Assembly (NCBI GenBank): GCA_944324725.1
Contig: CALUXJ010000003.1
Coordinates: 1 to 43,691, forward strand
Source: an uncultured Acholeplasmatales bacterium
Lineage (GTDB): Bacteria > Bacillota_I > Bacilli_A > Acholeplasmatales > Anaeroplasmataceae
Reading direction: 5' to 3'
DNA length: 43,691 nt
Below, one piece after another: positions 1 through 43,691 of this stretch. The notes under the pieces are model-generated. The model did no database searches and was not told the DNA's origin. It saw only the letters and a program-made list of their open reading frames with translations. Position numbers and translations under genes: made by a program. The stretch's first letter is position 1. Each line of letters begins with the position of its first letter.

Positions 1-184
1 AAGGCCCTTTTTGTGCTTCCTATAAATAATTTTATATTTTTTTCATTTTTTTACTTGATTTATTTATAGTAGGCTTTTCACTTTTATAATTATAACATAA
101 TTTTACTTATTTTTGCACTTATTATTTAATTTTACTTAAAAAGATGCTATCATAAATGTAGATTAATTTAAGGAGGCTATAATA

Positions 185-748
185 ATGCTTAATGGTAAAG
201 TAATTAAAGTTTTGGCCATTTTAAATAATGGTTTTGAAGAATTGGAAGGCACAGGCACTATTGATGTCTTAGAGCGTGCTGGTTATGATGTAACTTTAGC
301 AGCTGATACAAAAGATATTGTAGGAAGACGGGGAATTGCATACACAAACTTGCAACTACTATCGAATGTCAACTATGCTGAATATGATCTATTATTTCTA
401 CCTGGTGGTGGTTATGTTCCAAGTCCTGCAACTAATGAGGCAATTCAATTCTTTGCCAAAAGCAATAAATATATGGCTGCAATTTGTAGTGGACCAACCT
501 ATTTTGGTAAATTAGGTTATCTCAAAGGTAAAAATTATGTTTGTTTTCCAGGTTTAAACGCTGATTTTGGCGGTCACTTTCAAAATAAATACGTTGTCTA
601 TGATAAACCTATTTTCACTGCTAGAAGCGTAGCAGCCAACACCTTATTACCATTAAAGATTGTTCTTGAACTTAGCGGAATAGATCATTTACATAAACTA
701 CTAGCTCAAATGGAATATATTGATGATAGTATCATAAAACTATTATAA
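185..748 (+). CDS. DJ-1/PfpI family protein (class I glutamine amidotransferase-like)
   Basis: The 187-residue product has the DJ-1/PfpI flavodoxin-like fold. Seen: an acidic residue in the N-terminal GFEELE stretch (Glu18-19 region), a PGGG turn near residue 73, and the nucleophile elbow AICSGP with Cys101. In this family that cysteine serves redox sensing, deglycase/glyoxalase III or chaperone activity; which one applies here cannot be told. A clean AAGGAGG ribosome site at 169-175 fixes the ATG at 185. It is one of only two plus-strand genes in the window and stands alone between its own terminator and the convergent msmX. A weak extended -10 (TGCTATCAT, about 145-153) may serve it. The family call is firm; the biochemical role is open. 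Confidence 0.88.
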   Translation: MLNGKVIKVLAILNNGFEELEGTGTIDVLERAGYDVTLAADTKDIVGRRGIAYTNLQLLSNVNYAEYDLLFLPGGGYVPSPATNEAIQFFAKSNKYMAAICSGPTYFGKLGYLKGKNYVCFPGLNADFGGHFQNKYVVYDKPIFTARSVAANTLLPLKIVLELSGIDHLHKLLAQMEYIDDSIIKLL

Positions 749-749
749 C

Positions 750-776
750 GAGGTCAGAAAAAGGCCTCTTTTTTTA
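750..776 (+). terminator. Rho-independent terminator after the DJ-1 gene
   Basis: A GAGGTC/GGCCTC stem (one G-T wobble) is followed by seven T residues directly after the stop codon. Confidence 0.8.
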
Positions 777-832
777 TCTTAAATTAAACACTTTATTAAT
801 CCAATATTTTTTTAATACACCATTATAAAATA

Positions 833-863
833 AAACAAGACAGTCTTTTAAACCGTCTTGTTT
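833..863 (-). terminator. Terminator closing the msmX end of the GAG operon
   Basis: Read on the minus strand, an AAACAAGAC arm pairs with GTCTTGTTT around a short loop and is followed by TTTTATTTT. It lies about 50 bp past the msmX stop and is the first convincing minus-strand terminator downstream of the whole 21.3-0.9 kb run. Confidence 0.75.
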
Positions 864-914
864 AATCTCTAACATTCTTATCTATCTTTTTCTATTATTT
901 AAATACTTTTAGAA

Positions 915-2021
915 TTAACAAATACGTAATTCATCTTCGGCGTTGAAGAAATGACAGTTAGCTAAATCAATAGCTACCTTAATCTTTGAGCCTTCAGCAA
1001 CTTTATGCTTTGAACTGATGACACAAACAATATGTGCATTTTCAATATCAAAATGAACGTTACTTTCATGGCCTAACATTTCACAAACATCAACCATAAC
1101 TTCAACTGTTGAATCAGCAAATTCCTTTAAGCTAGCCTCATCTAGGTGAATTTCTTCAGGTCTAATGCCGACAATTACCTTTTTGCCAATTAAATCTGCT
1201 TCTTTGATTTTAGCAAACTTATCAGCTGGAATCTTAACTGCATGAGCGCCTGATTCGGTCTTAAATACACCATTTTCATCAACAATACCTGAAATGAAAT
1301 TCATTGGAGGAGTGCCAATAAAACCACCAACAAAGACATTAGCTGGATTATCATAAATTTCTTGTGGAGTACCTATTTGTTGAATATGACCATCTTTCAT
1401 AACTACAATTCTTGTTGCCATTGTCATTGCTTCAATTTGATCATGAGTTACATAAATAGATGTTGCCCCAATTCTTTTATGAATACGCGCAATCTCTGTC
1501 CGCATTTGACCTCTAAGCTTAGCATCTAGGTTAGATAATGGTTCATCATATAAGAATACTTTAGCATCACGCACAATTGCTCTACCTAAAGCAACTCTTT
1601 GTCTTTGACCACCTGATAAAGCTTTAGGTTTACGGTCTAAATAGGCTTCTAGACCTAAAGTATGAGCTACTTCGTTAATTCTTCTTTTGATCTCATCTTT
1701 TGGTACTTTTCTTAGTTTTAGACCAAAAGCCATGTTATCATACACTGTCATATGAGGGAATAATGCATATGATTGGAAAACCATCGCAATACCTCTATTT
1801 TTAGGTAAAACATCATTCATTAATTCCCCATCAATATAAAGTTCACCAGAAGAAATTTCTTCAAGACCAGCAATCATTCTAAGTGTGGTAGATTTACCAC
1901 AACCAGAAGGACCAACTAATACAATAAAATCCTTATCAGCAATATCTAGGTTAAAATCATATACAGCCTGATTGCCACCAGGATAGATTTTGTTTACATT
2001 TTTTAATACAACTGTTGCCAT
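915..2021 (-). CDS. msmX: ABC transporter ATP-binding protein, MsmX/UgpC type
   Basis: A 368-residue carbohydrate-importer ATPase. Seen: Walker A GPSGCGKST (37-45), Q-loop VFQSYALFPH (81-90), signature LSGGQ (135-139), Walker B VFLYDEP (155-161), H-loop VTHD, and a C-terminal TOBE regulatory region with GIRPEEIHL. Members of the MalK/MsmX/UgpC family energise CUT1 sugar importers, and one ATPase often serves several permease sets. No other sugar ATPase is in the window, so it is the natural partner of the two permeases at 17.4-19.3 kb and the lipoprotein at 8.5 kb. It is the last gene of the minus-strand run, 21 bp after the mutarotase, with a GGAG ribosome site upstream. Confidence 0.93.
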   Translation of the reverse strand: MATVVLKNVNKIYPGGNQAVYDFNLDIADKDFIVLVGPSGCGKSTTLRMIAGLEEISSGELYIDGELMNDVLPKNRGIAMVFQSYALFPHMTVYDNMAFGLKLRKVPKDEIKRRINEVAHTLGLEAYLDRKPKALSGGQRQRVALGRAIVRDAKVFLYDEPLSNLDAKLRGQMRTEIARIHKRIGATSIYVTHDQIEAMTMATRIVVMKDGHIQQIGTPQEIYDNPANVFVGGFIGTPPMNFISGIVDENGVFKTESGAHAVKIPADKFAKIKEADLIGKKVIVGIRPEEIHLDEASLKEFADSTVEVMVDVCEMLGHESNVHFDIENAHIVCVISSKHKVAEGSKIKVAIDLANCHFFNAEDELRIC

Positions 2022-2042
2022 TTTTTCTCCTTTTTGAAAATA

Positions 2043-2894
2043 CTATTTTGTTTTATAAGTAATATTATAATAGGTTTTAAAGATAGATTTGTTTTTTAAT
2101 TTAACTAAATTAGACTTATTAACCAAGCTATGATCAGCCCCCAATTGATCGGGAAGACCATTCCATGCTTCTATACATAAGAACTCCGGATTTCCTTCTG
2201 GCACTTTTTGCCAAAAGGCCGTATATGGCATATTATGTCTAATACAAATACTACAACGATCTCCTTCTAAATCTATTATTTGCATATCTTTATAGCATAA
2301 AGTCCGCGGTTTAACAAGCTTTTTTGAAATAGCACTAAATGCCATCTTACCCCATTTTTCTAAATGAGTACCTTGAACATATGCTTGATCAAAATCGATA
2401 GATTCATAATCTTTTTCTAAAACTTTAAAGGTATACTCACCCAAAAGTTTTTTTAATCCCTCATAAGCAAAACCTGGATGTATTCCAAGGGCAAAATACA
2501 TAGGGTATGCGTTTAGATTTTCAACTTTTAACTTAATTGCTAAAGTCATATTAACTATTTTATACTCTATACTTAAATTAAATTTAAAGGGATAGATCTT
2601 CAATGTCTCATTATTATGAGCTAGTGTTAATATAACTTTAGTTTTGGTATGCTTTTTAACTAGAAATTTAGTTCGTTTAGCAAAACCATGAATTAAGTTA
2701 TGATATATTTGGCCATCATATTCAAAATAGTTATCCAGTAAAGAACCAATATTAGGAAATAAAATTGGACTTTGTTCTGGCCATAAACTACTTCTTTGCC
2801 ATAATACATTTGTATTATAATACTTTATGTATTCCAATTCAGCACCAAAGGGATTGATGCCCACTCTTAAATTTTTACTGCTAATTTCTATCAT
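2043..2894 (-). CDS. Aldose 1-epimerase family protein (LacX/YeaD-like mutarotase)
   Basis: A 283-residue beta-sandwich protein of the galactose mutarotase-like superfamily. Seen: IHGFAKR with His69, ALGIHPGF with His139 and, near residue 243, IEAWNGLPD, which carries the catalytic-type glutamate. These match the two histidines and the glutamate used to interconvert sugar anomers. No signal peptide, so it is cytoplasmic. Its ATG overlaps the rpiR stop as ATGA, so the two are translationally coupled. In this locus it may equilibrate amino sugars or uronates released inside the cell; the actual sugar is not known. LacX-type proteins are often of unproven substrate. Confidence 0.85.
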   Translation of the reverse strand: MIEISSKNLRVGINPFGAELEYIKYYNTNVLWQRSSLWPEQSPILFPNIGSLLDNYFEYDGQIYHNLIHGFAKRTKFLVKKHTKTKVILTLAHNNETLKIYPFKFNLSIEYKIVNMTLAIKLKVENLNAYPMYFALGIHPGFAYEGLKKLLGEYTFKVLEKDYESIDFDQAYVQGTHLEKWGKMAFSAISKKLVKPRTLCYKDMQIIDLEGDRCSICIRHNMPYTAFWQKVPEGNPEFLCIEAWNGLPDQLGADHSLVNKSNLVKLKNKSIFKTYYNITYKTK

Positions 2895-3709
2895 TTAATC
2901 ACCGAATTAGTAACCAATTGATTATATATATGGGTTTTCTCTACATCCTTCAATGCACAATTAGTAATTAAAACATCACTTATGAATAATTGTGATAGTT
3001 TTGAACTAAAAAATCCACCATTAATATCATTTTCAAAGCCCTTAGTTTGTAGGAAAACATCTGCGTATTGAGCAAGGGTTGAATTAGTATAATTAGAAAC
3101 AACAATGACTTTAATACTCTTTTCCTTGCATTGCTTAGCAATTGTAATGATTTCCGCTGTTTCTCCTGAAAAAGAGTACAATAGAGCACAACTAGCTTCA
3201 TCCATTACTGCCGTATACATATAGCTAAAATGGCTATCACTTAGTACAATTGCTGGTAAACCTATTCTTAGACATTTGCTAAACATATCTAAAGCTGTAC
3301 TATGACTAATACCCATACCAGCAATAAAGACTTGTTTGGAGGACAATAAAATTTGACTTGCTTTTTCAATCGAATTCATGTCAACATTTTCCTTTGTCTT
3401 ATTAATAACCTCCAGCATGTTTTCACAAATATTATCAATAAATGGACTATCTTTAGCAATATGTAAATTTTCGTAATTCTTATAAACAGCCATTCTAAAA
3501 TTAGTAAAGTTAGCATAGCCCAATTTTTTAAAATATCTAACTACCGTAGCCTCACCAACATCAACCTTTTGCGCAATACTACTTAAAGATTCATACACAA
3601 CTTGTAATGGATTTTCTAAAACGAATTGATGAACCTTTTGTTCACTTTTGGAAAAAGTGATATTATTAGGATTTAAAACACTACTAAATTTTTTGATATC
3701 AAATGCCAT
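2891..3709 (-). CDS. RpiR/MurR family transcriptional regulator
   Basis: A 272-residue regulator. The N-terminal ~77 residues form an HTH_6 domain (SLSSIAQKVDVGEATVVRYFKKLGY, quoted here only as its key positions around 41-66), and the rest (about 110-255) is a SIS sugar-phosphate isomerase-type domain with a GxGxS-like motif (AGMGISHS) and SFSGET. RpiR proteins sense phosphosugars such as GlcNAc-6-P or MurNAc-6-P, so this is a plausible controller of the surrounding locus. It is not known from sequence whether it activates or represses. The gene sits 69 bp after the beta-helix gene and overlaps the mutarotase by 4 bp. Its ribosome site is weak. A palindrome at 3758-3770 lies just upstream. 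Confidence 0.9.
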   Translation of the reverse strand: MAFDIKKFSSVLNPNNITFSKSEQKVHQFVLENPLQVVYESLSSIAQKVDVGEATVVRYFKKLGYANFTNFRMAVYKNYENLHIAKDSPFIDNICENMLEVINKTKENVDMNSIEKASQILLSSKQVFIAGMGISHSTALDMFSKCLRIGLPAIVLSDSHFSYMYTAVMDEASCALLYSFSGETAEIITIAKQCKEKSIKVIVVSNYTNSTLAQYADVFLQTKGFENDINGGFFSSKLSQLFISDVLITNCALKDVEKTHIYNQLVTNSVIK

Positions 3710-3757
3710 TTATATTTCACACTCACTTGTTATTTCTAATTTTATTTAACCGCATTC

Positions 3758-3770
3758 TAACAATTTGTTA
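3758..3770. promoter_or_regulatory. Perfect 13-bp palindrome upstream of the RpiR regulator
   Basis: TAACAA-T-TTGTTA is a perfect dyad about 50 bp before the rpiR start, in the only spacer of any size near the end of the operon. It could be an operator for the RpiR protein. No good -35/-10 pair was found beside it. Confidence 0.35.
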
Positions 3771-3778
3771 AGTTATAA

Positions 3779-6370
3779 TTAATTATTGATGACATTTATA
3801 GTAATGTTTTTAATTAATCCTGTTACCTTATCTCTAATTGTTATACCATGCAAACCAACCTTTAAACCAACTATAGAATAACTATTTTCATCTATTTTAA
3901 GGGCACTATTATCATAATAAAATTCCAAACTTGTGTCAATTAAACTCAAGCTTTCAGCTAAAATTTTGCTTTCTTCACCCAATTTAATATTAAAATAAGA
4001 ATCTATATTTTGTAACACTTTAGACTTTACATTTATTTGATAATTAATAATTAAATTATTTGTTTTATCAAATATTGTTAAATAGTGCGTTCCAGCCATC
4101 AAAGCTGTTACTTGGTTACTACCATTAAAGGTTAATTTTGTATCATCATACTCTACATCTAAATTACTTGACAAACTAATTGTACTTGGTAAATTAAATG
4201 AAGTACCTTCCATTATTTCTTTTTCTAAATTAACAACATTTTTAGCATTAACGGTAACTTTAACATATTTCACTATACCACTATAGTTTTCTGTTACCAT
4301 GATACTATGAATCCCTGGTTTTAAAGCCCGCACATTTTGATTATTATCAATAGTTATATAACCTGATAAAAAATTGAAAGAAAAATCAACACGATAATCT
4401 TGAGGATAATTGATTACAAGTTTTTGTGAGTCACCCAAATTTATTGACATATCACTAATTTGATAGTCATCAATTATGCCATCATCAACAACAATATTCA
4501 AATTGATAATGAAACCACCACAATTCATAACTACAACTTTATTGCCTATATTTTTAGGCTTTAAAATTATTGTCTCATTTGTTTTAACAATCTCAAAATC
4601 AGCTGTATTAATATCAACCGAATCAAACAAACTTAAATCTAAATAGTCACTTATATCAATTTCATTATATATTTTAGTTGTTATATTATAATTTGATTGA
4701 TAACCAAATTTTGATATTGCATATCTATAAGTTGGGATATTTAAGGTATAGTCCTCAACTACAATTTCAGTAGTTTCTTTATTACTTGTTATAACTTCAT
4801 AATTAGTATCTAAATTTAGTTCTTGATTGTTGTAAGCTGTATTATTGATATAGATATCATCACTAGCACTAACAATTTTCCGATTAACAATTTTTATATC
4901 AGCTTTTGGCAAACTATATAAATTCGCTAAATCAATACTAGCATATCTTTCTAAGTCAGACCAAACAAATTTATCTGTACTAACTGATGTACCATAATCA
5001 TTATTTATGGATAAAGCACTACCTAAATAATTTGTATTATTCAAAATGTTTAAATTTTGTAGTGTTTTATCACCAGCTTTTCTAACTATTCTAACCGTCT
5101 CGTTTGGTAAATTAAGTGAAATAACTTTGTTATTTTCAATGGTTAAATTAGAAATATTAGCATTAGTCATATAGTTTTGTACATATATTAAAAATGATTG
5201 AGTCGGATACTTTGCTAGGTTTCCCGGTTGTAAAGTTACCGGATTATTCGTATAGTCTTGATTGACAAAAACATTTTCAGCCGCATATGTATTGATAAGA
5301 TTACTATTTTTAGAATGGTCTTGAACATAGAAAAGTAAAATTGAATCTTCAAAAATATTTCGATATACTAAGGCATTGCTTCCATTTCGAATCTTGAGAC
5401 CACCATCTTGATTCTTATTAGAACCTTTGAAATAATTACCCACTACCTGTAAATTATCATATTCCTTAGCATAAATGATGTGATCTCTATTATAACCTGA
5501 GGTTTGACCACTACCATTTTCATAATAAGCTTCCTCAATATCCTTATTAATAGAAAAATGATTTCCTTCAATTAATACATTACTATCACCGCTAATAACA
5601 TTGATACAAGTCATAAAATAGCCTTGATTGCTATCACTATTATAACTTTCCAACTTTAGCACTTTATCTTTTAATGATTTAACTTTTTCACTAACAATAC
5701 TATCATCAATATCCTCAATAAGACCAAAATAATTGTCTTTTACTGTAAAATCATATGTATTGTATAAACCAATACCTCGCCCTTTACTAGTTGAATCTCG
5801 TAGAAATAGATTAGATGAAATATTACCATTTGTCTTACTTTTAAGAATATAATAACCTGTTAGTTCTCCACCATTTTTATTACTTGAATCTGGTTTTAAA
5901 CCTGAATCAATATCAATATCAACCTTTTTGGCATTGAGAAAAATATTTTCTTCAATTGACCAATTAATAGAGTTCGCATTTTGGGAATATATAGTAACAT
6001 TATCAAAAATGATATTTTTTATCGTAATGTTTTTAGTATCTTCGTCATCAAAAATATTGATTTGATAATCACTATCTGAATTTTGCCCAGAAAAGATAGT
6101 CATTTCATCACCAATAATTGACACATCAGAAACTAAAGTAACATCACTGCCTAAAATATATGTGCCACTATTAAAAAATGCATCCTTATTTGCTGCTTTA
6201 CATCTAGCAAGAAAAATTTTAATTTCTCGACTATTGTCCTTACCAGGAGCTAATGTGATATAGTCCTTTGCCTCTAAATAGGTTGACTCTGTTGCATTAA
6301 CACTAACAAATAAAACTCTAAAGGAGATAATTAGTAATAAAGCACAAAACAACCACTTTAATTTCTTCAT
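3779..6370 (-). CDS. Secreted right-handed beta-helix protein, distant PL6-like lyase, with C-terminal Big2-type repeats
   Basis: The 863-residue product has a signal peptide (KK then a hydrophobic core, cleavage near residue 26). About residues 40-480 are short parallel beta-helix coils rich in N-x-F and I-x-N ladders. In the stretch around 298-340, a YAKEYDN segment with Lys302 and a KIRNGS segment with Arg328 resemble the Lys/Arg pair of chondroitinase B (PL6); the neighbouring histidine of that enzyme is Asn here. Residues about 640-863 hold three bacterial Ig-like (Big2) modules. There is no membrane helix at the C-terminus, unlike its surface neighbours, so it is either free or held by partners. 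It overlaps the PL8 stop by one base (TAATG), so it is cotranscribed. Lyase activity is inference; a non-catalytic beta-helix binder is possible. Confidence 0.75.
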   Translation of the reverse strand: MKKLKWLFCALLLIISFRVLFVSVNATESTYLEAKDYITLAPGKDNSREIKIFLARCKAANKDAFFNSGTYILGSDVTLVSDVSIIGDEMTIFSGQNSDSDYQINIFDDEDTKNITIKNIIFDNVTIYSQNANSINWSIEENIFLNAKKVDIDIDSGLKPDSSNKNGGELTGYYILKSKTNGNISSNLFLRDSTSKGRGIGLYNTYDFTVKDNYFGLIEDIDDSIVSEKVKSLKDKVLKLESYNSDSNQGYFMTCINVISGDSNVLIEGNHFSINKDIEEAYYENGSGQTSGYNRDHIIYAKEYDNLQVVGNYFKGSNKNQDGGLKIRNGSNALVYRNIFEDSILLFYVQDHSKNSNLINTYAAENVFVNQDYTNNPVTLQPGNLAKYPTQSFLIYVQNYMTNANISNLTIENNKVISLNLPNETVRIVRKAGDKTLQNLNILNNTNYLGSALSINNDYGTSVSTDKFVWSDLERYASIDLANLYSLPKADIKIVNRKIVSASDDIYINNTAYNNQELNLDTNYEVITSNKETTEIVVEDYTLNIPTYRYAISKFGYQSNYNITTKIYNEIDISDYLDLSLFDSVDINTADFEIVKTNETIILKPKNIGNKVVVMNCGGFIINLNIVVDDGIIDDYQISDMSINLGDSQKLVINYPQDYRVDFSFNFLSGYITIDNNQNVRALKPGIHSIMVTENYSGIVKYVKVTVNAKNVVNLEKEIMEGTSFNLPSTISLSSNLDVEYDDTKLTFNGSNQVTALMAGTHYLTIFDKTNNLIINYQINVKSKVLQNIDSYFNIKLGEESKILAESLSLIDTSLEFYYDNSALKIDENSYSIVGLKVGLHGITIRDKVTGLIKNITINVINN

Positions 6371-8463
6371 TATTTTCTCCTAAACACTAATAAATGTTCT
6401 AACTCATCATTAATAACAAACTCATCTCCCACATGATCTCCCGTACATTTTATTAATTGATAATCTAATATTTCTAAGCTAAATTTAGCTTTTTTTCTTT
6501 GCCCTGTAGCTACTTTAATACTTATATAGTCGCCATCATACTTCATAATTAAACTTATTTTACCTTTTAAGCTAACTATTTCATAATTTAGGATTTTATT
6601 AGTAAAGGAATTAATCATTAAATAGTTAGAATATTGTAAAATATGATAATCATCATTATTAATCAGCGTATAATCATCATCAACATTTTTGTAGCTAGGA
6701 TAAATTTGATAACTATATTCCTTCACATTTGGAATAATCAAACGCTTACCAACACAATTTATGATAGTTTTATCTTCATTAACATTTAAATCAGCGTAGG
6801 ACCTAGTTTCGCTATAGTCAACAAGCTTAGCATTATCAACATTTTTGATAAGTATCTCATTGGCGGAAGCTAAACTGCCATTTAAAGTCAAATTTGAATC
6901 ATCATAAATAGTATGATGTAACACTTCTTTACTATTAATTTTGCTACCAACAAAGATAATTGAATTTGCTAAAACAAAACGAGAAAAATTGCCTGAATAA
7001 TAGGTTTCATTATGAAAATAAACATTTAATAAATTATCAAAAACAACCCCAATACTTCGGTTATTTTTAAATACTTCATTTGGCTTTTCAACAACTAAAG
7101 CATTAGTTGAACCACATCTATAATATGGATTGGTCTTTACTTCTTCCAATTTATTTTTGTTATTATAATATAAATCATATGTTCCATTTGCTTGATAAAA
7201 TCCCAACAAATTTTCACCATTTATTGCCTCATAATTAGCAATATAGGCTGAATTATTATTAAAAGTAATTGCAAACTCATTATTACGATACAAGTATCTA
7301 TCCATATAATTAAAGGCTGTCACTTTTGTACTATATTGATTGTTTTCCAAATCATCTAAAAGTTTACTTAAATACTTACTACCACTGATTTCTTCTAAAA
7401 CTTTAATTGCTTTTAATATAATTTGATAACTATAATTTGCGTTTTGCTTCTTTCGCGAAATAGCTCGACCACGGGTTGCTTCTAAAGCATAATGATTATA
7501 TAAAAATGGTTCATAGCTCATCTTGATATAACTAACTAAAACCTTAGAATAGGCACTAATATCAAAATCGATTAACTTAAATATTTTTAATAGTTTTGTT
7601 AATGAATTTAACAATACTTCACCATAAGAAGCATTATAGGGTATATTTTTATGCTGAATAAAACTACCATCTGGATAAAAACCATCACCTGTTCTTGTTA
7701 CCTTAAGTGTTCTTTTAATAAGTTTAAACAAGTACGTAAGTGTAGGTTTATCCTCTAGCATAATAGCTTTTAGTAAAGCGATATAAATATTATCAGCTAA
7801 ATTAGCATAAGTGGCAATTTCATATTTTTGATTTGGCCAATTACGTCGGTAAAAAATGTATAAAGCATTAGGAGCATAAAAACTTGTAATATTAAGATAA
7901 TTAAATATCTTATCTTTAGGCAAATCATTATAAAGAATAAATAATATTTCATGCAAAACTCTTGGAATGCCGATTTCATATGGCCACCAATTACCAGAAT
8001 AATTACTTTGACCTTGATAATAATAATTGATAATAAAATCTAGGGCACTTACTATCTCATTTAATAGTTTTGAATCTTTGTTATCATTATAATGCAAAAC
8101 CATATTGAAGACTCTTTTAATTGCCTTATAGGCATTTTCACCTGTATTATCTTTTAAATCTAAATATAATAATCCTGTTGAATCAAAGGGCATAATCGGT
8201 TCTTTCGTTCCAACTATCATATATTTTTTGAATATGTTTGCATAAACATTAGAGTATTTTTTTATAATAATTTTAACCCGATCATCTTCAGTAATAGTAA
8301 ATGAGTGGTAAGAACCTAAATAGATAGCATAACAAGCTTTATTACTTAATGTTAATTTATTATAATTACCATCAATTGCATAATCTATTTGAAATAAATC
8401 ACTATCTTTTAATAATCTAATAAAACAAATGTAATTATTAGCCGTATTATTTAAATATTCCAT
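6370..8463 (-). CDS. PL8-family polysaccharide lyase (hyaluronate/chondroitin lyase type), no signal peptide
   Basis: A 697-residue protein. About residues 110-350 match the alpha/alpha toroid of PL8: NWW..EIG.PR (158-168), Asn221 in TYANLADN, GDGFYPDGS (259-267), His271 and Tyr280 with the exact +9 spacing of the hyaluronate lyase His/Tyr pair, and RGRAISR (331-337). The C-terminal half should be the beta-sandwich domains. PL8 enzymes cleave hyaluronan or chondroitin by beta-elimination and leave an unsaturated uronate, the substrate of the GH88 encoded upstream. Unlike almost all relatives, it has no signal peptide. The ATG follows a GGGAGGTAG site and an in-frame TAA lies immediately before it, so an upstream extension is excluded. 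The first ~105 residues match nothing I recognise. Cytoplasmic action on imported oligosaccharides is inferred. Confidence 0.88.
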   Translation of the reverse strand: MEYLNNTANNYICFIRLLKDSDLFQIDYAIDGNYNKLTLSNKACYAIYLGSYHSFTITEDDRVKIIIKKYSNVYANIFKKYMIVGTKEPIMPFDSTGLLYLDLKDNTGENAYKAIKRVFNMVLHYNDNKDSKLLNEIVSALDFIINYYYQGQSNYSGNWWPYEIGIPRVLHEILFILYNDLPKDKIFNYLNITSFYAPNALYIFYRRNWPNQKYEIATYANLADNIYIALLKAIMLEDKPTLTYLFKLIKRTLKVTRTGDGFYPDGSFIQHKNIPYNASYGEVLLNSLTKLLKIFKLIDFDISAYSKVLVSYIKMSYEPFLYNHYALEATRGRAISRKKQNANYSYQIILKAIKVLEEISGSKYLSKLLDDLENNQYSTKVTAFNYMDRYLYRNNEFAITFNNNSAYIANYEAINGENLLGFYQANGTYDLYYNNKNKLEEVKTNPYYRCGSTNALVVEKPNEVFKNNRSIGVVFDNLLNVYFHNETYYSGNFSRFVLANSIIFVGSKINSKEVLHHTIYDDSNLTLNGSLASANEILIKNVDNAKLVDYSETRSYADLNVNEDKTIINCVGKRLIIPNVKEYSYQIYPSYKNVDDDYTLINNDDYHILQYSNYLMINSFTNKILNYEIVSLKGKISLIMKYDGDYISIKVATGQRKKAKFSLEILDYQLIKCTGDHVGDEFVINDELEHLLVFRRK

Positions 8464-8495
8464 TTAGGTTCTACCTCCCACAAACTAACTAAAGA

Positions 8496-10097
8496 CTAAT
8501 TATGAGTTTCATCATATCTAGCTTGTAAAATAGTTTTAACGCTATTAGCACCATCACTAGCTAAAGCACTTTGGAATGCTTGCCATGATGCATCAGAAAT
8601 TGGGTTACCACCTTTTAACCATTCAGCAACATACTTGTCAAATGTTTCTTTTAATTTACTCTTATTAGTATTAACTGTATTATAGTTATCTTTTGTTAAT
8701 TTAGCATTTGGATAAATTAAATCATTGTAACCAGCATTTAGATATGGTGCATAAGCTTCCATTGCATCAGCTGCTTCAGTTGATAACCAAGCCTCTTCAT
8801 AATCAAAGTTTTGAACACCTGCTACTTGTAATTGAGCACCAATATTATATAGGTTAGCTAAGGCTGTATTATTATCATTGACAATCGCATCTGTATAAAC
8901 ACGCTTGTCGCCTTCCCAATTCCAATCAGTACCTTCAACACCGAAGTTAGCTAATTCTTGACCTTCTTCTGAGAAGAAGAAATCAATCCACTTTAACAAC
9001 TTAATTTTATCTTCATCACTTAAATCATTCTTAATAGCTGTTACGTTACCAATTAATTTACGTCTAGTTGGTTCAACACGTACTGGTTGACCATTTTCCA
9101 TTTTTTCATTGCCTTGTTCATCAACTTGAATAGGAGGTAAGATACATAATAACTCAAAGTCTTCTACTAAGTTACTTGCATATACATCACTATTAAATGT
9201 GTATGTTGTACCAATCCAGTCATGTGTAGAACCGCCTGAATCTTGAGCAAAATAAGTAACACGTTTATCTTCATTGTTTGTATTTGTAATGATTTCTGAA
9301 TCAATGATTCCTAATTTACGCCATTCAATAATATGATCCATAGCTGTTCTAAATGTATCTTCTTGAAGACCATATTGAACTTGACCATTATCATCTACAT
9401 AGAAATCAGCATTAGAACCCCAAAGAGCAGCTAATTCTTGAATTGCAAAATCACTATCACGATCAAAGTATGGATATAAAGTAGTTACATTACTAGATAC
9501 TAATAGATTCTTATTGTCTTTGAAAGCTTTTAAAATTGCTTCGTATTCATCAACATTAATGTTATTTAAACTTTCTTCAGTTGCTTCTACACCACTAGGT
9601 AACTTACCAGCATCTGCTAGTTTTTTAACCCAATCAAAACGAATGAAATAACCTTTAGCAGTATCACCTTCAGTATAGAAAGGTATACCATAAATATTAC
9701 CATCTGAAGCTGTTGCCCATGCTTTAGCAGTTGGGTTTTCATTGAAATAATTATATAAATTTGGTGCATTTTCGGCATTTATTAAATCACTAAGATTTGC
9801 AAAAATTCCTTCATTTAATGCTGTTGCTTCAATAGTATCTTGGTCATTTACAACTATATCAGCATTTTTACCATCTAGAGCATAAATTGAGTCGTAGTTA
9901 CTATCATAACGTTGTAACACACCTTCTAATTCAATTCCAGCGTAGTCATTAGCTCTTTGGAAAACAGGCATTGTATCACTATATACTGTATTCTCTTGGT
10001 ATAAGAAGATAGTATATGTATCACTGCTACCACCACAAGCTGAAAGGGTTAAAACCCCAACAGATGCAGCTAAACCTGTTAATAATTTCTTAATCAT
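8496..10097 (-). CDS. Extracellular solute-binding lipoprotein of a CUT1 importer (LipO/YtcQ-like)
   Basis: A 533-residue family 1 solute-binding protein. The signal peptide ends in a lipobox (LSAC, Cys21), so it is lipid-anchored outside the membrane. The size, over 500 residues, and the two-lobe sequence with many aromatic residues are typical of the LipO/YtcQ/AlgQ group that works with LplB/LplC permeases; members of this group bind alginate in Sphingomonas and unsaturated GAG disaccharides in Streptobacillus. The gene starts 8 bp inside the end of the heparinase-like gene, with its GGAG site also inside it. The transporter partners are the permeases at 17.4-19.3 kb and MsmX at 0.9-2.0 kb. 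The likely ligand is an unsaturated GAG oligosaccharide. Confidence 0.92.
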   Translation of the reverse strand: MIKKLLTGLAASVGVLTLSACGGSSDTYTIFLYQENTVYSDTMPVFQRANDYAGIELEGVLQRYDSNYDSIYALDGKNADIVVNDQDTIEATALNEGIFANLSDLINAENAPNLYNYFNENPTAKAWATASDGNIYGIPFYTEGDTAKGYFIRFDWVKKLADAGKLPSGVEATEESLNNINVDEYEAILKAFKDNKNLLVSSNVTTLYPYFDRDSDFAIQELAALWGSNADFYVDDNGQVQYGLQEDTFRTAMDHIIEWRKLGIIDSEIITNTNNEDKRVTYFAQDSGGSTHDWIGTTYTFNSDVYASNLVEDFELLCILPPIQVDEQGNEKMENGQPVRVEPTRRKLIGNVTAIKNDLSDEDKIKLLKWIDFFFSEEGQELANFGVEGTDWNWEGDKRVYTDAIVNDNNTALANLYNIGAQLQVAGVQNFDYEEAWLSTEAADAMEAYAPYLNAGYNDLIYPNAKLTKDNYNTVNTNKSKLKETFDKYVAEWLKGGNPISDASWQAFQSALASDGANSVKTILQARYDETHN

Positions 10098-13000
10098 TGT
10101 TTTTCTTTCTCCTTTTTATTACTAAAAATACTGTAACACCTGCAGCAACTAAAACAACAGCGCCACAAATGCAACCAACTATAATCCGCATGTTATTATT
10201 ATTAGTTGGATTAGAAATTCTTGTACCATTATCTAAGAATGTCACCTCGGCAACATTAACTGTATCATCATTATTGTTACCATAGAAAGTTATCTTTACA
10301 TATTTTGCATCAAAGTTACCTAATGAATATACTTCATTACCAATATTATTAAAGCTTTGACCAGCAAAATAAGCATTTTTATAGTTTTCTCCATCTTCAG
10401 AGTAAGCTATATCAAAATAATATTTATTATTGATACCACCATTAAATCTAATTAATACGTCTGTAATGGTTTGAACGTTTGCAAATTCAAAAGTTATTTC
10501 TTGAACACCAGTATCCGTTAAACCTGAATTTTGACCATCAATTAAGTTAGCGGCATCAGCATGCCCAGTAACAGATTGAACTGCTAAAGTTTGATATGAA
10601 GCATATTCAGAAGCTTGAGTCATAACATCAACTACAAATTTATAGTTGTATGTTCTACTTTCACCAGTTTCTTTATCCGTTAATGTAACTGTACTAATAT
10701 TATCAAATAAATTAGACTTATTAATAGTTAAATCATACTTACTTTCATCATATGTTACCTTAAAATCAGGAACAGATTTAGAACCTGCAGCTAATTTAAC
10801 TAAATAATTATATTGATATTTATTAAATTCATATAAATAACCTAAACCAAAGTCAGTAGCAGTATCTAAATCAAAGGAAATATCATCTGCTGTAATCTCT
10901 GGTAAATATGAATCATTTTCATCTAAAGCCCAATTTGCTAGAGGAACTACATTGTAATCAGTAAATTCCTTAACTTCTTCCATAGTTGGAATGAATACTA
11001 CTGCAAGTGTACCACTAACAATATCATCTAATTCGATTACAAGTTTTGTTACACCACGGTTGTCTAAATTTTCAAATAGACCTGTTGAACCTGGTAATGG
11101 TGTATTACCACTCATTTTTGTAAATGTTCCTAAATCACTGATAATTAATGCATAGATACTCTTATTATTTAAAGTTAATCTAGCTAATTTATCACTTAAA
11201 ATATCAACTCTAGCTTCAGTATGAGCACTCCAATATAAGGTAGATTCACCACGTAAATTGAATTCATCTTGAACCATTACATATTGACGATTATTAAATA
11301 ATTTTAAACCACGTTGAACAGATAATGCTTCAGCTTTATAAACTCTAGACAAATCAATAATACTTAAACCACTAGAGGCATTAGATTCAAATCTCGTAAT
11401 TGGAGCTGTTTCATGTGGATCTTGAGTTAATACAGGTTCTTGATCTGGATTAATTACTAAAGTGTTTTGACCTTGAGCACCCTTCTTATAATATGTCCAT
11501 CTTTGATATTCATAATCCCAATATCCATCAGGAACATTTGTATTATAAGTTTCATTTGAGTAGTTACCAATAAATCTTTCACCTAATGCGTATAATTCAA
11601 ACGTACCACTATCTAGATTCTTATGTGAGAAGTTTGCTGTATGATCATCTACACCTTTTAAACCAGTGAATACAGCCATTTCATCACCAAATTCAGATCT
11701 AAATGTAGCAAGTTCATGGGCTTCTAATAAGAAATCCTTGTTTTCCATATTATGTAAATCAACTTTGTCAAATAAACCTGGTTGATACCATAATAAATTT
11801 TGAATATTATATTGTTCATTTTCATGAGCTAATAATGGTAATACTGCAGCATTGATATTATCTTCATCAATTCTAGTATACCATAATAATGCTGGTTGAT
11901 TATTTGAATAATCTGATTCAGCATAATAGAAAGATTGGTAATTTGGAGTTGAAGTATAAAGAGGATAATTAATATAGTTCTTAATACCTTCGATATCCAT
12001 TAAACCAAAGCAATTAATATTACCTTGTTCATCAGCACCATATAGATTATATAATGTTGCAATTAAGTTAACCATATTACGGTGTGCATAAATTGAATAA
12101 GATGGCCCTTCTGGGAAACCACCAGATTCAGAATAGTGAACTAAACCAATTTGTAAATATCTAAATGCTGTGGCAACAATATCAGCGGCAACTTCTCGAA
12201 CATTAATAGTTGTAGTTTGACCATTAACTGTAACTTCTAAATCGCCTTCATAATCCATAACAGCTAATGCAGCAACTGCTAAGTCACCACAAACTAATAG
12301 GTTATGGTTATTACCGTGTAACAATACGTTAACATTATTCAAGTTTTCAAAATAATAGAAACCCTCTTCGTAAAGAACTTGTAAAACTAATTCTTTTTGA
12401 GCATCTGTTAACTTATCTTTAATATAGTTATAAGTAAAGCCTACACTATAAGTAACCATCGCAGCATCTAAGAAACCATTGGTATCATGACCCCAATCTT
12501 GGTGTTCATCCTCACTACCTGTTGATTCTTTTGTCTTTACAACTTCATATAATTGATCCCAACAAGCATCAAGATACTTTTCATTTTGGGTTATTTTCCA
12601 TAAGATAGCTAATTGTTCCATTGGTGTACGCGCATTAGCTGGAACACCTTCTGGTACAAAGCTTGCATATTGGGCTTCATAATATCTAACCCAAGTTGTA
12701 ATATATGGATCTCCATTTTCATAGCCAACCCTAACTTCTTCTAACCACTCATCTTTAGATAATACGTATGTACCACTAAAGTCCGTACTATCAAAAGCAA
12801 AATCTTCCATACTAGGTAAAACATAAACTGTATTAGTAAATGTTACTTCTTTATCATCCTTTGTTATTTTGATATCGAAATGATCATAGCCAATAAAGTC
12901 TTTTGCTGGTGTATATTCATAAATAATAGCATGAACAAACTTACCTTGAGATTCGTAGTAACGATCTTCTACCTCTTGAGCTTTACCATCATAAAGAATA

Positions 13001-14691
13001 TTAACTGTACCACCATTTTCGGTAGTTATTGTTAAACTGCCATCAACACCAGTACCAACTACTTCTTTATACATATCAGCCTTAGCTTTACGATAGGCCT
13101 GTTGTTCAGCACTATTACTACTGATTTCACCATTATTAATTATTGGATATAATACTTCAATATCATAGGATTGAACTTGAAGATAGCCACCACCATATAA
13201 ACCGGCAGCTTCACCACCTACATTTGTGTTTATATGATGATCATAATTGTATCGTGGATTTGCTTGCCATGCTAGCTCGCCATTCTTTTCGACACTATGC
13301 CAAAAATCAACAATACCAATTTCATCACTAACTGGCAAAATAGTAATTTCTACTGGAACAATTACATAACCTTTACCAGAATTATCACTTACTAATACTT
13401 CAAATCTATCCTTATTATCTCCCGTTGTGTAATAATCAGCAGCTGGAGCATACATAATCTTATTATCTTCCGTTATATAATAATCACCATGTAAAGGATT
13501 TGCATAATAATATACAGTAAAATCTTCACTTATATCAGAAGAGACAACTAGAGCTGTTTGACTATCTTCCTCAACTTGAATAGCTTGACCGTTATTAACA
13601 ACAGCTGTGATACCATCAACAATACCAACAATAACTAGTACTTCACGTGTATAACCATATAACTTATCTTTTACAGTAATCGTAGCAACACCATCAGAAA
13701 CAGCTGTAATTTCACCAGTATTAGATACTGTGGCAACACTTTCATTATCTGATTCATATTGATATTCAAAGCTTACAACAGATTCAGGTACTGTTACACA
13801 ATTAATTTGAGCTTTATCACCAGCAATCATGCTTTCAACGCTCTTTTCAACCATAAACGTTGTGTAATCTGTTGTTATAACTCGGTAAACATGAAGATCA
13901 TCAAACCAAACTTCACCAATGTTATTAGCAAAATATAACTCTAATCTTAAATTTTCTCCCTCTGCAAGTCTAAATATTGGAGATTCAAAAACACCATCAA
14001 AGCTACCTGTTAATCTTTCAGTAGTAGTTTGACCATATTGATTATTTAAATTTAATCTAATAAAGCAGTTATTATTAGAAACATTTTCACCACGCATTCT
14101 AACAGTAACATAATATTGACCAGCTGGAAGACCAGTTAAATCTTTATATAAGTTAGCGTAATACTGAGTTGGATGATTATAGTGAATCATATGGTTACCA
14201 CTATCATCGGTATATAGTTCTACTACTTGGTCACTACCAACTGCACCACCACCGGTATATAGTCTCCAACCATCAATAGTTTCGTTTGATTCTGTCCATC
14301 TAGCATCAGTTCTAATTGTATCAAAACCTGGATCTGGATTAAAATCTTCAAGTTCAACTGTAATAGTTACATCTGAGTATGAATTATCACTTTCTATAGA
14401 AACAACTGTTTCACCGGCTTTTAAAGCAATAAGTCTATTAAGAACTGAATTTACATACACAATTTCTTCATCTTCAACTGTGTATGTGAAAGACTGATTT
14501 CTATTGTATGGATAAAAATAGTCTGTAAAATCAATTTCTTCACCTACTGATAAAGTAAAGTTTGTTTCTTGAACTGCGGGGTTTTTATCAGCAGCCTTTA
14601 CTGTGCCTGAGTTGCCAAAAGTGGCAACTAGGCTTGAGCAAAGGATAAAGATTAAGATTAAGAGGAGACTAGAAAAAATTCTTTTCTTCAT
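10090..14691 (-). CDS. Giant membrane-anchored heparinase II/III-type polysaccharide lyase
   Basis: 1533 residues in this order: signal peptide (1-34), Big2-like module (40-115), beta-sandwich carbohydrate-binding-like module (about 120-271), Big2 (275-357), two cadherin-like Ig modules (about 360-455 and 500-626), a heparinase II/III-like lyase (about 640-1330), a discoidin/F5-8C (CBM32-like) domain (about 1370-1490), then one transmembrane helix and a KRRKKNND tail. In the lyase, GNNHNL (793-798), GGFPEGPSYSIY (857-868, tyrosines 865/868) and HKNLDSGTFELYALGE (from His1023) match the family's Asn/His, Tyr and His catalytic regions. Such enzymes cleave uronate-containing polymers by beta-elimination. 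It lies 13 bp after the surface binding protein gene and overlaps the lipoprotein gene by 8 bp. Exact PL family (12, 15, 21 or other) and substrate cannot be set by eye. No LPXTG motif. Confidence 0.85.
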   Translation of the reverse strand: MKKRIFSSLLLILIFILCSSLVATFGNSGTVKAADKNPAVQETNFTLSVGEEIDFTDYFYPYNRNQSFTYTVEDEEIVYVNSVLNRLIALKAGETVVSIESDNSYSDVTITVELEDFNPDPGFDTIRTDARWTESNETIDGWRLYTGGGAVGSDQVVELYTDDSGNHMIHYNHPTQYYANLYKDLTGLPAGQYYVTVRMRGENVSNNNCFIRLNLNNQYGQTTTERLTGSFDGVFESPIFRLAEGENLRLELYFANNIGEVWFDDLHVYRVITTDYTTFMVEKSVESMIAGDKAQINCVTVPESVVSFEYQYESDNESVATVSNTGEITAVSDGVATITVKDKLYGYTREVLVIVGIVDGITAVVNNGQAIQVEEDSQTALVVSSDISEDFTVYYYANPLHGDYYITEDNKIMYAPAADYYTTGDNKDRFEVLVSDNSGKGYVIVPVEITILPVSDEIGIVDFWHSVEKNGELAWQANPRYNYDHHINTNVGGEAAGLYGGGYLQVQSYDIEVLYPIINNGEISSNSAEQQAYRKAKADMYKEVVGTGVDGSLTITTENGGTVNILYDGKAQEVEDRYYESQGKFVHAIIYEYTPAKDFIGYDHFDIKITKDDKEVTFTNTVYVLPSMEDFAFDSTDFSGTYVLSKDEWLEEVRVGYENGDPYITTWVRYYEAQYASFVPEGVPANARTPMEQLAILWKITQNEKYLDACWDQLYEVVKTKESTGSEDEHQDWGHDTNGFLDAAMVTYSVGFTYNYIKDKLTDAQKELVLQVLYEEGFYYFENLNNVNVLLHGNNHNLLVCGDLAVAALAVMDYEGDLEVTVNGQTTTINVREVAADIVATAFRYLQIGLVHYSESGGFPEGPSYSIYAHRNMVNLIATLYNLYGADEQGNINCFGLMDIEGIKNYINYPLYTSTPNYQSFYYAESDYSNNQPALLWYTRIDEDNINAAVLPLLAHENEQYNIQNLLWYQPGLFDKVDLHNMENKDFLLEAHELATFRSEFGDEMAVFTGLKGVDDHTANFSHKNLDSGTFELYALGERFIGNYSNETYNTNVPDGYWDYEYQRWTYYKKGAQGQNTLVINPDQEPVLTQDPHETAPITRFESNASSGLSIIDLSRVYKAEALSVQRGLKLFNNRQYVMVQDEFNLRGESTLYWSAHTEARVDILSDKLARLTLNNKSIYALIISDLGTFTKMSGNTPLPGSTGLFENLDNRGVTKLVIELDDIVSGTLAVVFIPTMEEVKEFTDYNVVPLANWALDENDSYLPEITADDISFDLDTATDFGLGYLYEFNKYQYNYLVKLAAGSKSVPDFKVTYDESKYDLTINKSNLFDNISTVTLTDKETGESRTYNYKFVVDVMTQASEYASYQTLAVQSVTGHADAANLIDGQNSGLTDTGVQEITFEFANVQTITDVLIRFNGGINNKYYFDIAYSEDGENYKNAYFAGQSFNNIGNEVYSLGNFDAKYVKITFYGNNNDDTVNVAEVTFLDNGTRISNPTNNNNMRIIVGCICGAVVLVAAGVTVFLVIKRRKKNND

Positions 14692-14704
14692 CTTTTTTTC
14701 CTCC

Positions 14705-17293
14705 TTATTTATTATTATGTTTTTTCTTTAATACAACAGCAACAACCACACCAGCAATAACTACTACTGCTACTACGGCACCTACTATACCCCAAATTAA
14801 ACCAGCATTTGAATTTGGTTCAGTTGGTTCTGGATCTGGTGTTGGATCTGGGTTTGGTGTAGGTTCTGGATCTGGGTCTGGTGTTGGATCTGGATCTGGT
14901 GTCGGATCTGGATCAACAACTTCACTAGAAACTGTAACATTAATTGTAAGAGATTGATTATCGCCCCATGTCAATGTTACTGTTGTAGAACCAGCCTTTA
15001 ATGGAACAATATATAACTTTCCATCAATAATTGAATCATTATCAACAAGAACAATTGTATCATCAGCAGCTGAAACTGTTATACCAGATGTATAGTCAAC
15101 AGGTGTTATAGTAATAGGCATACTATAACCTACATTATCTATATCAATTGTTACAGTTTCATATTCTTCTTCTACAGTTACATTAGTTACAGGTTTTTCA
15201 ATAGAAACTGTAACATTCAAATAATACTTTGTTCCATTAACTGTTGCGGTAATTAAAGCTGTACCATTGTTAACTGCTGTAATTAAACCTTCAGCACTAA
15301 CGGTTACAGCATCTTCATTATCTGATTCATAGCTTTCATTTACTACTGCAGTTGAAGGAATTGGTGAAATATTGATTTGAGATGTAGCACCTGCTGCATT
15401 TAATGTTAATGTTTGAGCATCAGCCGTATTAGTAGCAAATGTTTGTTCACCACTAGTTACAACCACACTCTTTAAAGCTGTTTCAGTATCAACCTTTACT
15501 AATTTAACGTGTGTAATATAGGAATCTAAACCTTCACTATGATTCCAAGAATTTAATTCTAGTTTTAAGCCCCATAAATTAGCATTATCCATATTAACAA
15601 CATCTGTTGTTTCAAATAATGACCAACCTTTTGATAAAGTACCATATGCGCATGTACAAGTTGCTTGGAAGTTAGCTGTATCATATGTAGGTGTAATTGT
15701 ACCATCTTTCACTTCTAATGCTGTAACACCTTGTGCCTTAATATCAATTTTCATTGATGAAGATATATTATCTGGATTATCAACTTTAGCAATAACAACT
15801 AACTTATAGTTAGCGTTGGCTTCTAATGCTTCTTTTGGAACAAAGTGATTAATTACAGAGTTACCAGTCTTGCTACCAGCACCAACAATTTTTAATGTTG
15901 AGCCATAAACTGAATCATCAATTACAGAAATTTGACCATAAGCCTTACCATTTGAAGCAAATGACATATAATAGTTGTCATTGGCATCTTGACGTAATAC
16001 ATTAGTTTCATCCCAAGTAGTACCAACGGCAGGTAATTGAGCTAAATAACCATCTTCAACTTTAATAGTTAAAGTCTTAGTAGCATTACCATCAGCAGAA
16101 TTTACAGTTAAAGTAGATGTGCCCTTAGCTGTAGCAGTAACAACACTACCATCTAAACTATAGATAGAGTTGGAATCACTTGCAGCGACATAATTTAATT
16201 CTTTATTAGTTGCAGCTACTGGACTAACTGTTAATAAGTCATCTAAATCATAGCTTTCACCAGGTACTAAAGAAATAGTGTCATTTGCAAAAATTTCACT
16301 CAATTTAATATCTTCTACTTTAGTTTCACCCTGAGCAGCACCAACATTTACTGTTGTTGTTACATCTTGAATAAGTGGATCAGCAAAGTCAAACGTAACT
16401 GTAGTTGAACCTTCAGCTAAACCTTCAAACTTACTAGATTCACTATTGTAAATCAACTTGCTTTCGTCTTCAATTACTGGAGTCCAATAACTAATTGAAG
16501 CGTCATAATCAGGATTTGTTCCTGTCAATGTTGGATTTATAGCTATAGACTGACCAACACTAGTATTATATGCTGATTCAACACTGGCAGTTGCGCCATT
16601 ATATTCACCCATATAGATATAGTCAATATCCCATTCTTCAGCTGGACGATTACCAGCTTTATCACTTTGAAGAGCTATATTAGATATTGTGCCTTTGTAG
16701 TCCTTACTCATATCAATTGCTGTAGAATATACTAATGAACCATTAATATAAGTATAAAGCATATCTCTGTTTGGATTTGAGGCATCAGTATTATCACCAT
16801 TATCTACTAAAACACTTTCTAATTCATACCAAGTATTAGCTGCAAAGGGTTGAGTAAAGTTTACATTGCCATTACCAACATTATAATAACCACTAGTAGT
16901 AAATGAGGCTAGAGCTATAGTGAATCCAGGATAGATTTGAATTGTTCTACGATAGGTATTATTCATTCTAAATCTTAATTTGATTACAGCATCTGTACCT
17001 GGCTTATTGTAAGTTGTTCCTTTTTGAATAACTATTTTATGAGCACTATCGACTGTACCATTAGCAGAAATTTGGTATTTTAAATATTCCCCTTCATCAT
17101 CTTTTACAGAAGACAAAGAAAGGTTAGAACCACTAATGCTACTTATATCATATACTCCTTGACCAACAGCTTCTGTCGTATAGTCAAAATCTTGCTTATA
17201 ACTAAAATTTTCTGCGGCTTTAACATTATTTGCAGCAACCATACCACCTAATGCTAAACCACCTAGGGCTAAGCCTAATAGTAACTTTTTCAT
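14705..17293 (-). CDS. Surface multidomain carbohydrate-binding protein with Big2 repeats and C-terminal membrane anchor
   Basis: 862 residues with no recognisable catalytic motif. Signal peptide (1-26), then a jelly-roll/LamG-like region (about 30-235), a Big2-like module (240-325), another (335-412), a second beta-sandwich resembling a CBM4/9-type binding module (about 415-620), two further Ig-like modules (635-785), a 30-residue Asp-Pro-Thr linker, one transmembrane helix (about 831-855) and a KKKHNNK tail. The linker and anchor suggest that the binding modules are held away from the membrane. It stands immediately upstream of the heparinase-like lyase gene and behind its own promoter, so a role in capturing the polymer is likely but inferred. 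It could equally be an adhesin for host matrix. Confidence 0.78.
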   Translation of the reverse strand: MKKLLLGLALGGLALGGMVAANNVKAAENFSYKQDFDYTTEAVGQGVYDISSISGSNLSLSSVKDDEGEYLKYQISANGTVDSAHKIVIQKGTTYNKPGTDAVIKLRFRMNNTYRRTIQIYPGFTIALASFTTSGYYNVGNGNVNFTQPFAANTWYELESVLVDNGDNTDASNPNRDMLYTYINGSLVYSTAIDMSKDYKGTISNIALQSDKAGNRPAEEWDIDYIYMGEYNGATASVESAYNTSVGQSIAINPTLTGTNPDYDASISYWTPVIEDESKLIYNSESSKFEGLAEGSTTVTFDFADPLIQDVTTTVNVGAAQGETKVEDIKLSEIFANDTISLVPGESYDLDDLLTVSPVAATNKELNYVAASDSNSIYSLDGSVVTATAKGTSTLTVNSADGNATKTLTIKVEDGYLAQLPAVGTTWDETNVLRQDANDNYYMSFASNGKAYGQISVIDDSVYGSTLKIVGAGSKTGNSVINHFVPKEALEANANYKLVVIAKVDNPDNISSSMKIDIKAQGVTALEVKDGTITPTYDTANFQATCTCAYGTLSKGWSLFETTDVVNMDNANLWGLKLELNSWNHSEGLDSYITHVKLVKVDTETALKSVVVTSGEQTFATNTADAQTLTLNAAGATSQINISPIPSTAVVNESYESDNEDAVTVSAEGLITAVNNGTALITATVNGTKYYLNVTVSIEKPVTNVTVEEEYETVTIDIDNVGYSMPITITPVDYTSGITVSAADDTIVLVDNDSIIDGKLYIVPLKAGSTTVTLTWGDNQSLTINVTVSSEVVDPDPTPDPDPTPDPDPEPTPNPDPTPDPEPTEPNSNAGLIWGIVGAVVAVVVIAGVVVAVVLKKKHNNK
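14817..14914. repeat. Short tandem repeat coding for a Pro-Asp-Thr linker
   Basis: Roughly 12-18 bp units encoding DPDPTP/DPEPTP are repeated through the 3' end of the surface binding protein gene. Such a repeat can expand or contract in-frame and change the length of the stalk. Confidence 0.8.
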
Positions 17294-17314
17294 TTATTAT
17301 TTTCCTTTCCTAAA

Positions 17315-17343
17315 ATTGTAATTTCACAAGTAAAATATAACAA
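17315..17343 (-). promoter_or_regulatory. Internal sigma-A promoter before the surface protein gene
   Basis: On the minus strand, TTGTTA (17338-17343) and TACAAT (17315-17320) are separated by 17 bp, in the 74-bp gap between the second permease and the surface binding protein. It would give extra transcription of the lyase and binding-protein half of the operon. Confidence 0.55.
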
Positions 17344-17367
17344 TTCCATTTAGTATGGTTTAGTAAA

Positions 17368-18273
17368 TTATTTAACTGAACCAACCATAACACCTTTCTT
17401 AAAGTATTTTTGAATTAATGGGAATAAAATCAACATTGGAACAATTGCGATAACAATTAAGGCATATGCTGATACTAAACCCTCAAACGGATTAGATGTA
17501 TTTTCACCACTAGCTGATTGTAATATCTTCTTAACAATAACTTGTAATGGATATAAATCATCATCACGTAAAACTTGTTCAGCCCAGAAATAACCATTCC
17601 AACGATCAATTGCATAGAATAAACCGATTGTAGTTAATCCTGGAATACTTGAAGGTAAATAAATATTAAATAGAATTCTAAAGTGTGAAGCACCATCAAT
17701 TTGGGCACATTCATCAATATCTTGAGGAATAGCTTGGAAATAAGTCTTCATCAAGATGACATTGTATCCTGATACAGCAAATGGAATCAAAATACCTAGA
17801 TAGCTACGAATCATACCGAAGTTATCAATATTTACATAAGTAGCAATCATACCAGGCTTTAACCACATTGTCATTGCCACTAAAATTGTAAATATTTTAA
17901 CAACTTTTAAGCCACGACGTGATAATACATAGGCACAAGTCACTGTTATAAATAAGCTAATTGCTGTACCTGCAACGGTGATAAGTACCGTATTGCCATA
18001 AGCTTTCCAAATATCAACATTTTTCAAATGTTCCATTAAATATTCCATAGTAAAACCTTGAGGAATAATAATGAATTCATGATTATTAATAGCTTGTCTA
18101 AAACTTGTAGGTTCACTAACTGCTGATAAGAAAATGTATAAGATAGGGTAAATCATTACTAGTGATAACACTATCAATAGAGCATTATTAACATAATTGA
18201 ATATATTATCAGCTGTAAATTTCTTCTTAAGAGCACTCATTTTTCTTGCATTACTTTTTACTGTTGTTTCCAT
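17368..18273 (-). CDS. lplC: Carbohydrate ABC transporter permease, LplC/YtcP type
   Basis: 301 residues with about six membrane helices and the MalG-type EAA loop (DECAQIDGASHFRILFNIYL, about 200-220), which docks with the ATPase. Long relatives of this group use LipO-type lipoproteins. I prefer the ATG at 18273, which has AGGTGA five bases upstream; an ATG at 18288 in the same frame has almost no room for a ribosome site. It is the second permease of the pair and follows the first by 8 bp. With LplB, the lipoprotein and MsmX it should form the oligosaccharide importer of the locus. Confidence 0.9.
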   Translation of the reverse strand: METTVKSNARKMSALKKKFTADNIFNYVNNALLIVLSLVMIYPILYIFLSAVSEPTSFRQAINNHEFIIIPQGFTMEYLMEHLKNVDIWKAYGNTVLITVAGTAISLFITVTCAYVLSRRGLKVVKIFTILVAMTMWLKPGMIATYVNIDNFGMIRSYLGILIPFAVSGYNVILMKTYFQAIPQDIDECAQIDGASHFRILFNIYLPSSIPGLTTIGLFYAIDRWNGYFWAEQVLRDDDLYPLQVIVKKILQSASGENTSNPFEGLVSAYALIVIAIVPMLILFPLIQKYFKKGVMVGSVK

Positions 18274-18281
18274 ATGCTCAC

Positions 18282-19262
18282 CTACCATAATCCTGTATTA
18301 CTTAGTCGTTTAGCAATTTGGTTAACTACCGTTACTAAGACAACAGCTACTACCGCATCGAATAAACCAATTGTAGCTGCTAAGCCATAATTTGGTTGAC
18401 CATAAGCTGGAGCTAAAGATACATTATATACATATGTGCTTATAATTTCAGATACTCCCTTATTATATTCATTTTGTAATAGTAAAACTTTTTCATAACC
18501 CAAAGACATTAATTTACCAACTTTTAAAATTAATGTTGTGATAATTGTTGGTGCAATACCTGGAAGTGTTACATGCCAAATTTGCTTAAATTTACCTGCA
18601 CCTTCAATACCAGCAGCTTCATATAGTGAAGTATCAATTGCTGATAAAGCAGCTAGATAAATTAATGAGTTATACCCCATAGTTTGCCATAATTCCATCA
18701 ATGCATAAATCCAACGGAAAGCTGCTGGATTATCTAGTAGATTTTGTCTATCCATACCAAAGGCAACTAAGATATTAGTAATCATACCTGTATCTGCCTT
18801 TAAGAACTCAATTAACATATTACAAATAACAACTGCTGAAACGAAGAATGGTAAAAACGTAGTAGTTTGAGCTACACCCTTAACAACCTTACTTTTTGAT
18901 TCATAAATCATGATAGCCAAAATGATTGAACAAGGGAAACCAATTACTAATACCAAAACATTAAGTAATAATGTGTTTAATAATAATTCAACGAAGTTGT
19001 CAGCTGTAAAGAAAGTAATATAGTTTTGGAAGCCTACAAATTCACTACCAAATATACCCTTTGAGCCTTGATAATTTTCAAAAGACATTATTAGGTTAAT
19101 ACCAAATGGTAAAAATACAAATAGTAATAACCAAATAAAAGCTGGTAAAAATAATACATAGATTTGCCACGTATCGCGAAAATACTTTTTCCATTTGCCA
19201 GGTCTTTTAATTTGTGCAACTTCAGATGATTTCTTCATATTAAGTGTTGCTGTATCTTGCAC
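18282..19262 (-). CDS. lplB: Carbohydrate ABC transporter permease, LplB/UgpA type
   Basis: 326 residues, about six membrane helices, with the MalF-type EAA loop EAAGIEGAGKFKQIWHVTLP in the C-terminal third. It is the partner permease of the LplC-type protein. The reading frame is open to 19295 (a TTG), but the only good ribosome site (GGAGGGG, 19271-19277) lies downstream of that TTG, so I place the start at the GTG at 19262; an ATG at 19238 lacks a site. The GGAGGGG overlaps the last codons of the GH88 gene, so the two are coupled. The start is less certain than the function. Confidence 0.88.
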   Translation of the reverse strand: MQDTATLNMKKSSEVAQIKRPGKWKKYFRDTWQIYVLFLPAFIWLLLFVFLPFGINLIMSFENYQGSKGIFGSEFVGFQNYITFFTADNFVELLLNTLLLNVLVLVIGFPCSIILAIMIYESKSKVVKGVAQTTTFLPFFVSAVVICNMLIEFLKADTGMITNILVAFGMDRQNLLDNPAAFRWIYALMELWQTMGYNSLIYLAALSAIDTSLYEAAGIEGAGKFKQIWHVTLPGIAPTIITTLILKVGKLMSLGYEKVLLLQNEYNKGVSEIISTYVYNVSLAPAYGQPNYGLAATIGLFDAVVAVVLVTVVNQIAKRLSNTGLW

Positions 19263-19276
19263 TTTTAAAACCCCTC

Positions 19277-20503
19277 CTACCAATAGGAATCCCAATCTTT
19301 GTATAATCTTGTTAAAAGTTCAACAAAGAAGTAATCCCCAAATATTAAATATTCATCGATACCAAGACCACCTTTAAAGAAATATACACCACTCTTTAAT
19401 ATTCCTTCATTATTCGTGCCCATATAGTTTTCAATTAGAGATTTAGTGATTAACAAGCAAGCGTTTTCATATATAACGCGAGATTCATCACTTAAAGGAA
19501 TATATTTAAGCATTTCGCTCATACCAATTGCTGCCACAGCTGCAGCGCTTGTATCACGCTTTGTTTCTTCATCCTGGAATATTAAATCCCAATCACAAAT
19601 GAAGTCCTTTGGTAAACGATTTAAGAAATAATTTGCTAATTTTTTAGCTAACTCAATTAATTGATAATCTTTTGTATACTTGTAAGAAATTGGGAACCCC
19701 ATAATTCCCCAAGCTTGGCCACGGGCCCAACATGATGAATCAGAATAACCTTGATGCGTTGCACCATATCTTGGTTTACCTGTAATGGTGTCCATAAAGA
19801 AGGTATGATATGTTGATGCGTCTGGTCTAACAATATATTTCATTGCTTGATGAACATGATTCCATGCTTTTTGATAATATTTTTTTTCTGGCACAAATTT
19901 ATCAACAAAGTATAATAATGGAATATTTAAATTACAATCAATTATCATTCTGCCACGTTGATTTTCATCATTCATGTCGCCCCAAGCTTGGAAAATCTTA
20001 GCCGTATCAATATAACGCTTATCAAGTAATTCAGCAGCCATTATTGAAGTTTCTAATGCTCGCTTTGAGCCTGTAAGTTTATAATCAGCCACTGTTGTTA
20101 TTGAATATAAAAATCCAATATCATGGTGATTAAGACCTGCTTCTTCTTCATTTTTGTGATAATAATTTTCTATTCTTTGTCTAAATGACTCTGAATGCTT
20201 TTGAGCTTCGATTTTGTATTTTTCATCATTAGTATATTCATAAACTAACCATAAAATACCTGTCCAAAAAGAAGTTGTCCAAACAGAATCATAATTACTT
20301 TTATTCCAAACTAAATTCCCAACAGCCCCGTATACGTAATTGTGACTCGCTGCAGTTGGAAATACATCATCATGGAATTTTTCTAACATATGATCAACGA
20401 TTCCGACTACCTTGTCTAAAGCTTTTTTAACATCTTCTTTTGTAAAATTAGGACGTTTAAAATAATCTTCTCTTGTAACTTTTTCTAAAATTACTGAGCT
20501 CAT
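19277..20503 (-). CDS. ugl: GH88 unsaturated glucuronyl hydrolase
   Basis: 408 residues of a single alpha/alpha-barrel with no signal peptide, so cytoplasmic. Seen: TTSFWTGILWLVYEYT (76-91), HHDIGF with Asp128, QAWGDMND (172-179), MIIDCNLN with Asp189, RPDASTYHT, and GYSDSSCWARGQAW (252-265). Asp128 and Asp189 have the 60-61 residue spacing of the two catalytic aspartates of known Ugl enzymes. The family hydrates the 4,5-double bond left by polysaccharide lyases, releasing the amino sugar and an unstable ketouronate. Its presence is the strongest evidence that the lyases here act on uronate-containing GAG-like polymers. It lies 14 bp after the discoidin-like gene with a GGAG site. Confidence 0.93.
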   Translation of the reverse strand: MSSVILEKVTREDYFKRPNFTKEDVKKALDKVVGIVDHMLEKFHDDVFPTAASHNYVYGAVGNLVWNKSNYDSVWTTSFWTGILWLVYEYTNDEKYKIEAQKHSESFRQRIENYYHKNEEEAGLNHHDIGFLYSITTVADYKLTGSKRALETSIMAAELLDKRYIDTAKIFQAWGDMNDENQRGRMIIDCNLNIPLLYFVDKFVPEKKYYQKAWNHVHQAMKYIVRPDASTYHTFFMDTITGKPRYGATHQGYSDSSCWARGQAWGIMGFPISYKYTKDYQLIELAKKLANYFLNRLPKDFICDWDLIFQDEETKRDTSAAAVAAIGMSEMLKYIPLSDESRVIYENACLLITKSLIENYMGTNNEGILKSGVYFFKGGLGIDEYLIFGDYFFVELLTRLYKDWDSYW

Positions 20504-20517
20504 TTTCTTTCTCCTTT

Positions 20518-21306
20518 TTATTTGTTTTCTACACCCCAGGCTTCAAACTGGGTTAAGGCAGGGAACTCGCTGATTCCCTTAGCTTTAATTAAATTCTTTA
20601 GTGTTATTGTTTTAACAACTTTTGGTTCAAATTTAATGGACTGTCTTTCTGCTGATTTAACAAGCTTTGCCTCTAAACTAGAACCATCAGAAAATTCAAG
20701 AGTAACCTTTTCCCAATAGTTGTCATGTGGGAAGTCAGCTCTTAAAGTTAAAACAACCTCGTCAATCTTTACCTCCCTTCCAAAATCAATTGTAAATTCT
20801 GCTTTAGGATCTCGATTTATCCCCCAACTCTGATAAGGAAAACTACCATGTGAATCATTAAAATAGTAACCATCAATGGCATTGCGACTAGCAAAAACAC
20901 ATTCACCACGCGTTTCAATATTAGCATAGGAATGAGGATAAAATGTGTCATTTTCATGCTCATCATATGGATTAAATGCTAAATTACGACGTTCATTAAT
21001 CTCTGCTGGTGTAGCCTCTTCCACCCTGATTATGTGACAATTGCCATAAAATGACTTTGGTGAGTAGTTAGTCCTCTTGCTTGTTAAAGGTATATGATAA
21101 ATAAAGAAGTTGCCAGGAACATAAATTATAGATGGTGCCATAGTATCTTCTAATTGAACCTTATAGAAACCGCCTTTTTTGTCTGAATCAATAATCATCC
21201 AATCGCCATCTTGATAATCAAAGTTAAAAATACCAACAACCTTGTCAGCACTTTGTCCAATGTACATTTCATTGCCATCTTTATTTACCACTTTAATCTT
21301 TAGCAT
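20518..21306 (-). CDS. Intracellular discoidin-like protein associated with polysaccharide loci
   Basis: 262 residues, first gene behind the 21.4-kb promoter. No signal peptide or membrane helix. The N-terminal ~95 residues form an uncharacterised beta-rich region. About 105-262 hold a segment with NLAFNPYDEHEN, NIETRGECVFASRNAIDG, SWGINRDPKAEFTIDFG and RADFPHDNYWEKVTLEFSDG, and the last half looks like an F5/8-type beta-sandwich (FxIDFGxxVxIDEVVLxLR). I recall similar proteins beside GH88 and lyase genes in other Firmicutes, with no proven function. It may bind or act on unsaturated oligosaccharides inside the cell. Conservation of acidic, His and Trp residues in the middle means that an enzyme cannot be excluded. 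The start has a GGAG site 8 bp upstream. Confidence 0.7.
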   Translation of the reverse strand: MLKIKVVNKDGNEMYIGQSADKVVGIFNFDYQDGDWMIIDSDKKGGFYKVQLEDTMAPSIIYVPGNFFIYHIPLTSKRTNYSPKSFYGNCHIIRVEEATPAEINERRNLAFNPYDEHENDTFYPHSYANIETRGECVFASRNAIDGYYFNDSHGSFPYQSWGINRDPKAEFTIDFGREVKIDEVVLTLRADFPHDNYWEKVTLEFSDGSSLEAKLVKSAERQSIKFEPKVVKTITLKNLIKAKGISEFPALTQFEAWGVENK

Positions 21307-21322
21307 TGTTCTTCTCCTTTCT

Positions 21323-21336
21323 TGTTAACGCTTTCA
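21323..21336 (-). promoter_or_regulatory. cre-like operator downstream of the GAG operon promoter
   Basis: Minus-strand TGAAAGCGTTAACA fits the Firmicutes cre consensus TGWAANCGNTNWCA at every fixed position. It lies between the promoter (21418-21446) and the first gene, a roadblock position for CcpA or another LacI-family repressor. No LacI-family gene is in the window. Confidence 0.65.
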
Positions 21337-21355
21337 TTAACATATTTTAAAATTT

Positions 21356-21391
21356 CTCCATCTTACTAAAGCGCTTTCATACTCGATGGAG
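21356..21391. promoter_or_regulatory. Nested inverted repeats in the GAG operon leader
   Basis: CTCCATC (21356-21362) and GATGGAG (21385-21391) form a 7-bp inverted repeat around the perfect palindrome AAAGCGCTTT (21368-21377). The inner palindrome is a LacI-type operator core; the outer arms could fold as an RNA stem in the leader. Confidence 0.5.
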
Positions 21392-21417
21392 CTAGACAGT
21401 ATAAATCCTACGCTCCT

Positions 21418-21446
21418 ATTTTACTAGTTTTTTTGGAGTATTGCAA
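21418..21446 (-). promoter_or_regulatory. Sigma-A promoter of the GAG utilisation operon
   Basis: TTGCAA (21441-21446), 17-bp spacer, TAAAAT (21418-21423) on the minus strand. It starts about 35 bp after the Big2 gene stop and leaves a leader of about 105 nt to the discoidin-like gene. The spacer contains TACTCCAA, which recurs upstream of nagB. Confidence 0.7.
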
Positions 21447-21481
21447 CACTTTTTATGCATTTTTTGAAGAAAAACTTCATT

Positions 21482-22597
21482 TTATTTCTTTCTTTTTACT
21501 ATAATTACTGTAGTAACCACTCCTGCAACAACAATTATTGCCACAATTGGTAGAACTATCAATAAAATATTAATAGAATTTCCAGGTGCTACAACATTAA
21601 CTGTTAGAATAGTCGTCACAGAACCAGCCATTAGTGTAATAGTAGTTTGACCAATGCTTAATCCTTCTATTAAACCTGAAGCATCAACAGCTGCTATTTT
21701 TGTATCATTTGAGGAAAAACTAATAGCATCCGTCGTATCTACTGGCGTAACTTCATATACTATTTGGTAACTTTGGCCAACCTCAATTGTTACACTTGTT
21801 GCAGCAACTTGAATGCTTTCTGCGGGGATGGCACTAGTAACCGAAACTTTTACAGTGTTAATCACATTATCAACCATAACTAATATAATAGCAGTACCTG
21901 CGGCAATTGCTTTTATATTACCATTTTGATCTACTGTACACACCATTTCGTTATTTGACTGATAGGTAACTTGATGATTGAGAATATTGTTAGTAATCTT
22001 AATAGTTGTTTCTTCACCAGCTACTAGACTAAATGTATCCTCTTCTAGATTAATCTCTGTTACTTTAGTGTAGACATTAACTATAAAGATAGTTTTAGCA
22101 CTTGTAGAACTAATCATTATCTCTGCTTGACCATCGCCAACACCACTAATAAGACCACTATCACTTACTATTGCTACATCGTTATTTGAACTAGAGTATT
22201 TCAATGTCTCTGTACCATCACATATCGTATTGATTTGATATGTATCACCAACCGCAATAGTTGTTTCTTCCTCAACTAAATTTATATTTGTAGTCTTTTG
22301 ATAGACACCTACATATAAGTAAACTTTTTCCCCATTTGCTGTGATTGTAATAATTGAACTACCAATTCCCTTAGCTTCTATTAGGCCCATTTCGTTAACT
22401 ATGCAAACATCAATCAAACTTGATTCATAGGTAATATTCTCATAGTCATCTTTATTAACAATCTCTATTTGGTAAGTGGATCCTATTTCTAATTCGACTT
22501 TATCACTAGCTAGCTCGATAGTACTAGTGGCTTTAGCCACCATACTAAAACTAAATAATGCTGCAACTAAGAGAAATAAACCAAATATTTTTTTCAT
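21482..22597 (-). CDS. Surface protein of four Big2 domains with C-terminal membrane anchor
   Basis: 371 residues: signal peptide (1-24), four consecutive bacterial Ig-like group 2 modules (about 27-103, 104-180, 181-255 and 260-336, each with the hallmark 'V..GLI.G...G...I' strand pattern), a transmembrane helix (about 343-366) and a KRKK end. No catalytic or sugar-binding domain is visible, so it may be a spacer, adhesin or scaffold. It follows nagA by 12 bp and should be cotranscribed with nagBA, an unusual pairing of amino sugar catabolism with a surface protein. No convincing terminator separates it from the promoter of the next operon. Confidence 0.8.
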   Translation of the reverse strand: MKKIFGLFLLVAALFSFSMVAKATSTIELASDKVELEIGSTYQIEIVNKDDYENITYESSLIDVCIVNEMGLIEAKGIGSSIITITANGEKVYLYVGVYQKTTNINLVEEETTIAVGDTYQINTICDGTETLKYSSSNNDVAIVSDSGLISGVGDGQAEIMISSTSAKTIFIVNVYTKVTEINLEEDTFSLVAGEETTIKITNNILNHQVTYQSNNEMVCTVDQNGNIKAIAAGTAIILVMVDNVINTVKVSVTSAIPAESIQVAATSVTIEVGQSYQIVYEVTPVDTTDAISFSSNDTKIAAVDASGLIEGLSIGQTTITLMAGSVTTILTVNVVAPGNSINILLIVLPIVAIIVVAGVVTTVIIVKRKK

Positions 22598-22609
22598 TAA
22601 TTACTCCAT

Positions 22610-23749
22610 TTATAACATTTGCTTGCCTTTACAATATGTTTGACAAACATCATAATTATCTTCTAAAACTACTAAATCGGCATCATAGCCAGTTTTAATA
22701 TAGCCTTTACGATTAGCTACTCCTAAACACTTGGCTGGATTAGCTGTACAAGAATTTAATGCTGATGCAAATGGAACTAATGCATCTTCAACTAAAACTT
22801 TTAGACCATGATTGATTTTTAATGTGCTTCCTGCAATAGTGTTAGTACCTTTAATATAGGCTAAACCCTCTTTGCTTATAACAATTTCATGACCACCAAG
22901 AGTTAAGTTATCGCGTGGTGGACAACCTTTAGCTCTTAAGGAGTCTGATATCAATATTGCATAATCAGAACCCTTGCAAGTATAGAAATTATTTAACGCT
23001 CCAAGTGTGGAATGCATACCATCACCAATTATCTCACCATAAATGTCCCTAACTCTAAATGCTGTCCCTACTAAACCAAGTTTACGATGGTGATATGGTG
23101 TCATACCATTGTAAACATGGGTCATTGAAGTAGCCCCATTAGCAATAGCCATAATAGCTTCTTCGTAAGTTGCGCTAGAATGCCCCATAGAAACAACAAC
23201 ATTATGTTCACATAAATAATGAATTAGCTCGAAATTTGGATCATGTTCTGGAGCAATTGTAATATATTTAATTAAGCCTTCTGCTGCTTCTTGATAAGCC
23301 TTAAAAGCATCAATTGTAGGGACTTGAATAGCTTCAGGTGGCTGGGCTCCCTTATAATCCATATCTAGAAATGGCCCTTCAAAATGAACACCTAAAACCT
23401 CAGCTCCTTCATAACCTTCCTTTACTACTTTCGCAACATTCTTTAAGGCTTTCTTTAGAACAGGTGGTAATTCGGTTACAGTTGTTGGTAAGATAGCAGT
23501 TACTCCTTCTTCAGGAATAGTTTTAAGCCAATGCCTTAAACCTGCTTCTTCGGCATCATTTGTATCAAAGCCGTAGGCCCCATGAGTGTGGATATCTATA
23601 AACCCTGGCACTATACGCTTGTTTTCATAATCAAAATCGACTTTTTTAGTACCATAAGGATAAATACCGATAATTTTACCCTCATAGACTTCCAACTGAG
23701 CCGAAACAAATTGATTAGCTATCCAAATTCTTTTGCTTGTTATAATCAT
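22610..23749 (-). CDS. nagA: N-acetylglucosamine-6-phosphate deacetylase
   Basis: 379 residues of an amidohydrolase TIM barrel. Seen: HTHGAYGFDTND (His54, His56), HFEGPFL with Glu124, GHSSAT with His190, THVYNGM with His211, His246, and ISDS with the catalytic-type Asp269. The enzyme removes acetate from GlcNAc-6-P to give glucosamine-6-P for NagB. It is cytoplasmic. The gene lies 7 bp after nagB. Its place beside the GAG genes points to GlcNAc, not GalNAc, as the amino sugar of the polymer. Confidence 0.95.
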   Translation of the reverse strand: MIITSKRIWIANQFVSAQLEVYEGKIIGIYPYGTKKVDFDYENKRIVPGFIDIHTHGAYGFDTNDAEEAGLRHWLKTIPEEGVTAILPTTVTELPPVLKKALKNVAKVVKEGYEGAEVLGVHFEGPFLDMDYKGAQPPEAIQVPTIDAFKAYQEAAEGLIKYITIAPEHDPNFELIHYLCEHNVVVSMGHSSATYEEAIMAIANGATSMTHVYNGMTPYHHRKLGLVGTAFRVRDIYGEIIGDGMHSTLGALNNFYTCKGSDYAILISDSLRAKGCPPRDNLTLGGHEIVISKEGLAYIKGTNTIAGSTLKINHGLKVLVEDALVPFASALNSCTANPAKCLGVANRKGYIKTGYDADLVVLEDNYDVCQTYCKGKQML

Positions 23750-23756
23750 ATTATCC

Positions 23757-24485
23757 CTATTTTACTAAAGATAAAGCATCTTCATCTGCTACTAAAACAA
23801 AATTAGGATGGAATTGTAGAATAGATGCAGGCACTTCTGGAGTTACTGGACCAAAGAAAGCTTTTTTAAGAATTTCAGCTTTATCCTTACCGCTTACAAC
23901 CATTATAACCATCTTAGCAGCCATAATTGTTCCAATACCCATTGTATAAGCTTCTCTTGGTACATCATCAATTGATGCAAAGAAACGTTTGTTTGCCTCA
24001 ATAGTCATTTCAGTTAATTTTACGCAATGAGTTGTCTTATCAAAACAGCTATTTGGTTCATTAAAACCAATGTGACCATCATGACCAAGACCTAATAATT
24101 GCATATCTACACCATTCATAGAGGCAATAACTTTGTCATATTCTTCACAAGCCTTATTGCTATCTAATTCCATTCCATTTGGAAGATGTGTATTGTCAAG
24201 ATTGATATTAACCTTAGAAAATAAGTTATCATGCATAAAATAATAATAACTTTGTTCGTTATCTCTAGGTAAACCTTTGTATTCATCTAGATTAACACTC
24301 TTTACTTGACTAAAATCTAAATTCCCCTCTTTATACTTTTTTACCAAATTTTTGTAAGTACCAATTGGTGATGAACCAGTTGCTAAACCTAATACACAAT
24401 TTGGTTTAAGTAAAATAACTGATGCGATTAAATCAGCAGCTTTTTTACTCATATCTTCGTAATCTTTTGTTCTAATAATACGCAT
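23757..24485 (-). CDS. nagB: Glucosamine-6-phosphate deaminase
   Basis: 242 residues, full length for the family. Seen: GLATGSSPIGTY near residue 36-47, the VNLDEYKGL active-site segment, LGLGHDGHIGFNEP with the catalytic Asp/His pair, and GxGTIMxAKxxIM. It converts glucosamine-6-P to fructose-6-P and ammonia. The frame is open to a GTG at 24494, but GAGGTG lies ideally for the ATG at 24485, which I use. First gene of nagB-nagA-Big2. An extended -10 promoter and cre-like palindromes are upstream. Confidence 0.95.
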   Translation of the reverse strand: MRIIRTKDYEDMSKKAADLIASVILLKPNCVLGLATGSSPIGTYKNLVKKYKEGNLDFSQVKSVNLDEYKGLPRDNEQSYYYFMHDNLFSKVNINLDNTHLPNGMELDSNKACEEYDKVIASMNGVDMQLLGLGHDGHIGFNEPNSCFDKTTHCVKLTEMTIEANKRFFASIDDVPREAYTMGIGTIMAAKMVIMVVSGKDKAEILKKAFFGPVTPEVPASILQFHPNFVLVADEDALSLVK

Positions 24486-24535
24486 ATCTTTCACCTCATA
24501 TAAATTTTATTTGAAACCAATTTTGATTACACTAA

Positions 24536-24572
24536 ATTATAACATATGGCTTTTATAAATAAAAGCGTTTTA
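24536..24572 (-). promoter_or_regulatory. nagB promoter (extended -10) with a cre-like palindrome
   Basis: Minus-strand TGTTATAAT carries a perfect TATAAT (24536-24541) with an extended TG; the -35 is poor. TAAAAGCGTTTTA (24560-24572), a near-perfect CG-centred palindrome, overlaps where the -35 should be, a classic repressor position. Confidence 0.55.
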
Positions 24573-24671
24573 CTTCGGTTTTTTTAGAAAAATGGAGTTT
24601 GCTTATTTATGTCATTAATTATATATAATTAAAAATGAGATTTTGTGACTATTTAAAGGGTTTTCATGAAA

Positions 24672-24696
24672 AAAAGCTCCAAATGAAAGAGCTTTT
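24672..24696 (-). terminator. Terminator-like hairpin in the region upstream of nagB
   Basis: On the minus strand, AAAAGCTC and GAGCTTTT pair across a 9-nt loop and run into eight T residues. The ROK gene already has its own terminator at 24864-24883, so this one would end a separate transcript starting between 24.70 and 24.86 kb: an attenuated nagB leader or a small RNA. Confidence 0.55.
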
Positions 24697-24748
24697 ACTC
24701 CAAATTACTTTTACTCTTTACTCCATACTTCTTAATAATTTTGGAGTA
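24696..24748. repeat. Cluster of TACTCCA / TGGAGTA motifs upstream of nagB
   Basis: TACTCCAAA (from 24697), TACTCCATA (from about 24719) and TTGGAGTA (about 24741-24748) occur in 50 bp. The first and third are the same 8-mer on opposite strands, and this 8-mer also sits in the spacer of the GAG operon promoter (21433-21440). Confidence 0.45.
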
Positions 24749-24785
24749 GAATTGTATTAAGTAAATTTTACCTTATTTAGAAAAC

Positions 24786-24798
24786 AAAAAGCGTTTTT
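24786..24798. promoter_or_regulatory. Second CG-centred palindrome upstream of nagB
   Basis: AAAAAGCGTTTTT shares the AAAGCGTT core with 24560-24572 and with the cre-like site at 21323-21336. It lies about 300 bp upstream of nagB, in the spacer after the ROK gene. Confidence 0.4.
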
Positions 24799-24863
24799 TA
24801 AATAATTTTTTATTAATTATCAATATTTTACTAAATTTGAGTTGTCATTTATCTCTAAATAAA

Positions 24864-24883
24864 AAAGAGGCTTTCACCTCTTT
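24864..24883 (-). terminator. Terminator of the ROK kinase gene
   Basis: AAAGAGG/CCTCTTT stem with a 6-nt loop, followed on the minus strand by a run of T residues, just after the ROK stop. Confidence 0.8.
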
Positions 24884-24888
24884 AATGA

Positions 24889-25779
24889 CTATTTTTTACT
24901 ATCCTTTACTAAATAATAGGCACCATACATGCCTGCCTCACTGCCCAAACTTGCCAAAATTATTTTTGTTTCATGCAAATTTTCATTAGCATATTTTAAA
25001 AAGGCACTTTTAACCTTTTTTAGAAGGAATTCACCTGCCATACTAATACCGCCACCAATAATAATAGTTTGAGGATTAATAATAATTGCCGCATTGGCTA
25101 ATGCTAAACCAAGCTTATCCGTAAATACTTCTACAACCTTATACGCAAGTGGGTCGTTAAGCTTAGCTAAATCGAAAACATCTTTAACTGTAAAATCAAT
25201 TTCTAATTTTGTCGGGTAGTTAGAACGATAGTAATTAACCAAATTGTGAACTCCCTTTTGACCACATACTGTTTCTAAGCAACCAATTTGTCCACAACCA
25301 CAGCGAAAATTATAATCGTCATCTACATGCATATGACCTATTTCCATAAAGGATCCAAAAGCGCCTTCTAAAACTTGACCACCTAAAACAAAGCCACCAC
25401 CAACTCCAGTTCCTAGTGTAATAAACATTATATTATCTAAATTTTTAGCTTTTGCTTCGCCAAAGGCATGACAATTAGCATCATTTATCACACGGACAGG
25501 GCATTTAACTTTTTTACTAAAAGCTTGTTTCAAATCAATACCATCCAAAAAGTGTAAGTTTGCTGAGCTTCTTACTAAATTGTTGGTAATAAAGCCAGGA
25601 CAATCGATACCAATGCCTAAAATTTCTGAATCTTGTTTTTTTATAGAATTTAAAATATTATCAACCATTGTGTCAAGTGAATCAACATGCATATCAATTG
25701 TCCAGGTTTTAATTAACTTGTCATCCTTGAAAGCACCAATTTTTGCAGTTGTGCCACCAATATCAATTCCATAGTACAT
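24889..25779 (-). CDS. ROK-family sugar kinase
   Basis: 296 residues, full length. Seen: ATP-binding DIGGTTAKIG (6-15), GIDCPGF, the catalytic NDANCHAFGEA, TLGTGVGGG, and the zinc motif GHMHV...CGCGQIGCLE typical of ROK proteins. There is no N-terminal HTH, so it is a kinase and not a NagC/Mlc-type repressor. ROK kinases act on glucose, GlcNAc, ManNAc or fructose; beside nagBA the best guess is GlcNAc, which ABC import and GH88 cleavage would leave unphosphorylated. This guess rests on context only. Own promoter and terminator; divergent from the regulator at 25974. Confidence 0.9.
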   Translation of the reverse strand: MYYGIDIGGTTAKIGAFKDDKLIKTWTIDMHVDSLDTMVDNILNSIKKQDSEILGIGIDCPGFITNNLVRSSANLHFLDGIDLKQAFSKKVKCPVRVINDANCHAFGEAKAKNLDNIMFITLGTGVGGGFVLGGQVLEGAFGSFMEIGHMHVDDDYNFRCGCGQIGCLETVCGQKGVHNLVNYYRSNYPTKLEIDFTVKDVFDLAKLNDPLAYKVVEVFTDKLGLALANAAIIINPQTIIIGGGISMAGEFLLKKVKSAFLKYANENLHETKIILASLGSEAGMYGAYYLVKDSKK

Positions 25780-25814
25780 CTTATTTGTTCTCCTTATTCG
25801 TAATTATCACATTG

Positions 25815-25843
25815 ATTATAAACCAATTTTTAAATAAAACCAA
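25815..25843 (-). promoter_or_regulatory. Sigma-A promoter of the ROK kinase
   Basis: TTGGTT (25838-25843), 17 bp, TATAAT (25815-25820) on the minus strand. ATTGGTTT is repeated, once at the -35 and once just before the -10, and could be a direct-repeat operator. Confidence 0.65.
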
Positions 25844-25932
25844 TATTTATTTGCTATTTTAACACTAGTCAGAAAAAATATTAACAATAATTTGCTTTTT
25901 ATCTTATTAAAGTAGTATTTAATTCACACATG

Positions 25933-25941
25933 TGCTACAAT
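25933..25941 (+). promoter_or_regulatory. Possible extended -10 of the divergent regulator
   Basis: TGCTACAAT on the plus strand, about 33 bp before the regulator ATG. No clear -35 is seen at 17 bp. Confidence 0.35.
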
Positions 25942-25973
25942 TTAAAGGCAATTTTGATTTAAGGGGGAGTATT

Positions 25974-27239
25974 ATGAATTATTCTTATGAATTTGATTTT
26001 AACTTTATTTTTTCAGATAGTTTTATTAATGCTTTTTTAGAAAATAAAATTCAAAATGCTAATATTAAGCAAAAAGATTTAATAAAAAAGTTAGATATTC
26101 CTAGTTCGACATTTACCAGAGTTAAGCGTAATGGCTACACTTCCAATAAAAACGTTTATCAAGCCTTACAAACATATTTTTCTATAAAGCCAATTGATAT
26201 GACTATTTATCACAAGCTAAAAACTTTAATAAACGAAATATTTACACTTATTTATTACGAATTACCTAACCATCAAGAAAAAATATATAATGCAATTTTG
26301 AAATACGCTGATCTTACTAAAAATTCACCTCTTCGTTTGTTGTTTTGGTTAGTTTTAGCAATTTCTTGTAATATTGAACATTATTCTAGTCCAGATATTT
26401 TAATCATGTTAGAAAAGGATTTAGAATTTATCGATGCCATAAAGCCCTTTTTACCTTATGATGCCTTATTTATTACTGATTTTGCTCTTTTTCACTATTC
26501 TTTGCAAAAAAACAATCTAATTTTGAAAGAAAAATATGCTAATGAACTTGAAACACTACTTCCAAAAGTTTGTGAACAACTTCACCCACTAGGATACTTC
26601 GCAATAATGAACACGGCTGCAACAGCCAACGACTATTTAAAAGGAATTAATTATGCTATTAAATGTTTGGAACTGCAGAATAATTATTTCTCACCACGTG
26701 TAAGAATTGCTATTAAATATCACTTATTTTATTTTTATAGTATGGTAAATGACTACCCCAATATGATCAAAGTTGGTGCTGGGGAAATTTTACATTTGCA
26801 ATTTAATGATAATGAAAAAGCTTTTTATATTTCCTTTTTAATTGGGCTGGCCCAAGCCTATATTAACGAGGCAAAATATTTAGAGGCGCAAAAAATGTTG
26901 AATAATATTAATACTTTTGTGTTTGATAGAAAAATAAATCCAAGCTATCAGAAAATTATTAAAGAAAAAATCAAGCTGCTTAGCTTAAACAAACTATTTA
27001 TGTATTATAAAATTAATGATGAAAATAAGTTTTCAATAAGTTTGCAGGAATGTCAAAATTTAAATTGCCCTACATATCTAGAAATTATTCAGCTTTTTCA
27101 GAAGAAAAATATCAGTTCTTTAAAACGTGTCAAGAGACTTTTAGATATTTTAGAAGATAAAGATAAATGTAAAAATTTATCTAATCTATGCTATGCATTA
27201 AAAATAGAATATCAACGATTAATTGCTAAATATATTTAA
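25974..27239 (+). CDS. HTH regulator with helical-repeat (TPR-like) C-terminal region, RRNPP/Rgg-like
   Basis: 421 residues from the ATG at 25974, chosen because AAGGGGGAG lies just upstream; an in-frame GTG at 25932 has no ribosome site. About residues 20-65 form a Cro/C1-like helix-turn-helix (KQKDLIKKLDIPSSTFTRVK). The remaining ~340 residues are amphipathic helices of 30-40 residues with TPR-like spacing (ALFHYSLQKN..., AYINEAKYLEAQKMLNNI). This layout recalls Rgg/PlcR/GadR-type regulators, some of which sense peptides and some of which are intracellular sensors of other inputs. No small secreted peptide gene was found beside it. It faces the ROK kinase divergently and may control it. Family placement is by architecture only. 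Confidence 0.72.
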   Translation: MNYSYEFDFNFIFSDSFINAFLENKIQNANIKQKDLIKKLDIPSSTFTRVKRNGYTSNKNVYQALQTYFSIKPIDMTIYHKLKTLINEIFTLIYYELPNHQEKIYNAILKYADLTKNSPLRLLFWLVLAISCNIEHYSSPDILIMLEKDLEFIDAIKPFLPYDALFITDFALFHYSLQKNNLILKEKYANELETLLPKVCEQLHPLGYFAIMNTAATANDYLKGINYAIKCLELQNNYFSPRVRIAIKYHLFYFYSMVNDYPNMIKVGAGEILHLQFNDNEKAFYISFLIGLAQAYINEAKYLEAQKMLNNINTFVFDRKINPSYQKIIKEKIKLLSLNKLFMYYKINDENKFSISLQECQNLNCPTYLEIIQLFQKKNISSLKRVKRLLDILEDKDKCKNLSNLCYALKIEYQRLIAKYI

Positions 27240-27263
27240 AGGAGACCAAATGGTCTCCTTTTT
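27238..27263 (+). terminator. Strong terminator after the HTH regulator
   Basis: A perfect AAAGGAGACC/GGTCTCCTTT stem with an AAAT loop and a T run, overlapping the stop codon. Confidence 0.9.
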
Positions 27264-27687
27264 AAGCATCCCTGCACAATTACTTTAAATAGGAAAGGCA
27301 AGTCGTTCTTCAAAAACAAAACTTGAGTTTAAACATCAGTTAAATGCTACACTTAATAATACTTTATTTAAATAACCCTCCACTATTAATATTAATGGTA
27401 TTAATGAAATATTAAAATAAAATGTAGTATTATTTTCCTTTCCATTGCAATTATATTCATTTAGTCTTTTTTGTAAAGCGTCAAATTATGGTTATTTATT
27501 TAAATATTTAGAATAAATTAAACTGTTTTGTAGTAAAAAAACAACATTTTATGATTATTTTTTTAAATGTCATTAATTTTTAAAGTTCTTTTTCTGAAAA
27601 ATAACCAAATTATTTTTTAGAAAAAATTTATTTTTTCTTCTACTTCTTTATACTATTATTTTTATTTTTAACAAACTTATTTTAAAA
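27264..27687. other. 424-bp AT-rich intergenic region without a recognised gene
   Basis: Nothing convincing on either strand: no ORF with a ribosome site and no strong promoter. A hairpin made only of A and T (AGAAAAAAT/ATTTTTTCT, 27619-27638) lies 50 bp beyond the lipid kinase stop and is a weak candidate for its terminator. It may be decayed sequence. Confidence 0.5.
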
Positions 27688-28596
27688 CTAATTAAAATAT
27701 TTTTTAGCAACCTTTTTGTTAATAATAATACCAATGGCTTGCTTTTCTACTTCAATTTTAACACTTTTTTTGCTAAAAGCATATTCACCATCAACATTAT
27801 AAGCCACTTCTTCATCGCTTATAATCTCACAACTATTAAATCTTATATTTTTAATACCAACTTTGTATCTATCACCAAAAAGAAAGAAAAATATCAAATT
27901 ATAAATTGACAATCGTAATTTTGCTTTAGAGATTAGAGTTAAATCAATTACTCCATCATTTAATTTTGGCTTTATGCTTCTATGCGGACGAAAACCGGCC
28001 ACTCTACGCCCATTTAAAGCTAAAACTACATAAAAATCATCACGTAAAACTAAATCATTAACTTTAATAGTCAAATTCATCTTTTCGGTTAATTGTAAAT
28101 GCTTGGCTGCTTCTATAAAATATGCCATCCGACCAAAACGTTTTTTTAGCTTTGCTGGTACATCATAAGATACATTAGTAAATTTGCCTATCCCACAACC
28201 ATAGGCAAAATATTTATCAGCAATTTTGCAAACATCCATCTTAGCAGTGTGACCAGCCAAAATTATTTTAACTACCCCTTTGATATTCTTTTTTAGTTTA
28301 AGCATATGACCAACATCATTTACTGTTCCCATTGGTATATAAGCTAGGGTTGGTCTCTTTTCTATATGCATCAAACCATTAATAGCTTCATTTAAGCTGC
28401 CATCTCCCCCAACTACAACCAGCAAATCATATTGTTCAGCAAAGGATTCAATATACTTAGTAATTGATTTTTCATAAAGAGAGCGGAAAATATCAACAAC
28501 TTCATATTTTTCCTTTAATCTTTTTTGTACATAATATAAATGCTTTTCAAACTTTTGTCTTCCACTAAAAGGGTTGTAGCAAATCAATGCCTTCAT
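27688..28596 (-). CDS. Diacylglycerol kinase-like lipid kinase (DagK/YegS/BmrU family)
   Basis: 302 residues. Seen: N-terminal CYNPFSGR, the nucleotide-binding GGDGSLNE (63-70), PMGTVNDVG, GCGIGKFTNV, and a C-terminal DGVIDL segment of the DAGKc two-domain fold. These enzymes phosphorylate diacylglycerol or a related lipid at the inner membrane face. The exact lipid is not shown. It follows ktrA by 2 bp and is the last gene of ktrB-ktrA-lipid kinase. Confidence 0.88.
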   Translation of the reverse strand: MKALICYNPFSGRQKFEKHLYYVQKRLKEKYEVVDIFRSLYEKSITKYIESFAEQYDLLVVVGGDGSLNEAINGLMHIEKRPTLAYIPMGTVNDVGHMLKLKKNIKGVVKIILAGHTAKMDVCKIADKYFAYGCGIGKFTNVSYDVPAKLKKRFGRMAYFIEAAKHLQLTEKMNLTIKVNDLVLRDDFYVVLALNGRRVAGFRPHRSIKPKLNDGVIDLTLISKAKLRLSIYNLIFFFLFGDRYKVGIKNIRFNSCEIISDEEVAYNVDGEYAFSKKSVKIEVEKQAIGIIINKKVAKKYFN

Positions 28597-28598
28597 AA

Positions 28599-29261
28599 CT
28601 AGTCCTCGTTCAAGAATGTATCAAATTTTTGAATATTTTGTTTTTTACCAATTACTAGTAAAACGTCTTTACTACTAATAACATCTTGCCCCTCAGGAAT
28701 TAAGAAATTATTATCTCTAATTATGCCAATAATAGAAATCAAGTATTTTTGTCTTACTCCTAAATCAATAATACTTTGACTTTTAAAGTTTTCTCCAACC
28801 TTGATTTGAACAATACTATATTGACTATCGATTTTATAATAATCTAAAATGGTATCACTGATTATCCGATTGGCTAATGAAATTGCGGAAGCTTCTTCTG
28901 GAATAATAACCGACGTGGCACCAAGCGTTTTGAATATTTCCTTATATTCCGAATCATCAACTCTAACCGTAATTTCTTTGACGCCTAAAGCCTTCAAATT
29001 AATTGTTGTTAAAATACTAGCTTCTAGATTATTACCAATGGCCACTATAGCGTGATCAATCGATTTCATACCTAAATCTTCTAAATCTTTTTTTCTTGTA
29101 GAGTCACAAATAGCACAGTTATTGATAAAATCTGCAACTTCTGTAACATTTTCTTCTGTTTTATCAATTGCTAAAATATCAGCGTTATTATTAGCTAGCT
29201 CTCGCGCTACAGAATAGCCAAAACGACCTAGACCTATAACCGCAAAACTTTTATTTTTCAT
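28599..29261 (-). CDS. ktrA: Potassium uptake regulatory subunit KtrA (TrkA/RCK)
   Basis: 220 residues: an RCK-N Rossmann domain (1-~130) with VIGLGRFGYSVA (8-19) and acidic DKTEEN after strand 2, then an RCK-C/TrkA-C domain (about 135-218). It is a cytoplasmic ring that binds ATP/ADP or NAD(H) and gates the KtrB channel. Its ATG overlaps the ktrB stop by one base. Complete. Confidence 0.92.
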   Translation of the reverse strand: MKNKSFAVIGLGRFGYSVARELANNNADILAIDKTEENVTEVADFINNCAICDSTRKKDLEDLGMKSIDHAIVAIGNNLEASILTTINLKALGVKEITVRVDDSEYKEIFKTLGATSVIIPEEASAISLANRIISDTILDYYKIDSQYSIVQIKVGENFKSQSIIDLGVRQKYLISIIGIIRDNNFLIPEGQDVISSKDVLLVIGKKQNIQKFDTFLNED

Positions 29262-30592
29262 TAACCAATTACCACCTTTTCTTCAACATATCTAACCCCA
29301 TTCTCACTACCAGTTCGCCAATTACGATTAATTAGTGAAAGAATGGTTAATGGCCCTAAACGACCGAAATACATCATAAAAATTATTACTAGTTCGCTTC
29401 CCCAACTCAAGCTTTGGGTAATTCCCATTGATAAACCTGTCGTTGAAAAAGCTGAAATAACTTCGAAAATAATTTTTTCTACTTCTAAATCAGGATCAAT
29501 TAAGCAAATCAAAAATACTGCTACGCAACAGAATAAAATTGCTGTTGTGGCTAACGCTAAAGATTTAACAATAATTCCTCTAGCAATTTCTCGTTTAAAA
29601 ACTACTGGTTTTTTTCCTAAAGCAATGGTAATAATTGTTATAATAATAACGAAAAAAGTTGTGGTTTTAATACCGCCACCCGTTGACCCTGGACTTGCAC
29701 CAATAAACATTAAAAAGTTAATCACACAAAATTCGCCAGTATTTAAATCCGCACATTGAATAGATTGAAAGCCAGCTGTCCGGCTAGATATTGACATCAT
29801 AAAACATTCTAACCATGTATTAGAATTATTTGCTAGTTTTAATAGTAGGGCACCTGCAAATATTAAAAATAGAGTTGTAAGCAAAACTATTTTAGTACTA
29901 ATACTAAATTTTTTCCATCTTCTTTTGCGGAAAATATCATCAATAACCGTAAAACCCAAGCCACCAATAACAATTAGCAGCATTGTATTTATATTAACAA
30001 AGATATCCGCACTAAAAGGAATCATAGATAAATCACCAGCTACTCCTAAGTCACCAAAAATATCTAAGCCCGAATTGTTAAAGCTTGCAATAGTATGAAA
30101 TAGAGCAACACCAATAACCGTTAGTGGTTTATCAGAATAAGCCGAAAAGGCTAAGCAATTTAAAATAAAACCAAATGCTTGGAAAGATAGAGCCATAAAT
30201 ACTACTTTTTTAATAAATCCTACAATTCCCTTCAATGAATTAGAATTTAAACTCTCTTTAAGTAAAAATCTATTACTTATACCTATTTTACCACCCATCA
30301 AAACAATGAAGAATGTAAAAATAGTTATAAATGATAGCCCACCTATTTCAATTAGTAGAGCAAGAACAATTTTACCAAAAACACTAATTTCAGCTCCAAT
30401 ATTTGGTACAACTGTTAGACCAGTTACACACACGGAGGTAGTTGACATGAAAAGTGCATCAACGAAATTGAGAGATTCATATCCAGCATTAACCGCAAAT
30501 GGTAGCATCAATAATAATGCGCCAAGTAAAATTACTATGGCAAAAGTAAAACATATTTTAAAATAAGGAGAAATATTTTTTATAAAAATCAC
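29261..30592 (-). CDS. ktrB: Potassium transporter membrane subunit KtrB (TrkH family)
   Basis: 443 residues, with eight to ten membrane helices and the four pore loops of the family, each with a filter glycine: SVCVTGL, FNNSGLD, SSRTAGFQ and FSTTGLS. With KtrA it forms a sodium-linked K+ importer. The start is odd: the frame begins at a GTG (30592) that directly abuts GAGG, and a normal spacing would instead fall on an ATA at 30583; there is no ATG until residue 29, inside the first helix. The N-terminal length fits the family when counted from here. Confidence 0.9.
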   Translation of the reverse strand: MIFIKNISPYFKICFTFAIVILLGALLLMLPFAVNAGYESLNFVDALFMSTTSVCVTGLTVVPNIGAEISVFGKIVLALLIEIGGLSFITIFTFFIVLMGGKIGISNRFLLKESLNSNSLKGIVGFIKKVVFMALSFQAFGFILNCLAFSAYSDKPLTVIGVALFHTIASFNNSGLDIFGDLGVAGDLSMIPFSADIFVNINTMLLIVIGGLGFTVIDDIFRKRRWKKFSISTKIVLLTTLFLIFAGALLLKLANNSNTWLECFMMSISSRTAGFQSIQCADLNTGEFCVINFLMFIGASPGSTGGGIKTTTFFVIIITIITIALGKKPVVFKREIARGIIVKSLALATTAILFCCVAVFLICLIDPDLEVEKIIFEVISAFSTTGLSMGITQSLSWGSELVIIFMMYFGRLGPLTILSLINRNWRTGSENGVRYVEEKVVIG

Positions 30593-30609
30593 CCTCTTTA
30601 ATCTCTATA

Positions 30610-30638
30610 ATTATATTATATTAGCTAGGTAATAACAA
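30610..30638 (-). promoter_or_regulatory. Sigma-A promoter of ktrB-ktrA
   Basis: TTGTTA (30633-30638), 17 bp, TATAAT (30610-30615) on the minus strand; a second overlapping TATAAT sits 5 bp upstream. The leader is only about 10-20 nt long. Confidence 0.65.
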
Positions 30639-30650
30639 GAGCTAAAGAAA

Positions 30651-30668
30651 AAGCGACCTAGTCGCCTT
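30651..30668 (-). terminator. Terminator of degV
   Basis: GCGAC-CTA-GTCGC hairpin extended by AA/TT, overlapping the degV stop and followed on the minus strand by TTTTTCTTT. Confidence 0.75.
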
Positions 30669-31539
30669 AATCTTCTAAAGTATCCTTTGTAGCCGCTATC
30701 GCCAAAGCTCCTGGACCTATATGACAAGATACAGACAATGATAATGGATTAACAATGATATCATTTTTACCAAACTCAGTTGCAATTTCTTGCGCAAATT
30801 TTTGGGCATCTGTATCATCCTTAGTATATGCAACATCAATATGAATATTATCTGTTTTACCATCAAAGCTTAAAAAATTAGCAATATCTGTCTTTATTTG
30901 ATCAATCATTATGCGTTTAGCATTTTCGATTGTTCTTGTCTTTTTAAATGTATCAAGCTTTTCACCATGAATTTGCAAAATAGGTTTAATTTTCAAAAGA
31001 CTACCCATCAAATAAACACCTTTTGAGCAACGACCACCCTTACATAAATATTTTAATGTATCAACTAAAATATAAATAGTAGAATTATTCATGTTTTTTA
31101 ATAAGATTTCTTCAATTTTAGCACCATCATAACCTTTTTCGGCTAATTTAATCGCGTCTATTACTGCTCTTTTTTGAGTAACACTAATTCTATGGTTATC
31201 AACAACAAAGACTTTATTTTTATAGGAATCAAGTGCTAAAGTGCGAGCTGTATTACAACTCATAGATAAACCACTAGACATTGGAATGTAAACTACTTGA
31301 TCATATTCTTTCAACAATTCATCCCAGATTTGTGAAACTGCCCCAATACTAGGTTGACTAGTACATACATTAGCATCATTTTCAATTAACTTATAAAATT
31401 GAGCTTGAGTTAGATTGATATCTTCAAAATATTCTTCTCCCTCAATCATAAAAGGCATTGGAACTACTTTTATTCCTAATTGTTTTCCCTCTTCTTGAGT
31501 AATACCACTATTACTGTCTGTCATTATAGCAACTTTCAT
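30667..31539 (-). CDS. DegV-family fatty acid-binding protein
   Basis: 290 residues, typical DegV length. Seen: VAIMTDSNSGIT (3-14), CTSQPSIGAV, PMSSGLSMSCNTAR and KGGRCSKG, which are the family's fatty-acid head-group region and the linker between its two domains. DegV (FakB-type) proteins bind a fatty acid and present it to FakA kinase for phosphorylation; no fakA is in the window. Single-gene unit with its own promoter (31562-31589) and terminator. Ribosome site GGAGTGA. Confidence 0.9.
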   Translation of the reverse strand: MKVAIMTDSNSGITQEEGKQLGIKVVPMPFMIEGEEYFEDINLTQAQFYKLIENDANVCTSQPSIGAVSQIWDELLKEYDQVVYIPMSSGLSMSCNTARTLALDSYKNKVFVVDNHRISVTQKRAVIDAIKLAEKGYDGAKIEEILLKNMNNSTIYILVDTLKYLCKGGRCSKGVYLMGSLLKIKPILQIHGEKLDTFKKTRTIENAKRIMIDQIKTDIANFLSFDGKTDNIHIDVAYTKDDTDAQKFAQEIATEFGKNDIIVNPLSLSVSCHIGPGALAIAATKDTLED

Positions 31540-31561
31540 AAAATCACTCCAATCGTATTTG

Positions 31562-31589
31562 ATTATATCAAAAAATGATTTTTTTTCAA
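31562..31589 (-). promoter_or_regulatory. Sigma-A promoter of degV
   Basis: TTGAAA (31584-31589), 16 bp, TATAAT (31562-31567) on the minus strand. Confidence 0.65.
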
Positions 31590-31593
31590 GATT

Positions 31594-32145
31594 TTATTTT
31601 ATTTCTTTAATTTTAGCATCTAAAACATTGTCTTCCTCTTTAGCCTTATGATAATCTTGATAAGCTAAATATAAATTGTATAGTGCATAAATAATTACTA
31701 AAGAGCCTAAAATATAACGAACAACATCTAAAGTTTGGTTGATACCAAAAAATAAAATCACTATTCCTAATACTAAAGTAAACAACTCATCCTTAAAGGC
31801 CTCTTTTTTATCATTAGCGAGAATTATTCTTATAATTGGTAGAACAATCAAAATACTAGCAAAAATAATATTTAACATTCCTCCTGGAAAAATAGTCAAA
31901 AATAAGCCCATAATTGCCTGGATTATTCCATTCATACCTAATATTCGACCATAACCACTAGTCCCCATTATAATTTTAATGACCCCACTTATTAAAAGAA
32001 GCACCCCTAATATAATAGTCATAACCTTAACAATATTACCCAAAGGTAAAAAAAACAATAATATCCCTAAGGCTATTCCAATTATTACTAATATTACTCT
32101 TCTTTTAAATTCTGTTTTATATGTTTTCAATAATGGTTTTTCCAT
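31594..32145 (-). CDS. DUF308/HdeD-like membrane protein
   Basis: 183 residues with about six short membrane helices in three hairpins and a charged KAKEEDNVLDAKIKEIK end. The pattern fits the DUF308/HdeD group, whose function is unknown apart from acid-stress links in E. coli. The start is set by GAGGAGG. The first 29 bp overlap the end of the GH28 gene, so it is the last gene of that operon. Confidence 0.75.
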   Translation of the reverse strand: MEKPLLKTYKTEFKRRVILVIIGIALGILLFFLPLGNIVKVMTIILGVLLLISGVIKIIMGTSGYGRILGMNGIIQAIMGLFLTIFPGGMLNIIFASILIVLPIIRIILANDKKEAFKDELFTLVLGIVILFFGINQTLDVVRYILGSLVIIYALYNLYLAYQDYHKAKEEDNVLDAKIKEIK

Positions 32146-33649
32146 TCGTTACTACCTCCTCACCTAAATTACCACTAAAAATAACATTTCTTAATACTAA
32201 TCTATCCACATTATCCAAATATAATCCAACCCTACACATCTCATCTTTATGTTCAATCATAACCGGATAGCCTGGCTTAGCATTCAAATCATAACTAAAT
32301 TCTACATTATCAAAGGTTAATGACTTAATTGGCTCTTCTGGCAAACCAAGAAAAACACCCGCAGCCAAAGAAACATCCTTACATTTAATATCATTAAAGG
32401 TAAAATGACCAATATATGGCGTTGTTATATCAACAGGTTGTTTCTCTTTTGACCAAACAAAGGGTTCATGACCACCTTTAGGACCCATATTATAAAACAT
32501 ATTAATGACAAATGGTGTAGCAACTTTATCCATAATTATATTTTTAAAAGTGATATTTTCAATCTTACCATAACGACCGCGACCGCGTCTTGTTTTTATT
32601 CTTAGTCCCCGATCAGTATTTTGAAAATAACATTGTGAAACAATTATATCATTGATGCCTCCACTTGCTTCACTACCAAAAACAACTGCACCATGACCCT
32701 TTTGCATAAGACAATTTCTAATAGTCAATGTACTAGTTGGACGCAAGTATTTTTTAGCAAAGTCAATAGTTCCACTTTTTATTGCAATGCAATCATCACC
32801 GACATTAAAACTGACACCTAAAATCAAAACGTTATTACAACAATCTGGATCAATTCCATCGGTGGTAGGCATTCCCGTTGGATTTTCAATCCTTAAATCT
32901 AGAAAGTTAAGATTGTTGGAAAAATAGGGATGAATGTTCCAACAGGCAGTATCATGTATATAGAGGCCTGCCACTGAAACATTTTCACAACGATTAAAAT
33001 AGATACCAAAAGGACGGTAAGCAATCCTTTTTTCATTGTGATTTTTATACCAATCGCCTAATATAGCTTGACCATCAATTTCTCCCTGACCACCTATTGT
33101 AACATTTTCAATATTTATTCCTGTAATAATGGATGCAAAAACATCAGTTTCACTACCCTCAAAACTGCCTAAATTTAGCTCTTTTACACCATTATTTATT
33201 AATCCTGGTAAAACAGGGAATTTATTTCTATCATACTGACAAATGAACTTAGCTCCTTTGGCAAAGTAAAGGTTAATGTTTGATTTTAAAAAAAGACATG
33301 TCATTAAATATAAACCCTCATCTACATAAACTGTTCCACCTTCAGGACAGCATAAGATTGCTGCTTGTAATTTTAACGTGTCATCTGTAACTCCATCCTT
33401 GGCAGGATTAAATAAATTGGTGTGTAGGCAGATAACTTCTTCTTTGGTTACAAATTGAACTGCCTCATTCCCCACTTTAATATTATATTTTTGATTGGGT
33501 TCTAAATCATATATACCAATGACATTTTTGTTACTTTTAGCATAAAAATTCTCGTTGACAAAAACCTCCATAGTTTCCTCAGTGTAATATGGTAAAAGAT
33601 TATCTAATTCTACTACTGCATAACGCGTACCAATTTCAATAATGTGCAT
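32117..33649 (-). CDS. GH28-family glycoside hydrolase (polygalacturonase-like), cytoplasmic
   Basis: 510 residues. An N-terminal ~75-residue beta-sandwich precedes a right-handed beta-helix with the GH28 set: TTDGIDPD (262-269, Asp264), GDDCIAIKSG (284-293, Asp285/Asp286), GHGAVVFGSE (318-327, His319) and RGLRIKT (347-353). These match the three aspartates, His and R-I-K of polygalacturonases. There is no signal peptide, so it should act on imported oligogalacturonides or similar, probably in exo mode. Start: ATG at 33649 with GGAG formed by the end of the preceding gene. It lies between two small membrane protein genes, with no pectin transporter beside it. Confidence 0.88.
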   Translation of the reverse strand: MHIIEIGTRYAVVELDNLLPYYTEETMEVFVNENFYAKSNKNVIGIYDLEPNQKYNIKVGNEAVQFVTKEEVICLHTNLFNPAKDGVTDDTLKLQAAILCCPEGGTVYVDEGLYLMTCLFLKSNINLYFAKGAKFICQYDRNKFPVLPGLINNGVKELNLGSFEGSETDVFASIITGINIENVTIGGQGEIDGQAILGDWYKNHNEKRIAYRPFGIYFNRCENVSVAGLYIHDTACWNIHPYFSNNLNFLDLRIENPTGMPTTDGIDPDCCNNVLILGVSFNVGDDCIAIKSGTIDFAKKYLRPTSTLTIRNCLMQKGHGAVVFGSEASGGINDIIVSQCYFQNTDRGLRIKTRRGRGRYGKIENITFKNIIMDKVATPFVINMFYNMGPKGGHEPFVWSKEKQPVDITTPYIGHFTFNDIKCKDVSLAAGVFLGLPEEPIKSLTFDNVEFSYDLNAKPGYPVMIEHKDEMCRVGLYLDNVDRLVLRNVIFSGNLGEEVVTNGKTIIENI

Positions 33650-33652
33650 ATG

Positions 33653-33901
33653 TTACTCCTTCAACTTTTTAATTTTATAATAAAAAATTAGTACAATAGC
33701 TAAGCCAATAATTATTAATACAATGCCACTTATAATAAATGCTAAGAACAAATTATATAGAGTATCACCTCGAAAACGATAGATTTGACTAATGCTTGCT
33801 AGAATACCACCAATAAAAATGATTATCAAGCCTATTAATTCGCATAAACGGTACTTGCGGTATAACTGTGTTTCACTAGAAATAACTTCTTTTTTCTTCA
33901 T
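33653..33901 (-). CDS. Small two-helix membrane protein
   Basis: 82 residues from the ATG at 33901, which has AAGGTG at a proper distance; the frame extends to a GTG at 33910 that lies inside that site. A charged N-terminus is followed by two transmembrane helices and a KIKKLKE end. No family recognised. It is translationally linked to the GH28 gene: its last codons contain that gene's ribosome site. Confidence 0.7.
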   Translation of the reverse strand: MKKKEVISSETQLYRKYRLCELIGLIIIFIGGILASISQIYRFRGDTLYNLFLAFIISGIVLIIIGLAIVLIFYYKIKKLKE

Positions 33902-33945
33902 TTTAATCACCTTTTTAATTTTATCATAATTTTATTTTAAAAAAA

Positions 33946-33976
33946 AGATGCCTTAAATCATCCTTTAAAGGCATCT
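33946..33976 (-). terminator. Terminator of the AAA ATPase gene
   Basis: AGATGCCTT pairs with AAGGCATCT around a loop that contains the stop codon, followed by eight T residues on the minus strand. Confidence 0.85.
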
Positions 33977-35013
33977 GCTAAGTACATCTTTTCAATATTA
34001 TTAATTTCTCTTATACTATCTTTAAAATCAGATAAGCGTTTATAAAGAGAGCTCTTGCCATCAAAACTAACGAAATATATTTGATCAGGACGCAAAAATT
34101 GCATCAAATGCGTATTATGTGAGCTTAAAACTAGCTGGATATCTCTTTCTTTTGCTAAAGTGATAATCTTTTCTAGGGCAAATGGATGCAAATTAGCATC
34201 TATGTCATCAATAAAAAACATACTATCACGTGGACTAGCTAAAATTAAACTTATGATCATATTTAAATTAAATTGGCCTCGAGACATTTTCTCAATTGGC
34301 AAAATTAAATTATCATATTCTAAAAAATAATTAAATTTTTGTTTTATAATCTTATAGGTACAGGCTCCTGGAATAGTTAAAAGTATTTCATTAATTTGTT
34401 CTTGATATTTAAGCATAATATCATAAATGTTTTTATTATCTAAAATACTTGTTTGACTATTTATTCTTTTATCAAGGATTATGAAAAAAGAGTGAAAATA
34501 ATCCGTGACCTCTAAAAATTTATCGCCAATTTCGGTTAAAATGGACTTATTATGGGCTTTTGTTTCCCCTAAATTTTCATAAAAGCCATAAATCATATAT
34601 TTATTTCCCAAGCGTTCGAATAGTTTTAACCCATTTTGTGTCAAATCTTCCTTTAATACTTCATTATTCGCTAGGCTCAAATTGTATTCATAAATATTCT
34701 TACCAATTTGAAAGGTTAAACCAAATTTAGAAACTAAATATGGATTATCAACCAATTTCTTTTTTGCTAATTGTTCTAGTAAATAATTTTGTTCTAAAGG
34801 CTGATTGTTACCTTCTCGCCAAAAACTTGCTAAAAAGGCCATAGCCTTAAAAATACTACTTTTTCCGCTCCCATTAAAACCATAAATGGCTACAGGACTA
34901 ACAATAGCTTCATTATAAACCATATCCTTCTTATAAGCATAGCGACCTTTTGTGAATATAATATCCGCAACTTGAATACTATACACATTTTCCAAATGTA
35001 ATTTTATTAGCAT
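33958..35013 (-). CDS. AAA family ATPase, ABC/OLD-like (AAA_15/AAA_21)
   Basis: 351 residues from the ATG at 35013, preceded by AGAGGTGA; an in-frame GTG at 35022 would destroy that site. Seen: Walker A GFNGSGKSS (about 46-54), a signature-like MSRGQFNLNM (247-256), Walker B MFFIDDIDANLHP, and a switch histidine in LVLSSHNTHLM. This is the SMC/RecF-type head found in OLD, RloA and other defence or repair ATPases. No TOPRIM domain and no RloB-, AbiEi- or nuclease-like partner is adjacent, so it is an orphan. It has its own promoter and terminator. The gene ends in TGA. Confidence 0.8.
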   Translation of the reverse strand: MLIKLHLENVYSIQVADIIFTKGRYAYKKDMVYNEAIVSPVAIYGFNGSGKSSIFKAMAFLASFWREGNNQPLEQNYLLEQLAKKKLVDNPYLVSKFGLTFQIGKNIYEYNLSLANNEVLKEDLTQNGLKLFERLGNKYMIYGFYENLGETKAHNKSILTEIGDKFLEVTDYFHSFFIILDKRINSQTSILDNKNIYDIMLKYQEQINEILLTIPGACTYKIIKQKFNYFLEYDNLILPIEKMSRGQFNLNMIISLILASPRDSMFFIDDIDANLHPFALEKIITLAKERDIQLVLSSHNTHLMQFLRPDQIYFVSFDGKSSLYKRLSDFKDSIREINNIEKMYLADAFKG

Positions 35014-35032
35014 TAGTATCACCTCTGCACTT

Positions 35033-35061
35033 ATTATATATCATTTGTATAAAATATACAA
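35033..35061 (-). promoter_or_regulatory. Sigma-A promoter of the AAA ATPase
   Basis: TTGTAT (35056-35061), 17 bp, TATAAT (35033-35038) on the minus strand. Confidence 0.65.
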
Positions 35062-35092
35062 TAATATATTTTTAAAGTGTAAAAAACATAAA

Positions 35093-35113
35093 GGTGAGCC
35101 AACATGGCCCACC
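35093..35113 (-). terminator. Terminator of the small membrane protein gene at 35.1 kb
   Basis: GGTGGGCCA and TGGCTCACC pair (one G-T) around a 3-nt loop on the minus strand, followed by TTTATGTTTTTT. Confidence 0.8.
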
Positions 35114-35135
35114 CTCACTACTATTAACCAATTTA

Positions 35136-35360
35136 CTACATAAAAATCAAATGATGGAATAGCAAACACCAAACCAAATCAATCCAAGAAAAAATACCCA
35201 ACGTAACAATAGCTAAAATTACAAATAATAAATGCATGAGTGTTGGTTTACGTAAAAATGCGCTTACTCGCACGACTACCTCTGTTACAATATTAACAAC
35301 AGGAATTAATAGTAACAATATTTGTATTAATCTAGGTAATTTTAAAAATGATTTATCCAT
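35136..35360 (-). CDS. Small membrane protein, 74 residues
   Basis: Two hydrophobic helices (about 11-35 and 41-70) after a basic MDKSFLKLPR start. No family recognised. It is a stand-alone gene with a textbook promoter (35408-35436), an AAGGAAAG ribosome site and a terminator, which argues that it is real and well expressed. The last ~20 residues (IDLVWCLLFHHLIFM) resemble single-span superinfection-immunity or PqaA-like ends only loosely. Confidence 0.7.
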   Translation of the reverse strand: MDKSFLKLPRLIQILLLLIPVVNIVTEVVVRVSAFLRKPTLMHLLFVILAIVTLGIFSWIDLVWCLLFHHLIFM

Positions 35361-35407
35361 ATCTCTTTTCCTTTCTTTATAATATTAAAGCAGTATACTT
35401 CAATATG

Positions 35408-35436
35408 ATTATATCATTTTTGTTACCTATTGCCAA
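35408..35436 (-). promoter_or_regulatory. Near-consensus sigma-A promoter of the 74-residue membrane protein
   Basis: TTGGCA (35431-35436), 17 bp, TATAAT (35408-35413) on the minus strand. The best promoter match in the window. Confidence 0.75.
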
Positions 35437-35441
35437 TATAT

Positions 35442-36605
35442 TTATAAACTAGCCTCTAAAATCTTCACTAAATCATCATGATTTAAGGTTTTATAACCAC
35501 CTGACATGATTAAAGTTGATCTAATGACATCTTCAATCATATCCTTTTTAACGCCTAATTCAGAAATATTTAAAACAACATTTATTTCCTTCATCCACTC
35601 TTCTAACGCTTTAAGTCCAGCTAAAGCTGTAGCTTCATTAGATTCTTGTGGCTGAATATTAAATACATTTTTAGCGAATTTGACAAATTTAGGTAAACCA
35701 TAAAGCATAATATATTTATAATAGGCGATAGAAACTGCAGATAGAGTCATCCCGTGAGTAGCATTAGTCAAGGCTCCAATAGCTTGACCAATCATATGAA
35801 CTTCCCAATCTGTGCTCTTACCTTTGGCAACTAAAGTATTTAAAGCCCAAGTTGCTGTCCACATAATATTAGAACGAGCCTCATAATCTTCTTGGTTTTT
35901 AACTGCGATTCTAGATGAATGAATTAAAGAACGCATTAAGCCTTCCATTATATAATCTGAGGTGTTGTCATCTTCACCAGAAAAATATTGTTCCATGATA
36001 TGGCTCATCGTATCAAAAATACCAGCAACCATTTGATACATTGGAACTGTATAAGTGTATTTAGGGTTTAAGATGGCAAACTTAGGATATACTTCCTCGC
36101 CAAAAACATGACCGATTTTTAAATTAACCTTAGGATTAGTTATAACAGCGCCACCATTCATCTCACTACCAGTACCAACCATTGTTAAAATACAGCCTAC
36201 TGGCACTATCTTATTATCTGGTTCCTTAAATTCAATGTAATATTTTTGCCATGGGTCTTCCTTTGAGTACGCTGATACTGATAGGGCTTTAGCATAATCA
36301 ATTACAGAGCCACCACCAACAGCCAAAATTAAGTCAGCCTTAGCAGCCTTAAGTCTTTCACAACCTTCATAAAGCTTATCTATCGTTGGATTAGGCATGA
36401 CCCCGGCATCTTCAAATATATTTTTACCACACTTTTTTAATATTTATATAATGTCATCATAAATACCATTTCGTTTAATGGACCCACCACCATAAACTAG
36501 TAAAATATTTTGCCCATATCTATTTAATTCTTCTAAAAGATAGTTTAAACTATCTGGCCCAAAATAGACCTTAGTTGGATTGCAATAACTAAAATTTCCT
36601 AACAT
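35442..36605 (-). pseudogene. Iron-dependent alcohol dehydrogenase broken by one in-frame stop
   Basis: The reading frame runs from an ATG at 36605 (behind GAGGTG) to 35442 and would give about 387 residues, normal for the butanol/lactaldehyde dehydrogenase group. Codon 54 (36444-36446) is TAA; both sides are in the same frame. Before it, NFSYCNPTKVYFGPDSL and VYGGGSIK are intact; after it come ILKKCGK, GVMPNPT, GGGSVIDYAKA and the metal ligands, Asp and His in GIFDTMSHIMEQ and two His 14 apart (HMIGQ...ATHG). A start at the Met of MPNPT (36398) would give 318 residues without the first strand of the NAD domain. A sequencing error or a very recent nonsense mutation are both possible. Confidence 0.82.
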
Positions 36606-36695
36606 ATTTTCACCTCAAGAAAATTATATTATGAAATGGGCTATTAAAAAAATACTTTTTAATTATAATGAATTATAACTATTTTTAATAAAAAG

Positions 36696-36717
36696 AAAAA
36701 GGTCTTACGACCCTTTT
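36696..36717 (-). terminator. Terminator of the addB-trmD operon end
   Basis: AAAAGGGTC/GACCTTTTT-type hairpin with a 4-nt loop that overlaps the stop codon of the small membrane protein, followed by CTTTT on the minus strand. Confidence 0.75.
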
Positions 36718-37027
36718 ACACGTTAAAGCTGATTGCACCAAAGACAATTAAAACTATTGCACAAACCCAAAATAAGATTTGAATCCAAGTTTTCTTGCCT
36801 CTTACAAAACGCCAACCAGGTATAATTAATGCTAAAACTAAAAGTAAAGTAGCAATTGTACTTAAGATACCACCATTAAAGCTGCCATTAACTAACTTAA
36901 TAATACCATTAATAATGAAAATAACACCAGCTATTACAATAGCGAAAAAAGCACAAATTCCTGTCATCTTTCCCCAATTTACTGAGCTAGATGAACTTTT
37001 AGTTGTTGTAGTTTTTTTAGTTGCCAT
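36716..37027 (-). CDS. Small three-helix membrane protein
   Basis: 103 residues: a Lys/Thr/Ser-rich N-terminus (1-17) and three transmembrane helices (about 22-45, 52-72 and 80-102). No family recognised. AAAGGGG lies upstream of the ATG. It is 39 bp after trmD and shares the operon terminator, although a weak promoter of its own cannot be excluded. Confidence 0.72.
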   Translation of the reverse strand: MATKKTTTTKSSSSSVNWGKMTGICAFFAIVIAGVIFIINGIIKLVNGSFNGGILSTIATLLLVLALIIPGWRFVRGKKTWIQILFWVCAIVLIVFGAISFNV

Positions 37028-37066
37028 ATTAAATTCCCCTTTCTTCGTATTTAAGTATAGGTAAAA

Positions 37067-37798
37067 TTACTCATTTTGTAAAGACTCATTTTTGATTTTT
37101 TCTAACATTTTTTCTTCTTCTTTGGTTAATTTATAATTCACTAACAAATCAGGACGTCGCAAGTATGTTAGTTTTAATGACTCATATAGGCGATATTTTC
37201 TAATTTCTTCATGATTACCATTTTGCAAAACTGAAGGTACGCTCATACCCTCAAAAATAGTTGGTCTAGTATATTGAGGATATTCTAGTAAACCAGTTTG
37301 AAAGGAATCATCCTCAAAAGAGCCTGTAGCTAGAACCCCTTTTTGTAATCGCGTAATGCTATCAGCAATTACCATAGCCGCCAATTCTCCACCTGTCAAA
37401 ACATAGTCCCCAATACTAATTTCCTCATCTACATAGTTAAGTACGCGCTCATCAAATCCTTCGTAATGACCACACAAAATTAGAATTTCTTCTTCTTTAG
37501 CAAGTTGGTTAGCCATATTCTGTTTATAGGTCTTTCCTCGCGGAGAAGTCAATAAAACCTTCGTCATTTGACTACTATTGGCATCAAGTGCTCTTTTAAC
37601 CACATCAACCTTAATAACCATGCCCTTACCACCACCATAAGGAGTGTCATCAACATGATTATGCTTGTCATTAGAATATTGTCTTAAATCAATCACTTCA
37701 ATATTGATTAAATTCTTCTCTAACGCCCTTTTAATAATAGATGTGGCTAAAAAAGGTTGAAACATCTCCGGAAATAAGGTTAATATCTTTATTGTCAT
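37067..37798 (-). CDS. trmD: tRNA (guanine-N1)-methyltransferase
   Basis: 243 residues, normal length. Seen: LTLFPEMFQPF at the N-terminus, HVDDTPYGGGKGMV, SPRGK, LCGHYEGFDERV and ISIGDYVLTGGELA, the SPOUT trefoil-knot SAM site. It methylates G37 of tRNAs that read CNN codons. ATG overlaps the rimM stop as ATGA. rpsP and rplS, its usual neighbours, are absent here; addA/addB precede rimM instead. Confidence 0.96.
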   Translation of the reverse strand: MTIKILTLFPEMFQPFLATSIIKRALEKNLINIEVIDLRQYSNDKHNHVDDTPYGGGKGMVIKVDVVKRALDANSSQMTKVLLTSPRGKTYKQNMANQLAKEEEILILCGHYEGFDERVLNYVDEEISIGDYVLTGGELAAMVIADSITRLQKGVLATGSFEDDSFQTGLLEYPQYTRPTIFEGMSVPSVLQNGNHEEIRKYRLYESLKLTYLRRPDLLVNYKLTKEEEKMLEKIKNESLQNE

Positions 37799-38280
37799 AG
37801 TAGACCTTCAATTTCTTCAATAATAATTTTATCTGTTAAAACATCTTTGACAAAATGTTCATTAAATGGTACTAATTTACGCTTACCAGCTACCTCACAA
37901 ACTAAATAGTGTCCTTGTGGTAACTCTATAACATCAATAACATTAGCTCTTTTTTGACCAGCTTGGTTAAAAACTGGCTTACCAATTAAGTCACTATAAT
38001 AATATTCATTGGCTGCTAAATCATCTTTTTCCCGCTTGGCATATATATCCTTGCCAACTAACTTTTCAACTAAATTAATATCATCTAAGCCAACAAAAGA
38101 TACAATTAAAGGATTAGCGTCTTTAACCTCTTTAATTTTTAATTCAATATAGTTATCACCTTCTAGATAGTAAACTATTTTACCCTTAGCAAAACGATTG
38201 AAGTCACTACTATTTAAAACCTTTACCTCACCTTTTAAACCATGGGTTTTCAAAATTTTACCACATATATTATAATTCAT
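37795..38280 (-). CDS. rimM: 16S rRNA processing protein RimM
   Basis: 161 residues with an N-terminal RimM barrel (KTHGLKGEVKV, 11-21) and a C-terminal PRC barrel (YYYSDLIGK... and VPFNEHFVKDV). It assists 30S head maturation with ribosomal protein S19. It starts inside the end of addA (11-bp overlap) and ends in TGA. Confidence 0.94.
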   Translation of the reverse strand: MNYNICGKILKTHGLKGEVKVLNSSDFNRFAKGKIVYYLEGDNYIELKIKEVKDANPLIVSFVGLDDINLVEKLVGKDIYAKREKDDLAANEYYYSDLIGKPVFNQAGQKRANVIDVIELPQGHYLVCEVAGKRKLVPFNEHFVKDVLTDKIIIEEIEGLL

Positions 38281-41200
38281 TGGTTATCTCCTTTGCTTCT
38301 GATTTTAAGATACTAACTAAATATACAGCTATTGGTTTTGTAGTTAGCGTTTTTAAGTACCTATAATACACACCTAATTGTCTTATATATTCTTTCTTAT
38401 CTAAGTTACTAAGCTTATAGTCAATTATAACATATCTATCCTCATATTCTAGTAAAAGATCCATTATACCATAGTAGGAAATGCCATTTTCCGTGAAATA
38501 GAATTCTTGTTCTTGGTAGATATTAGCATCTTTGATGTTTAAAAATAACGGCATAGCTAAAAGTTTTTTAATGTATTCTTGGTACTCAATATTAACTAAA
38601 CTATAGTCTGGATTTTTTAAATCAAGGCTGGCTAAAACTTCGTGAATATTAGTACCCAAATCTAATAATTCTTGAGTTTCTAGACTTAATATGGTTTGAG
38701 TTTCTTTAGAAATGGCTCCTTTATTTAAAATTTGCGTATGATAATCATTTTCACTATAGCTGAATTCTTTACCTACTTGATTAATAAGCTCATTAGTTTT
38801 TGAAACGTTATATTGCTTAGTTAAATTTAACTCTTCTAGATTAATGTCTTTTTTATAACTATTTAAACAATGGGCATAATCAAGCATTGATTTAAAGCTA
38901 GTTAGTTTGTTTAAATGTAAGCTTTTAGTTTCCTCTTTGTCTAAAATAAGTATCATCTGCTCCCGTGCTCTGGTTAAGGCAACATAAAGAAGTCTTACCC
39001 GTTCAGAAATAGCTTTTTTTAATTCAAATTCTTTATTTAGCACACTTAAAGCCGAGTTTTCACTATTTAAATTGCTTTTCTTTAAATAAATACCATAACG
39101 ATCACTTAAATTATAATCCTTTTTAAAGTCATCCATATTCATTTTAGTATATAATAATGGGAAAATACAATAAGGATATTCTAAGCCTTTTGAATGGTGA
39201 ATAGTCATTAACTTTACTTCATCTGCCTGACCATGAAGACCTTTATAGGCTAATTTTTCATCACTAATAACAATATCACTTAAAAAATCGACGCTTGTAC
39301 TAAAATCATAGCCCAATTTGTTATAGTTGACTAACATAGAGGCTATATAATCAATTATAGTTAATGAACTATTAATTGCTCCTATTAGAGGTAACTTAGC
39401 ATATACATTTAGTTCATTAAGGGCATCATAATATATACTAAAGCTATCTTGGATCAAATCGATTGTTTTTAACTTACTAATAAGTTCAATATTATAATTA
39501 TTGTTTTGAATTATGTGATATATTTGTTCATCGCTATAGTTACAAATAAAGCTACGTAATACACTAGTTAAATTGCGTTTAAAAGTTTGGTCAAAATTAT
39601 TATTTTTTAAACTCTTAATGATTCCTAAAAGAGCTATTAATGTTTGAGTCAAAGAATTATCCTTAATATCTAAATCTTTTTCTATGGTCAATGGGACCCC
39701 TAAATATTCAAATATTTTTTTAAATAATGGAAATTTAGTAGCTTTATCAATAATGATAGCAATATCACTATAAGTAGTTTTACGTAAACCATCTTTTGTA
39801 TAGACTGATGTTTTAGCCACTAATTCCTTTACCTTATTAGCACAAATAAACGCCTCTATTTCTTCACGTTTATAGTCTTCTGCTTGCTCCTTATCATAAG
39901 TTAGAACTTCCGTACTATAATTATAGTTTGCATCTTTTATTGCATTATAGGCAGTTAGGCCAAAAATCATTTGTCCATCCTTTTGATAATTAGAGTCACC
40001 TAATTCATTAGTCATCAATTGATTAAATATTAAATTAATTCCCTGTAAAACTTCGTTACGTGAACGGAAATTATTTAGCAAATCAATTTTAAGACCCCCA
40101 TCGTTTTGTGTATAATTGGCATACTTTGTTTTAAAAATATAAGGATTAGCATTTCTAAACCGATAAATTGATTGCTTAATATCCCCCACCATATACATAT
40201 TATCATGAACAATATGGTTCAAGAATGTTTCTTGTAAATCTGATGTGTCTTGATACTCATCAACTAAAATTTCCTTTAAATGCGCCAAATCCTTTCTCAC
40301 TTCAGGAAAATCTTTAACTAACTTAATAGCCATTTTAGCAATATCACCATAAGTAAAATAAAGATATTTGAATTTATATTTATTGATTTCTTCTAAAAGA
40401 ATTAAATTAACTCTAATTATAAATTTAATGTCGCCTTCTTGACTAAGAATATCATCCTTAATCGCCTCTGTTGACTCATATTGACTAAAGAAATTTGTCT
40501 TCAAATTCTTAATAGACTCTGTTATATTGGCCCTTGCCTTGTCTATTTCCGGTGTTTTTGTTCCTTTTTTTAAACTCGGTATTTTAATATTTAATAAGAA
40601 ATCGCGCATTTCTTCATAAGTATGGCAATAGTTAGCCTCCATTAAAGCATTATCTAAATAATCAATTATTTTCTGATTATCTTCCTCAAGTAAGTCTTTA
40701 AAGGTCAAAAAAGTTTCTAATGTATAATTAAATTCAGTAGCTATAACCTGAACGAAATCCTTTATAGTATTGTCTATTTGTGTTGAATTAAAATAGTTAT
40801 TAGCATAATTTAACAAATATTCCTTAGGATCAACTAATAGTTCTAGTTGTTCAGAAAGAGTCAAAATTCCTTTAATAATATTTGTATCATCCTTAACATT
40901 TTGATGAATTAAAAAATTAAAGAAATCCTTATCTTCCTTAGCATATAAATCATTAAAAAGATTAGTAATTATTTTTTTCTTTTCATGCTTAATAACATTG
41001 CTATCTGCAATACCTACTTCCCTATCAATGCCTAAAAGATAATAGTACTTTTTGACAATATTTAGTGAGTAAGCATCAAAGGTTGTTATATCACTTGTTA
41101 GGGCTGCGTTAGCTTCTGCCAAGTAGCCATTATTTTTTAGCTGCTTATAAATTCGATCCTTCATTTCTAAAGCAGCAGCTTTAGTAAAGGTTAAAATTAA

Positions 41201-41353
41201 TAAATCTTTAACACTATTGCCCTGTTTAACATACTCTAATACGCGGGCAGAAAGAACAGTTGTTTTGCCAGAACCGGCCCCAGCTGAAACAAGGATATTT
41301 GCTCCTCGCTTATAAATTGCTTCTTCTTGTTCTTTAGTCCAAGCCATTATCAT
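38270..41353 (-). CDS. addA: ATP-dependent helicase/nuclease subunit A
   Basis: 1027 residues of an UvrD-like SF1 helicase with a C-terminal RecB-type nuclease. Seen: Walker A GAGSGKT (25-31), TFTKAAALEMKDR, VDEYQDTSD (motif II), GDIKQSIYRFRNA, TIHHSKGLEYP (motif V), LLYVALTRAREQ (motif VI), and nuclease residues GIMDLLLE...VIIDYKLS near the end. With AddB it resects double-strand breaks and hands DNA to RecA. Two starts are possible, ATG 41353 or 41347; the ribosome site GGGAG is rather close for the first. The gene begins 20 bp inside addB. Confidence 0.95.
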   Translation of the reverse strand: MIMAWTKEQEEAIYKRGANILVSAGAGSGKTTVLSARVLEYVKQGNSVKDLLILTFTKAAALEMKDRIYKQLKNNGYLAEANAALTSDITTFDAYSLNIVKKYYYLLGIDREVGIADSNVIKHEKKKIITNLFNDLYAKEDKDFFNFLIHQNVKDDTNIIKGILTLSEQLELLVDPKEYLLNYANNYFNSTQIDNTIKDFVQVIATEFNYTLETFLTFKDLLEEDNQKIIDYLDNALMEANYCHTYEEMRDFLLNIKIPSLKKGTKTPEIDKARANITESIKNLKTNFFSQYESTEAIKDDILSQEGDIKFIIRVNLILLEEINKYKFKYLYFTYGDIAKMAIKLVKDFPEVRKDLAHLKEILVDEYQDTSDLQETFLNHIVHDNMYMVGDIKQSIYRFRNANPYIFKTKYANYTQNDGGLKIDLLNNFRSRNEVLQGINLIFNQLMTNELGDSNYQKDGQMIFGLTAYNAIKDANYNYSTEVLTYDKEQAEDYKREEIEAFICANKVKELVAKTSVYTKDGLRKTTYSDIAIIIDKATKFPLFKKIFEYLGVPLTIEKDLDIKDNSLTQTLIALLGIIKSLKNNNFDQTFKRNLTSVLRSFICNYSDEQIYHIIQNNNYNIELISKLKTIDLIQDSFSIYYDALNELNVYAKLPLIGAINSSLTIIDYIASMLVNYNKLGYDFSTSVDFLSDIVISDEKLAYKGLHGQADEVKLMTIHHSKGLEYPYCIFPLLYTKMNMDDFKKDYNLSDRYGIYLKKSNLNSENSALSVLNKEFELKKAISERVRLLYVALTRAREQMILILDKEETKSLHLNKLTSFKSMLDYAHCLNSYKKDINLEELNLTKQYNVSKTNELINQVGKEFSYSENDYHTQILNKGAISKETQTILSLETQELLDLGTNIHEVLASLDLKNPDYSLVNIEYQEYIKKLLAMPLFLNIKDANIYQEQEFYFTENGISYYGIMDLLLEYEDRYVIIDYKLSNLDKKEYIRQLGVYYRYLKTLTTKPIAVYLVSILKSEAKEITNEL

Positions 41354-43631
41354 AATCTCCCTTCTTAAAAGGTTTAGGCTCTAATTTAATTTTATCCGTA
41401 AAGGTTTTATAACAAATATTAGCATAAGGACAATAAAGACAAGCTTCATCCTTATTACCAATAACCTTGGGATTAATTGGAAAATTACAATTCAAATAGC
41501 TATCTTCTATGATTTTTAAATTATTCTCAACAACGGCGATGATATTTTTAATGTCATCATTAGAAAAGACTTTAGCTGTAGATCTAAACTCTAAACCATC
41601 TTCCCCTGCCTTCGTTTTTAAACCTGCAATATAGGAACTATCTTGATAGTTATCATCTATCAATTTGGTCAAGCTAAGTTGAGAATTAGTAAAACCTTGT
41701 AATTTAAAAGGTTTAGTTAAATCTGTTTGCAAGCCCAATGTTTCTAGCGTAACTTTTTGTAAATAAAAGCCAATAAAAATAAGTTCTTTATTCGTGATTT
41801 TAGGATTATGGCTAAGAAGATAAATATAAGTTGGTAATTGCATATTATATCCATATTCAATATTATCTAAACTTACGACATCATTCCCCGTTTTATAATC
41901 ATAGATAGCTAGATATAGCTTATCTCCCTCTTCTAAAAATCTAATTTTATCAATAAAGCCCTTTAGGTTTATGAAGTTATGTTTAACCTCAATCTTTTCT
42001 TCGCGTTTAACTTCATTTAAAGCCATAGCTTCTTCATACTCTCTATTAAAATTTAGCAAACGTTCTAAGACAATATCAAATCTACTAGCATAAAATTTAG
42101 CTTTAGAATCTAAATTAACCTTTTCTTGTCGTTGTTCCTCTGACATGGAAAAATCATCTTTATAACTATCTTGTAGGATTTTATGCGAATACGTACCTAG
42201 TGTAGCTGCTAAGGTTGATTCATTGTCTTGTAGTCCTAATATATAATCCAAATAATAATGAAAAGCACAGGCAAAATAGGTTTTCATACTAGAATATGAA
42301 AGATTAATTTGTTCTTTTAATGGTAATTCAAATGATTTAAAGTGATGATCATATCCCAAATAGTTTAAATGTTTTAAATCATACTCCTTAAGTTCCTTGG
42401 TCATAATTCCATAATTACTATAATCATCCAACATACTAGCTAATGATAAATCATCTAAAACTTTACTAGTTCCTAATTCAAAATTAACTTCTTGCTCAAC
42501 TATGTTTTCTATTATGACTGAACTAAAGTTTGTTTCACCATTAAATATTTTAGGTTTAGTAATAGCTACATTAGGAATATTTTGTAAAAGTAGTTTTGTT
42601 TGTTCGATAATAATTTGATTTTCTGCATCTAAACTTAAAAAGCCTAATTCTTGACGCATTGGATTAGATAAATAATCATTCTTTAATAAGTGCGGACAAT
42701 CAAGATTGAAATTTAAAATAAAAACATAATCATCAATACTATATTTTGTTTCCCAATCACCAATTTGAATAGCAGCCTCGTAGTTTTTCGTTTGATATTT
42801 ACTCTTTCGCAAAGCATAGGTAAATATTTCCTTTAAGAAGGTAATATCCTTATTTTCTTTTAAGCTATAACGATTAGCAATATTAACTAACGCCTGTTTT
42901 AAAACTCTATCATTAATTAAAGCCAAACTATTCTCTAACCCCTTTTCTTCTAGATTAGTAATAAATGTATTAAATTCTTCCTTATCCAAGAGACTTGCCT
43001 CGCTAGGTATTTGAATATCAACCTTATAAAGGTAACTAGCTCTTTTTAAGATTGGATAATAAGCATTACTAACATTAATTAAATAAATATTATTTGGACT
43101 AACTCCCTTTTCTAATAGTTTAGTAATTTCACTAAACACATAATATATTTCACTATCTATATCTGGAGTTAAATATAGATTTATTTTTCTAGGATTAATC
43201 CTAACTTTAACTACTTCAAATGGAATCTTTTCCTTTTTTAAATAATTTAATAAAAAAATATTTTCGCTAGACTTTAGCAAATCCATAAATTGAATTTTGG
43301 CAACTTTTAGTGCTGACAAAAACACTTTATCATAATCATATAATTTTGCTTCTATTAAAGCATTTTTTATGCTTTGAAGTTGTTGTAATTTAGTTTCTTT
43401 ATATTTTTGATTCAAATCAATGTATGGCAAATATTGCCAAATATTTATAATAAAAGGAATTGTTAAATTGAATTTATTAAACAAAAAATATAAGGCTTGA
43501 CGCGTAGGTTTCCCTAACAATTTCTCTTTCAATTCTTTTAAGCTTAAAAAACGATAGTTATGTAAGCCAACATTTTCCCTTAACATTTTTTGCTTGTTGG
43601 TAGCGCTAGTAACAATAAATGTATTCCCCAT
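41334..43631 (-). CDS. addB: ATP-dependent helicase/nuclease subunit B (short form)
   Basis: 765 residues. The C-terminal third has the AddB nuclease: a first cysteine in YFACAFHYYLDYIL (Cys455), GFIDKIRF...IYDYKTG active-site residues, and CLYCPYANIC (Cys731, 734, 740), together the four ligands of the [4Fe-4S] cluster. The N-terminus lacks the Walker A motif of Bacillus AddB, and the protein is about a third shorter than that ~1150-residue protein; in this respect it is closer to RexB. Identity also follows from the overlap with addA. GGTGATTTT precedes the ATG. A 13-bp inverted repeat lies just upstream. Confidence 0.9.
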   Translation of the reverse strand: MGNTFIVTSATNKQKMLRENVGLHNYRFLSLKELKEKLLGKPTRQALYFLFNKFNLTIPFIINIWQYLPYIDLNQKYKETKLQQLQSIKNALIEAKLYDYDKVFLSALKVAKIQFMDLLKSSENIFLLNYLKKEKIPFEVVKVRINPRKINLYLTPDIDSEIYYVFSEITKLLEKGVSPNNIYLINVSNAYYPILKRASYLYKVDIQIPSEASLLDKEEFNTFITNLEEKGLENSLALINDRVLKQALVNIANRYSLKENKDITFLKEIFTYALRKSKYQTKNYEAAIQIGDWETKYSIDDYVFILNFNLDCPHLLKNDYLSNPMRQELGFLSLDAENQIIIEQTKLLLQNIPNVAITKPKIFNGETNFSSVIIENIVEQEVNFELGTSKVLDDLSLASMLDDYSNYGIMTKELKEYDLKHLNYLGYDHHFKSFELPLKEQINLSYSSMKTYFACAFHYYLDYILGLQDNESTLAATLGTYSHKILQDSYKDDFSMSEEQRQEKVNLDSKAKFYASRFDIVLERLLNFNREYEEAMALNEVKREEKIEVKHNFINLKGFIDKIRFLEEGDKLYLAIYDYKTGNDVVSLDNIEYGYNMQLPTYIYLLSHNPKITNKELIFIGFYLQKVTLETLGLQTDLTKPFKLQGFTNSQLSLTKLIDDNYQDSSYIAGLKTKAGEDGLEFRSTAKVFSNDDIKNIIAVVENNLKIIEDSYLNCNFPINPKVIGNKDEACLYCPYANICYKTFTDKIKLEPKPFKKGDYDNGLD

Positions 43632-43640
43632 AAAATCACC

Positions 43641-43673
43641 TAGTATAATTAAATTGTACTTTTAATTATACTA
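43641..43673. promoter_or_regulatory. Perfect 13-bp inverted repeat upstream of addB
   Basis: TAGTATAATTAAA (43641-43653) and its exact reverse complement (43661-43673) flank a 7-nt spacer, 10 bp before the addB start. Each arm holds a TATAAT on one of the two strands, so it may be a symmetric promoter/operator or an AT-rich RNA hairpin near the ribosome site. Confidence 0.55.
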
Positions 43674-43691
43674 ATTCCTTTCCATAAGTGT

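Follow-up and report, generated by a model that had tools for sequence, protein, structure and literature searches.

In published models of glycosaminoglycan degradation, the polysaccharide lyases of family 8 (PL8) are extracellular and disaccharides are imported (PMC5430744, PMC8222515, PMC11669647). The accepted schemes for hyaluronan and chondroitin place the lyases outside the cell and let only unsaturated disaccharides enter, by a PTS or an ABC transporter. PL8 subfamilies are still termed secreted in a 2026 paper (PMC13260240), and the PL8 of S. pneumoniae is displayed at the cell surface (PMC4175358).

Several described systems resemble the locus analysed here. The Smon0115-0128 cluster of Streptobacillus moniliformis likewise encodes PL8, a heparinase II/III-like lyase, an AlgQ-type solute-binding protein (SBP), two permeases, an ATPase, GH88 and KduI/KduD/KdgK (PMC5430744). 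It differs in coming from a Gram-negative organism, in having PL8s reported to be extracellular, with disaccharides as the imported form (PMC5430744), and in including a sulfatase, a type of enzyme not found here. The AlgQ1/AlgQ2-AlgM1M2SS system of Sphingomonas sp. A1 shares the AlgQ-type SBP, ABC import of uronate chains and intracellular lyases (PMC9314435, PMC8286568), but it imports the polymer without extracellular degradation, uses other lyase families and acts on alginate. Two signal-less PL8 xanthan lyases have already been described (PMC12827396), so the idea of a cytoplasmic PL8 is not new for the family. These enzymes, Pt_XanPL8a from Paenibacillus taichungensis I5 and the PL8 of Ruminococcaceae UCG-13, are encoded with a depolymerase, ABC transporter genes and GH88, and are proposed to act on imported oligosaccharides (PMC12827396, PMC10881899). 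They attack xanthan side chains, not glycosaminoglycan, and their partner is a GH9 or GH5 enzyme instead of the PL35 enzyme found here. PL35 enzymes degrade hyaluronan, chondroitin and heparan sulfate (PMC12088678, PMC11262172). No description of a signal-less glycosaminoglycan PL8 was found in the open-licence literature.

The window analysed here, 43,691 bases long, is a whole contig (C3) of a 1.4-Mb MAG that is 89.5% complete. We consider it likely that it encodes a cytoplasmic PL8 oligosaccharide lyase within an operon by which this Anaeroplasmataceae/Acholeplasmatales bacterium takes up glycosaminoglycan, most likely hyaluronan. The features of the locus are listed in Table 1.

Table 1. 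Features of the PL8 locus and its surroundings in the window.
Feature	Position	Strand	Remarks
MsmX/UgpC-type ABC ATPase	915..2021	minus
Aldose-epimerase-like protein	2043..2894	minus	assigned by reading the sequence; conserved in operon
RpiR-family regulator	2891..3709	minus
Right-handed beta-helix protein	3779..6370	minus	863 aa; secreted, signal peptide; without Pfam family or PDB sequence match
PL8 lyase	6370..8463	minus	697 aa; ATG start; without signal peptide; ORF and Pfam
All-beta N-terminal domain of PL8	8239..8463	minus	residues 1 to about 75
Gap between SBP stop and PL8 ATG	8464..8495	minus	32 nt; GGAGG and in-frame TAA
Solute-binding lipoprotein (SBP)	8496..10097	minus	533 aa; ...LTLSACGGS; homologous to AlgQ/Smon0123
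PL35-type lyase	10090..14691	minus	1533 aa; secreted, C-terminally membrane-anchored; Big_2, Hepar_II_III_C, F5/8
Ig-like protein	14705..17293	minus	862 aa; secreted, membrane-anchored; conserved in operon
LplC-type ABC permease	17368..18288	minus
LplB-type ABC permease	18282..19295	minus
GH88 unsaturated glucuronyl hydrolase	19277..20503	minus	without signal; closest to streptococcal glycosaminoglycan enzyme, 4e-97
F5/8-type C domain protein	20518..21306		262 aa; domain below cut-off; signal-less; adjoins GH88
NagA, GlcNAc-6-P deacetylase	22610..23749	minus
NagB, glucosamine-6-P deaminase	23757..24494	minus
ROK sugar kinase	24889..25779	minus
GH28-like protein	32117..33649		assigned by reading; without signal; outside main operon

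The PL8 protein and its N-terminus

The 697-residue protein belongs by its sequence to polysaccharide lyase family 8 and is predicted to act by beta-elimination. Pfam detects the Lyase_8_N toroid domain (8.8e-53) and the Lyase_8 super-sandwich domain (7.8e-11, above cut-off, with a partial match and a weak score). Lyase_8_C gave no Pfam match at 0.001; C-terminal beta strands are present in the structural model, and the C-terminal part is short. NCBIfam matches nothing but a model for hyaluronate lyase, with a score far under the cut-off. The top PDB sequence match, pneumococcal hyaluronate lyase (8e-33), is aligned across the catalytic motifs. Asn221 (YANLAD), His271 (FIQHKN) and Tyr280 (NASYGEV) are in place, and the arginine motif 331-RGRAISR-337 is intact. 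The original prediction had named this reading frame and these residues, and our analysis bears it out, adding only the strand (minus), which it had not given.

The AlphaFold model has a complete PL8 fold (pLDDT 84, pTM 0.86), with an all-beta N-terminal domain followed by an alpha/alpha toroid and a beta super-sandwich. Its nearest structure is Arthrobacter chondroitin AC lyase (TM 0.74 over about 700 columns); a structural match to an exolytic PL8 is insufficient to establish exo action. The pneumococcal (1ojm) and Arthrobacter (1rwa) enzymes share the fold and the catalytic residues and differ in their N-terminal part. In the window protein the N-terminal domain is modelled with a pLDDT of about 90 and lies outside the Pfam PL8 match; it is conserved across the 13 related proteins described below.

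The short C-terminal part, the missing Lyase_8_C match and the weak Lyase_8 score might be taken to mean an inactive or relic enzyme, retained through operon linkage. We find this scarcely credible, as the catalytic residues are invariant down to 25% identity and none of the 13 genes contains a stop. Across the 13 aligned proteins the Asn, His, Tyr and RGRAISR positions do not vary, except for A/S and I/V/S exchanges within the arginine motif.

The sequence ...TGTGGGAGGTAGAACCTAA runs up to the ATG of the PL8 gene and contains a GGAGG ribosome site and then an in-frame TAA that abuts the ATG; the letters preceding the ATG, GGGAGGTAGAACCTAA, hold both. As the TAA abuts the ATG and the SBP gene lies only 32 nt upstream, no signal peptide can be encoded there; the original prediction had argued this from the ribosome site and the TAA. 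The N-terminus itself agrees. Signal calls were based on a hydropathy test and inspection of the N-termini: the best 12-residue Kyte-Doolittle mean of the PL8 N-terminus is 0.85, with no hydrophobic core and no export signal, whereas the same measure gives 2.07 in the SBP and 2.74 in the beta-helix protein. Chance or assembly error is unlikely, since the same arrangement occurs in 12 other assemblies. The missing signal suggests that the protein resides in the cytoplasm. It is not proof of this, because a signal-less xanthan PL8 has been found in a culture supernatant (PMC12827396).

Signal-less PL8s in relatives and across the family

Among 55 genomes of the family, 12 (window included) carry an orthologue of the PL8 gene, and one more was found elsewhere in the order. 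The relatives of the same genus and the same family are uncultured Acholeplasmatales/Anaeroplasmataceae MAGs. A signal-less PL8 occupies the same slot in 12 relatives from three genera and two families. At all 13 loci the gene order PL35 - SBP - PL8 - beta-helix is preserved, and the SBP and beta-helix genes on either side of PL8 encode signals which PL8 lacks. The distance from the SBP stop to PL8 varies from 6 to 32 nt. On the other side, in the window, the PL8 stop codon and the beta-helix start codon share bases (TAATG). The relatives' proteins are 25 to 60% identical to the window protein, and none of the 13 has an internal stop. With such divergence among the carriers, the signal-less PL8 is not a recent accident. 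The operon tail (RpiR - epimerase - NagB - NagA - ROK - MsmX) is present in genus g5 wherever the sequence stretch covers it.

Orthologues of the SBP (E < 1e-150) occur in 13 family genomes, 12 of which have PL8; the remaining 42 genomes have neither. One genome (G042) was rejected as a case of SBP without PL8, as its contig ends inside the SBP gene. A scan of viral contigs with the PL8 query returned no relative.

For comparison we used 80 named PL8 loci, of which five fall within the signal-less clade and 75 outside. As the original prediction had supposed, PL8s are generally exported: a hydrophobic N-terminal signal is present at 71 of the 75 outside loci, absent at two (Candidatus Epulonipiscium L068, Lachnospiraceae L065) and not judgeable at two. 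In a tree of 101 PL8s, the 13 signal-less proteins form a single clade on a long stem (support 99). The tree was computed quickly with FastTree and has some long branches, so its finer placements are unsure. On starred branches the signal label switches two or more times, and parsimony counts four changes; loci L073, L114, L119 and L028, with cut or ambiguous starts, were omitted from these counts.

The original prediction had also asked how many homologues lack a signal and have LplBC transporters as neighbours. The signals are indeed missing from all 13 clade members. LplB- and LplC-like genes, for their part, lie within 10 kb of 29 of the 71 exported PL8s, and their proximity is therefore not diagnostic of oligosaccharide import.

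The PL8 could instead leave the cell non-classically, by lysis, in vesicles or by non-classical secretion, and act outside, with only disaccharides imported. Most PL8s do act outside, and signal-less Pt_XanPL8a was detected in a supernatant (PMC12827396). We nevertheless judge this improbable: the signal is absent from 13 of 13 PL8s while the flanking operon genes retain theirs, the operon already encodes a secreted lyase, and the clade members are about 700 residues long, compared with open frames of at least 800 residues for many exported PL8s.

Some PL8s outside the clade deserve mention. That of Candidatus Epulonipiscium (L068:7693-9990) is a complete three-domain protein without a signal, in the order GH88 - AraC - SBP - LplB - LplC - PL8. 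On this sequence evidence it is a second, independent case of a presumably cytoplasmic PL8. The Lachnospiraceae PL8 without signal (L065:9725-11854) has 709 residues and no recognised transporter genes within 10 kb. A signal-less PL8-like protein of 628 residues (L148:7535-9421, genome G177) lies between Rex-like and GroEL genes, distant from carbohydrate genes, and has a very long branch; L050 (G232) encodes the same type. At L040 and L136-L139 the PL8 frames are interrupted by TGA, probably read as Trp, and most have lipoprotein-like signals. The PL8 of Helicobacter ailurogastricus (L082) has a signal peptide and, in the tree, is placed beside a Fusobacterium PL8.

Importer, partner enzymes and substrate

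The operon contains the LplB/LplC-type permeases of the original prediction, together with an SBP. Among solved structures, AlgQ2 (1e-52), AlgQ1 and the Streptobacillus glycosaminoglycan SBP Smon0123 (9e-46) are nearest to this SBP. The contacts of Smon0123 to unsaturated GlcUA are kept: Trp294, Thr297 (for Ser), Leu413, Gln429, Tyr433 and Glu434, the position of Arg322 being uncertain in the alignment. Most of the GalNAc contacts, a feature of Smon0123 and not of AlgQ, are lost (His36 to Gln, Tyr146 to Thr, Arg393 to Tyr, Lys210 missing), Arg204 being kept. The SBP is thus expected to recognise the unsaturated chain end while differing in its second subsite. We also tried the SBP sequence as a discriminator of disaccharide and oligosaccharide binding. 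This failed: the protein scores nearly equally against AlgQ2 and Smon0123, a reported disaccharide binder, and its sequence does not fix the import size.

The PL35-type lyase aligns with a solved PL35 enzyme (8khv, 4.6e-25); its Asn794/Asn795, Tyr865 and His1023 correspond to PL35 catalytic residues, and the Asn, Tyr, His triad (N795, Y865, H1023) is present. Elsewhere in the genome, contig C19 carries KduI, a KduD-like SDR and a KdgK-like kinase together. Family searches of the MAG found neither a sulfatase nor GH20; at 89.5% completeness such absences are weak evidence. With no sulfatase found, and with GH88, NagA, NagB and the ROK kinase present, hyaluronan is favoured as the substrate, though not proven.

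Another substrate, be it chondroitin, heparosan, a bacterial or plant acidic polysaccharide or alginate-like chains taken up by the AlgQ-like system, holds a minority chance in our view. It would change the substrate only and leaves the cytoplasmic location as proposed. AlgQ2 is the nearest solved SBP, PL8 and PL35 substrates are broad (xanthan and alginate PL8s exist), a GH28-like gene is nearby, and the fold of the beta-helix protein is similar to those of RbmB and AlgE4. Against this stand the closeness of GH88 to a streptococcal glycosaminoglycan enzyme and the genes for NagA, NagB and the ROK kinase, which point to GlcNAc. An alginate-type substrate is further disfavoured by the PL35 enzyme, which has Asn794 and Asn795 and not the His tied to alginate activity in GAGase III.

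A proposed division of the pathway

A disaccharide contains no bond for a PL8 lyase to eliminate. If the PL8 is cytoplasmic, it follows that chains of at least four sugars are imported. The original prediction spoke of long oligosaccharides. That more than disaccharides enter is a logical consequence, but the word long is unsupported, as tetrasaccharides would suffice.

The gene content suggests the following sequence of steps. Outside the cell, the anchored PL35-type lyase, perhaps together with the beta-helix protein, would cut the polymer. The SBP would bind these fragments by their unsaturated-uronate end, and oligosaccharides of four sugars or more would enter through the LplB/LplC/MsmX-type ABC transporter. 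Cytoplasmic PL8 would convert them by beta-elimination into unsaturated disaccharides, from which GH88 would strip the unsaturated uronate. The ROK kinase, NagA and NagB would then process the amino sugar, and KduI/KduD/KdgK the uronate. Cutting outside, import of short chains and a last cut inside is the economical reading of the operon, and it suggests that this gut relative of Acholeplasma imports short pieces of glycosaminoglycan and completes their cleavage within the cell. We had also considered that PL8 is needed for want of other oligosaccharide-degrading enzymes. This was dropped: the genome encodes a GH2 enzyme that looks like a beta-glucuronidase, as well as GH3 enzymes that carry a NagZ-like motif, and imported oligosaccharides may therefore have routes other than PL8.

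The original prediction had drawn a parallel to alginate uptake in Sphingomonas. The AlgQ-type SBP upholds it in part, and this SBP and an intracellular lyase would also agree with import of the intact polymer, or of very long chains, and depolymerization inside. Such import is very improbable here: strain A1 uses a cell-surface pit and does no extracellular degradation (PMC8286568), whereas this operon encodes secreted lyases, among them the PL35-type enzyme with its triad intact. More tentatively, as a reasonable possibility, we propose a two-stage glycosaminoglycan system in Anaeroplasmataceae whose last lyase step is cytoplasmic. An AlgQ-like importer would take chains of at least four sugars, and PL35 and an unclassified secreted beta-helix lyase or epimerase would prepare them outside, sparing the loss of disaccharides to neighbours.

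A conserved cytoplasmic glycosaminoglycan lyase, if true, would imply that certain gut bacteria take in larger fragments and so leak less to their surroundings; labelling all PL8s as secreted or virulence-type enzymes would then be unsafe. The compact, well-defined operon offers a direct test bed for the size of imported glycosaminoglycans.

Two further proteins of the locus may be mentioned. The 262-residue protein with an F5/8-type C domain is perhaps a cytoplasmic carbohydrate-binding protein. The nearest folds to the beta-helix protein are the polysaccharide lyase RbmB and the mannuronan C5-epimerase AlgE4, at modest TM, and it possibly represents a new polysaccharide lyase or epimerase family. 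DGG-x-K-x-RNG and DH motifs are invariant in this protein and its orthologues (L014-L025).
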